64,000 bases of DNA from the NCBI GenBank assembly GCA_029204225.1, contig CM055103.1, positions 7,644,866 through 7,708,865 of the forward strand. The letters are read 5' to 3'. Each line of letters opens with the position of its first letter. Position 1 is the first letter of the stretch. This DNA is from Diphasiastrum complanatum. Its lineage: Eukaryota; Streptophyta; Lycopodiopsida; Lycopodiales; Lycopodiaceae. Position numbers and translations under genes: made by a program. Below, piece after piece: positions 1 through 64,000 of this stretch. Below the pieces are notes generated by a model. It was not told the origin of the DNA. It saw only the letters and a list, made by a program, of their open reading frames with translations, and did no database searches.

Positions 1-174
1 CCAGCTTGGGTAGAGTGCTTGGTATGAGGGGAGGTGCCGAATCACACCAATACTATAGGGGAGTGCGGGTTGCGACTCAGGACGAGCTCCAACCAAGTCT
101 CAGCCTCCCTTGCTGGAATGTTGTCATGGCTCTCGCCTTGGCATGCTAGCGCCTCGGAGACTAGGGTCGGTCAC
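1..174 (+). repeat. Forward LTR fragment of the LARD-like family (copy E)
   Basis: This stretch matches positions 6015-6188 of the complete forward LTR at 5698-6934 base for base apart from scattered substitutions, so it is an internal LTR piece. It is cut at 174, where the reversed LTR of copy A begins. The left side lies outside the window, so element type and 5' extent cannot be judged. Confidence 0.85.
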
Positions 175-1392
175 TGTAGCGCAGGCATCCCAAAGGGAGC
201 CGGGAACCACGACTTAGCTTCCCAGCCTTCAACTCTTGCCATCCAAACCCACTTGACATACAAGCAGCCAACTCGCCAACAACGATCAGACTTAATCAAC
301 TTGAAGTTCCGAAAACCAACATTGAGATCCAACCTGGCGCCATGCCAGATCGGGGGTCCCGATGTGGGTGACTTCCCTCCAAGGAAACCGCCCGACATAC
401 ATCAAACTTAACCAACTCGAAGCTTCGTTACAAACGAGTAACATCCATTCCAAGCAAGCGGTCTGACTTACATCAGACTTAACCAACTGAAAGCTTCGTC
501 ACGAGCGCTAGAAGCCAACCTGGCGACACACCAGACTGGTCATCCATAAATATGTAACATCCACCCAAGCAAACCATCCAACTCAGCCGACAGGTTAGAG
601 CCCGTTCCCCAAGAGCTTAACCCATTCACGTTCATGCAAGGAACACTCAGAACCACACGTCGTGACAGACATGGAATCAACCAGTTCCTGGACCAAATGG
701 TCCCGACAGCATACCGCTGGCGCCACGGACCGAATGGTCCCGACGGGATACCGCTGGCGTCCCGAGATACGACCCTCAGCTATGTGCCAAGTTAAAAATT
801 TTGAAAGCGGCCTTACGACTGGCGCTTTTACCGAAAACTGAAACCCAGAAGGTAATCAGAGTCAGTTTGAGGAAAATCCCACTTTATTGATAAATTTGAG
901 AAGGTTACATTTCAAGTGTGTGACCGACCCTAGTCTCCGGGGCGCTAGCATGCCAAGGCGAGAGCCATGACAACATTCCAGCAAGGGAGGCTGAGACTTG
1001 GTTGGAGCTCGTCCTGAGTCGCAACCCGCACTCCCCTATAGTATTGGTGTGATTCAGCACCCCCCCTCATACCAAGCACTCTACCCAAGCTGGTAAAGCA
1101 CGTTTTTCTCTCACTAGAATTTTCTCTTTCTAGAAAGTCATTTTCTCTCTCTAGATTTTATTGATCCCCAGGCTTCCTTTAATCATGCCTAGATCGTGTG
1201 AGGCGATTGCACATCGATCTGAGCTCTCTGGACTCCGCTAGAACCGATCAAAGATTTTCAACCATAGGAACTTAGCGCCGGTTGGATTCTGGTCACAGTG
1301 GCCCTGGGAGCAGCAGGGGCGCTGCTGGCGCCGGGGACATAGCTGGCGCCGATGGCGCCAGAAGTAAAGCTTGTAAAGGTAGCTTTACAACA
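175..1392 (-). repeat. 3' LTR of LARD-like copy A
   Basis: This 1218-bp LTR is about 26 bp shorter than its partner at 4151-5394. The difference lies in the GC-rich GGCGCC cluster near 1300. It also carries more private substitutions than the LTR pair of copy B, which fits an older or recombinant pair. Confidence 0.85.
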
Positions 1393-1408
1393 TCCACCCC
1401 ACCTTTAT
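1393..1408 (-). other. Polypurine tract of copy A
   Basis: On the minus strand a purine-rich run (AAAGGTGGGGTGGA) lies immediately before the TG of the 3' LTR. The same run precedes the LTRs at 8310 and 5698. Confidence 0.8.
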
Positions 1409-3279
1409 AAAATCTGATGTCCTAATCAGTTGTCGGATTAAAGTAAAGGTGTCTCCCAATTAAAATGACTATACATTTAAGCTACTTGGCACAGTACTCA
1501 ATTTACTGGCCACTTTTTATTAACATTGAAGCTGGCACACCACAAGTCGGAGGCTCAGCTCTTTGTACTGAAAAATTACATAACTTGAAAAAAAAATATC
1601 TTTGTCTGGGAAAAGCCTAGATTTGATATCGCTTTCGTAAAACCCGAGAACCTTATTAACTGGTGACAGAGGCCTTTCTTTGAAATGTACGCCCCTGTCG
1701 CTTCTGACTTTCGACTTTGGAACTCCTTTGAGCTCCTGATTCGTCCTTGATGCACTTTGTGTTGAGCTACCTGAGCTCCAGATTTGTTCAGTTTCGCACA
1801 GGTATCAAGGCTCCCTGAGCCGAAGGATTTATTGTTTGATTGCCCACTTTATGGTCCACTCCGTGCCTTGTTGCTTCTGCACCTTGATTTCTCTCCTTGT
1901 CCCAGCCTGATCTTGATACTTTTCCATCTTGGCTCTTCAAGGTAGGCAAAGATTGAGTACTCCGCAATGCACCTCTCACTTAGCTTGAAGTAGCTCTTTG
2001 AATCAGCCCAAATGTAACCATTGACCTCGTGGAAAGCCAAAGGGTTGCACCAGTTTGATCCGCATCCGAACTATCTCTTCGCGTTTGTTTGAAGCACCAT
2101 GTCCGTCGCGCAAAACTTGACTTTCACAATTCGTAATATTAAAAGTTTTTTTTCACAATTCCATCACTGGTCAGTTGCCTCACAGTCAAAACAAGAAGTG
2201 TACATCGAGCTTGGCTTCAAGTAGCTCTCTTTGAATCAGACACATGCACCCAGAGTTTGCACTAGTCCGATCTCAACGCGAACTGTCCCTTAGCGTCCGT
2301 TCGAAATACCAAGTCTCTCATGCAAGACTCAACTTTCACAGTTCCTTCATTGATCAGCTGCCTTACACGTAACACAAGCCAGCGTACTCATATGTTTCCT
2401 CATCATTGCTGGTCCAGAGAAAGCTTATAACAAACTTTCCTTTCCACAACAAAAACTTGTCAACTTATTACGTCCAAAGTTCGCCAGTCTCCTCGTGTGA
2501 GTATGGCTAGGTCACCTTGAATTTGCCCCCATTTTGATCAACTTTAATTCAAAATTTGCCCCAAGAGAGAGGTGTGTGTGATAGTTCCCCTCCACTTAAT
2601 AAATCAGCTGATCGGACTTTAGAGTAGAGTTCTTCGGACAAAAAGCCTTTCCAACACTTTGCTTCCCATCTGCTAGGATTATGGCTCGATCCAACTTGTT
2701 GCCAATCTCTGAAGAGGATCCTAGTCTTTTCCCCTTTGAGGAAAAACCCAACTGATACTGGATATCACCCATGCTCAGTGAGTTTCAGTTCCGAAGGTGG
2801 CCGTCCCAAAATGAAGACCAACTGCTCCATAGAAGATCTCCCCTGAAATTGCCCTTTCCAACTTTTGACTTCCTGCTTGCGTCTGGTGGGCGTTGTCGCA
2901 AATGAAACTAACCCAAGAAATAGGCTAGCCATCCATCCTTTGCAAACATTGAGTCGTTTCGTTGTCGTTCACGTGTGAGTACTTGAACTGCAAATCCGCC
3001 CCACAGATTCTGTAGTCCTCTTTGTTTGATGGTATCAGCCTTCAAAAGAAAAGGTTCCTTCTCGAGCCATCAGCTCCTTATATCACAAGCAATCATGCAA
3101 ACCAGGAAAAGCACGAGTACTAAGACTCACCACGAATACGTACAAGTAAGACACTCAGGCAGGTTTACTAACAAGTAACAAAGACAAGGTCCCCCTTTGA
3201 GATGGTCCTGCCAACGGACCTTTGCCTGGCCGCGCCCATACAAATCGATCACAGAATCAGCCCACATAGGACACCCCTC

Positions 3280-3860
3280 CAACCATCCGTGCTTTCACCA
3301 TTAAGCAGCACATTGCCTCAGTCACGCCCCACCACTTTTTGGTCGATAGCCCTTATAGCTAAACGATCGGCAGCTATCCTTGAATATACCACCCCCGTGG
3401 ACGCACCCGTGCTTTCACCGTCAGGCAGCACATTGCCTCAGTAACGCCCCCACCAAATCTAGTCGATAGCCCTTATAGCTAAACGATCGGCAGCGTACCC
3501 CCCAATCGTGGACGCACCCGTGCTTTCACCGTTAGGCAGCACATTGCCTCAGTAACGCCCCCACAAAATTTGGTCGATAGCCCTTATAGCTAAACGAATG
3601 GCAGCTATCCTTGAATATACCACCCCCGTGGACGCACCCGTGCTTTCACCGTTAGGCAGCACATTGCCTCAGTAACGCCCCCACCAAATTTAGTTGATAG
3701 CCCTTATAGCTAAACGATCGGCAGCATACCACCCAAATCGTGGACGCACCCGTGCTTTCACCGTTAGGCAGCACATTGCCTCAGTAACGCCCCCACCAAA
3801 TTTGGTCGATAGCCCTTATAGCTAAACGAACGGTGGTCATCGTGAATATGTCACCCCGCA
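3280..3860. repeat. Tandem array of about 120-bp units in the copy A leader
   Basis: Five units start at 3289, 3409, 3530, 3650 and 3752 (spacing 120, 121, 120 and 102 bp). Each carries GTGCTTTCACC...GGCAGCACATTGCCTCAG followed by a segment ending GCTAAACGA. Copy B has a single unit at 10417, so the array expanded in copy A after the family arose. Confidence 0.85.
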
Positions 3861-4135
3861 CCCCACAAGGCACAGACCGTGCTTACACCATCCTAATGGC
3901 AGCACATTGCCTCATCTGTCCTACATGCAGACGGCGCCAGGCCCGAACCGCAGAAACTGACCGTGCTTACACCTCAAGGGCAGCACTTTGACTCATCAAG
4001 CCCCCGTCCTGCCAACCACCCCGACCGTGGACGCACCCGTGCTTACACTGTGGGCAGCACCTTGCACAACAGTTGTCTTGATGAACCCCAAATCGTGGCC
4101 ATTTCCGTGAGATCCGCATAGCTGACCGGCCAGTC

Positions 4136-4148
4136 GGCTCTGATACCA
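4136..4148 (-). other. Primer-binding site of copy A (initiator Met tRNA)
   Basis: Read on the minus strand, TGGTATCAGAGCC follows the LTR end CA after two bases. It is complementary to the 3' end of plant initiator-Met tRNA, the usual primer of many plant LTR elements. It fixes the 5' LTR as the one at 4151-5394. Confidence 0.9.
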
Positions 4149-4150
4149 CA

Positions 4151-5394
4151 TGTAGCGCAGGCATCCCAAAGGGAGCCGGGACCCACGACTTAGCTTCCCA
4201 GCCTTCAACTATTGCCATCCAAACCCACTTGACATACAAGCAGCCAACTCGCCAACAACGATCAGACTTAACCAACTTGAAGTTCCGCAAACCAACATTG
4301 AGATCCAACCTGGCGCCATGCCAGATCGGGGGTCCCGACGTGGGTGACTTCCCTCCAAGCAAGCCGCCCGACATACATCAAACTTAACCAACTCGAAGCT
4401 TCGTTACAAACGAGTAACATCCATTCCAAGCAAGCGGTCTGACTTACATCAGACTTAACCAACTGAAAGCTTCGTCACGAGCGCTGGAAGCCAACCTGGC
4501 GCCACGCCAGACTGGACAGCCATAAACAGGTAACATCCACCCAAGCAAGCCATCCAACTCAGCCGACAGGTTAGAGCCCGTTCCCCAAGAGCTTAACCCA
4601 TTCACGTTCATGCGAGGAACACTCAGAACCACACGCCGCGACAGATATGGAAACAACCAGTTCCTGGACCAAATGGTCCTGACAGCATACCGCTGGCGCC
4701 ACGGACCGAATGGTCCCGACGGCATACCGCTAGCATCCCGGGATACGACCCTCAGCTATGTGCCAAGTTAAAAATTTGGAAGCGGCCTTACAACTGGCGC
4801 TTTTACCGAACACTGAAACCCAGAAGGTAATCAGAGTCAGTTTGAGGAAAAATCCCACTTTATTGATAAATTTGAGAAGGTTACATTTCAAGTGTGTGAC
4901 TGACCCTAGTCTTCGGGGCGCTAGCATGCCAAGGCGAGAGCCATGACAACATTCCAGCAAGGGAGGCTGAGACTTGGTTGGAGCTCGCCCTGAGTCGCAA
5001 CCCGCACTCCCCTATAGTATTGGTGTGATTCGGCACCCCCCTCATATCAAGCACTCTACCCAAGCTGGTAAAGCACGTTTTTCTCTCTCTAGGATTTTCT
5101 CTTTCTAGAAAGTCATCTTCTCTCTCTAGATTTTATTGATCCCCAGGCTTCCTTTAATCATGCCTAAATCGTGTGAGGTGATTGCACATCGATCTGAGCT
5201 CTCTGGACTTCGCTAGAACCGATCAAAGATTTTCAGCCATAGGAACTTGGCGCCGGCTGGATTCTGGTCACAGTGGCGCCGGGAGCGGCGTCGGCGCCGT
5301 TGGCGCCGGGAGCAGCAGGGGCGCTGCTGGCGCCGAGGACATAGCTGGCGCCGATGGCTCCGGAAGTAAAGCTTGTAAAGGTAGCTTTACAACA
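4151..5394 (-). repeat. 5' LTR of LARD-like copy A
   Basis: This 1244-bp LTR runs from GCGCTACA at the primer-site side to TGTTGTAAAGC. Near its start on the minus strand it contains a cluster of GGCGCC palindromes, then TCTAGA-rich sequence with AATAAA-like signals. Confidence 0.88.
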
Positions 5395-6934
5395 AAACGC
5401 GAAGAGATAGTTCGGATGCGGATCAAACTGGTGCGACCCTTTGGCTTTCCACGAGGTCAATGGTTACATTTGGGCTGATTCAAAGAGCTACTTCAAGCTA
5501 AGTGAGAGGTGCATTGCGGAGTACTCAATCTTTGCCTACCTTGAAGAGCCAAGATGGAAAAGTATCAAGATCAGGCTGGGACAAGGAGAGAAATCAAGGT
5601 GCAGAAGCAACAAGGCACGGAGTGGACCATAAAGTGGGCACCTTTACTTTAAGCTGACATTTGATGAGGACATCAGATTTTATAAAGGTGGGGTGGATGT
5701 TGTAAAGCTACCTTTATAAGCTTTACTTCCGGCGCCAGCTATGTCCCCGGCGCCAGCAGCGCACCTGCTTTTCCCGGCGCCAACGGCGTTGGCGCCGCTC
5801 TCGGCGCCACTGTGACCAGAATCCAGCCGGCGCCAAGTTCTTATGGCTGAAAATCTTTGATCGGTTCTAGCGAAGTCCAGAGAGCTCAGATCGATGTGCA
5901 ATCACCTCACACGATCTAGGCATGATTAAAGGAAGCCTGGGGAACAATAAAATCTAGAGAGAGAAAATGACTTTCTAGAAAGAGAAAATTTTAGTGAGAG
6001 AAAAACGTGCTTTACCAGCTTTGGTAGAGTGCTTGGTATGAGGGGGGGTGCCGAATCACACCAATACTATAGGGGAGTGCGGGTTGCGACTCAGGGCGAG
6101 CTCCAACCAAGTCTCAGCCTCCCTTGCTGGAATGTTGTCATGGCTCTCGCCTTGGCATGCTAGCGCCACGGAGACTAGGGTCGGTCACACACTTGAAATG
6201 TAACCTTCTCAGATTTATCAATAAAGTGGGATTTTTTCTCAAACTGACTTTGATTACCTTCTGGGTTTCAGTGTTCGGTAAAAGCGCCAGTTGTAAGGCC
6301 GCTTTCAAAATTTTTAACTTGGCACATAGCTGAGGGTCGTATCCCGGGACGCCAGCAGTATGTCGTCGGGACCATTCGGTCCGTGGCGCCAGCGGTATGC
6401 TGTCGGGACCATTTGGTCCAGGAACTGGTTGTTCCCATATCTGTCGTGGCTTGTGGGTCTGCGTGTTCCTTGCATGAACGTGAATGGGTGAAGCTCTTGG
6501 GGAACGGGCTCTAACCTGTCGGCTGAGTTGGATGGCTTGCTTTGGTGGATGTTACCTGTTTATGGCTGTCCAGTCTGGCGTGGCGCCAGGTTGGCTTCCA
6601 GCACTCGTGACGAAGCTTTCAGTTGGTTAAGTCTGATGTAAGTCAGACCGCTTGCTTGGAATGGATGTTACTCGTTTGTAACGAAGCTTCGAGTTGGTTA
6701 AGTTTGATGTATGTCGGGCGGCTTGCTTGGAGGGAAGTTACCCACATCGGGACTCCCGATCTGGCATGGCGCCAGGTTGGATCTCAATGTTGGTTTTCGG
6801 AACTTCAAGTTGGTTAAGTCTGATCGTTGTTGGCGAGTTGGCTGCTTGTATGTCAAGTGGGTTTGGATGGCAAGAGTTGAAGGCTGGAAAGCTAAGTCGT
6901 GGTTCCCGGCTCCCTTTGGGATGCCTGCGCTACA
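5395..6934 (+). mobile_element. 5'-truncated forward LARD-like element (copy C)
   Basis: A 303-bp piece of family interior (5395-5697) ends in the polypurine tract at 5682-5697, followed by a complete 1237-bp 3' LTR (5698-6934). The interior matches the reverse complement of copy A around 1845-2090 and 1393-1460 but lacks about 400 bp between them. The break lies near 5639, where GTGGGCA meets CACCTTTACTT. The 5' part is lost at the edge of copy A. To the right, the next base resumes another forward LTR (copy D), so C inserted into D. Confidence 0.85.
5698..6934 (+). repeat. 3' LTR of copy C (reference LTR of the family)
   Basis: The LTR starts TGTTGTAAAGC and ends GCGCTACA. It holds GGCGCC palindromes at its 5' end, AATAAA motifs near 5947 and 6220, and a CCAAT...CTATAGGGG stretch near 6060 that could be promoter-like. 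Confidence 0.88.
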
Positions 6935-7065
6935 GTATCCCAGGATGCCAGCGGTATGCCGTCGGGACCATTCGGTCCTTGGCGCCAGCGGTATGCTGTC
7001 GGGACCATTTGGTCCAGGAACTGGTTGTTTCCGTATTTGTCGCGGCTTGTGGTTCTGAGTGTTCC
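6935..7065 (+). repeat. Left remnant of forward LTR copy D
   Basis: It matches positions 6339-6469 of the copy C LTR and is interrupted at 7065 by element B. Its continuation is at 12142-12606. The two pieces together equal the last 596 bp of the reference LTR. Confidence 0.88.
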
Positions 7066-8310
7066 TGTAGCGCAGGCATCCCAAAGGGAGCCGGGAACCA
7101 CGACTTAGCTTCCCAGCCTTCAACTCTTGCCATCCAAACCCACTTGACATACAAGCAGCCAACTCGCCAACAACGATCAGACTTAACCAACTTGAAGTTC
7201 CGAAAACCAACATTGAGATCCAACCTGGCGCCATGCCAGATCGGGGGTCCCGACGTGGGTGACTTCCCTGCAAGCAAGCCGCCCGACATACATCACACTT
7301 AACCAACTCAAAGCTTCGTTACAAACGAGTAACATCCATTCCAAGCAAGCGATCTGACTTACATCAGACTTAACCAACTGAAAGCTTCGTCACGAGCGCT
7401 GGAAGCCAACCTGGCGACACGCCAGATTGGACAACCATAAACAGGTAACATCCACCCAAGCAAGCCATCCAACTCAGCCGACAGGTTAGAGCCCGTTCCC
7501 GAAGAGCTTAACCCATTCACGTTCATGCAAGGAACACTCAGAACCACAAGTCGCGACAGACATGGAAACAACCAGTTCCTGGACCAATTGGTCCCGACAG
7601 CATACCGCTGGTGCCACGGACCGAATGGTCCCAACGGCATACCGCTGGCGTCCCGGTATACGACCCTCAGCTATGTGCCAACTTAAAAATTTTGAAAGCG
7701 GCCTTACAACTGGCGCTTTTACCGAACACTGAAACCCCGAAGGTAATCAGAGTCAGTTTGAGGAAAATCCCACTTTATTGATAAATCTGAGAACGTTACA
7801 TTTCAAGTGTGTGACCGACCCTAGTCTCCGGTGCGCTAGCATGCCAAGGCGAGAGCCATGACAACATTCCAGCAAGGGAGGCTGAGACTTGGTTGGAGCT
7901 CGCCCTGAGTCGCAACCCGCACTCCCCTATAGTATTGGTGTGATTCGGCACCCCCCCTCATACCAAGCACTCTACCCAAGCTGGTAAAGCACGTTTTTCT
8001 CTCTCTAGGATTTTCTCTTTCTAGAAAGTCATTTTCTCTCTCTAGATTTTATTGATCCCCAGGTTTCCTTTAATCATGCCTAGATCGTGTGAGGTGATTG
8101 CACATCGATCTGAGCTCTCTGGACTTCGCTAGAACCGATCAAAGATTTTCAGCCATAGGAACTTGGCGCCGGTTGGATTCTGGTCACAGTGGCGCCGGGA
8201 GCGGCGCCGGCGCCGTTGGTGCCGGGAGAAGCAGGGGCGCTGCTGGCGCCGGGGACATAGCTGGCGTCGATGGCGCCGGAAGTAAAGCTTGTAAAGATAG
8301 CTTTACAACA
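7066..8310 (-). repeat. 3' LTR of copy B
   Basis: 1245 bp, preceded on the minus strand by the purine run at 8326-8311 and followed by target duplication GTTCC at 7061-7065. Confidence 0.9.
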
Positions 8311-9638
8311 TCCACCCCACCTTTATAAAATTTGATGTCCTCATCAGATGTCAGATTAAAGTAAAGGTGTCTCCCAATTAAAATAACTATACATTTAAGC
8401 TACTTGGCACAGTACTCAATTTACTGGCCACTTTTTATTAACATTGAAACTGGCACACCACAAGTCGGAGGCTCAGCTCTTTGTACTGAAAAATTACATA
8501 ACTTGAAAATATATCTTTGTCTGGGAAAAGCGTAGATTTGATATCGCTTTCGTAAAACCCGAGAACCTTATTAACTGGTGACAGAGGCCTTTCTTTGAAA
8601 TGTTCGCCCCTGTCGCTTCTGACTTTCGACTTTGGAACTCCTTTGAGCTCTTGATTTGTCCTTGATGCACTTTGTGTTGAGCTCCCTGAGCTCCATATTT
8701 GTTCAGTTCCGCACAGGTATCAATGCTCCCTGAGCCGGAGGATTTATCGTTTGATTGCCCACTTTATGGTCCACTCCGTGCCTTGTTGCTTCTGCACCTT
8801 GATTTCTCTCCTTGTCCAAGCCTGATCTTAATACTTTTCCATCTTGGCTCTTTAAGGTAGGCAAAGATTGAGTACTCCGCAATGCACCTCTCACTTAGCT
8901 TGAAGTAGCTCTTTGAATCAGCCCAAATGTAACCATTGACCTCGTGGAAAGCCAAAGGGTCGCACCAGTTTGATCCGCATCCGAACTATCTCTTCGCGTT
9001 TGTTTGAAGCACCATGTCCGTCGCGCAAAACTTGACTTTCACAATTCCATCACTGGTTAGTTGCTTCACAGTCAAAACAAGAAGTGTACATCGAGCTTGG
9101 CTTCAAGTAGGTCTCTTTCAATCAGAAACATGCACCCAGAGTTTGCACTAATCCGATCTCAACGCGAACTGTCCCTTAGCGTCCGTTCGAAATACCAAGT
9201 CTCTCATGCAAGACTCAACTTTCACAGTTCCTTCATTGATCAGCTGCCTTACACAAGCCAGCGTACTCATATGTTTCCTCATCATTGCTGGTCCAGAGAA
9301 AGCCTATAACAAACTTTCCTTTCCACAACAAAAACTTGTCAACTTATTAGGTCCAAAGTTTGCCAGTCTCCTCGTGTGAGTATGGCTAGGTCACCTTGAA
9401 TTTGCCCCCATTTTGATCAACTTTCATTCAAAATTTGCCCCAAGAGAGAGGTGTGTGTGATAGTTCCCCTCCACTTAATAAATCAGCTGATCGGACTTAG
9501 AGTAGAGTTCTTCGGACAAAAAGCCCTTCCAACACTTTGCTTCCCATCTGCTAGGATTATGGCTCGATCCAACTTGTTGCCAATCTCTGAAGGGGATCCT
9601 AGTCTTTTCCCCTTTAAGGAAAAACCCAACTGATACTG

Positions 9639-10138
9639 GATATCACCCATGCTCAGTGAGTTTCAATTCTGAAGGTGGCCATCCCAAAATGAAGACCAAC
9701 TGCTATAGAAGATCTCCCATGAAATTGCCCTTTCCAACTTTTGACTTCCTGCTTGCGTCTGGTGGGCGTTGTCGCAAATGAAACTAACCCAAGAAACAGG
9801 CTAGCCATCCATCCTTTGCAAACATTGAGTCATTTCGTTGTCGTTCACGTGCGAGTACTTGAGCTGCAAATCCGCCGCACAGATTCTGGATATCGCCCAT
9901 GCTCAGTGAGTTTCAGTTCCGAAGGTGGCCGTCCCAAAATGAAGACCAACTGCTCCATAGAAGATCTCCCCTGAAATGGCCCTTTTCAACTTTTGACTTC
10001 CTGCTTGCGTCTGGTGGGCGTTGTCGCAAATGAAACTAACCCAAGAAACAGGCTAGCCATCCATCCTTTGCAAACATTGAGTCGTTTCGTTGTCGTTCAC
10101 GTGTGAGTACTTGAACTGCAAATCCGCCCCACAGATAC
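9639..10138. repeat. 250-bp tandem duplication inside copy B
   Basis: The segment starting GATATCACCCATGCTCAGTG at 9639 recurs at 9889. The second copy continues to about 10138. Copy A has only one copy (from about 2761), so the duplication belongs to B or its direct source. Confidence 0.85.
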
Positions 10139-10877
10139 TGTAGTCCTCTTTGTTTGATGGTATTAGCCTTCAAAAAAAAAGGTTCCTTCTCGAGCCATCA
10201 GCTCCTTGTATCACAAGCAATCATGCAAACCAAGCAAAGCACGAGTACTAAGACTCACCTCGAATACGTACAAGTAAGACACTCAGGCAGGTTTACTAAC
10301 AAGTAACAAAGACAAGGTCCCCCTTTGAGATGGTCCTGCCAACAGACCTTTGCCTGGCCGCGCCCATACAAATCGATCACGGAATCAGCCCACATAGGAC
10401 ACCCCTCCAACTATCCGTGCTTTCACCATTAAGCAGCACATTGCCTCAGTCACGCCCCACCACTTTTTGGTCGATAGCCCTTATAGCTAAACGATCGGCA
10501 GCTATCCCGCACCGGCAGCTAACCACCCGTGCTTTACACCCGAATTCGAGCAGCATCTCTGTATCAATGGTTAACCCGTACAGTTCGAATATGTCTCCCC
10601 GCACCCCACAAGGTACAGACCGTGCTTTCACTTCCCTAGGCAGCACTTTGCCTCATCCGTCCTACGTGCAGACAACGCCAGGCCCGAACCGCGAGAACTG
10701 ACCGTGCTTACACCTCAAGGGCAGCACCTTGACTCATCAAGTCCCCCGTTCTGCCGACCACCCCGACCGTGGACGCACCTGTGCTTACACTGTGGGCAGC
10801 ACCTTGCACAATAGTTGTCTTGATGAACCCCAAACCGTGGCCATTTCCGTGAGATCCGCATAGCTGACCGGCCAGTC

Positions 10878-10890
10878 GGCTCTGATACCA
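10878..10890 (-). other. Primer-binding site of copy B (initiator Met tRNA)
   Basis: Same TGGTATCAGAGCC on the minus strand, two bases from the 5' LTR end at 10893. Confidence 0.9.
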
Positions 10891-10892
10891 CA

Positions 10893-12136
10893 TGTAGCGC
10901 AGGCATCCCAAAGGGAGCCGGGAACCACGACTTAGCTTCCCAGCTCAACTCTTGCCATCCAAACCCACTTGACATACAAGCAGCCAACTCGCCAACAACG
11001 ATCAGACTTAACCAACTTGAAGTTCCGAAAACCAACATTGAGATCCAACCTGGCGCCATGCCAGATCGGGGGTCCCGACGTGGGTGACTTCCCTCCAAGC
11101 AAGCCGCCCGACATACATCAAACTTAACCAACTCAAAGCTTCGTTACAAACGAGTAACATCCATTCCAAGCAAGCGATCTGACTTACATCAGACTTAACC
11201 AACTGAAAGCTTCGTCATGAGCGCTGGAAGCCAACCTGGCGCCACGCCAGACTGGACAGCCATAAACAGGTAACATCCACCCAAGCAAGCCATCCAACTC
11301 AGCCGACAGGTTAGAGCCCGTTCCCCAAGAGCTTAACCCATTCACGTTCATGCAAGGAACACTCAGAACCACAAGTCGCGACAGATATGGAAACAACCAG
11401 TTCCTGGACCAAATGGTCCCGACAGCATACCGCTGGCGCCACGGACCGAATGGTCCCGACGGCATACCGCTGGCGTCCCGGGATACGACCCTCAGCTATG
11501 TGCCAAGTTAAAAATGTTGAAAGCGGCCGTACAACTGGCGCTTTTACCGAACACTGAAACCCCGAAGGTAATCAGAGTCAGTTTGAGGAAAAATCCCACT
11601 TTATTGATAAATCTGAGAAGGTTACATTTCAAGTGTGTGACCGACCCTAGTCTCTGGGGCGCTAGCATGCCAAGGCGAGAGCCATGACAACATTCCAGCA
11701 AGGGAGGCTGAGACTTGGTTGGAGCTCGCCCTGAGTCGCAACCCGCACTCCCCTATAGTATTGGTGTGATTCGGCACCCCCCCTCATACCAAGCACTTTA
11801 CCCAAGCTGGTAAAGCACGTTTTTCTCTCTCTAGGATTTTCTCTTTCTAGAAAGTCATTTTCTCTCTCTAGATTTTATTGATCCCCAGGTTTCCTTTAAT
11901 CATGCCTAGATCGTGTGAGGTGATTGCACATCGATCTGAGCTCTCTGGACTTCGCTAGAATCGATCAAAGATTTTCAGCCATAGGAACTTGGCGCCGGTT
12001 GGATTCTGGTCACAGTGGCGCCGGGAGCGGCGCCCGTGCCGTTGGCGCCGGCAGCAGCAGGGGCGCTGCTGGCGCCGGGGACATAGCTGGCGCCGATGGC
12101 GCCGGAAGTAAAGCTTGTAAAGGTAGCTTTACAACA
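10893..12136 (-). repeat. 5' LTR of copy B
   Basis: 1244 bp; carries the same variants as 7066-8310 (for example CAAAGCTTCG and CGATCTGAC) that separate this pair from copy A. Confidence 0.9.
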
Positions 12137-12141
12137 GTTCC

Positions 12142-12606
12142 TTGCATGAACGTGAATGGGTTAAGCTCTTGGGGAACGGGCTTTAACCTGTCGGCTGAGT
12201 TGGATGGCTTGCTTGGGTGGACGTTACTTGTTTATGGTTGTCCAGTCTGGCGTGGCGCCAAGTTGGCTTCCAGTGCTCGTGACGAATCTTTCAGTTGGTT
12301 AAGTCTGATGTAAGTCAGACCGCTTGCTTGGAATGGATGTTACTCGTTTGTAACAAAGCTTCGAGTTGGTTAAGTTTGATGTATGTCGGGCGGCTTGCTT
12401 GGAGGGAAGTCACCCACATCGGGACCCCCGATCTGGCATGGCGCCAGGTTGGATCTCAATGTTGGTTTTCGAAACTTTAAGTTGCTTAAGTCTGATTGTT
12501 GTTGGCGAGTTGGCTGTTTGTATGTCAAGTGGGTTTGGATGGCAAGAGTTGAAGGCTGGGAAGCTAAGTCGTGGTTCCCGGCTCCCTTTGGGATGCCTGC
12601 GCTACA
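12142..12606 (+). repeat. Right remnant of forward LTR copy D
   Basis: Continues the LTR broken at 7065 by element B and ends at the canonical GCGCTACA. No primer site follows, so this is the right-hand (3') LTR of an element or a solo LTR. It is the oldest layer of the nest. Confidence 0.88.
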
Positions 12607-12636
12607 GTAAAGGAGAGAGAGGACCTTCTCTAAGAA

Positions 12637-12663
12637 CTCCCATGAAGCCATTCTTCATGGGAG
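12637..12663. repeat. Short perfect hairpin
   Basis: Arms CTCCCATGAAG and CTTCATGGGAG (11 bp) flank a 5-base loop, just outside the right end of LTR copy D. Confidence 0.85.
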
Positions 12664-13454
12664 CAAGCTTTTAATCTTTTTCATGGAGACAAAACGTTTA
12701 GATAGATGGATGGATGGATGCTACTCATTGTTTCTAGCCCATGGGACCTGCCACGTGGCTTTGGGTGGTGGCAAAGGCCATTGCATATGGGATAATATAT
12801 TATCCTCTGGGTTGTCTAGATTATGTTGTGATTTTTGTCAACATGCATCACGATCCAGTATCATTCATCATCTTCACAAACACATGCATCACAGATCAGT
12901 AGCAAACACATGCATCACGATCCACTATCATTCATCATCGATGATCATAATTCATCTTCGCAAAATTAGTCAAGGATTAGTAGCATACAATATGTGTATT
13001 CTAAGATGAAGATTCAAGAATTAAGAAACCTGCACGGTGCAGCCGGCTGCGGCCCGCCTCTTAATTCAGAACACTCACTCACATGGTTAATTTAAAATCT
13101 CAACGTCAAAGACTCAAAGACTTAATCAGCGCACCTTTTTTACTATTTAATATTACGTTCATAAGTAGTAACGGAGATTAACAACTACATTAAAAATCAC
13201 GTGGATCTTCCAGACTCAACTGCCACCTTTTGCACATTGCCGTGGAAGTTGCAAAGATTTGTGCTAAAGTCTGCTACCCACACAACAGTTCACAGCTCAC
13301 CAGTAATTTCCTGCTCATAAATCAATAAATTCAGATTTGAAATACCAGTCTGAGTCTTGACTCTTGAGTCTTGAGAGAGCAGGCAGGGTTTGTGAAGGCG
13401 TGGACTCTGTCTGGAGGCTTCACACTCGAGAGTCGAAGCTGTGGCAATTGCGAC

Positions 13455-13486
13455 CCATGGCCCACACTCATGAGTGTGGGCCATGG
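13455..13486. repeat. Perfect 32-bp palindrome
   Basis: The arms CCATGGCCCACACTCA and TGAGTGTGGGCCATGG are exact reverse complements with no spacer. The bases just outside do not pair. Confidence 0.95.
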
Positions 13487-14198
13487 CACGCAATAAACTG
13501 GCCCTGCCGAGACACAGAGGCTGGAGCTATGAGCATTGAGTCAGGCTTGCTGCTTGCTTCGCACGCATCATGGCAACATAACAACTGCAATGTATGGCCA
13601 TTGCCTGGAGGACTGAGACTGACTGTAGCTTGAAAGTTGACAGTGTTGGTGGCAGGTTACCAGAAAAAGGTTGGTGACGGGCGTGGCCTGGACCAGGATA
13701 CTCGTGAGCAGGCCTGTATTGAAAGGCAAGTGGCTTTGCTCTCAGAAGGATAAAAGCAAAAGGGAATTTTCATCACCCCTAATGAGCATATGTGGCTTTT
13801 TATGTCCATTTTTTCACTCTCCTTGAAAAGAAAAGCACAATGTGTAAAAAGTGATGATTCCATTTCATAATGGTGGCTCATTATGCATTCAAAGTACTAG
13901 GGCAAATCACATTCTACTTGGTAAGGAGTCCTAGGCTGGCAGCTTCTTCCACACTATGTTAAGGTTGAAGTGTGCAAGTGAGTATCCTTGAAAATCAATC
14001 AATTTTCTCTTGAAAAGCCAAATTGAAAATGCATTTCTATGAAGCAAAAATTTGGCTACATGCCTGACATAGGGGAAAAAATCTTCAAAATGCAGGCTTG
14101 CAAAAAAAATGCTAGTCATTGTTCCCATTGAACAAATAATAGCATTCTTGAAACCTATTTCAGCGAGGATGTAGTTCGGAGTGATGGTCTTTGAATTC

Positions 14199-14242
14199 AT
14201 GGAAGGTGCTGGGCAAAGGACATTTTGCCCGGCACCTTCCAT
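14199..14242. repeat. Long hairpin with short loop
   Basis: A 19-bp arm starting ATGGAAGGTGC pairs with GCACCTTCCAT across a 6-base loop, with a single G-T type mismatch. It could be the core of a decayed MITE or a small-RNA precursor. Nothing in the flanks decides this. Confidence 0.8.
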
Positions 14243-15657
14243 TGCATAACGGATACATTTGACTTTTTCACATGAAATTTATGAAGCGTAATGAGCACTT
14301 TGACTCGGATTGACCAATTTGGAAGTGCCACGCTGTATGTTTGACATGATGGGTGGAAAGCGCAACACAAGGATTTTGAAAAAAAAGACATGAATATTTT
14401 GCTTTTTAAGATGTTCAAAAACCAAGCAAAATAATTAGAAGGTATCCATTACGCGACATGGAATCTTCTTCTAAACTCATAATTAAGATTGGGCCAAAGA
14501 TCAATGTGACATTCAACAATGGTAAATAGTCAACAAAGTGGCCTTACCCATTAATTATTCCAACATATCCTCGATACCAACAATATCTAGAATTCATCAA
14601 CAAACATGCATAAGTTTTGTTTGGGAATTATAAATCATAAGATTGTATACAAGTAAAAGAAGACATCGTTAGTGTAGAGCTATGAGGTCCACCCACAAAA
14701 TAACGTGAAGTAGAAGAATCTTGCATGAACTAGATGAATCTTGCATGTTAGAGATAAACTAAACGTCAAAAACATTTCATTAATTGACATGGCATTTACA
14801 TTTCTTCCATTGACATAGCACTCCAAAATTCTTTGTGTGACCATGACATTTACATGTCAAGGGTAGGTTCTACATCGAGTTAGTGCAAAAAAAAATTCCT
14901 TGTCTTCAATATTGGCTAATGGATGAACATATTGGAATTCTGGTTGAGTCCCATGACTCGGAGGAAGATAATTTAGTAAATGTGGTTGCATGCCAAATAG
15001 GACTTTTTCTCCAAGAGTCGCTTTTGAAACTTGGGACATCTGCAAATAGGTTTATTGGCTATGTGCAAATCCAAATATCATTTTCCTTAGAGGACTCTGT
15101 CTCAATCACAAATATTTCATGCTTATTCTCCTCCATGACCTTTTATGTCAATACACGTGCATTAAAGGATAGTGCTCTTTTTATTCGTTCTAATGCAACA
15201 AGTGACACATTTGGCCTATACTTTGGATTGCAAGCATTATTTGTGGTAGGCCAAGTTGAAGGCTAAGTGCCCTCGTGTTCAGGTTGGGATGCCTTGGCTT
15301 TTGAATGACCAACTTTCTTTGCTGAGTGAGCATGTCTGCTTCTTCTTGTGTTACGTGTGAGAAATTTTAACTATTTTTGCAATTTTGGTCATATTTGTAT
15401 ATTTGGCAATTGAGGCCAATTTGCATATTAGACTTTGACTTTTCAAAGTTATATTAGTCTAAAAGCATTTGAATAAACACTTTTTGAAAATGTGGGAAAG
15501 TGTAGTACACGAGTTTTAGTAGATTCAAATTTGAATGGTGGAGCCATTGAATCTAGCCCACATTAATGCTAGGTTTTTATTATGGAGGGAAACCAAACTC
15601 ATTAACAAGTCATGGATTAACTACATATATAGTTGTACACTCGTGGGAAGACATACA

Positions 15658-15961
15658 TGTTGGAGGTGTAAGCTGCGCACCTCTCGAAGAGGCTCCATAA
15701 TGAAGCAGGGGGCATAGGCTCCAGAATGAAGCAGAGGGCACAGGCTCCAGAATGAAGCTCCCATAAGGAAATGAGAAGATGAGAACAGACAACTCAAATA
15801 AAAAAATTGGAAGACTTGTGGTTTTCCTCTGGTACCAGCCCTTTTGGGGAAAGAGGGAGACCACAATGCGATGGGCGGCTAGGCGGTTCTGGTGGGACAC
15901 TCAATATGCGGCCCACGCGCGTGCGTCCCTTTGGTGGCATGCGAGATCTAGTTTTTCTACA
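15658..15961 (+). repeat. 5' LTR of the TRIM
   Basis: 304 bp, immediately followed by the primer-binding site with no spacer. It contains three copies of a GGCTCCAnAATGAAGCAG mini-repeat. Confidence 0.93.
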
Positions 15962-16053
15962 TGGTATCAGAGCCCAAGACTTGCTACAATCGTATTTGGT
16001 TGTGATAGCAAGGGGGAGTTTGCCTCATCAATCGGTGCTTGCATAAGGGGGAG

Positions 16054-16377
16054 TGTTGGAGGTGTAAGCTACGTACCTCTTGAAGAGGCTCCATAATGAT
16101 GCAGAGGGCATAGGCTCCAGAATGAAGCAGAGGGCACATGCTCCAGAATGAAGTAGAAGGCACAAACTGGTCCCATAAGGAAATGGTAAGATAAGAATGG
16201 GCAACTGAAATAAGAAAATTGGAAGAGTTGTGGTTGTCCCCTGGTACCAGCCCTTTTGGGATAAGGGTTAGACCACAATGTGATGGTTGGGCAGCTAGGT
16301 GGTTGGGGTGGGACACCCAATACGTGACCCACATGTGTGCGTCCCTATGGTGGTGTGTGAGATCCAGTTTTTCTACA
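16054..16377 (+). repeat. 3' LTR of the TRIM
   Basis: 324 bp, preceded by the purine tract and followed by target duplication ATACA. Confidence 0.93.
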
Positions 16378-16382
16378 ATACA

Positions 16383-16722
16383 TTCTCTCTCTTGTCTCAC
16401 TTCATGCTTATACATGAGTTTTCTTGGGTTCACCTATCCATTGGTGCACTGTATTTGTGATATCTTGCAATCTTGTCTGTAGAATGTTATTTTCAGATCC
16501 ACACATGTGAAATATAGTAGATTACTGTTTTTGTATGGACAACAACTTCATCATATCATATGTTTAATAATTGATCGGGTTCATAATGAGTTTGCATCTC
16601 TTTCATTAAGTAGATGTTGATTTTTCTACATAATATTGGTAGGATTGATCTCTTTGTAACCTAAGATCAGGTTATAGATTTGGATCTCGATTGGTCTGAA
16701 TTTTTTCACATGGTATCAGAGC
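16383..16722 (+). repeat. Probable copia LTR end and primer-binding site
   Basis: TGGTATCAGAGC at 16711-16722 follows TTTTTTCACA, the pattern of an LTR end joined to an initiator-Met primer site. The LTR would run leftwards across the TRIM into the sequence before 15658, but its 5' border and partner LTR were not found. The pol fragments that follow (17578-18550) may belong to the same element. Confidence 0.5.
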
Positions 16723-17198
16723 TTGTGTTGCAGGTTATGAAAGGATCAAGCACATTTATCAAGAATTTGGAAGAGATATCAATGCTAGAGCATGCTAGAT
16801 TGACTTCTACTCAAAAATCGAGTTTCTTGCATATGTAGATTGGATCTTTTGTAGGTCAAAACTCAATTTAGATCAAAGAACTTGAGGAATTATAATTTCA
16901 CACCATGCTTGCTAGAAATAGCCTGTTTTTAATGCATTAGGAAGGTATCACTTGAGACTACAAGATTCTATATCAAGTTATTGGCAATTGCATGTAGAAT
17001 TTGAAATATTCGATTTTTTGTGATTTTATCAAAACCCTAATTTTGATTGGATCTCTATTTTGTGAGGTTATTGAACTTCATTAGAGCTTGTTTCAATCTT
17101 AGGAAGTGTCAAGAGTCATTAGATTGAGGATAGATCATAGGTTGATCAAGATTTCTACATTCTATGTGTTGATTTGCTAGATATCATGAAGTGCTAGG

Positions 17199-17577
17199 AA
17201 TCTGATACAGACTTAAAATAAACATTTGAGTCTGCCGAGTTTGGAATGAAACCATTCTTGATTAGAAATGTATTTATTTCTAAAACCAGGTTCTAGGAGA
17301 CTGTTCCAGACCATATAGAGCTTTATGAATTTTGCACACTAAGTCCTCCTTGCCCTTTAGCTCATATCCTTCTGGCTGAGACATATAGATTTTCTCTTCA
17401 ATGGTGCCATTGAGGAATGTAGTTTGGACATCCATTTGGTGAACTTCAAGGTCGGCTGCAGCTACATAGGAAAGAAGTAAACAAATTGAAGCATGCTTTA
17501 CCACAAGACTGAAGGTTTCTGAATAATCTAGGTTTGGAATCTGGGAGAAACCTTTGGCTACCAATCTGGCCTTGGCA
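17199..17577 (-). pseudogene. Ty1/copia reverse transcriptase fragment, reversed
   Basis: Read on the minus strand this encodes the middle of a copia RT: the [10 protein letters not shown] palm segment, the [14 protein letters not shown] motif and [12 protein letters not shown], then a frameshift and a short stretch up to VYFKSVSD. It lacks the YVDD catalytic motif, which lies just beyond the break. It is closely related to the pol at 60151-60535, so it is a piece of that family. Its 5' edge abuts a forward copia pol of a different family, which cannot be one transcription unit. It is an inserted or rearranged fragment. Confidence 0.85.
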
Positions 17578-18550
17578 AGGAACAACAAGGAGTGGATCCA
17601 AGAAATGGATCTTCAGTATCAAGCTCTTATGGAAAATGAAACATGGAGATTGGTGGAGTTACCTAAGGACAAGAAAGCTATTAGATGTAAATGGATCTTC
17701 AAGGTGAAGAAAAACCAAGAAGGATCTATCAATAAGCATAAGCAAAGGTTGGTGACAAAAGGATATGCTCAAGAACATGGTATTGAATATGATGAAACCT
17801 TTGCACCCGTGGAAAAGATGGTAAGCATTCAGATCATCATCTCTCTTGCTACTCTTTATGGATGGGATCTATGAAAATTGGATATTACAAATGCTTTTTT
17901 GAATGGTGATCTTGAGGAGGAAGTGTACATGGAGCAACCTGAGAGCTACATTTCACCTACAAAGCCAAATCATGTGTGTCTTCTACAAAAGAGTTTGTAT
18001 GGCCTTAAGCAAGCACCAAGGAGTTGGTATGCTAAGCTTAACACTTTTCTACTCTCTCAAGGCTTTGTTACGACTGAGTACGATCATTCACTTTATTATA
18101 GGTTTGCTGAAAATGATGTTACCATTTTGCTAATCTATGTGGATGATACCATCTTGAATGGTGAAGACAACCAAGATGTGGAGGGTTATCATGGATGTCA
18201 AAGAGACAAGCCACTATCTCATTGTCATCTAGTGAGGCCGAATACAAAAAGCAAGTACACATTGCACAAAGGAGATGGTATGGATCAAGAGGATGATCAA
18301 GGATCTTCACTTGCTGGATTTTTCAGAGAGCCCAATCATCTTTTGTGACAACCTATCAGCACAAAAGTTGGCATCCAATCCTATCTTTTATGCTAGGAGG
18401 AAACATATTGAGGTGGCATATCACTTTGTGAGGGAGCAAGTCTTGGCAAAGGATGTGGATCTTCAACATGTTTCTTCAAAGGAATGTGTAGCTTGTGTTT
18501 TAGAAGAAGAGACAAAGGATGTGCCATCTCAATTTGGATACACATACTAA
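17578..18550 (+). pseudogene. Ty1/copia RT-RNase H pseudogene with internal deletion
   Basis: Forward pol begins in the RT N-terminal region (WRLVELPKDKKAIRCKWIFK), passes the KLDITNAFLNGDLEEEVYM motif after an in-frame stop near 17872, and reaches the catalytic YVDD at 18136-18147. About 45 bases later it jumps in another frame to the RNase H segment ATISLSSSEAEY and then FCDN, with ARRKHIEVAYHFVREQV following. The RT thumb and connection domains are therefore deleted near 18195. Upstream gag, protease and integrase are absent. A non-functional relic. Confidence 0.88.
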
Positions 18551-19779
18551 TCTTTCCTTAAAAGACAATAGGTTCATTCTCTTGTATAAGGGATAAGAAG
18601 GACCAAGAGTAAACTATAAGATACATCGTAACAAAAGGTGAATTTGATATTAAGAATGATTGTTCACATGTGAGGATCTAATGGCAATAGGGTCAATCTA
18701 GAGTTGATGATCTTCTAGTTTCTAGAGATGAAAATGATGAATATACTTTTGTGCCTTGTATCATGCTACATGTAGCTAAAAGTTGGAACCAACTTTGTAA
18801 TGACAAATTTATCCTAAATCCTTTGAGTTTAATTTCTTTTAAGAAGAAATGATGTTATATCCTAAAACAACAATAAAAAAAAATTAAAATTAAAATTAAA
18901 ATTCGGTGCACATGAAAAAAGGAAGGGCACTGCTTGATGGAGAACAATTGGAGATGGTCCTATGTTCAACATGTCACAAGGGGACATCCTATTATTTTCT
19001 TTTTAAGTGGAAAGTGCAACACGTGTTCTAGCAAGTATCACATGACCTTGTTTAACAAACTTTTGACATTTTGGTTCATTCACAATGTTGAAATCTTTCA
19101 TGAAGGTGGAAATAGCTCATGAGAGAACGTCAAGTCATTCTTCTAGCTCTAAAATGGTATGGACAACTTTTACTTCTAATGGAGAGGGAGAATGAAATGT
19201 TTTATATCATTCACTACAAAAGCTAAATTTATCATCCATCAAGGCTACCAAGCTAGATAAGTTTCTTTTTATCAAACTTTGATGGTACTCTAGAGAGAAA
19301 ATATGTGAATCCATTAAAGATTATTTTTCACTTTTCCTAAGTGATGAGACCCCAACAATGGACAATGAGGTAATGGATCAAACCTAGTGCTTGTGCATTC
19401 ATATCCAAGATGACCTGAATATTCACAAGAGAAGCAAGAATCCAAAGAAGTCAAATTTATGACTATAAGAAATGGAGTCTGCTTCATTGTTTATCAAGAA
19501 ATTGACTTAATGAGCTCTCATGAACACGTCTTTAACATGAAGAGTCACAATATGTTTTTTGAATGGAGCAAGGAAGACTTGAGTTAAAACTACAAATGTT
19601 TTTAGAAGAACGCATGTAGATGAATCCATATTAGGGCATCCAACATAGGAAGTTATCAATAAATAAATCCATTGTATGTTTTGTACCCAATATTGGATAT
19701 TTATTAATATATTTTTTCTCTCTCGAAAAGACTAACCATAGATTAATAGTTTTGTACAAGAAGGTACAAACTCAAATCT
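18551..19779. other. Degenerate intergenic sequence
   Basis: No frame with a recognisable domain. A purine run and A-rich TTAAAA-type repeat at 18850-18905 could be the decayed 3' end of the copia element or a retroposon tail, but neither LTR homology nor a target duplication was found. Confidence 0.4.
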
Positions 19780-20075
19780 CAAAGAAGTCACTTAGAGATA
19801 GAATACCTTACTAGCCTCTTAAAAAAGCAGTAGGGGGAAAATAACAAACTCACCGTTCCCAAATTCCCTACTATTTCTATCAAGCCAAATGTTTCAAAGG
19901 GTAATAACTCTAAAACATTGCCAATAGGAATTGGCAGCAGCATCATCAACAAAATATCATTCAGTAGTAAGGTGGTATGGCTGAATCTTCTAAATCTGAC
20001 ATGGAAATACGCAAAAAAAAGATCAGCCACTGATTTCCATAATCGAGCATAACAATGTAAGAATAAGTGTGGCAC
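19780..20075 (-). pseudogene. LINE tail: RT zinc-binding (zf-RVT-like) remnant
   Basis: On the minus strand, HLFLHCYARLW near the start resembles the HLFLHC-x-ARELW zinc-binding motif at the C-terminus of plant L1-type LINE polyproteins. After a frameshift, NIWLDRNSREFGN matches the WxIWxERNxRxF motif that normally follows 60-70 residues later. Spacing and order fit. The endonuclease and RT domains are missing, as expected of a 5'-truncated and decayed LINE. No poly-A tail is evident. Confidence 0.6.
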
Positions 20076-22512
20076 GTCCTCAACTAATGTTTTTCATTTA
20101 GAGCACGTCCTCAACTGCTGTTTATTAATATTATTAAGGGCCCTAGACAAGAATTCTATTTGCTTATTCAAGAGGAGAATTTCAAGAGATAGAATCTCCT
20201 CTCCTTAAACTTGAAAGTGCAAATCATATGTTACTTAAACTAGTGACTCTCTATAAAATAAATGATTTTATAAGATAAAACACAACATAGTGAGCACCAA
20301 AACCTAGAAAAGTGAGGTGTACAATTCCTCATCATATTTATAACCATGTATAGATAAGATTCCTTGTACATGTGTAATTAGAATTCATGTTTACATATAA
20401 AAGTAAAATTTTCTAAATTAATTCTATTAAGTAAAGTCTCTAAAGGTTGCTAAATAGTTTCAAAAGTTAGACCTTGAGTCTATTGACATTTTCTACAATA
20501 AATAGCTAATTTAACTACCATTATTATGGACAATTTCTAATTTACATCACTTGGTAAGGCCAAGAGAAGGAGCTTAAGTTGTAATTGATGTTCAAGCCTA
20601 CATCTACATGGGCACATTTCCAATTTAACTATTACCAATGCAAAATCTAAGATTCCTTGGGAGCATTTTATTGCTAGGATTTAAACTTAGGTAAAGTGAG
20701 AGGCTAATATACTAACAATAAACTATTGTTTTTATTCTACTTGTCATAGTAGTTCTATATGATGTAACTACCCATATCGGATAAAGACAACAAATAAGTT
20801 AATAATATATCTCCTCATGTACAAAGCACTTCCACATCTCTAAGATCTTTGTATACATACACACAATGGCATGAATATTTATATATAATACATAAGCAAT
20901 CTTGAATATATCTCAAGCCTTCAAAAATTTGTGTGCGCTAAATGTTATATGTAAGCGATTACATTTAAAAAAATAAGTTGGAATTGTGGCCATCAACATT
21001 AGTCTATAATCTATACCTATATATTATAATAAGACTATAGAAGACCTAACATTATATGTTCATATTTAGCAACAAAGACAAGTTTCCAAGAAGAAGAAAA
21101 AAATAGGTTATAATATGAACAATTCATTTTTTCTTATCAAATTGTTTGATTCTTTTTGCTACTATGCTAGGTACACTTGAACACAATAAATAAAACAGAT
21201 GCTTATGATTATATATTTATATTCATTTGGCATGATAAACAACTTGCTTGATTCCACAAGCAAGGTCTTGGCTATATGGAGAAAGTCTTTCATCAATATA
21301 TGCATAAAAACACTTATCCACAAATATAATAAAATAGCTTAAAAATCTATAATTCACATTAAGAATGTTGAAAATATGCATGTGCAATGTGCACGTTCAC
21401 ACATTAGAATCTACAAGAATAAAGATGAGTAGATTATAAAATAATATAGTTGACGAATGATTTGAGATTAGACTCTTTCATATGCAAGGTATGATGTGGA
21501 TAAAGATACTCAAAATTGATTCTATCAAGTGTTTTAATGTTATACTACTATAAATATAGTGACATTCCTTAAAGTTAAACATTGTTGAATATGACCCTAG
21601 AGTATTTTGGTTGTTTGAGATAGCTATGTCATATTGACTACTTCAATATCATGAAATAATTAGACATCAATTTTTATGGTCATATTATGTAGGTCACAAT
21701 AAGGAAAAGATAAACAAACATAACCTTAGCTTCATCAAAATATGTTATGAATGAATATAAATGAAAGAAAGAAGTATTCTTTTCATGACAATCGCATGCC
21801 ATCAATTTAGCTAACTGCTCTTATTGTCGTTGACTAAACCACAATGAATGACATGATAGCGCATCTCAATATGAACCATATGGAACATGTCGTTATTAGA
21901 ATACATCCACCAATACATGTATACATACTTTCAAGTCATAAACTTTAGAAATTGAAAAACTTGACAATCACCTATATCAATTAGTCAATGTTGTTGATCA
22001 AAACTATGACTATTTACAAAAGAAATTGTGTACTGGAGGCATCCATAAGTTTTGTAGATCATCCTTGATTTTTATAGGTTCACCTACATTGTAGTAGATG
22101 TCTTGGGCACGATATCATTTTTTGTTTATGTATACTTTACATTTTTCGAAGTTGCCAAAGAACAATTTTCAAACAAGAAGTTTAAAAAAGAAGATTTTGA
22201 TGTGTCAATTATTCTATACCAATGATGCCATATATCTCTCATTATCTCTATAGTCATCTATGATAAAAACATTGCAACTAGTTGACCAAGCTTTATTTTT
22301 TGTAAAGGGCAATTATAAATTCTATTTTAACATGTTAAATTTTTAGTACATTAAAAATATGTAGAGCAAATTGTTTGTTTGATTAAAAAATACAATTGAA
22401 GGTTCACCATTTATGTTACATTTGAAGGACCTTTTCTACCTAAAGTGCACCTTTTTATACCTAGAAAAATAGAAAAAAGAAAGTACTTTTTTTAGCTCTT
22501 TATTTTAGTAAA

Positions 22513-22848
22513 GGGTGTAAAAAGCTTTGCACCTTAAATAAGGTGTCTACACCATGCAAAGGCCCTACCTAACAAATTGATTGGACTATAAAGAGAAGTT
22601 CAATCAGTGAGATAAAAAATTAGATTATGTCATACATATGATCATATGGTATATATCAAAATAAATTAATACGTATGAACGTGTAAAAATATTTGCACCT
22701 TAAACAAGGTGTCTACGCCAAGCAAAGGCCCTACCTAACAAATTGATTGGACTATAAAGAGAAGTTCAGTTAGTGAGAAAAAAAATTAGGTTATGTCATA
22801 CATATAATCCTATGGTATATATCAAAATGAATACTTATGAATGTGTAA
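22513..22848. repeat. 166-bp tandem duplication
   Basis: The unit holding TTTGCACCTTAAA, AGGTGTCTAC and GGCCCTACCTAACAAATTG occurs at 22526 and again at 22692, with about a dozen differences between copies. Confidence 0.9.
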
Positions 22849-25441
22849 AAAAGATTGTTATGCCTATGCATGTATGCTAGGAGGCCGCGTAATGAAACTA
22901 GCACCATGAGTTACAATATGTGCATTGTAGATGAAGTGGAACTGAATGTTAAAGTTAAAAATATAATCCTATAATGAGGTTAAACCCAAAATTTTGAGGG
23001 TGTATGATATTTACTTTGACATCTAATGATATCAATCTAGCCATCCATACCCTAAATGAACAAGATTAAAATCTGCACTATCCACTAAGATTGATAGTCG
23101 ATGGATCTTAATAATTTTAAATATCAGCCTAAGATTGATGAATGGAGGGCATATTCTTTCAAAAGTTATTACTGGTATTTGAATGTGGCTAGAGAATGAG
23201 CATGGTTCTTAATGTGAATATTATTCATACTTGGAAGTTAAGGGTGAATCAAGATTTATGTACAATGACTTGCGATCACGTGGTTAGAAATTACTTTATG
23301 TGGAGAAGAATTACGTAGCTTCTAAGCCTTTTCTAGTTTGTCACAAGCAAAAATGAAAAATCATTTGTCCTAATATTGAATGATCTTTATGATATTGAAT
23401 AATATCCTAACTAAGGGTTGAGCTAATTTGCAACAATAAAATGACATTATTAACAGATTTTTAAATTCTGATTTTTCTATGCTGATTTTTTTTTTTCACA
23501 TTTATTGATATCCTTAATTATGTTCAATTGTTGGTCATATCAGCTCAAATACTCTGAGCTAGTAAGATATGCATTTCACTTTCTTTGTGTATGATTAAGA
23601 AGACCATCAAATTTATGAAACTTGTAGTTTTTAAAACATTATAATTCTAAGGACCCAAAACAACCAAGTACATAAAACATTCCATCTTCACACAACATTG
23701 GATAAAACCACTTAGATTGAGCATGACCATGATATGGATCATAGAGCTCTCAATGTCTTTGGCGATTGGCCCTGAAATTTTCCTTGTGCACTCAACTGTT
23801 TGGAGGCTTTATTTGTATAAGAATACTATTATTCAACTCAGCTATAATTGGTGACAAGATTAGTATTTTCAAACATGCAAAACCAATGTATTTTGAAACA
23901 TATTGCATAAGACAAAGAAAAAACTTGGCTAGGAGGAAAACCTGACATTCTCTCAAAAGAATGTAGATGTGCTTGGATGATGTAGTTCCTTTTGTATATT
24001 ATAAAAGCGACATTCAAATTGATCACAAAATGTCTAATAGCATCACTCGTTGGGACAACTAATGTGTGAATGGATTCAAAAAAATAATATTTTGCCGTCA
24101 CTCAATGGAGTACAATATTATGACAACGATTGCGTCTTTTAGTCCATCATTGTCGTAGTCATTTTATTATATGAAATTAAGGTTGTCAATATCAATATCA
24201 TGTCATGATATTTTGAAGAATATGATGCAACAAATATCAATTGAACATAAAGAGTTTATAGCTTTTTGGTAGGACACAAAAAATTTGAAAACATGTGAGA
24301 TTAGATGGATGTTAAAGTATCTTTTTTTAGAAGATATTGTACACATAAAATATCATCATGTGCAATGCTTAGGTCATTGTCACAGAAAATATTCTATATT
24401 GATTGTTATACACTGCCTGTGCGTACACCCAAAATTTGCATATGCAAGGAAACTTGTATAAAAATGTACTTAATATAAAACCAAAATATCAAAAGTATCT
24501 TGGTTATATTCTTCTAGAAATTTCTAGAAGAACAAAAGGAGGTATTGGCTAAACTTTGTTCTATGTATGCCCAAAGATTACTTGGAGTACTAGCATGTAG
24601 AAATTTTAATTTCATGTGATTTGTTGAATGTATGGACTCTATTTTGGATATAAGGACCCTAAACCCTAAACTACATGTTCTATAAAGCTTTATTATCATG
24701 AAATATTCTTTTCTCCAATTTTTTTAGACCATACAAAAAGAAATGTTGTTAAGAATGTGCACCTAATATATCAACAAGAAAAAAATCCATGGAGTATGAG
24801 AATATGCAAATACCAACTTAGGCCAATATTGGAGACCAAACTTGGCATGCCTCTTGGAGATTTACATGTGGACAAATGAAATATAGACACTTGGAAGGGG
24901 CTGAAATCTTTCCATCAACAATATTCATTTACTTTGTATAGAAGCTAATTAGTTCTATCGAATAGATTTTCTATTGTTTCTTCTAGACCACCTACTAAAG
25001 AGGTTGCACCTTTGGTAAGTGTTTTTACAAAATAATAATAAAAACTACAAGTTCATCTTCAAATGGTAATGCAAAGAAAAATTTTAATTGTTGGAGGTGA
25101 ATATCTTTATAAGGAGATGATGAAGAATCAAAACACGGACAAAACTCTTCATGATGATGATTATCTTTGCAACAAATTTTCAAACATTTGTAGCACAAGA
25201 GCTAAAACAATTTTAATTTCAAGGACACCTATAGATGGGGTAGATCGGAGAAATTGTAGAAGAATTAGTGAGCTTGTGCATTGTACTTATGTTGGTGAGG
25301 ACATTAGTGCTAAGTATTTATGGGCAAGATATCACACATTTCATGATTTGGAAAGAAATCAATCACAAAGTTTTGAGAGACTTTGTTAGTACTTGCTATA
25401 TGTAGATTTTCCTAAAGAATATATCTAGGAAGATAAACATG

Positions 25442-25479
25442 CCAGCAACACCATTGCGTCGGCGCAATGGTGATGCTGG
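25442..25479. repeat. Near-perfect 17-bp hairpin
   Basis: CCAGCAACACCATTGCG pairs with CGCAATGGTGATGCTGG across a TCGG loop with one mismatch. A degraded relative (AACCATTGCATCGACACAATGATT) lies about 170 bp downstream near 25622. Confidence 0.85.
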
Positions 25480-25687
25480 TTCCCTCGACAAAAAAATTTC
25501 AAGATTTTAGTATTTTACTTCAACTTACAACATCTGAACTAAATCGATATTTTATATGTTGGAAGTTATTCTAGAAGCTAGAGATCTTGCACACATGTTG
25601 TTTTGTATGGAGGTGAGAGCAGAACCATTGCATCGACACAATGATTCTGTTGGTGCCCTTTGCAAAAAGACTTTGCAAGTATTTTGG

Positions 25688-26226
25688 TCCAATTTTGATG
25701 GTTCTCACACTTTTTTAAATTTGAATAAAAAGAGAGGCAAGACTGGACCAATAGGATTTAGAGGCCAGGGTCCTCCTCTCTACTATAAGAAGGGACCAAC
25801 TGGAGTTGCTCCTCATGTTCATTTCCTCATTTCAATAAAGCAGATTAGTTCTCTTCAGAAATGGATTGATGAATGTCCTTGCTCTTTTTCTTCCCTTCTC
25901 CATCTATCATGCTTTCTTTGGATTTTGCTAATTATTGGATTTGAATGTTATTGGGATTGAGTGTTATTATACTTTTTATGAGAGAGAAAGAGAGAGAGAA
26001 AGAGTAAGCTATCTTTGTTGTGGATCGTAGTGTTAATGGATCTTAGTGCTAATAAGTAGGGTCAATGGATGTAGAGTTAGATTTAGATCTTCCATTCATG
26101 CTGAAATCTGAACTAAACTATCGCTCTCATGGGAACGAACCTAGGTGTGACAAGTAATTCCGTCTCTATGATGCTAGATTGACTAGATCTTGGATTCAGG
26201 TTAGGCAAGGAAAGAAACCCACTACA
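25688..26226 (+). repeat. Truncated 5' LTR of element F
   Basis: Matches the 3' LTR from about position 206 onward, starting at TCCAATTTTGATGG, and ends in CCCACTACA. Its GA tract (25981-26005) is short and interrupted, unlike the 3' copy. Confidence 0.88.
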
Positions 26227-26230
26227 ATTT

Positions 26231-26248
26231 TGGCATCGTTTCCGGGGA
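26231..26248 (+). other. Primer-binding site of element F (Asp tRNA type)
   Basis: TGGCATCGTTTCCGGGGA lies four bases after the LTR end. It differs by a few bases from TGGCGCCGTTGCCGGGGA, the complement of the plant Asp-tRNA 3' end. Confidence 0.8.
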
Positions 26249-27442
26249 GCTACGCCAATTTTTTTAGCTTGCAGCATGATTGTTGGATGGTTAGCTTGCA
26301 TTAGGCATCTTGTCGTGGCATGAATAGTGTTAGATCTAATTTTAGGGTTAGTTTGGGATTGATTTTGCTTGATTTGAGTGGATTTGCTTGTTTGAAATCT
26401 AATCTGAATGTTAAAACAGGGAAAGCTATTCAGATCACCAATCTTAAGATCCATTTGGATCTGAGATATCAGAAAAAATAACAAAAATCGGTCAAATCTG
26501 TCAGATTTGGTCAAAAAGAAGCAAAAAGCGTCATCAAAGCTTAGAACTTTTTATCTTCTTTCAAGAAACCTTCGCCGAGTTGCAGACACCTTCGGTTTTG
26601 ATCATAGAACTTTCAGTTTGAAGGGCGAAGATTAATTCTCAATAATCAGAAACATCGTAAAAAAAAATACCAAAAAATCATCAAAACCCTAAGAATCTTC
26701 GTCTGATTCACTGTGCACAGGTGTGATTCAGATCTATAAATTCCGGGTCGGCGAAGAATAATACCAAAAATAGAAAGGGTTTCAGAGGATCAGTTGTCAT
26801 ATTGCCATATTTTTGCCCAAAAAGTCACTTTTTTGCAAAATTACTAGTATTACTCTTGATCCTTCGTCAGAACCTTCATCGAGTTTCCAAAACATTATAT
26901 TTATAGTAAAATACTATTTTTGAGTTCGACGAAGATTCTTCTTGATCAGATCATAGAAAATCTTGAACTTTACCCTCTCCAACCATCAAAAACTATATTT
27001 TCTTGTGTGAAAAACCTTCGCCCATTTTTCCATAATTGTATTTGGGTCAAATCTTTCACCTGAGAGGTCGGCGAAGGTTATTTCCCAAGAAATCATCAGA
27101 AAAAAAAATGGTAAGAGAGTTTTTTTTGTCCAAAATAGCACTATTGGACCTTCGCCGAGCCAATCTTCGCCTAGTCAACCTTCGCCAAACCTATTTTGAG
27201 TTTATGATTTTCTAGATCAAGTCTTTGTCAAAATTTGGATCAAATTTGATATATTTTGAATTGGATTCTAAGAGATTTATCATTTTTTTAGAAGTATCGA
27301 TTGATCGAATCTCAAAAACGTTTTCATGATATAGAATCAAATTCTTGAAAAATGGAATAGATCTAGTAGATCTGATCTGAGATAGTTGTGATTAAAAAAT
27401 CTAGATCCAATCTCGTTGTCTGCTTAATCTAAATTTGTAAAG

Positions 27443-28501
27443 ATGGCTGCCCCTGGAGCTGCTCCTAGAGGTGCTCCACAAAAAGTCAATCCAATTATTG
27501 TTAGAAGAGCACCCCGGTTGGATCTACCCAAATATAATGGATTAACAGATCCAGTTAGATTTCTTCAGATCTATGTTGAATCCTATGAAGTCTATGGTGA
27601 GATTTATTCTCAAGATAAACTTAAGTTGTTTCCTATGGCCTTAACAGGCGCAGCACAAGATTGGTACTATAACCAAGACGAAACTAAACGTACAGATTGG
27701 GAGGTTGTTAAGCGAGCCCTTATCACACGGTCCAAACCGCGAAAGTTTATGGAAGACCCTTTCCTACTTTTAAGTAAAATTAAAATGGGAAAGCAAAAAA
27801 TGGTTCGAGATTACATTGAACGGGTAAAACATCTTAGATCTGAATGCGAACCTGAGTTGATTAACGAAAATGCCATGATTACGTGGTTTTTTTTAGGTCT
27901 ACCTAAACGGATCAAACGTGAGTTGAAATGCTATAATGAGTATGCACTCTTGCAAAATGCTATGGACGATGCAATTCGAGAGGAGGATGAAGATTCAGAT
28001 GAGGAGCCAAATATCACTATGTTGCCTTATACAGCAGGGCATACTACTACGACATCCACCACTATTGCATCAACGAATGCCAATGCTACTGTAGAAATGA
28101 TGCTCAATGAGTTCAAGAAACTTGGGAAGAACCAGCAGAAACAAATGGAAAAGTTGCAGTTGCAATTTGATGAGAAGATCAAAGCATTGGAAAATTTCCA
28201 CGGGGAAGCAAACAAGGAACCTAAAAAGCTTGCAAAGACTTTTCCTACCAGGGAAAATGTCTGGTGTTCTATTTGTACAGGAAATCACACAGTGAATGAG
28301 TGTCCTCAATTGAAAAAACGAATGGAACTCAGTGTTTGCCATTTGTGTAATTCACCTTATCATGAGACTGCTTTTTGCAACTTCAACCCTCGGATAATTC
28401 AACAACGGTATGCCTATATGGGATATCGAGAACCACAGTATGGAGGTAATCCAGCAGTAAGACCGCAACAATCTGCTCTCTTGGATACCCGGAACGTTTA
28501 G
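27443..28501 (+). CDS. gag: Gag polyprotein (capsid and first zinc knuckles) of gypsy element F
   Basis: This 352-residue frame is the best-preserved coding region of element F. Residues about 30-150 form a retrotransposon Gag capsid domain (LDLPKYNGLTDPVRFLQIY, then GAAQDWYYNQ and a conserved W). A Glu/Asp-rich linker and a helical segment follow. Near residues 275-320 come two zinc-knuckle-like motifs, CSICTGNHTVNEC (CX2CX3HX4C, one residue shorter than the norm) and CHLCNSPYHETAFC (CX2CX4HX4C). Gag packages the element RNA in cytoplasmic particles. The ATG is the first in frame after the long leader. The frame ends at 28501, where a shift separates it from the next segment, so the native polyprotein is broken. 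Confidence 0.85.
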   Translation: MAAPGAAPRGAPQKVNPIIVRRAPRLDLPKYNGLTDPVRFLQIYVESYEVYGEIYSQDKLKLFPMALTGAAQDWYYNQDETKRTDWEVVKRALITRSKPRKFMEDPFLLLSKIKMGKQKMVRDYIERVKHLRSECEPELINENAMITWFFLGLPKRIKRELKCYNEYALLQNAMDDAIREEDEDSDEEPNITMLPYTAGHTTTTSTTIASTNANATVEMMLNEFKKLGKNQQKQMEKLQLQFDEKIKALENFHGEANKEPKKLAKTFPTRENVWCSICTGNHTVNECPQLKKRMELSVCHLCNSPYHETAFCNFNPRIIQQRYAYMGYREPQYGGNPAVRPQQSALLDTRNV

Positions 28502-28503
28502 CT

Positions 28504-30513
28504 TTACCTGCCCCACCAAAGCACTTCGCTCCTCCTGCCAATTTGATGGAACCAGAACCTTACGTAAGTGCTGAGCAATGGAACTATGGTAATGATCAGG
28601 AAGGTGGATCTTCAGAACAACATGCCATTTATGTTGCCGCTCAACAACAAGCTTCTAGAAATTGGACCAGAGCACCACTTGGATGCTTTGCATGTGGAGA
28701 AAATCATAGAGTTGCAGAATGTCCAAATAAAAAAAAATTTGTACCATTATGTCGTGACTGTGGTTATGGGCATTGCTATAAAGACTGTCTAGCAAGATTG
28801 AAGCCACCACCAGCTACAGCACCTGTAAATTTGATAGCAATCAAGCGAAGACTAGTAGCTCAGAATAAACCAAGTGCACCCTTGATGGTGGTCACCAGAG
28901 CACAAAAGCAAAAAGAACCAGTAGTGGATTCAGTACCTGCTGATTCTATACCATTGAACGATACACCAACAACATCGGGAGTCTATCCAAATCTTAATGC
29001 AGAAAAATGAAGATATCAGAATATGAGGCAGTGGATTAAACATCTGCAAGAAGAAGAGGAGTCTGATGCTGCTAAATCAATAGCTGAAGTTCGGTCTTCA
29101 CCATTGCAGCATTCAAGAAATTTACGTATGGATATGAATGATCAATTACATCATCTTGAAGAACCCTTCAAGATGACTGAACCAGAAGCACCGCAAACAG
29201 AACTACTCATGAACATTTTGTCTAGTAAGATCAATATTTCATTGGGAGAGTTCATGAAGTTGGTGCCAAAAACAAAAGAAGTCTTAGCGCAAAAGGTAGC
29301 TCAAGAAGAACCAGAAGTCCATCAGGAGCCGCTTTTTTTTACTGGATTTGAAGAATCTAATGAAGTACTCCATGTTGGAGCTGTTTAGGAAAGTGAACAA
29401 AAGAATATCACTCTGCCGATACAGCATAGACAATTTTCTAAAGAAGCAGCCGTGATAGATGGCGATTCAGGAGTTAACTTGATCTCTACAAAGCTATGTG
29501 CAAAATGGGGCCTTACAAACATCAAACCTGCTACTTTTGCTATTAAGCTAGCTGATCAAACGATAGTTCATCCATGAGGAATGGTGGAAGATATACCTGC
29601 CAGGATTGCAAGAGTACAGTTCGTCATTACTTTTGTAGTGATGGGCTTACCAGAAGCGCCTAATGTTTACCGAGTTCTATTGGGACGTCCATGGTTACGA
29701 GTTGCGCAAGTAATTCATAATTGGGGTACCGGAAAGATCACTTTTGAAAATCGTGAACGTGCAGTTAAAATTGATCCTACAACTTGGACTATCAAACCAA
29801 TGGTTCAAAAAGAGGATGACAATTCGTCAACAATGGATCACACTTGTGACCGACCACAGAAAAATTTGGGAGTTCATTATGATTCTCAAACAGATACGGT
29901 CAATTGGAATGAAGCTCTTGCAACGGTTGACTGTATAGGAGGATATATGTGTCAACAAGATAATCAATTAGATTTGAGCGAGATTTTCTTATTAGATTGA
30001 ACTTTGGATACACCAATCACGTTTTCACTAAATGTGCTGAATGTAGCCTGGATATCAATGGAACCTATACCAGATCCGATTGAGGATGAACTCATTCTTG
30101 TGAGTCATGCCTTGACTTATGATGGCAATGCAGAACTTACGGATGAGCATATTCTAAATCATATGGATCTGACCAAATTTGGAGTGCGTAATATTCCTGA
30201 TGAACCAACAATCAAATGGCCCAAAGCAGTTATATTGAAGGAAGACATGATCATAGGATTGATGACAAAGAAACAAGCTAAGCAACATTATAGTACGGTC
30301 CTGAAATGGGAAAATCCCTCTCGAAAGATTGATTCAAAGGAAGTGCCACCTTTATTGGATAAAGACAAAGGAAAAGTCGAGGATGATTCTTCAATTCAGA
30401 TTTCTAGTAAGACATCATCATCTAGGAAGTCTTCACCTTTGAAGAAAGATTTATCATCTCGAAAGTCATCACCTCCAGGATCAGGACTTCCCAAAAATTT
30501 ACTTGCGACATGA
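28504..30513 (+). pseudogene. Gag C-terminus and aspartic protease region of element F, with in-frame stops
   Basis: One frame is readable from just after the gag stop to 30513 but is crossed by stops at 29008, 29386, 29578 and 29998. Two more zinc knuckles lie at about 28687-28790 (CFACGENHRVAEC and CRDCGYGHCYKDC, both CX2CX3HX4C). Near 29450 is the retroviral-type protease active-site region VIDGDSGVNLIS, followed by a GRPWL segment near 29686 that is typical of the gypsy protease C-terminus. The rest is a Ser/Lys-rich linker. The protease would cut Gag-Pol; here the stops prevent its synthesis. Confidence 0.8.
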
Positions 30514-30623
30514 TTAGGACAAGTCTTTAGTTTCAATTCAAGTCAATTCTTGCTAAGAAGGCTAAACGAAGATCCAAGACAAGTCCTTTCAAAAAAGAAC
30601 AAGCAAACATAGTCCAGCATGAT

Positions 30624-31020
30624 ATGCCCGAGCATTTTAAACGTTATACCCTGGATGATGTGGTTATCATGTTACCTAAAGCACATCATGAACCTGAAGA
30701 ACACATGCCGGAATCTAAAGAAGTTTACGATGGCCCAGCTAAGACGCAACCAATGAATCTTGTCGAGCCAGGAGAACCGAAAAAGATTGTACAAGTTGGA
30801 TCACAACTTACTCCTGAACAGTATCAAGCACTCTGCTTGTTACTTGTTAAGTATCAAGATTGCTTTGCATGGACTTATCAAGATTTGAAGGGTATTCCGA
30901 CATCAGTGATTGAACATACCATACCTTTAGTACCTGATGTAGTTCCATAGGTTACAAAGTTCTATCGCTGTAATCCTAATGTAGCGGATCTGATAAATCA
31001 CTTTTTCCTTCAATACATGG
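30624..31020 (+). pseudogene. N-terminal stub of gypsy reverse transcriptase (element F)
   Basis: The segment DCFAWTYQDLKGIP and the following FYRCNPNVAD...YMEGREI match the region just before the RT fingers of plant gypsy pol. It has an in-frame stop at 30948 and ends near 31020. No palm motifs (LDxxSGY, YxDD), RNase H or integrase follow. The sequence changes in base composition and content at about 31020-31050. Confidence 0.75.
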
Positions 31021-33642
31021 AAGGAAGAGAAATCTAAATTTTATATTACTTTACAGGGAGCCACACACAAGGTGCGCGTCACTGAGGCCGCCCTTGCAGC
31101 TATAGGTATAGCATCCGGCACGCAGGCCTCACCCAATCACAAGCATGCCAAACAGGCCATCAAGCCATATATTGACCTCACCAACGATCTGCACTGGACC
31201 AATGACAGCTACCTTCTGGAAGCCATCATTGAGCCTTCAATCCATGTTGTTGCCCAGTTACTGAACAACTTCCTAATGGTTGGCGACCTCAGGAAAGACT
31301 GCATTACATCATAGATCCTCCATAGGATAGTGGAGTCCCACACCAAGTCGGCCAAAGCCCCTCTTGAACTATATAATTGGTTCAAGACTATTTCTGGTGA
31401 CCTCAAACGAGCTATTAAGGCCAATACTAAGCAGCAGTTCGCTGCTGGCTCTTTATTGTCTCTTTTAGCTGCTTCTCACTTAGAGAACTAAATCCATGGC
31501 TTCCACCTGGATTCCGTGCTTTCGGTCTACGAAGAAGCACCAGCAGAGTCATTTCACCAGGCCTCGAGTTCTCATAGTCGTCATCGTCCACACAGCGAGA
31601 TCATTCTTCCTAACTGGCCTTTAGTGTCACGACGTCGCACTAGGCATACCTTGTCAGTTGCGCTGCTGTTCGCACTGAACTTCCCATTCCCCAGTCTCTG
31701 ATGCTTCCCTCGCCTCTGCTTCCATTCAAGAACAGTTTGTGACCATTGGGCCTACCATTCCCATCACAGCTGCCGATGCCGCCTCACCCCTTTTTGAAAT
31801 GCCCCAAAGCCCTGCGCGCTTTGAACTCCAATCCCCTGGAAGAGGATTCAGACATATCCATGAATCTACTGTTGGTGTTGAAGATGTCAGCCAGCCACCT
31901 CACACGGAAGATAGCCCAGCCGCACTTTGGTCGACAAAGCTATGAAATCACCGAAACAGCTCGACGCCACAGTGCCTGAGAGATTTGCAGAGGAGGACAT
32001 TTTTGAAGAAGAAGAACTAGTGGCACCTATTCCATGCCTACCAAGGACAGTACCATCAGGTCCTCCTGTTGTTGCCACCTCCATGACCATCGATTATGGT
32101 GATGCTATAGGTTTGGTTTCAAGCCTTGCGCAAGTGATCCGGTCTATGCTGGATAAGAATAAAAAAACGGAATAGAGAATCTCCAAGATGGGGTCCGAGA
32201 ACACTCTGAACAGCCAAAAATTTGTCCAGCTGGATCGAGAGTTAAATATTGTCAAACAACATGAAGACAAGGCTAAAGCCAAAAAGAAGTTGGCCCAGTA
32301 ACTAGCTGATTGCTTGGAAGACTACATCAGCTCCCTGCAAAATGCCCTGACAACTACACATGATCAAGTGGATAAGGCCGTGCAGGATGCAAAGCAACAG
32401 GTGCAGCTGCTGAAGGGTCAATTATAGATGGCCGAACAAGATCGCATGCGGCTTCAAGGTGAATTGGATGCAACCACCCTTGAACGTGATGTGTATCTTC
32501 AAACACAAAAACCAGATCATCCGGTCACATCGACGGAAATTGTGTATTTGTTCAAGAAAGTGGAGACATACAAAGTGGCCCTTCAGAGATTTCAAATCCA
32601 CTTTGACAAGTTCAAAGGAGCAACTTCAACCGAGTTGGAAAAGGCTAAGGAGACCATCATTGCCTATGAAAGGGCAGCCGCTCAAGTGTTGGAAGCCGGA
32701 CCACAAATCCCCGTACCAGTCATGCCGCAATTCTCCCCTCCGCGCCAAGGAGCTGTACCAATGGATACAGGGATAGATTCGAGCATGGACTAGGGGGGAG
32801 CTCCAGATATCGCCGAATCACCACCAATCTTACCGGCAGTAGAAGTAGGTCCATCCTCAAGGACCACACCTCTATTTAGAAGGCCCATCAGCGTCGAGGA
32901 CCAGATCGAGACCTTCTTAAAGCAACATTCGCATGAGTCCTCGCATGGTGGATGGGTTCTGAAGTTTAAGACCTCTGAGATAGAGGCCGACAAAGAGTTG
33001 GATAAAATACCTGCAATGGGAGAGCAGCCGGCATGGAGAATCGTTGTTTTTGAAAAAACTCCGGCATCAATTAGGAGTTACGTATCCAACCCTCGCCAAT
33101 TGCGGGTAGATCCCTATTACGTGATGCCGCGAAGAAATAAATGGAAAGATTTGGGGTTGGCTATGGACAAGATCACCATCCATATGCCCAATTGGCCAAT
33201 CATCCATCAGCCCTACAGTTGGACAATCTCAGTGGATTTCCACCGTGCCTTACAAGCCTATCAGAGAGAATATGTCCACTCTCCAGATCCAACGGTGCAA
33301 CAATCGACAATGTTTGCTAAAGATCTAACTCTATTGGCGTCAGTGGCAACCAGATGGGACGATTGTCTCCCTCCCTTGGCATTCGATCCAAATAAGCCAA
33401 TGGCCTCAGAGCAAATCAAAGATCAGCTGCCGGTTGCTCGTTCATATTTTTGTGCGGCAATGATGGGAGGCTCCTGGGAATCATGCTTCACATCATGAAC
33501 AACCTCCAAGTGGATTGCCAGAGCCCACCATTGTTTTCTGCCACACAATTTGGATTTTAATACTGCACGCCTCAATTTTATGGAGAAAGTGCAGCACCAT
33601 TTAATCAAGATTCGGTGTGAAGCCAATAAAAGTTCCCAATAA
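31021..33642 (+). pseudogene. Unrecognised coding region in place of RT-RNase H-integrase (element F)
   Basis: I do not recognise this protein. Frame 1 is readable from about 30997 to 33642 with stops near 31314, 31494, 32175, 32301, 32427, 32793 and 33498 and apparent frameshifts between 31700 and 31930. It includes an acidic stretch (about 31980-32020) and a Glu/Gln/Lys-rich segment that could form coiled coils (about 32190-32680). A compact C-terminal part (about 32940-33500) is rich in Trp, Pro and Tyr. Codon use looks more GC-rich than the adjacent gag. It could be the extra ORF some Tat/Athila-type elements carry before the 3' LTR, or captured host sequence. Coding potential is seen; function is unknown. 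Confidence 0.55.
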
Positions 33643-33676
33643 CTGCATATTGCAGGTGTCGTGGGACCGCCACCAG

Positions 33677-33692
33677 TTTTGGTGGGGGATAC
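33677..33692 (+). other. Polypurine tract of element F
   Basis: TTTTGGTGGGGGATAC directly precedes the TGTTGGAGGG start of the 3' LTR. Confidence 0.75.
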
Positions 33693-34598
<906 letters not shown>

Positions 34599-36108
34599 AA
34601 TACACAGTAGATTCAAACAAGATTAATCGTGCACATATGTGAATAATCTCACTATGACCCAGTACATAAACACATTTTTATCTGGCAGATTCCTCCAAAA
34701 CCCACATATGTTACTCACATATCTCACTGAGATCTTGTAACTCAACTACAAAAGATTTCTATTTCTCATGAGTAAATAACATATTTGGAAAATTTGTGAG
34801 ATAAATAACATTCACTCTCAACAGTTTCCCAATGCCACTTACCTCTAATTACATAATTTCTTCCACTCAATCAACCTGCCTCTGATCCTAGTACTAAAGT
34901 AAGATTAGGTTGATTCAATACAAAACTCTCGGACTTCAATCTTGATCAAACTTACAAAATGGAATTAGTAACCTTTGACCTTTCAATGTACTACTTATAG
35001 ATTATGATTCAAATTCCAAACCTGTTCTAATTCTAGATTGTCCACACAATCCCTAGATAATTCCACTTATTCAAAAAGTTCCGAAATCACTCATCTATCC
35101 GAAATTACTTTCAGATCAAATCTCATTTCAATACCCCAGCTGATTCTCTTCCAAAAACTATGCAACCACAGATTCCCAAATAGAATTTTATGCCACCACT
35201 TCTCCCCTCCTTTTAAAAATATTATAAATTTCAATAAAAGTTAACTGGAAAGATGATATATGAAAATATCTAAATCCAAGAAAAGTCAATAATAAGTGCT
35301 TCCACTAAAGGATTCACTCCATTACAACCAGCTACCTTGTTGTCATTCTTATGATTTATCTAGATAGATGTTTTGACAAAATTACCAGGATTATCTAGTC
35401 TTTTATTGTTGTAAGTTGATAGGATTCATTTCTTAGTTTCTCAAGTTTACCAAGTCCCTTTCTCTAAGACCAATTTATCCATTCAATTCCACAAGTTTCT
35501 CTCCAAGACCTCCTCCCTTAGTTCTTGATATGTAGCATGGTGGATAAGATTTTGGCATATGGGGGTGCTTTTAAGTCCCCATACGTGACTGGGGATATAT
35601 TGTGCTCTTGTGGCATCCTCTGATACATGTTACTTGAACATAAAATAAAATAAAACTTGTTGAGGACATTTTTTTAGGCCAAAATTTTGAATGTTTTCTT
35701 GTGATGTTGTTGTGATTGGATGAAAATTGAAGGTAGTCATCTGGGCCCATTGCTACTTGAATGAAGTTTAAAGATTGTCCTTTGGGCCTTCTATCTACCT
35801 TTAGAAATGATTACTCTCTCTACTTGCCCTTTGAGGCCCATTTGCTATTGGACCCTTTTTGAGTGAGTACCACTTGTAGTATTCTAAGGTTGTCAATCTT
35901 AGCTTAAGATCTAATCGTGGAATATTTCATTTTTGATGTTTCTTCTCTTTTGGTCTTTTTCTTGGTTTGGTTTGTTTGTGCTTATCTAGGCATCCTTGGC
36001 TCTAGATCTTCTCCTCAAGAGATTGATCTTCTCAAGGGATGTGAACAATGAAAGAAAGTCTACCTACGGATCTCAATGATCACTCCATGATGTTCTTAAT
36101 GAAAGGGA

Positions 36109-36352
<244 letters not shown>

Positions 36353-37055
36353 CACTTAGATCCTCTTGACAAAGCAAGACTGAAGCTCTTTAGAGCCTTT
36401 ATTCATTATCCAACAAGGTAAAGTACAACTGAAAAGTAAAATACAGTACTAGAAAGTACCATAAAGCATAACCACTTTCAAGGCATCCAGTTGATACCTG
36501 TCACCATCCCACAAAACAAAATCGCTCAAGTTAGTTCAGTGAGGAAGACAGGTGTCATAGCTGAACGACAGTTGTTATTCATGTCCAAAAGAAGTTATAC
36601 TACTTAACAGCTTTGAATAGCATTTTAAAACATAGTCCAGCCTTTCCAAATACACAGTGTTTTAGGGATAGGCCAATCCGTTATATCACCGTATCAGGAC
36701 GAGTGCCATACTGATCAGCTTACGGTCAATTGGTTCGTATCAGTTTGTTTTAATCAAAGAGTATGAAAAGTTTAAACCGTTAGGAGTTCTATTTAGCCAA
36801 AAGATCTGGTGTGAACACATGTGTTTGTATCAGAGCAAATTCATGCTATACTGACCCAAGTGATCCAGTTGGTTGCATACCTTTCAATAGTGAGTATTTG
36901 GTTCAGAAAAGAACCACGTAATATTCTGACGAAGCTGGAGTAGTATAATGAAAGTACAGCATGAGATATCATTAGCTTCATACAATATGATCAAAAGATC
37001 TATGAACACTTGTAAAGAGAGCACATATGTAAGAGCTAACCTTAAACGTGTCCAT

Positions 37056-37580
37056 CCTTCCATCACTAGTTGGAGGAGGCTTTTAAAGTGAAGAAGTCTA
37101 TGAACAGATAGCATAAGTTCATGGTCCGTCGCTAGACAGTTATCCATAAATGAATCTATAGTATTAACATTTGAAAAGGAGATCACTCTCTTGTCCATCG
37201 TTGGAACAGTAGGGTCTTTATGTGTAAATTGGTGAGTAAATGTGAGTCCATCATGCCTATGCAATCCATCGGTGGATAGAACATAGCAATATTGATAAAC
37301 ACTCATCTTTTGGACAGTATGCAGTGATCTGTCCATCGCTGGACAACGCCCATTCCAATCACCAAAAGTGCATAAAGTATGTACAGGAGTGAGGCAACCC
37401 TCCATCGCTGCTCTCTGAGCCATAAAGAGTAAGTTATAGCATGGAAAAGTCATTATTATATCATTACTATCACTTGCATTTTTAGAAGATTATCACATAA
37501 CCAAAACTGTCCATCGTTGCCTATTGGGACAGGGTGGACGGTTTCAAGAATCAAAAAGTGACATTGTTGTCCATCGTTGG
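37056..37580. repeat. Cluster of TCCATCGTTGGA-like motifs
   Basis: At least eight variants of (G)TCCATCGYTGGAC occur in about 520 bp, for example near 37066, 37125, 37194, 37288, 37327, 37404, 37509 and 37568. The motif is nearly self-complementary at its ends (TCCA...TGGA). Spacing is irregular (about 40-110 bp). Confidence 0.6.
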
Positions 37581-38089
37581 ACCTCAATGTGTTCTTGACC
37601 TATCACAACCTTTACATGGTTTAGAGTGATGAATGGCATATCAAAGCATAACATTATTAAAGTATCCTTCTCCGAAAAGTAGAGTAAATATGAGAGGAGT
37701 GTAAGAGAGAAGCAGATACATACCGTAAGCTATCAAATCGTTGACCTGTAGGTAGGTAGGGCGCACTTTCAGTGAGTGACAGAGGAGCAAAGTCCTTCAC
37801 CGGTGTTCTAAAGCAAAAGGGTTGAAAAGAACATGCACTTATAGTGCCCAGTGAGGTAGTAACCTGCAAGGAGAGAGTGGGAGTGGGAAATTCCATTTCC
37901 CTCCAAACTATTTTAAACAGACCAAAAAATTTCAAATATTTGTGGAAAACTCTCTAAGTTAAAAATGGAACTTCATCATATTTAAGGGTACAACAATAAA
38001 AAAACCTTGTAAGTTTGAAGTAGCGGTACGTCAGTATCTGTCCACTTTTCTGTTAATGCAGTATGGTGAAACTGAACAAAGGAGCATCC

Positions 38090-38211
<122 letters not shown>

Positions 38212-39947
38212 ATTAGGGAAAATATGGGCTCAAAATGGGCCCTTTAAGAAATTTTGCTTTAGAGAGAGGTTACGTAGAGAGAGAATGCAAACCGGTAACT
38301 TCTGGTCATTGTTTTCCGAGTTTTCGCCTTGCCCGACGTTTAACTAGTATGGTTAGCTTCAGACAATAGTTAGTTAAGCATGAGATGTAATAACTTCTCT
38401 TCATGCTCGTTCCAAAATTCGGGACTAGAGCTTTAAGACTGAAAATCTTGGTGTGCTCAATGCAAAAATTGAAGCGGGAGTAGCAAAACTTTTGAAATCA
38501 CTGTATGCTTATAGTGAAATATGATGCGGGACGATTTTTCAATGTGACATAAACATTACAAAAGTAAGGTATGCTAGATCTATTCATGTTGATTTACTGT
38601 AGTTTAAAGCATTTACGGATTGTAGCTTTTAACAATGGCAATGTTCCATTTGCATGTTGCTCTTCCTATGGAATGCACTCCAATTATTAAGTAAAATTCA
38701 AAAGTTGTAGAGAATGATGCTGCAATAGTTAGAGAATTGAGAATGAATAATCATATGAATATAGATTTGTGGGTGGATGGATCAATTTATCCTAATGATC
38801 CAGCTACCAATTTGTGAACAGATTTTAAGTCTGTAACTCATCTTCTCAGATTTGTATGTGAAGGAAATAGCGGATAGCTTGGACATTGTCAAAGGTTGCG
38901 TGATATTGGAATGCATAGCATATCTTGTCTTAATCAGCAATTACAGTTTGCTAATCAACAATTGCAACGTGCAAATCAGCAATTGCTTCATTATATACAC
39001 ACTAGTACTGAAAACAATGCACTCAAGAACGCTATGTCAGAGTTGAAGGCTACAGTTACTACTCTTTGGGGATCAAACCAAGAAATGTTAGAATCCATGG
39101 AAAAGTTGTGATCCGAGAGTTTAAAATCTGTTGTTGATATAAAAGTTATCAAAAAGACAATGATGAAGACAAAAAGAAAGAGAGTACCGATGAAGAATAT
39201 TGATGACTTATCTACACATAGCGGCAATTAGAAAAAAAGAATTTGAGCATTCAAGTATGTTTATTAAACATAATTTGAGATTCATATGTTTGTTGCAGAT
39301 CAAGTTTGGTGGCAAAGAACTATTTACAGATCGTTCATGCATTGGATCATCTTTAAGTCATGTTTTACCAAGAAAGTCAGCAAAGGAAATGATGAAAAAT
39401 GCTCGGTTTGAAAAAATGAAAAATGAAATTGCAGAGACTGTTTTGATTATGGTTCAATCATTCTTGGATGCAAATGTGATACAAGGTGCATGTGATGTTT
39501 CTGGAATTAGCAAAAATGCTTATTCTGCTTTTTTTAAAATAGTTTAAGATGATTTTTCCCAAGTGATGCTGAAGAAAACTTATCTTCCTCGTCCATATTG
39601 GGTAAGATTAGCAAGAAATTATTATAATGACAGAATGTTCAAAGTAGTTGGCCAACCACTTCATACAACCTACAAATCAGAATATGGTGAGCTCAATTAC
39701 AACGATTGCAATAACATTTTCCTTGATATTAAAAATGTTCTAAAATACATTATTCGATTCTATAAACTAGACAAACATCAAGTAAATGGAAAGATCACTA
39801 TTGTAATAAAATTGGATGAATTTAACCATCAAAGGTCAAAAGTTGGAACGAGTGAGTGTCACTTTGAAGAACAAAATTTCAAATACAGATGATCGAACGT
39901 TTAGTGTTCAATCGGAAAATCACATATGGTCGTTGGCGGCATTCCAG

Positions 39948-40042
39948 GTATACATTACAATTTTCATTTAGATTATCGTTATTAACATTTTATATCTTGC
40001 CAGTTTTTATTGACATGTCATGCATTACTTGCTTTTCTACAG
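39948..40042 (+). other. Probable 95-bp intron in ORF1
   Basis: GTATAC at the 5' side and TTTTCTACAG at the 3' side bound an AT-rich segment. Joining its flanks keeps one reading frame (SLAAFQ then VLKENH), which supports a real, formerly spliced gene. Confidence 0.6.
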
Positions 40043-40143
40043 GTCTTAAAAGAGAACCATAAAATACTTTCATGAATATTTTCAAGAACAAATTATGGCG
40101 AGATTATAAAGAGACATTTGGAGGGTGAGAAATTTACAGTTGA

Positions 40144-40239
40144 AAACCATGGAAGTTTTCAGATTCAATAGCACAAAACCATGGAAGTTTTCAGATTCAA
40201 TAGCACAAAACCATGGAAGTTTTCAGATTCAATAGCACC
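40144..40239. repeat. Three tandem 32-bp units in ORF1
   Basis: The unit CCATGGAAGTTTTCAGATTC...AGCAC recurs at 40147, 40179 and 40211 with a period of 32 bp, which shifts the reading frame. Confidence 0.95.
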
Positions 40240-40662
40240 TTGCAGGGGATTTGAAAACATTAAAATGTATGTATAATGTCTCTCATGGGGCAACATCAAA
40301 GCATCCATGTCTTTATTGCATGAAGGATTGCTACAATATGAATTTGAGATGATCAACAAACACTAGAGAAGCTGAAGATCCAAATATGAAAAGTGTTCTG
40401 CCAATTCCATTAAAAATGTTCACATATGCACATTGCATGTTGAGGTTCGTATTATTGAGAAACTTATTTGGCATATTCTACAAGCATGGAATAATAAACC
40501 GGAGTCTGTGGCTAAAGCATCAATTAGGAGGTTGGTATGTAGTTCTGTTGAATGCAGGACTACATAAAGGGAATGTCACGATTGAAAAAAGTGACAGACT
40601 CTCTGGGAAAAAAGGAAACGTTCCTAATAAGCCATCAATTGGAGGTGCTAAAGCAAGAACAT

Positions 40663-41259
40663 TCGCCATTGCAGATGATCTTTTTGTAGTCTCATTGGGT
40701 GTATAACCCAATATTTTAATTGCCAAATCCCTTTTCACAAAAATTATTTTATATGTTCCTCTTGCATACTTATGGCCTCCTAAACAAACTAATAATGATT
40801 TGATGGCCATAATGACAGTGGTTGCATATGGATTACAAGATGAATGATATATACAAATCTCATTATTTTGAAAGTTTTTCAAATAATGAGATAGAGACAC
40901 ATCCTTTCTCCCGGCTGATACACCTCGGACGCCTCCATGTCTCATACCAAAGGCATCTATTTCAATAGCATCCTGTAAATGAGTAAAGAAAATAAATTTA
41001 GAATGATACATAGCACTACAAATTCATATTTTAACACAGTGTTTGAAATAAGAAAATTGAACAATATCAATACCAATATAAGATCTATGTACCAGATCAT
41101 AATCATCGTATTCAACGACGTTTGCTCTGCTAATGTCATATTCTCCAATGGCCTCTACATTTTCGAAGGGGATATATCGAGTCCTTGGGGAATTTTCTTT
41201 TTTGGAATTCCAAAAATTCCTCCTTTGTAGACAAAGCTTTTTCATAGGCTTTAGATTTG
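40663..41259 (-). pseudogene. C-terminal part of leftward coding sequence of unknown function (ORF2)
   Basis: I do not recognise this product. On the minus strand two blocks are readable: 41259-41037 (with NVEAIGEYDISRANVVEYDD) and, after a short AT-rich gap ending in TTTACAG at about 40981, 40980-40706 (FGMRHGGVRGVSAGRKDVSL, then ATTVIMAIKSLLVCLGGHKY). The gap has intron-like borders. The 5' part of the same reading lies at 44970-45784 on the far side of LTR element G, which split it. The 3' end meets ORF1 tail to tail near 40665-40705. Confidence 0.4.
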
Positions 41260-42281
<1,022 letters not shown>

Positions 42282-42282
42282 G

Positions 42283-42300
42283 TGGCGTCGTTGCCGGGGA
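42283..42300 (+). other. Primer-binding site of element G (Asp tRNA)
   Basis: TGGCGTCGTTGCCGGGGA, one base after the LTR end, differs at one position from the complement of the plant Asp-tRNA 3' end. Confidence 0.85.
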
Positions 42301-43020
42301 GCGCCACACACTCGCCTCACCGCATAGTTTTTCTTGCACTCTCTTCTTCTCTCTTTCTCTTTTCTTCTTCCTCACCACTTTTTTTTCACCTAATACTCAG
42401 ATTTTGTGGGTAGATTAGGGTGGTTTAGTGTTAGATTTGTCAATTTTTATGCTTTTTTGTTTTGAATGTACTGAAGTATTAGTTTTTTGAATGAACTCTC
42501 GTCTCGCCGCATGACACTTTTCCCCATTCTTTCTTTCTTGCTATCTCTCTAGGCTCTCTTTCTCTTTTTCACCATTTTTCCACCAAAAATCGAATTTTTT
42601 TGAGAGAGTTTAGTGTGGTCGAGGGGTTAGTTGTGCATTTTTGTTCCGTGATTTCTTTTGTATGTATGTGCTTCCATAAATCCAAAAAAAAACCTATAAA
42701 AATTCAAAAAACATGAAAAATCTGTCTTGGGCGAAAAAATTAGGCGGGAAAACGGGTTGGAGGCCATAACTTTTAGAACTGTCTAAACTAACCTTTGCAG
42801 AGCCTTCTGAAGTTCCATCTTAGTCTCACTAAGACAAGGACACAGGATTCTCTGCAAGCGTTAGTTCCTAGCCATTTTTTCAAAATAGCCAAAAAAAACT
42901 AATAAAAAAAGAAACTCTAAAAATAAAAAAAGAACCTAAGCCTCGCTGGTGAGTGACTCTATCTTTCAGATAGCCTTCTCCCACGACTGCGACGGTTCTA
43001 TTCCCTTAAAACACCAGATT

Positions 43021-43800
43021 ATGAAACGAGTGAGGAAGACGACAATCTGGCAAAAGTCCCAAAGTACGCAACCCTCGGGCAAACAAGTAAAACCATCACA
43101 GAAGATAGAGATGGTAGAATCCATCACCTCAATGGTAACTAAGGAAGTCAAGAAATTGGCAACCGACGAAGTCCAGCGGATTTTACCAAGCCTCTTGGCG
43201 CAATCAATGCAAAGAATTCTTAGTGATGGATTACAAAGGGGCCTAATGTCAACGGAGCGACGAGAAGACAATCTAGCACAAGATCCAAGGAAAAGTGCAA
43301 TCACGCTGCCTTCAACGGGGAAGTGCAATGACCAAGAGAAGATTAAAGTTGATGATTGCCTCTCAACGAACAAGATTCAACCAAAGTCTAATTGTTCCAC
43401 AATTCAACAGACCCCCAAATCAATGCCAATTCGGGGTATATCCATTCTTCAAAGGCCAAATCCAGAAAATCCAAGCCCAAATAGGCCTCAAGTACAGCAA
43501 GCACCAGTGCCTACAATGACAAAGCCTTGTCCTCAATCTATGATATTGACTGCTGAGGAAAGTCGTCAGGTTATGGCATACTTTGAATACCTGGACAGAC
43601 AAGAGCATCAAGCAAGCATGTCATATCCACATTATGAATTGGGAAAGTCTATGACATTGGGACCAGTTGCGCCGATCTACGAGAATCCACTATATCAGCA
43701 AGATTTATCTTGGGATCCTTCGATGGAATGCCTCGACTACCCAATTGTCAATGAACAAGGTTACCTGGAATGGCCACCAGACACTTATGGGTATTATTGA
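43021..43800 (+). CDS. Single ORF of LTR element G, function unknown
   Basis: I do not recognise this protein of about 259 residues. The first in-frame ATG is at 43021; the frame stays open upstream to at least 42949. Residues about 25-80 are rich in Lys, Glu and Leu with a helical pattern (SMVTKEVKKLATDEVQRILP). The middle is Pro/Asn/Gln-rich (about 120-185), and the C-terminus is rich in Tyr, Pro and Trp, ending YGYY. There are no zinc knuckles, no protease DSG and no RT motifs. The frame is intact despite about 5% LTR divergence, which hints that the protein was under selection until recently or was lucky. A Gag-like role in packaging is possible but unsupported. Confidence 0.6.
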   Translation: MKRVRKTTIWQKSQSTQPSGKQVKPSQKIEMVESITSMVTKEVKKLATDEVQRILPSLLAQSMQRILSDGLQRGLMSTERREDNLAQDPRKSAITLPSTGKCNDQEKIKVDDCLSTNKIQPKSNCSTIQQTPKSMPIRGISILQRPNPENPSPNRPQVQQAPVPTMTKPCPQSMILTAEESRQVMAYFEYLDRQEHQASMSYPHYELGKSMTLGPVAPIYENPLYQQDLSWDPSMECLDYPIVNEQGYLEWPPDTYGYY

Positions 43801-43989
43801 AAATCTAGCAAGTCCAAGTTCTTGCTGATCACCATCATCCAATAAAGCCTCAGGTTTAAGTAAGCGAATACTATCCACGTTTTTCCTGAAGCATCCATGT
43901 CCCAGCAATAAAAGAACCGACAGTAGCGTCCCTCCATGACAGTTGCAGCCTAGTGTCGAGGAACTGGCACTACTTTGGGTCGAGGACCC

Positions 43990-44964
<975 letters not shown>

Positions 44965-44969
44965 ATTTT

Positions 44970-45784
44970 TCAATCATGGCCTCCAATGCCTCATTGCCAG
45001 ATTTCCAATTTCCATCTTTATCATAAACTATCTCACTTTCAAGGTCATCATATGTGTAATCAACAATGTTAGAAATTCTGATAAATTTTGTGCAAAAATA
45101 AAGAGGATTTCATCCTCTCTCAAATTCAAAATATCTTCTATATCATCAAATAAAATATAACTCTCATTATGTATAAAATATAAGGAAACATCGAGTAAAA
45201 TTAATTGATTAACAGGAGATGCAGATGGAAGAGAATCAGAGAGGATTATAGAACGAGATAGAGTTTTCTGATAATCTGAAGCCATAGATGCTTCAGACCG
45301 AATATCAGTATCTGCATCATCTACATCAACTAGAGCAGATCATATGCTTCAATCAATGGAACAGTAGAAGATTCAACAGACTCATCATCTGGAATTTCAG
45401 CAGACATGTAAAAGACAAAAGCCATTTTCTTGATTAGAAGACGACATATTCTTTTGTGGATACCACAATATATATTTCTTTTGAAATGGTCATGCAGGTT
45501 AGAGTACTTTCTATTGTGTTTATGCTTAGAGGATGGTTGAAAATGGACAAGGTCCTAAAAATGAACGACACAAAATTATCTATATCCTGAATAGGAGTAC
45601 TAATAATCTGAGAAAAATTATCAAGAAAAGAAATTAAATTATAACGATTCTCATAAACTAGCTTATCGATATCGAAGGGAGCAAAAAAAATACTAGAAAA
45701 ATACTCTAATTTCTTAGATGGAATGTCACTGGCATTCAAAAAATCCAAAAGTTTGTTATTTGAGGACATGGAGGAACTAGCCAT
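44970..45784 (-). pseudogene. N-terminal part of leftward coding sequence of unknown function (ORF2)
   Basis: On the minus strand a frame opens with ATG at 45784 (MASSSMSSNNKLLDFLNASD) and is readable to about 45437. It continues after frameshifts as an acidic segment near 45330-45420 (SAEIPDDESVESSTVP), a block at 45285-45028 and IVYDKDGNWKSGNEALEAMI up to the edge of element G at 44970. No domain is recognised. Its start codon lies 294 bp from the divergent start of the H3-like gene, which suggests a shared promoter region. Frameshifts and the insertion show it is dead. Confidence 0.45.
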
Positions 45785-46078
45785 ATTGAACCTGATATTG
45801 GTTCAACGCGACTGAATGATTTTGGTCGAGGACTAAACAACAGTGTGCACGTTGATCCGATATCTGCGAGCATACATAAGAAGAGGCTGATATCGCTTCA
45901 GCGCGCCTGAACGAATCTGACCGTGCACTGTACGTGAAGGCGCGCGTCGATTCGATATCGCGAGAAAGAAAGAAAACAAAATGATGAGAGAGTCCAGAAT
46001 AAAAGATCACGAAATATCTGACCTGACTTCTGATCCTGAGTTCTCCTTCTTTGCGTGCTGATCCGATATTGGATAGTA
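45785..46078. promoter_or_regulatory. Divergent intergenic region with repeated GATCCGATATC-like motifs
   Basis: Only 294 bp separate the ATG of the leftward frame (45784) from that of the rightward H3-like gene (46079). The interval is locally GC-rich and holds four or five related motifs (GTTGATCCGATATC, GCTGATATCG, GTCGATTCGATATC, GCTGATCCGATATT) plus CGCTTCAGCGCG. A shared bidirectional promoter is an inference. No TATA position is certain. Confidence 0.45.
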
Positions 46079-46418
46079 ATGGCACGGACTAAGCAAACAA
46101 CACGAATCCACCCTGGTGGAATCCCAATCACAAGAGGGGGTCAGGGAAATGCACCACCATTGCCTCGTCCACCACCACCTCCTCCTAGACCAAGGGGCAG
46201 ACGAAGAGACCCTCCCTAGCTGAAGGATATTCAAAAGCCACTGAAGACCAATAATCTTCTGATTATGAAAGCTCACATACAAAGATCCATCACACAGGTT
46301 ACAAGAAGTCTATCTGCAAATGTGAGATGGATTGTAACGGCAATTGAGATGCTACACACTACATATGAGGATTTTCAAGTGAAATTTTTTTCAGATACTG
46401 TTGTTGCAGCTATCCATG
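46079..46418 (+). pseudogene. Histone H3-like gene, 5' part (tail and most of the histone fold)
   Basis: The frame starts MARTKQTTR, so the mature tail keeps A1 R2 T3 K4 Q5 T6 and R8 of histone H3 and also GG at 12-13. K9, S10, T11 and K14 are replaced (I, H, P, I). A Pro/Arg-rich stretch follows. An in-frame TAG stands at 46217-46219, just before the position of H3 L48. The same frame then aligns without gaps to the H3 fold: LKDI for LREI, NNLLI for ELLI, then VRW, FFSD and AIH. RW, FSD and, in the second part, KDF recall plant CENH3, but loop 1 has canonical H3 length. No intron is seen, so a retrocopy, viral or transposon origin is possible. It is split at 46418 by element N. Confidence 0.85.
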
Positions 46419-47366
46419 TGTTAGCGGATTCCATAGAATCCCTAGATGCCGAGCCAAGTTGAAGACACAAAGTATCTCTCACCCATGACCAAGGAGGTCT
46501 CAGAAGGAGATGAGCAGAAGAAGCTGAGAGCCGAGCATGAGAGCCGAGGATTACTAGCTAGGATTGCAGTTATTTTCTATGTGAGCCCACATGGTGTATC
46601 CCAGAGAAGGAACGACCATGTAGGAGCTAGTAATGTTCCTAGGCAATGTAAATAAGTGTAGACATGCTTAAATAATTTAGAGTGAGCAACCTTTTGATGG
46701 TGACCTCTAGTGGAAGGGCTATTTACACTTGTAATTTCTAAATTAGTGGAATTACCACTTAAGCTCCACATGGGCAGCCCTCTTGCTTATTTAAGGACCC
46801 CCCTCTCGTGTGAGAGAGCTTTTATTGTATTGTCAACTCTCTTGATTGAATAAAGAAGATTCTCCACGAGTTCTTGGCAATTGAGAAGCTCCTTGTTCAT
46901 GGCTATCTTCTTGAGTGAAATTCCTATAAACATGTTTTGATTTCTTGTTGTAAATGTGGATTAATTAGACTTCTTGCTCACTTTCTTGCAAATGTGGAGT
47001 GTAGATGTGGATTAATTTTCTCGTTTCTTGATTTTGTAGTTTCAACATGCAGGTAAACTATATAGGCTGAGATTGTAAATCTGATCTTGCATTTTTACTA
47101 ACAATCATGTCCTTGATTGTTCTTGGGTATTCCAAGCATCAAGAAATGGGTGTTTCTTGATTCTTGGGTTGCTAGAATGTTGTTAGAAAGTTAGCTTTCT
47201 TGATTCTTGTTTCTTGTTGTGTAGCTTAACTTTGTTATTGAATTGTTTCTTGAATTTTTAGGATAGTTTGGTAGATAGATTTGTAGACTTGCTCTTTGTC
47301 CCAGAACGTTAATCTGTACTTGAGCCAGGATTGGTTACATGGCTTGTAAATGCATGTAGCTGAGTG
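46419..47366 (+). repeat. 5' LTR of element N (3' end deleted)
   Basis: Starts TGTTAGCGGATTCC. It contains a likely TATA region (CTTATTTAAGG near 46788) and a polyadenylation signal (AATAAAG near 46850). It matches 50997-50530 (reverse) and then 57220-57684. It stops where gag coding sequence begins, so the last 230 bp or so of the LTR, the primer site and the start of gag have been deleted. Confidence 0.85.
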
Positions 47367-48450
47367 AAATCCCTCGATGGATAAGACGTGAACTTCGTTC
47401 CAATGATGAATACACATCATTGAAACAAGCCATGTTTGATGTCATTCAGGAAGAGGACGAGGGATCAAATGTCGATGAGCCACGTGAACGGAGAGCACAT
47501 CGTGCTGTCCAAGAAGCTCGACCAAATGAGAAAACATGAGAACAATTATGGAAAACACAAATGGAGTTGCTTAACCAGTAACACCAGCAACAGATGGAAA
47601 AACTCATGAAAGAGTTTCAAAACACTCTTAAGTCTATCCAGAGTTTGATGTCGGGTCAGTTACCCACTGGCCAAATCCACCATAGACGAGAGAATACATG
47701 GTGCCCTCACTATCGAGGTGCACACACTGGCAATGAGTGCCCATCATACCAACTGGTCCTAGATACTTCATTGATCAAATGCGATATCTGCGAATTTATG
47801 GGACATAACTCACTCTATTGCTATTATAACCTGAGGAACCAGCCTCACAACCAGTCAGGGGTACATTATCAACCTGATCGGCAACAGTTTGTTTCACAAA
47901 ACCAACACCAACACTACCCACCATGAAACAACCAAGTTCATATACAAGAGTTGCTCAGATAATCTAGACATGCAACAACAACTGGCACTCTTAGGACCAC
48001 CTCCAAGGGGACAACCTGATCTAGGAGCCCAAAAACATAGACACCCTCAAGAATCTGCACAAACACATCTCCTACGATCACTCATATCATCACGATACAA
48101 CACTCCCATCTACTAGTTCTCAACCATATCAAACCGACAACTCATGCTCGTGCAAACAGGATGAGTATCCCACACCACCGAAAAATCCAGCACAGCTAGC
48201 CATCCAAGATTGTTATACTATTACCATAGGACCAAAGAACAACCGTTGTTTTATTTGTGGTGAAACTGGCCACTTCATGGTTGACTGTAAAGTTAAGAAC
48301 CAATACCATGTGAAGTGTCAAGACTGTGTTCTCAAACACAGTTTCAAAGACTATCCTAAACAACCTAAGAGGATCCTTCTAGCATGTCATATATCATCCG
48401 AACCTGTTAGAGTTCTCACTAGAGCACAACGCCAACACCAAGAACAATAG
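47367..48450 (+). pseudogene. Gag C-terminal half of element N
   Basis: Begins in mid-capsid with PRWIRRELRSNDEY, the counterpart of the KRIKRELKCYNEY segment in element F gag. A damaged first knuckle (WCPHYRGAHTGNEC, second Cys lost) follows, then an intact one (CDICEFMGHNSLYC near 47780) and, in another frame, CFICGETGHFMVDC near 48247. Several stops and frame changes are present. The family relation to element F is clear, but the two are well diverged. Confidence 0.8.
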
Positions 48451-48570
48451 CAAAACATTGCTAAATCAGCTGACCATCACGGGAGCCACCTGACAACTTC
48501 CACATTACCCAAAGACTACCCAGAACCAAAAGTGGAACAAAGGTAGTACAAAGAATTTAGAGATGAATTT

Positions 48571-50256
48571 TTGCGAGAGGAAGAAAATACGAAAAGTTTG
48601 TTATCCGCTCAAATCTCTGAAAAAGAGCAATCCCTACAGGGACTTGAAGTATTTTCTGACCTCCTGCAAGCTCAACTCACCATGCCATTCCATAGCGCGA
48701 TAAAATATTTCACCAGGATTCAACGCTATATCCATCATAGTTTTCAGCTGCCTACTATCCCTGACGACCAGTGGAAAACAGAAGAGATTCCTGAAATTCC
48801 TCAGATTCCTATGAATCTGCTGAATATAGGTGTTGCTAAGGAGACTAGCATTACCTTGCCTCTATCCTATAAAGACTATCTTGCAGTATCCGCTATCCTT
48901 GATAGCAAATCAGACGTACATATAATGGCTTTGTCATTGGCAAAATCATGGGGCTTCCATACCCTCGATCAACCACGCTACAAACTTCGCATGGCTGATC
49001 AACGAGTTACAGACCCTGTTGTTCATTTATCAAATATCAATGTTCGCATTGCAGGTGTCAAATTTGTAATCGATTGTGTCATTTTAGAATTACCAGATGA
49101 AGCAAATACTTAAAAACTCCTTCTTGGTACACCCTGGCTCCAGATGGCAGGCATTGTCCAAGATTGGAAATGATTAACAAAATTACCTTTGGCAATCACG
49201 ACAAACGAGTCCCGGTTGACTCAATTGGCCATGTCAAGCCCGCTAATTTTTTTTATGATTGGTCATCAACAACTTATGGTGAAACAGATAGTGTCTCGAT
49301 CCAACCAAAAGGCCACTATACGAGATCCATGGACATAATAAATTGGGGTCAAACACTAGCCACTATGGACTGTGCTGATTCCAACTGATGTCCTATCGAA
49401 ACCGCTGTAGAAGATGTGGATATTCTATCGTCACCTGCACACATTGATACAACCATCATCCCACTTATAATGATTGACTCGATTCCTATAGCTTGGTGCC
49501 CAGGAGAACCTAGCGTCTCTACCACCCATGTTTCGGAAGAAGGTATTCTTTCCATGGATGATGTTGAAATGACGGATGAACATGTACTCCTTTATCTAGA
49601 TGCCCAATGTTATCTGCCAAAATAAATTTCTCGGGAGATCAAGTCACTAGGGCCATTGGCTCACGTCCAACTGACATCCAAAGTACCCAACACGCAAACA
49701 TATAGGCCCAAGCCCAAAGTACACACATGGGACGTGTATCCAGATGAAGTCTGAAATACCATCGATGACGACATGATAAGTGAGGCAACAACATCGCCCA
49801 CTCAAAAACCTCCAAAACCTCGGTTACAAAAAACTAAAATTATTGATACAAAATTAACCGAATGTCAGAAACAGATGCGTGAGAAGCTTAAACAACCGAT
49901 TAAGCCCATCTAAAGAGACAGAAACCAAACAATCAAACCAAGCTTCTACGTCTGGTAGTACCTCCACTCAAATGATTCCCAAAGTTCCCGAAAACTTTGT
50001 GGAACCACCCTTTGATCTCCCACAAAAGTTTAAAGATTTCACATTGGATGACATTGTTATCCAGATACCACAGCCACAGCAGGAACCTACACCAAGTTCC
50101 AACTCCTTTGAAGGACCTGCTAAAACAATTTTGTTAAACCTTAAAGATCCTGACAAGGAGATGGGTCAAATAGTTCATGTTGGTGCACACCTTTTCTCAA
50201 AACAACTTTCTGATCTGGAAACTTTACTTCGCAAATACAAGGATGTATTTGCATGA
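48571..50256 (+). pseudogene. Protease and linker region of element N
   Basis: A frame at 48571-49113 carries the protease region, where AILDSKSDVHIM stands at the active site, so the DSG triad motif is lost. LLGTPWL follows near 49120. Further short frames (49164-49388, 49416-49625, 49879-50256) match the acidic linker seen in element F, ending with the RYKDVFA-type segment just before RT. Frameshifts and stops make it non-functional. Confidence 0.72.
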
Positions 50257-50329
50257 AACTATATAGAAATGAAAGAAATCGCGCCTGAAGTAGCAGTCCA
50301 TACAATTCCTTTAGAAGACAACGCTAAGC

Positions 50330-50528
50330 TTGTTAGCGGCTAAACCTTACAGATGTAACCTTGTCTATCGCGAGAGAATCAATGAAGATATTAAGAAATT
50401 GATGGATGTTGGTTTCATATATGAAGTCCAACATACTGATTGGGTATCACCCATTGTGGTTGTACCCAAGAAAAACGGCAAACTTTGTATCTGTGTTGAT
50501 CTTAAAAACCTTAATGCGGTTACAAGAG
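50330..50528 (+). pseudogene. Reverse transcriptase N-terminal part of element N (before the inversion)
   Basis: The frame encodes AKPYRCNLVYRERINEDI, then WVSPIVVVPKKNGKLCICVD and LKNLNAVTR, the fingers region of gypsy RT. At about 50529 it runs into reversed LTR sequence. The remainder starts at about 57219 on the minus strand. Confidence 0.85.
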
Positions 50529-50529
50529 C

Positions 50530-50997
50530 TTTTCAATTACCAAGAACTCGTGGAGGGTCTTCTTTATTCAATCAAGAGAGTTGACAATACAATAAAAGCT
50601 CTCTCACGCGAGAGGGGGGTCCTAAATAAGCAAGAGGGCTGTCCATGTGGAGCCTAAGTGGTAATTCCACTAATTTAGAAACTACAAGTGGAAATAGCCC
50701 TTCCACTAGAGGTCACAATCAAAAGGTGGCTCACTCTAAATTATTTTTAGGGGTCTACACTTATTTACATTGCCTAGGAACATTACTAGCACCTACATGG
50801 TCGTTCCTTCTCTGGGATACACCATGTAGGCTCACATAGAAAATAATTGTAATCCTAGCTAGTAATCTTCGGCTCTCATGCTTGGCTCTCAACTTCTTCA
50901 GCTCATCTCCTTCTGAGACCTCCTCAGTCATGGGTGAGAGATACTTTGTGTCTTTAGCTTGGCTTGGCATCTGGGGATTCTCTAGAATCCACTAACA
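50530..50997 (-). repeat. First part of the 3' LTR of element N, inverted
   Basis: Minus-strand sequence starting TGTTAGTGGATTC at 50997 matches 46419 onward for about 465 bp. A purine-rich run (ATTAGGGGTAGATAA) precedes it on the minus strand at 51012-50998, as expected of a polypurine tract. It ends at the inversion breakpoint. Confidence 0.88.
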
Positions 50998-51149
50998 TTA
51001 TCTACCCCTAATCTGTTGCAGGACCCACTGCAACACATGTCAGGTGATGTCGTTCCGCTTGGCACTTGAAAAAGCGTGAATCTTCGTTCGCTTTCGTAAA
51101 ACTAGGTGCTTATTATCCGCAAAACTGTTCCGCTCTCAATGGCCGCTAC

Positions 51150-51425
51150 ATTCCAGTCCGATTTGAGTTCTGGCCTCCAGTTGAGATTTGAGTGGTGGCC
51201 TCCGGTTGAGATTTGACTGGGTGGCTTCGATCGAGAAGTGACTGGATGACTTCAGTTGAGATCGGACAGAAGTGCTCCGGTTGAGATCTGACAGAAATCC
51301 GTCGGTTGAGATATGAGTGGAAACCCACCGATTGAGATCTCAGTGAAAACCCGCCGGTTGAGATCTGATCATTTTCTTCGGTCGAGATTTGGTAGAAACC
51401 CATTGGTCGAGATTTGACAGAAGTC
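51150..51425 (-). repeat. Minisatellite of about 25-32-bp units before the 3' LTR of N
   Basis: At least nine irregular units with the core GGTYGAGATYTGACWG recur between 51150 and 51425. They lie in the 3' untranslated part of the element, between the pol stop (about 51803) and the polypurine tract. Confidence 0.85.
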
Positions 51426-51856
51426 CTATATGGAGGAATGGAGCTGTGTGATGCAAGTGAAAAACTCCAAGAGGAAAAATATGACTGTGGCTCAAATTAG
51501 AAGTTCTTATTGGAAAGAAGTATCTCAGTGATTGGATGTATGCTTAATTGGGAATATTGAGATATCATATAAACATAAATGAGATAGGCCTAAAGTGTGA
51601 CAAATCTTGTCCTTATGATGTAGTCTATCATTTGTTGACCTAGAACACGCATGACAAATGTGTATTTATAGAGAAAAAAGATGCACATAAAGTAAATATA
51701 TACATGCATGAAATATAAAACAAGAAAAGGATACAAAAATAGGCATACCAAAAGACAATAACCAAACAAGAAAAAAATGTAAAATATTTACCAAAAAATT
51801 AGGGTTAAGTGGGGTCAACAAAAAATAGCTCCTCGTAATACCGCCATAGACGACCA
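51426..51856 (-). pseudogene. End of pol and 3' untranslated region of element N
   Basis: Next to the copia insertion, the minus strand continues the integrase C-terminus (RYYEELFFVDPT) and stops near 51803. The rest is AT-rich untranslated sequence up to the minisatellite. It joins 54894 onward if element L is removed. Confidence 0.75.
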
Positions 51857-52841
51857 TGTTGGATTTACTCCTTGTACTCTCCTAAGTCCCATTTTTAATA
51901 TGCCTCCATTCTTGCTGCATATTTACTAACGTTGTCACGCAGCCTGCATATTTACACGCAAATTTGCACAGACGAATAAAAGGCGAAAGAATCGCGACAT
52001 TGTGTTTTTACATAGGTTATGGTGACAGGCGAAAAGGGGACACTATCCTACAGAATGCCGAAGGTGTCCTAAAAGCTAAGGCACCCTGTAAATCTAATCC
52101 TAAGGCTACTCGTAAGAAGTGACGCACTTTTTGCATCATCACTAATGTTCACCTCAGTACTGACTGACGTTGCACCCTTCTCACGCTCACCCCATGCAAC
52201 TGCGCTAATAGATTGGACAACTACTGCAGTCACCCACGATCTCTTACAAATAGCACATCCACTCTGTACTTTCACATCTGCACACCTGTAATATTATGTA
52301 TATATTGGATACCATCTGCGTATTCCATAGTGAGAGAAGAAGAGACTAAGAGAAGAGGTTTCATTTCTTATTATAGACAAAATAAGCTTCATAGGGCACG
52401 TGGTTTCATCCGCTATTGTATTGTGCTCTACTGCATTTAATATGTATACATGATATACTTAATCTGATACAGCTCTTTGTTCTACATTCTGATGTGTTAA
52501 TATTGCTATGCTTGTTCTTCATTTTGTCTGATCTTTCTAGTTGTTCTTTCTGGTAATAGACGATTAACTTTTAGTCTTGTCTTTCGCAAATCATTTGCGA
52601 CATATAATTTGTCTTGCAATTTGCGACAAATTATTCATCTAGCGCTTCATCCATTAAATGTTTGGCTGCGAATGATTGTGATTCCTATCACTAAAGTTCT
52701 GTTCATTCTGATAGGCGTAGTCATGCTTACGGAGAGAGACGTTTAACTCATTTCGCTGCGCACAAACATTTTCTGTTCAAGTTCGTGTCTCGTTCGTTTC
52801 TCATTCGTGTTTGTCATTTATTCTTCCCCTCTCTCCCAACA
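51857..52841 (+). repeat. 5' LTR of element L
   Basis: 985 bp, followed at once by TGGTATCAGAGC. It shares nearly all its sequence with 53934-54888 apart from small indels. Confidence 0.93.
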
Positions 52842-52853
52842 TGGTATCAGAGC
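52842..52853 (+). other. Primer-binding site of element L (initiator Met tRNA)
   Basis: TGGTATCAGAGC directly after the LTR end, with no spacer. Confidence 0.9.
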
Positions 52854-52992
52854 TATTTTCATAGCTTGATAAGCTTCCACAATACAAGACTCTACTAGCC
52901 GATAGAGTAATTGTTTTCTTGTTTTGTAAATATCAAATTTTCATACTTAAGTCACTAATAGTTTCTCCTATCACTTAGACTAATTCTTCCAC

Positions 52993-53926
52993 ATGGATTC
53001 CCAAGGGAAAGCCAGTCCTATCATGGACAAGCTTGATGGAGCCAATTACCATCTGTGAAAATTTAAGATGAAAACTATACTAATGGCAAAAGAATTATAC
53101 GACGTTGTTACAGGTGCAGAAGGAAAACCCGAAGCAGATGACGTAGCAATCGCCAAATGGAAGCTGAAGGACAGAAAAGCTTTCGCGCTAGCTCACTTCT
53201 GTCTTGGAATTCAAATCCACAGAGATAGAGCAAATCGACTGATTTACATCACTCAACAAAGATATCTTCACAATGTTCTTAACAAATACAATTTGATGAA
53301 TTGTAAATTAGCTCACTCACTAATGGATCCAGGCCTGCATTTGTCAAAGAACCAATGTCCCCAGACCAAGCAAGAAGAGGAGCAGATGAGAGAATATCCG
53401 TATCGATCGATACTTGGATCTCTCATGTACGTAGTGGTTTGTACAAGTCTAGATATCTCTTTTGCTTTAAATCGTAAATCCACATCTGGATTCACATTCT
53501 TCTTCAACGCGGTCCTATTTCGTGGAACAATCGTAAGAAAACAGTCGTAAGAAAACCTCTATCGCACTTTCTTCTACTGAAGCAGAATACGTTGTTGCTT
53601 CTCAATCTATTAAGGAAGCATTTTAGTTGAGAAATTTGCTGTCAAACATTAATCTGTATCAATACAGTCCTACAATTTTGTTTTGTGATAACCAAAATGC
53701 TATTGCCTTATCGGCCAACCCTAGATTTCATTCTAGGAGTAAGCACATTGAGATCAGATATCACTACATCAGAGGCAAGGTTCTTGACAGGGAGGTAGGC
53801 TTCACGTACTGCAGAACGCACGACATGATTGTAGACATTTTCACGAAAGCACTCAGTGTTAATGCACACGACAAATTTTGTGCATTGCTCAGTCTGAAGA
53901 TCAAGGCATTCACGGATCCAGATTAA
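52993..53926 (+). pseudogene. Gag start fused to RT-RNase H end of copia element L
   Basis: The ATG at 52993 opens a copia gag N-terminus (MDSQGKASPIMDKLDGANYH, then a TGA where the usual W stands, then KFKM). Near 53195 gag jumps in frame into the RT C-terminal segment FCLGIQIHRDR and continues through LAHSLMDPGLHLSK to SLMYVVVCTSLDISFAL. There a second deletion joins it to RKSTSGFTFF. After a frameshift, the RNase H end follows: ALSSTEAEYVVA, FCDNQNAIAL, RSKHIEIRYHYI and IFTKALS. Zinc knuckle, protease, integrase and the RT palm with YVDD are missing, so the product could not be enzymatic. Confidence 0.88.
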
Positions 53927-53933
53927 GGGGGGG

Positions 53934-54888
53934 TGTTGGATTTACTCCTCCTACTCTCCTAAATCCCATTTTTAATCTGCCTCCATTCTTGCTGCATATT
54001 TACTAGCGTTGTCACGCAAACTGCATATTTACACGCAAATTTGCACAGATGAATAAAAGGTGAAAGAATCGCGACACTGTATTTTTACACAGGTTAACAC
54101 TATCCTACAAAATGCCGAAGGTGCCCTAAAAGCTAAGGCACCCTGTAAATCTAATCCTAAGGCTACTCGTAAGAAGGATGCACTTTTTGCATCATCACCA
54201 ACATTCACCTCAGTACTGACTGACGTCGCACCCTTCTCACGCTCACCCCATGCAGCTGCGCTAACAGATTGGACAACTACTGCAGTCACCCACGATCTCT
54301 TACAGACAGCACATCCACTCTATACTTTCACATTTGCACACCTGTTATATTATGTATATATTGGATACCATCTGCGTATTCCATAGTGAGAGAAGAAGAG
54401 ACTAAGAGAGAGGTTTCATTCCTCATTACAGGCAAAATAAGCTTCGTAGGGCACGCGGTTTCGTCCGCTATTGTATTGTGCTCTACTGCATTATTAATAT
54501 GTATACATGATATACTTAATCTGATACAACTCTTTGTTCTACATTCCAATTTGTCTTAATATTGCTATGCTTGTTCTTCATTTTGTCTGATCTTTCTAGT
54601 TTTTCTTTCTGTTAATAGATGATTAACTTTTAGTCTTGTCTTTTGCGAATCATTTGTGACAAATTATTCATCTAGCACTTCTTCTATTAAATGTTTGGCT
54701 GCGTAATCTAGAATGACTGTGATTCCTATCACTAAAGTTCTATTCATTCTGATAGGCGTAGTCATGCTTAAGGAGAGAGATGTTTAACTCATTCCGCTGC
54801 ACACGAACAATTTTTGTTCGAGTTCGTTTCTTGTTTGAGTTCGTTTCTTGTTTGTGTTCGTCATTTATTCTTCCCCTCTCTCCCAACA
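53934..54888 (+). repeat. 3' LTR of element L
   Basis: 955 bp, preceded by the G-rich purine tract and followed by target duplication GACCA. Confidence 0.93.
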
Positions 54889-54893
54889 GACCA

Positions 54894-57219
54894 CCGTTGA
54901 CGACAGTGTCTAGGAGTATTCCGTCAAGTGTTTGCAGCTGGACTGCACCATTAGGAAAGATTTTATTGATAACATACGGGCCCTCACTTTGGAATTTCAA
55001 TTTTTCAGTGCTTCTTCGATGTATAAAGAAGCACCTGGTGACCTAAGTGTAAATCCTTGTTGCGTAAGTGGCGGTCATGCCAGGCCTTTTGGCGTTGTTT
55101 GTTAACCAGTTGTGCGTGGTAAGATATGAGTCTTGTCTCACATAACTGGGCTAACGTAAATAGCCTTGTCTTGACTTGTTGTGCAATTGTAGCTTTCTCA
55201 CAGAGATCAGTAGAAAAGAATTCCATGGCTCTTAGAGAAGGTACTAAGAATTCTATAGGAATTATCGCCTCTTGACCATACACTAGATGGAATGGGGTAT
55301 AACCCACCCAGTGGCTTCCTTCGGGATGGTGCGGTAAGCCCAGATAGCTGAGAAGAGTTTCGTCTCCCAATCAGAACAACTGGTTTCAACTATCTTTGTC
55401 AATATTTTAAATATCGTCTTGTTAGTTGATTCGGCCTGGCCATTACATCTAGGATAGTATGGTGTACTCTTTCGGTGAACTACAAGGTAATGGCGTAGCA
55501 AATTATCAATGAAAACATTTAAAAAGTGTTTGTCGTGATCACTAACTAGTTCAATAGGACAACCAAAACATGTAATAATGTTTTCATAAAGAAAATGCGC
55601 TACATTCTTTGCGTTGGCATCCTTTGTTGCCCGAGCCTCAACCCATTTAGTGGCATAATCTATGGCTATTAGGATATAACGGGCTTGGGTGTGTTTCGCT
55701 GCTGGGCTGATTGGTCCAACAAAGTCAATTTCCCATTTATGGAAGGCTTCGCCTTCTATAATGGGAGTCAAGAGTGTGAAGTCTGCTTTCGTATGTTTCT
55801 TGGCTCGCTAACAAACATCACATGTTTTAATGATAGCAAATGTGTCTTTAAATAATGATGGCCACCACAAACTTGCTCGAAGGATAATCTTAGTTGTCGC
55901 TTTAGCAGAGAAGTGACCACCGCCAATGCCCTCATGAGCCTGAGATATGATAGGCCGTATCTCAGATTCATAAGCGCATCATCGGATAATAGCGTCAATG
56001 CTCCTTTTGTAAAGTTGTCCTGCTATTAGCTGAAAGGGCATTGCTTTAAGCAAAAATTTCTTTTTTGCAACCGTATTCAGGCCTTCTTTGAGTCTGTCTG
56101 TTGTTAAAAACTAAGTGATTTCCTCAGCCCATAAGGGTGTAACATCAATCTGAAAAAGACATGCATCAAGAAGATCATCGTTGGCTGGTGCAGTTGCTTT
56201 TTCAGCATTAGGGAGTCGTGAAAGGTGATCCGCCATGAAATGCTGGGTTCCTTTCCGAACGATTGCGTGGAAATTAAATTTCTCTAATATCAACAGCCAT
56301 CGAGCTATGCGTCCCATTTTACAGGATTTATCAACAATATATAACAGGGCTTGATGGTCGGTGTAGAAGGCAAAGGTCTGGCCTAGTAAATAATGTCTTA
56401 GTTGTTGAGCAACATAGACCATTGCCAATGCTTCTCGCTTGGTTGTTGTATAGTTTACTTTAGCAGGCACCAATTGCCTGCTCAAGAAACGTATTGGAAA
56501 ATCTTTGTCATACTCGTCCGGTTGTGCAAGAAGACCTCCAATGGCATACTTACTGGCATCAATATGCACATGGAACTCTTTCGTGTAGTCTGGCGAACAG
56601 AGTATGGGTGCCGTGGTAAGGGCTATTTTTAACTCAAAGGCTTTAATGTGTTCTTCGGTCCATCGAGGATCTACCACAACTAAATAAATGACTCGTGCCT
56701 TGCCAGCATAATCGATTATAAAGATGCGATAATAATTTGTGTGACCGAGGAAGATGTAAACTTCTTTCACTCTTGCAGGCAAGGGCATTTCAGCTATTAC
56801 CTTGACCTTTGAAGGGTCGGTAGAAATATCGTCCTTTGAAATTATATGTCCGAGTACTATTCCATGGGTGACCCAGATTTGACACTTGTCAAGGTTTAGT
56901 AAAATTCCAAATCTACGGTGACGAATGAAGATTTTCTCCAGTGCGTAGCCGCTGAGGAATGTACACCCGACAATCCGATGTAACAGGTCTTGGAAGGCCA
57001 GTTGCATGACCCTCTGAAACGTTGAAGGGGCATTGCATGAGCCAAAAGGCATGACATTATAAGCATAAATCCCATTTTCTATTGCAAAGGCCGTTTTATG
57101 TTTATCTTCAAGGGCTATTTGAACAAGAAAATAGTCGCTGAATCCATCCAAGAAGCTAAAAGCTTCAGCTCCTGCCATTTCCTCTAAGATTTGGGTCATT
57201 AAAGACAAAAAAAAATGGT
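54894..57219 (-). pseudogene. RT-RNase H-integrase of gypsy element N (inverted block)
   Basis: Minus-strand order from 57219: RT from KDHFF through FSFLDGF and NAPSTFQRVM. The catalytic YxDD segment is lost, because sequence goes straight from LLHRIVG to RRFGILLNLDKC. RNase H follows with HIDASKYAIGGLL, REALAMVY, YTDHQALL and ADHLSRLP. After a stop at about 56111 comes an H2C2 zinc region (about 55930-55800, damaged), then the integrase core with WEIDFVGP, LVSDHDKHF and NGQAESTNK, giving the DDE residues. A frameshift near 55290 leads to TPFHLVYGQEA and the C-terminal FPNGAVQLQTLDG. Domain order is that of Ty3/gypsy. Loss of YxDD and the stops make it inactive. Confidence 0.9.
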
Positions 57220-57914
57220 CTTTCTGTTCATGGCTATCTTCTTGAGTGAAATTCCTATGTACATGTTCTGATTTCTTGTTATGAATTGGATTAATTAGAT
57301 TTCTTGCTCACTTTCTTGCAATGTGGAATGTAGATGTGGATTAATTTTCTTGTTTTTTGATTTTGTAGTTTCAGCATGCAGGTAAACTATATAGGCTAAG
57401 ATTGTGGATCTGATCTTGCATTTTTACTAACAATCTTGTCCTTGATTGTTCTTGGGTATTCCAAGCATCAAGAAATGGGTGTTTCTTGATTCTTGGGTTG
57501 CTAGAATGTTGTTAGGAAGTTAGCTTTCTTGATTCTTGTAGCTTAACTCTGTTATTGAATTGTTCCCTGAATTCTTAGGATAGTTTGGTAGATAGATTTG
57601 TAGACTTACTCTCTGTACCCGAATGTTAATCTGTACTTGAGCTAGGATTGGTTACATGGCTTGTAAATGCATGTAGCTGAGTGAACGTAACCGTTTCATC
57701 CCATTGACAGGCTGGGAATACACATTGCAAACTAAGAGGCATTTCTGCCTGGAAATCGTTCTAAACAAGAGGACTTAATTGTAAAGAACTGGCTTCTGAA
57801 AATTGGCAGAAACACCTAGTTTCCAGAGCGGTAACCACCTGAGGCGTAACAAAGAAGAAGAGTAAAAGAAGAAAAAAAATCGTATTCACATATTCGGGCT
57901 GGAATCTGTGAACA
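57220..57914 (+). repeat. Second part of the 3' LTR of element N, in original orientation
   Basis: Matches 46893-47366 up to position 57684, then continues 230 bp that the 5' LTR has lost, ending TCTGTGAACA. The target duplication CCATG follows. With 50530-50997 it makes an LTR of about 1.16 kb. Confidence 0.88.
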
Positions 57915-58065
57915 CCATGCCAAGAGGGTGACCATCATGCCCAAGGATTTCAACATTGTGTTCAGGCTACGGAACACATATGACAAATTTGCAAAGTACT
58001 TTAAACCATTTCCTTCCTCTCCTCCAAAACAAGATGCAGAGAAAAGAAAAACAGAGCAATCTTAA
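57915..58065 (+). pseudogene. Histone H3-like gene, 3' part
   Basis: After the duplicated CCATG the frame resumes with AKRVTIMPKD, identical to the H3 segment that follows AIH, and reads FNIVFRLRN where H3 has IQLARRIRG. In place of the usual H3 end there is a basic extension of nearly 30 residues (KYFKPFPSSPPKQDAEKRK) before the TAA at 58063. A Ser/Pro/Lys-rich reading in another frame (SPSSPPKNSSPNKSPPPSKS, to about 58277) might be a lost part of a longer tail. This is the second half of the gene starting at 46079. Identity with H3 here is seen directly; the function of the variant is unknown. Confidence 0.88.
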
Positions 58066-58300
58066 CCATCCCGGCTTGTTTTTCGAGTACAGAGCGAGAA
58101 TGTTTCAAAGAAGATGAGGTCTCATGACCCTCCTAATAAAGTGAGGGATTTTTCAAAGCCATCTCCTTTACATGAGATTCTATTTGCTCGCCTTCTTCTT
58201 CTTCTAAATCTCAATCGCCATCTTCTCCTCCTAAAAATTCCTCTCCTAATAAATCTCCTCCTCCTTCAAAATCTTAGTGTCTTCTGTCATAAAACGTGGG

Positions 58301-59133
58301 GATAACTGGCAGCAGAAGTTCGAAGCTTTGAGCGTAGGCATGTAGGAACGGAAACGCAACAGTTAGCAGCAAAAATATTCAAGAAGAATGATTCATACAA
58401 ATTGCGCAAATGAACAATACAGTAGTGACACAAAAATTGCACTTTGATTAATATCAACAATGAGTACAATGGCTTGAAGTGAGTACAATGGCTTGAAGTA
58501 ATAACTTCAGCTTGATGAGTGTGATAACGCTGGCTACAGATAACTCTGATTGAAAAAGAACACTTACATAGCTTGATTTAGCTTGTATATATATTTACAA
58601 GTGTTGAGAGTCAAATATCCTATAAGCCTTAAATGCCATTTACGCCAGTTCTTGTATATGTACAACGCAGGTAACCGCCCTTGGGATATTTAGAGGTCCA
58701 ACTATTTTTAGGGTTGATGCTAAGTTGGCGACGTCGGTCTGCCACTATTGGAAAAAACCCAAAGGTGCCCTTAGACTGAATGCATGTAAAACCTGAAGGT
58801 GCCCTTAGAGCGAAGACAAAAAAAGGCAAAAAAAGCCGAAGGTAGGAAAAAAGTGAAAAAGCCGAAGGTAGGCCAAAAATGGATTCTAAGGCATTTTGGC
58901 CACTATGTCGCATTTTTCGCGAAAGTGTGAAAAGGCAAAAAAGACAAAAAAAAAAAAAAAAAACAAAAAAAAGAAGAAGTGAAAAAGACGAAGGTGCCTT
59001 ATAAACGGTTAAGGCATAAGAAAATCTCAAAGAGAAAAATGTGAAGGTCCGAAACATGTAGTCGGCCTTCGGTTTTTAAAATGCTCATTACTTGAACGAT
59101 TTTTCTTTAAGACTGAGCATAAGAAATCTAACA
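58301..59133 (-). repeat. Probable 3' LTR of copia element K
   Basis: Starts TGTTAGATTTC on the minus strand directly after the pol stop and a short purine stretch. It contains a TATATATA box near 58594 (minus strand) and A-rich stretches. It has no second copy in the window to prove the far border. Confidence 0.6.
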
Positions 59134-59144
59134 CTAGCCCTTAA

Positions 59145-61096
59145 TGTGGATCCTGAAAAACATTGATCTTCAGATTTAACATATCGTTAAATCTGAGATG
59201 TTGCTCCTTTGATAGAGCCTTTGTGAAGTAATCTGCTGCCATGTAGTTTGTTCTGCAAAAAACCAATGCTACTTCCTTGCTATTCACTTTCTCTCTAAGG
59301 TAATAATACCTGATTTCGATATGTTTGCTTCAAGAGTGAAATCGCAAATTGAGAGATAATGCTATTGTGCTTTGATTGTCACAATAGATTGTTGTAGGAA
59401 GTGTTTGTGCAAGGTTGATGTCTGCGAGCAGTTGCCTTAGCCAGATCGTCTCTTTGGTTGCATTTGTGTCAGCTATGTATTCGGATTTTGTTGATGATAA
59501 TGCAACTGAGGTCTGCTTCCGGATGTTCCATGAGATTGGGCCTTGGTTGTATAAAAATACAAATCTAGAGTTGATTTTCTGGTGTCGACATCTCCTGCCC
59601 AATCCGCATCTGTGTAGGCTTCAAGAATGTTGGCAGTGTGGCTGCCTCCATAGCAGATGCTGAGACTTTTTGTTGCTTGGATGTACTTCATGACTTTGTT
59701 AGTGCCTTCCAATGAGTTAAGCCTAGATTTGACAAGAATTGGCTAAGTGTACTGATCGAATATGCAAGGTCTGGTCGCATGCAGATCATTGTGTACATCA
59801 GTGAGCTGATGATGGATTGAAACGGGTAGCGCTTCATCTCTTCCTTTTCTGCCTCAGTTTGAGGAGACTGTTCCTTTGATAACTTTAGTCCAGGGTCGAG
59901 TGGAAAGTGACTTGGTTTGTAGTTGGCCATTCCATACTTTTCCAGCACGTTGTTGAGATATCATTGCTAACTGATAAAATCAATCTAATGGGTCAATCTC
60001 GTTGGATTTGGATTCCGAGACAATAGTGGGCTGGACCCATGTCAGTCATCTTGTATTCCTGGGCCAGCATGCATTTTCTATCCTACATCAGTTTTAGATT
60101 GTTACTGAATAAGAGTGTGTCATCTACATAGAAAGTGATGATGATGAAGTAATCTGATACAGACTTAAAGTAGACATTCGAGTCTGTTGAGTTTGGAATA
60201 AAATCATTCTCTATCATAAATGCGTTGATCTTCTAGAACCAGGCTCTGGGTGACTGTTTCAGCCCATAGAGCACCTTGTGGATTTTGCATACAAGGTGTT
60301 GTTGCTTGTCGTTGAGTCCATATCCCTCTAGCTGCATCATATAGATTTTCTCTTCAATGGTTCCATTGAAAAAAGCGGTCTAGACATCCATCTGGTGGAC
60401 TTCAAGATTTGTTGCGGCTGCAAAGGAGAGGAGTAGGTGGATCGAAGCATGTTTGATGACTGGGCTGAAGGTTTTTGAATAATCCAGATCTGAAATCTGA
60501 GAAAAGCCTTTGGCGACTAGCCTGGCCTTGCAACGATTTAGCCTTCCTTTAGCGTCGTACTTCGCCTTGAATATCCGTTTGCATGGAATTGGGTTTCGGT
60601 CCTTTGGCAGCTCAGTGACTGTCCATGTTTGATTCTCCATCATATAATCGAATTCAGTGTCCATCGCTGCTTTCCACTGGTCAGCATCAGGACTAGACAT
60701 AGCCTCAGAAACGGTGGTTGGTTCTTGCATAAATGGAGGCTGTTTGGACTTGTTCGACCTTCTGGGTTGAACTTCGGTTCTCTGATGTGGGTTGATGCGT
60801 TGAGGTTCTGACTCATTGTCTGAGTCAATGTCATTATTCAACAGTTGAATCCCTGGATCGGTTTCCAAATTGTAGAGCTTGTATGCCTTGTGATTTGGGA
60901 AATAGCCAATGAACATCGTCTTCCTGCTCTTATCATCCAGCTTTCTTCTTAGATCTTCAGGGATCTGAACGAAAGCGATGCATCCAAACACTCGAATGTT
61001 TTTGAGTGATGGTTTCGATCCTGTCCACACCTCATAAGGTGTCTTGCCATTCAGGGCTTTGGTGATGGATTGATTTTGCAAATAGGCCGCTATAAT
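59145..61096 (-). pseudogene. Integrase end, RT and RNase H of copia element K
   Basis: Reading leftwards: integrase C-terminal motifs KTPYEVWTGSKPS, NIRVFGC and DDKSRKTMFIGY (61040-60900); an acidic linker; RT with TWTVTELPKDRNPIPC and [10 protein letters not shown]. After a stop near 60380 come [14 protein letters not shown] and YGLKQSP, and the catalytic YVDD at 60130-60119 is kept. After a further stop near 60090 come LGIQIQRD and FPLDPGLKLSKEQSPQ, then TDADWAGDV, ALSSTKSEYIA and YCDNQSTIAL (RNase H), and a final stop at about 59150. At least four stops and several frameshifts disable it. It is closely related to the reversed fragment at 17199-17577. Confidence 0.88.
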
Positions 61097-61157
61097 CTAC
61101 TGTTAGTTGATGCCATGCCCCTGACGTGTCGATGCAGTGACTCATCACCCAAAAAGG

Positions 61158-61560
61158 GTTTCCAGCAGAGATGAAGTTGAGAGCCGAGTCTGAGAGCACG
61201 AGAATTATTAGTGTTAGGCTAAATGAATATTTTGTGAGCCCCATGGTAATTCCTGGAAGATGGATAGCCATGTGGGAGCTAGCAATTTAGAATATCTCAA
61301 CTTGAGTTATGTTTTTAATAAAGAGGCCTCCTACTATTAAGTAAGAGGTGGAACTCAAACTATTATAGATTGGGGTTCACTTAGTTGCAAGAGGTGGACT
61401 CCAAAATAAGATACAATTGAGTTCTACAACTCGTGGGTATAAATAAAGGCCTCCACCACAAGTTTCATAGCATGTATTATGTACTGAAATGTTGTTGCTC
61501 TTTAAATTGAAGATTCTACTACTTGCATTCCCTTCCATGCTCCATCTTCATGCATATGGT
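61158..61560 (+). repeat. Diverged LTR fragment related to element N (copy J)
   Basis: From GATGAAGTTGAGAGCCGAG on, it resembles 46509-46890 of the N LTR with many substitutions and indels (shared GAGAGCCGAG, TTTTGTGAGCCC, CATGTGGGAGCTAGCAAT). It has its own TATA-like box (GGGTATAAATAAAGG near 61437). Its 5' end is cut where the copia pol begins. Confidence 0.6.
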
Positions 61561-61622
61561 TTGGGTACTGATGTATGAATGTGTTTGTTGTTGTAATTCT
61601 CTCTTAAGGGTTGGTTTGGGAT

Positions 61623-61919
61623 TAGTATCAGGTAGATGTGCAAGGCTTGGAGGTTGATCCATCTTTCCACTCAGTTTTGATGCTTCTTAGTTATCGGCTC
61701 CCTGAGGAGTTCTTCTTACAACTGTTGAGTGACAATTGTAACAAGCACTTTGTAGGATTCCCATTTGTGTTAGCATCAGGTAGATGTGTAGGACTTGGAG
61801 ATTGATCTACTATTCCACTGATTTTCGATGTTTCTCGGTTTCTGGCTCCCTGAGGAGTTCTTCTTACAACATCTGAGTGACAGTTGTAAGATGTACTTTT
61901 TAGGTTCTGTGATTCTAGT
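61623..61919. repeat. 148-bp tandem duplication
   Basis: ATCAGGTAGATGTG at 61627 recurs at 61775, and GGCTCCCTGAGGAGTTCTTC lies in both units. The copies differ at many positions. Confidence 0.88.
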
Positions 61920-62034
61920 TTAGAGGTTGTGCTGATTTTGTAATTTTAGTAGGAGTAGGCTTAGTTTAATTCTCTGTTCTTGCTTAGATTAGTTTAGCAA
62001 TAATTTGCAGTCTGTAAGAATAACGAAAGAAACG

Positions 62035-62172
62035 AAACAGTTTATAGAATGTAGGAAATTGAGTTCCTGACGGATCCTATATCCAAGATGAGCATCCATT
62101 GTCAATCAAGGATGAAATCAGGTCATAGGTGTGCCACTGACAGGTAGGTACATTACTGTTATACTACAACCA
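62035..62172 (-). repeat. tRNA-Asp-like / SINE-like segment, copy 1 (degenerate)
   Basis: Same segment as at 62985-63118 but with a damaged B box (GATTTCATCC) and a changed A-box region. The body up to CTACATTCTATAAACTG is conserved. Confidence 0.45.
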
Positions 62173-62984
62173 GATTTCATGACTGAGCCATTGCATATAG
62201 ATTTGTAACAACGTGACTCCTTTCCAAATTAAATCTCTGTCAGACAGTATCGAGCTAACATTCAGATAGAGAACCATTGTTAAACGATGTCAAGCTTACG
62301 CTGTGACAGCCAAGTAGATGCCATTCGTAGTAGAATCATTCATGAGAGATCCTACTGCAACATGGTTGAAGCAGGTTCTGTGAGGCAGAATCGCTGCTAG
62401 CTGACAAAGAAGATGCTAGGGCTAACATTGGTGCCAGTTGCCATTGTCAATTTTCTTGGTTTGTCATCTATAGAACTCGCTTTTACTAGACCATTTTTCA
62501 GTTCTACTTTTCATTGCTTGCTTGATGTTCTTTCATCATTTCTCCAAGCACGCTTCCTATATTCTTGTTTGTTAGATTGTGATTACTTCATAATGTCCCT
62601 ACTGATCTTTCACATCTGTGCAAACTGACCCTAGACATTCTGGAAACCCACCATCGCCCCGCTATTTCGTGTTTCTGGACACCGACAGTCAAGTTTTTCA
62701 TGATTTTCATCCTCGAATTTTCTTCATCTTTGAGTTTCTCGGAATTTTTTTTATTTTCGAGTTTCTCGTAATTTTTTCGAGCCACACAGGAATTTTTCGA
62801 GCCTCACAGGACTTTTTCGAGTTCCTAAGCTCAGAGTTCCATCACCACATTTCACCAAAAAACATTCCAGGAAACAACCGCCACATTGTTGTTTCACGTT
62901 TCTTAAAACTAATCTGTTTGCAAATTTCTCAATTTTTTCAAGTTTTCGAGTTTTTGAGTCAAACATTCAAAAGAACTGAAACAG

Positions 62985-63118
62985 TCTGTAGAATGTAGGA
63001 AATCGAGTTCCTGACAGATCCTATATCCAAAATGAGCTACCATTGTCAATCAAGGATTCGAATCAGGTCGTAGGTGTGCCACTGACAGGCGAGACACACT
63101 ACCATTGTACTACAACCA
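62985..63118 (-). repeat. tRNA-Asp-like / SINE-like segment, copy 2
   Basis: On the minus strand, GGTTGTAGTACAATGGTAGT resembles the 5' half of plant tRNA-Asp. An A box (TAGTACAATGG, 63112-63102), CGCCTGTCAG around the position of the GTC anticodon and a B box (GATTCGAATCC, 63064-63054) follow at about tRNA spacing. The acceptor stem does not close, and a non-tRNA body of about 60 bp follows, so it is not a functional tRNA. A tRNA-derived SINE is the best reading. No poly-A or target duplication was found, because both copies lie in a larger duplication. Confidence 0.5.
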
Positions 63119-63600
63119 GACAGTTGCTAGAAGCCATAGCATCTCCGTTACATAGCAGACCCGTTGTTTTGGCAGATCTCTGTCAGAAGAATTGCAGCAC
63201 ACAAGGAGAGAATCGCTGCTAATAGAGGAATAATAGGCGCTAACAGAGATGTAGAGCTAGAAGATGCTTCCCCTAACATTGGCGCTAGTTGCCATTGACA
63301 ATCTTCTTGGATTTAGAACACAGAACTCGATTTTTACAAGCCCACTTTCCAGTTCTTGCTCGCTAATTATTGCTTGCTTCCTGTCGTACATTTCTCATTT
63401 CTCCAAGCATGCATTCCAGATTATTGTTTCTCATATCATGATTGTTTTAGAACGTCTCTATTGATCAATTAGATCTGTGCGAACTCATCTTATACTTTCC
63501 GGAAACCCACCGCCACACCGCTATTTCGTGTTTCTGGGCACCGCCAATCAAAAATTTGAGCTCTTGAAAATTTCGAGTTTCTCGATTTTTGCATCCGCCA

Positions 63601-64000
63601 ATTCTTCAATTTTTCGATTTTGCAATCCGCTGCTGTTTAAACATATAGCACACTTCACATTGAAATTTCTCTATGGGGCAAGGTGAGGCAAAAAGAAAAT
63701 GATGATAACTAGAGTTTAGAAAACTCCATTTATTTTATTGTTTAGATAACTTCATGTATTAGCAAGTAGCTTGACTTTTATTGTTATGGTTGAAATTTAC
63801 ATTGTGCAGTTCAAGCTACTTGCTAATTTTGTCATTGTTTTTAAATAACGACAAAATTTAGTACTTTTGTATTCTTACGGCAGAGACTTTTGAGTTGGAG
63901 ATTTAGAGGGCATCATCTGCCAACAACCCACGTCTTTAAAAGTGAAAAATATTGGATGGAAACTCAAAGGTGGTCTCTTGAACAAATAGGTGCCCTTTTG
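63601..64000. other. Window end, no gene seen
   Basis: AT-rich sequence without recognisable coding potential; it contains the inverted repeat at 63758-63827. Confidence 0.5.
63758..63827. repeat. 17-bp perfect inverted repeat with 36-base loop
   Basis: ATTAGCAAGTAGCTTGA (63758-63774) pairs exactly with TCAAGCTACTTGCTAAT (63811-63827). It could be a MITE core or chance; the flanks show no duplication. Confidence 0.9.

Follow-up and report, generated by a model that had tools for sequence, protein, structure and literature searches.

The window, the whole 64,000-nucleotide stretch of Diphasiastrum complanatum DNA that was analyzed, carries at 46079 a reading frame that profile searching and translation identify as a diverged histone H3. 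This agrees with the original prediction of an H3-like gene with an ARTKQT-R tip. The gene belongs to a four-gene, apparently mobile element, here decayed, whose surviving parts, together with the sequences that interrupt it, are listed in Table 1.

Table 1. Features of the H3-carrying element and of the sequences inserted in it or bordering it
Feature	Position	Strand	Basis
Left end of the element that bears the H3-like gene, CATTAGGG..., inside a GA microsatellite	38211..38240	+	homology start
Gene 1 (transposase-like) pieces and upstream frames, decayed	38211..40664	+	tblastn, frames of L040 and L016 as queries
Gene 2, one part	40664..41259	-	95% amino acid identity to L040 3407-3829 at 40957-40664
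Second LTR element, inserted in gene 2	41260..44964	.	LTRs 41260-42281 and 43990-44964
Gene 2, other part (MASSSMSSNNK...), frames broken; arranged head to head relative to the H3-like gene	44965..45802	-	tblastn
H3-like gene, 5′ piece: H3 tip, tail rich in Pro and Arg, fold as far as AIH	46079..46418	+	translation, Pfam, tblastn
In-frame TAG, tail/fold junction	46217..46219	+	translation
Target duplication CCATG, left, 5 bp	46414..46418	+	sequence comparison
LTR element with reverse transcriptase, RNase H and integrase; Ty3-type by domain order	46419..57914	.	
Target duplication CCATG, right, 5 bp	57915..57919	+	sequence comparison
H3-like gene, 3′ piece: fold end, basic SSPPK extension, Ser/Pro-rich linker partly frame-shifted	57915..58278	+	translation, DNA homology
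Start of foreign sequence cutting the H3-carrying element off	58279..58800	.	DNA comparison

The H3-like gene and its interruptions

The tail of the H3-like protein reads MARTKQTTRIHPGG..., the 5′ piece of its fold reads LKDIQKPLKTNNLLI...VRW...FFSDTVVAAIH, and beyond an insertion the frame reads AKRVTIMPKDFNIVFRLRN..., the AKRVTIMPKD continuation that had been predicted. In tblastn searches with AtH3.1, the two halves matched H3 independently and each in the correct register: 46079-46420 corresponds to residues 1-115 (E 3.2e-9) and 57904-57972 to residues 110-132 (E 2.8e-5), and no further place in the window was listed at E 1. When the insertion was removed, a check proposed with the original prediction, the two joined fold pieces gave a significant match to the Pfam core histone family PF00125 (E 3.1e-15, 56.9 bits; cut-off 26.4), which the 5′ piece alone also matched above the cut-off (E 6.7e-7, 30 bits). 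Among H3 chains in the PDB, the best match of the joined reading had an E of 9.7e-17.

The frame begins, as predicted, with an H3 tail and lacks introns, but it is not open throughout because of the in-frame TAG between tail and fold, which may be part of a splice site. The tail is close to the H3 length that had been claimed for it, but is one residue shorter with the TAG codon counted. Its tip keeps R2, K4, Q5, T6 and R8, and lysines are missing at positions 9, 14, 18, 23, 27 and 36, so that K4, as foreseen, is retained where K9 and K14 are lost and is the sole lysine among 45 residues, compared with eight among 47 in H3. For the question of whether the columns most conserved in H3 are kept in the window's copy, the answer was mixed, with p 0.08 in a Fisher test and p 0.006 in a rank test. 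The basic C-terminal extension is present, but does not end at 58065 as had been supposed: it runs past this point, with about 250 further residues in related copies, and DNA homology to the relatives within the window ends at 58278. When the DNA of 58279-64000 was compared with the copies at L040, L041 and L042, nothing more of the element came to light. Separately, single-sequence structure prediction for the 67-residue fold piece returned one long helix and was set aside.

The insertion that splits the gene, predicted as a retrotransposon of about 11.5 kb, is an LTR element of 11,496 bp with the ends TGTTAG...GAACA, enclosed by its target duplications; its structure fits an internal inversion (50522-57224), and it contains a nested repeat pair (51857-52841 / 53934-54888). 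The second LTR element, in gene 2, is flanked by ATTTG and ATTTT, and L040 has no interruption at the matching place. Repeat units lie upstream of the H3-like gene at 45792-45980, and an Rfam search of the window returned no matches. The gene at 46079 is a dead copy, given its internal TAG, its frame breaks, the two insertions and the missing right part, and the LTR insertion in it is an accident of this one copy. The near-equal dN (0.066) and dS (0.072) between this copy and L033 are as expected from its decay.

A dispersed four-gene element

Homology with L040, L041 and L042 begins at 38211, and the flanks beyond are unrelated. A search of the same genome with the fold and C-terminal stretch matched at all 150 scored places (74-84% identity), drawn from 5966 first-look candidates, so that there are at least 150 copies, and the listed matches are spread over contigs C1 to C24. 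A second query, 38211-38500, gave 40 matches in 40 scored, the window itself included, from 1741 candidates; since this query starts at the terminus, it is evidence of copies and not of the boundary. The copies fall into three diverged families, W (that of the window), A and B, all with one cassette consisting of a transposase-like gene, two genes of no assigned function and the H3-like gene. At loci of about 10 kb, at least one partner gene was found in 23/24 and at least two in 20/24, although these 24 loci represent at most 21 sites (L013/L027 and L024/L025 have identical flanks, and L010/L012 look duplicated). One set of 20 loci was hand-picked from a ranked list, mostly for long stop-free frames. 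Genes 1, 2 and 4 are homologous across the families (27-64% identity), gene 1 being conserved in all three. Open H3-like frames persist in A (L009, 417 aa) and B (L016, L017, L019 and L026, about 330 aa). The protein carries linkers, of about 300 aa on the N-terminal side in A and about 200-250 aa on the C-terminal side in B and W; the latter two families have a C-domain in common. Genes that look like canonical H3 occur in this genome as well (13 stop-free rows, 163.7-165 bits).

Inverted termini, CATTAG...CTAATG, were found at both ends of two W copies, about 10 kb apart in L040 and forming imperfect inverted terminal repeats of about 31 bp in L041; no clear target-site duplication was found at either. 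One end was seen in family A at seven loci with five distinct flanks, and one in family B at four loci with unrelated flanks. Dispersed copies thus sit in unrelated flanks, except for two A pairs (L013/L027 and L024/L025) whose flanks are identical. These data indicate, with a probability that we put at roughly 0.87, that the window holds a dead H3-like copy in a dispersed, high-copy element and that this element is mobile. We infer that it is a cut-and-paste DNA transposon and that gene 1 encodes its putative transposase. The gene 1 pieces of L040 and L016 matched no Pfam family above the cut-off, and PDB searches with one gene 1 piece and with the C-domain, as well as a PHROGs search with two gene 2 pieces, returned no matches. 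An LTR retrotransposon as the H3 carrier is not supported, since no reverse transcriptase domain was present in the cassette pieces scanned with Pfam and the reverse transcriptase genes of the window sit within other elements.

It is hardly conceivable that a conventional gene for H3 or CENH3, or a processed copy of one, simply decayed here after the LTR insertion with no mobile element involved. Although the intronless frame and the H3-like tip and AKRVTIMPKD block would fit such a history, it is contradicted by at least 150 dispersed relatives and by the partner genes at 23/24 loci. Moreover, a single stop and no frameshift were counted in the part compared, whereas neutral decay of H3, simulated until identity had fallen equally far, produced a mean of 4.75 stops, with one or none in 4.2% of runs, and some 18 indels, assuming one indel per 10 substitutions. 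A simple processed H3 pseudogene was ruled out by this simulation, the genome copies and the family dN/dS values below 1; a lone host H3 variant gene was ruled out by the copies and the partner genes, and a lone CENH3-like pseudogene was overturned by the genome-wide relatives.

The original prediction had also allowed for a mobile or viral element as the carrier of the histone, and the dispersed relatives, the conserved cassette and the inverted termini of two copies favor this reading. Some large DNA viruses encode core histones, and a lineage of endogenous DNA viruses that brought its own H3, in place of a transposon, would suit both this precedent and the genes of no known origin; a gene 1 piece also had one sub-threshold Pfam match, to a baculovirus family (E 0.0019). 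We nevertheless regard a virus as improbable, given the short, defined inverted termini and the lack, in the 13 pieces scanned, of any capsid, polymerase or helicase. Weakly against it, four scans of IMG/VR contigs, run without a positive control, confirmed no relative for any of their queries (the window fold, an H3/CENH3 alignment, a gene 2 piece and a gene 1 piece).

Constraint on the H3-like protein and its relation to CENH3

The tips of the element proteins are H3-like, resembling ARTKQTAR in A and W and reading RRKQTRR in B. A tip pattern caught 25 of 34 loci, the pattern itself requiring part of the tip, and the exact ARTKQTAR was present in five of eight rows in A and in one of 11 in W, where the tip varied and where the 11 rows represent nine copies (L033 and L039 denote one locus, and L036 lies inside L040). 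Within families, the dN/dS of the fold was 0.31 (W), 0.41 (A) and 0.14 (B), from non-independent pairs that include dead copies and duplicates; the W set comprised 14 sequences and 91 pairs, with one copy counted twice (L036 within L040). To judge from these substitution patterns, the H3-like protein is one that has been under past constraint in its fold, and the suggestion of a neofunctionalised H3 stands in this sense of a diverged, once-constrained protein. The genome search and dN/dS estimate proposed with the original prediction thus yielded at least 150 places and values of 0.14-0.41.

In trees, the element H3s fall outside the canonical H3 clade. The first tree joined plant CENH3 and the window with support of 92/99, not starred, and did not reject the window with H3 (p 0.317); in the second, the element H3s with canonical H3 were likewise not rejected (p 0.191), and the CENH3 references did not form one group. 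A CENH3-like retrocopy, as had been suggested, is unsupported as a simple retrocopy. The position outside the canonical clade could instead reflect a CENH3-type histone used for loading at or near centromeres, whereby copies would insert there or persist through division. The RW that had been likened to CENH3 holds for the W fold, which has Trp 84 as do five of the six CENH3 references, but by eye this residue is missing in A and B. CENH3 loop 1 is typically longer than that of H3, whereas loop 1 in W, as predicted, has the H3 length with no extra residues. With fold identity nearly equal to AtH3.1 (33/84, ~39%) and AtCENH3 (35/84), canonical grouping not rejected, and listed matches on contigs C1 to C24, on which centromere positions are unmapped, we consider a centromeric role unlikely.

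A proposed transposon-encoded H3 variant and its comparison with known systems

We tentatively propose, as the likeliest mechanism, that the H3 variant serves in anti-silencing. The protein would pair with host H4, enter chromatin and be deposited along the element as a variant histone with a tip like that of H3; with a tail that in the window is devoid of K9, K14, K18, K23, K27 and K36, the copies would be unable to bear the usual silencing marks, and the long linkers and C-terminal domain may bind the element's other proteins. In its fullest form, which we likewise hold as possible rather than probable, the element would represent a new DNA transposon superfamily with an H3 variant as a core gene, selected through the split into three families, and its nucleosomes, with a K4 tip and unmarkable at K9/K27, would constitute the first transposon-encoded nucleosomal histone, an anti-silencing device. 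A somewhat more doubtful alternative is that the protein is not nucleosomal and acts within the transposition complex as a structural component that binds DNA, or else as a decoy for readers of the H3 tip. The long linkers and the C-domain shared by W and B are unlike histones and would suit such a role, as would the tip being the part of the tail still recognizable as H3; the fold, including the RVTI-PKD block, is under constraint, however, as would be expected if the protein still pairs with H4. If the anti-silencing proposal is correct, here is a mobile element that produces a core histone of its own, offering a direct way to ask whether genome parasites edit the nucleosome to avoid silencing. 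The copies would provide an extensive natural collection of H3 variants in which a tip and the fold are kept and the stretch between them is replaced, and would bear on the origin of divergent H3s and CENH3s.

Plant CENH3 of the HTR12 type shares with the element protein a diverged fold, an ART-K tip, the loop 1 RW in W and proximity in the first tree, but differs from it in loop 1 length, the intronless H3-like frame, the C-terminal domain and the copy number; seven exons are given for cereal alpha-CENH3, four for beta-CENH3 and nine for Arabidopsis species (PMC8603533). The lily gH3, gcH3 and leH3, compared by description only, are likewise plant H3s of divergent sequence, with no clear separation from cenH3 in a published tree, but are described there as variants expressed in generative cells (PMC3380720). 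Canonical H3 (H3.1/H3.3), nearly invariant in tail and fold, has in common with the window's gene the ARTKQT-R tip, the histone fold and its register, and the HAKRVTIMPKD block; the window's gene is set apart by a fold identity of ~39%, a tail whose one lysine is K4, the long extensions of its related copies and its multi-copy existence within an element. VANDAL elements with VANC, and KDZ elements, are DNA transposons with extra genes, and resemble the present element in combining a transposase-like gene with accessory genes that may act on chromatin. We know of no gene-carrying DNA transposon that encodes a core histone, and the papers listed in a literature look-up, whose scope did not extend to transposon-encoded histones, included none on a gene like the one at 46079. 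As with the histones of large DNA viruses, a parasitic genetic element encodes a core histone, but here the carrier is a short element with inverted termini that resides in a nuclear genome.

The H3-like gene and the state of the window copy

The diverged H3-like gene predicted at 46079 is real, since the joined fold pieces match the Pfam core histone family (E 3.1e-15; 6.7e-7 for the 5′ piece alone), PDB H3 chains match the fold (best E 9.7e-17), and each half separately matches H3 at the expected residues by tblastn, a search that listed no place in the window besides these two halves. From its start the frame reads MARTKQTTRIHPGG, then a Pro/Arg-rich tail, a TAG and the histone fold to AAIH; the H3 tip and fold were as predicted, but the frame is not open, being interrupted by this stop. 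It resumes past the insertion, as had been anticipated, with AKRVTIMPKDFNIVFRLRN. K4 is the single lysine among 45 tail residues, and loop 1 has the proposed H3 length.

The retrotransposon said to split the gene was likewise found. Its minus strand encodes integrase, reverse transcriptase and RNase H domains, K2P between its LTR parts is 0.076 and 0.057, and its pieces are consistent with a single inversion. In our view this is a common Ty3-type insertion with no role in the history of the histone. Because the frames of genes 1 and 2 of the carrier element are broken and the H3-like gene contains a stop, the window copy is dead; stop-free H3-like frames are present at other loci of the genome. 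The window gene belongs to a family of H3-like genes borne by a transposon-like element, and has decayed.

Features in the window (window positions)
Feature	Position	Remarks
Carrier element, window copy	38211-41259, 44965-46418, 57915-58278	homology stops at 58278
Left end of window copy	38211	inside GA microsatellite
Insertions in window copy	41260-44964, 46419-57914	LTR elements
LTR element splitting H3-like gene	46419-57914	starts TG, ends CA; CCATG on both sides
Inversion consistent with its pieces	50522-57224	breakpoint rejoins LTR almost exactly
Second LTR element	41260-44964	repeats K2P 0.037; no recognised gene
286-aa frame of second element	42940-43800	zero matches in Pfam scan at 1e-3
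In-frame TAG	46217-46219	between tail and fold of H3-like gene
Diverged repeat units	45792-45980	two of ~95 bp, between head-to-head gene 2 and H3-like gene
Repeat-dense region	1-12609	dense 0.5-2 kb repeats, both orientations, 93-98% identity; tandem arrays of 112-252 bp

A dispersed family and its carrier element

A search of the genome (1.745 Gb, 5176 contigs), in which 150 of 6325 candidates were scored, returned 13 canonical-looking H3 rows at 163.7-165 bits; the next row stood at 109.5 bits, followed by a long series of diverged places, many open for more than 300 residues. With the window fold and C-terminal stretch as query, 150/150 scored places matched at 74-84% identity, from 5966 first-look candidates and spread over contigs C1 to C24 as well as numerous small contigs; these counts are lower bounds. 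The suggested paralogue search yielded at least 150 diverged H3-like places. By eye, most of the in-frame stops among the copies listed are TAG, a bias that may stem from C-to-T mutation of methylated CHG sites where copies are silenced.

The loci compared, 20 (mostly picked for long open frames) plus 10 plus 4, with two places entered twice, were sorted into three families. Family W, that of the window, encodes an ARTKQTAR-like tip, mostly GG, a Pro-rich tail, the fold, a Ser/Pro linker and a C-terminal domain alignable to its counterpart in family B (BLASTP 6e-7, 22% identity). Family A has MARTKQTARDPR, followed by some 300 residues enriched in Ser/Arg, Gln and Pro, and a C-terminal fold; in family B, MDRRKQTRRDFF precedes a short tail, after which come the fold and roughly 200 further residues. 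Protein starts were caught in 25/34 loci by a pattern that itself demanded part of the tip. The tip is exactly ARTKQTAR in 5/8 A rows and exactly DRRKQTRR in 5/6 B rows; among 11 W rows (9 copies) one is exactly ARTKQTAR, while each of the rest differs from it at one site at least, in some cases through a stop. In locus L021 a weaker H3 match (58.5 bits) lies downstream of the main one, the cassette pieces there being rearranged, and L023 (7276-9801) contains a further A copy, or an inverted piece of the same copy, adjoining the first in opposite orientation.

Partner genes accompany the H3-like gene at the ~10-kb loci, at least one in 23/24 and at least two in 20/24, L015 being the locus without any in reach. 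The order in W and B is gene 1 (+), gene 2 (−), H3-like gene (+) and gene 4 (−); A has the same order, but with gene 2 and the H3-like gene in the opposite orientation. Identity between families is 42-64% for gene 1, 27-47% for gene 2 and 34-52% for gene 4. None of the cassette pieces scanned exceeded the Pfam cut-off, and a PDB search with one gene 1 piece gave zero matches. Gene 1 looks transposase-like to us, having apparent introns and what we read as three conserved acidic sites (LDE, DLKTL then C..C, QGMEK.H). A weaker third copy of the ~95-bp unit lies near the start codon, and the pair between gene 2 and the H3-like gene may be their shared promoter.

Four W copies (window, L040, L041, L042) share the left end CATTAGGG, or nearly so, with unrelated flanks; the right end of L041 is an imperfect inverted repeat (~31 bp) of its left end, and L040 likewise has both inverted ends, ~10 kb apart. 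In A, 7 loci, among which 5 different flanks occur, have CATTAGGGCCCTTTTTGG at one end, and in B one end is ...CTCTAATG in 4 loci. No clear target duplication was seen at the ends of L040 and L041. The first 290 bases of the window copy gave 40/40 scored matches, the window included, from 1741 candidates. Of the readings originally offered (neofunctionalised H3, CENH3-like retrocopy, mobile or viral histone), that of a histone on a mobile or viral element is supported by the family and cassette across the genome. The protein might itself serve in the transposition machinery or act as a decoy that binds readers of the tip; we rank this second among its possible functions and consider it rather unlikely.

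Selection, relation to H3 and CENH3, and possible function

The proposed dN/dS check, by pairwise NG86 on the fold only, gave dN below dS in all families: 0.067 and 0.213 in W (91 pairs), 0.028 and 0.069 in A (66 pairs), 0.043 and 0.304 in B (28 pairs). Comparisons across families, or with H3, are saturated or nearly so at synonymous sites. In simulated neutral decay from H3 to equal identity, stops averaged 4.75, with at most one in 4.2% of runs. We conclude that the fold has been kept by selection in the families. Between the window copy and its near relative L033, dN is 0.066 and dS 0.072, values that decay would produce. The H3-like gene is shown to travel with the cassette and to have been under selection. 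What makes the result more interesting than the original prediction could foresee is the family, not the window copy itself.

Against reference sequences, the 84 fold residues in the window are identical to AtH3.1 at 33, AtCENH3 at 35 and fission yeast Cnp1 at 33; profiles from the same references scored 61.7 bits (H3), 64.0 (all CENH3) and 55.1 (plant CENH3). Of 37 positions that distinguish AtH3.1 from AtCENH3, the window is H3-like at 8 and CENH3-like at 10. In a first tree it grouped with plant CENH3 (support 92/99, not starred), but a position with H3 was not rejected (p 0.317). A 24-row tree supported W, A, B and canonical H3 each as groups and rejected neither a single clade of all element H3s (p 0.516) nor their joining with canonical H3 (p 0.191). 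Centromere targeting, the function that CENH3 likeness would suggest, ranks third, and we think it improbable.

Three partial histone matches (profile ~69-122, 83-84 bits; G000:C7:39679211-39679372, C22:33629212-33629370 and C22:33672453-33672611) may represent exons, either of H3.3 or of a CENH3 gene belonging to the host. PMC8603533 gives exon numbers of plant CENH3 genes and describes canonical H3.1 as intronless; the study in PMC4357034 did not find CenH3 in Picea abies. PMC8215658, PMC9210943, PMC549713 and PMC4584325 provided background.

Our first choice of function, at roughly one chance in three (0.35), is an anti-silencing histone variant. Such a protein would pair with H4, and the tip and fold it retains would be what a histone needs for loading and reading, the parts lost being those that would hold the silencing lysines.
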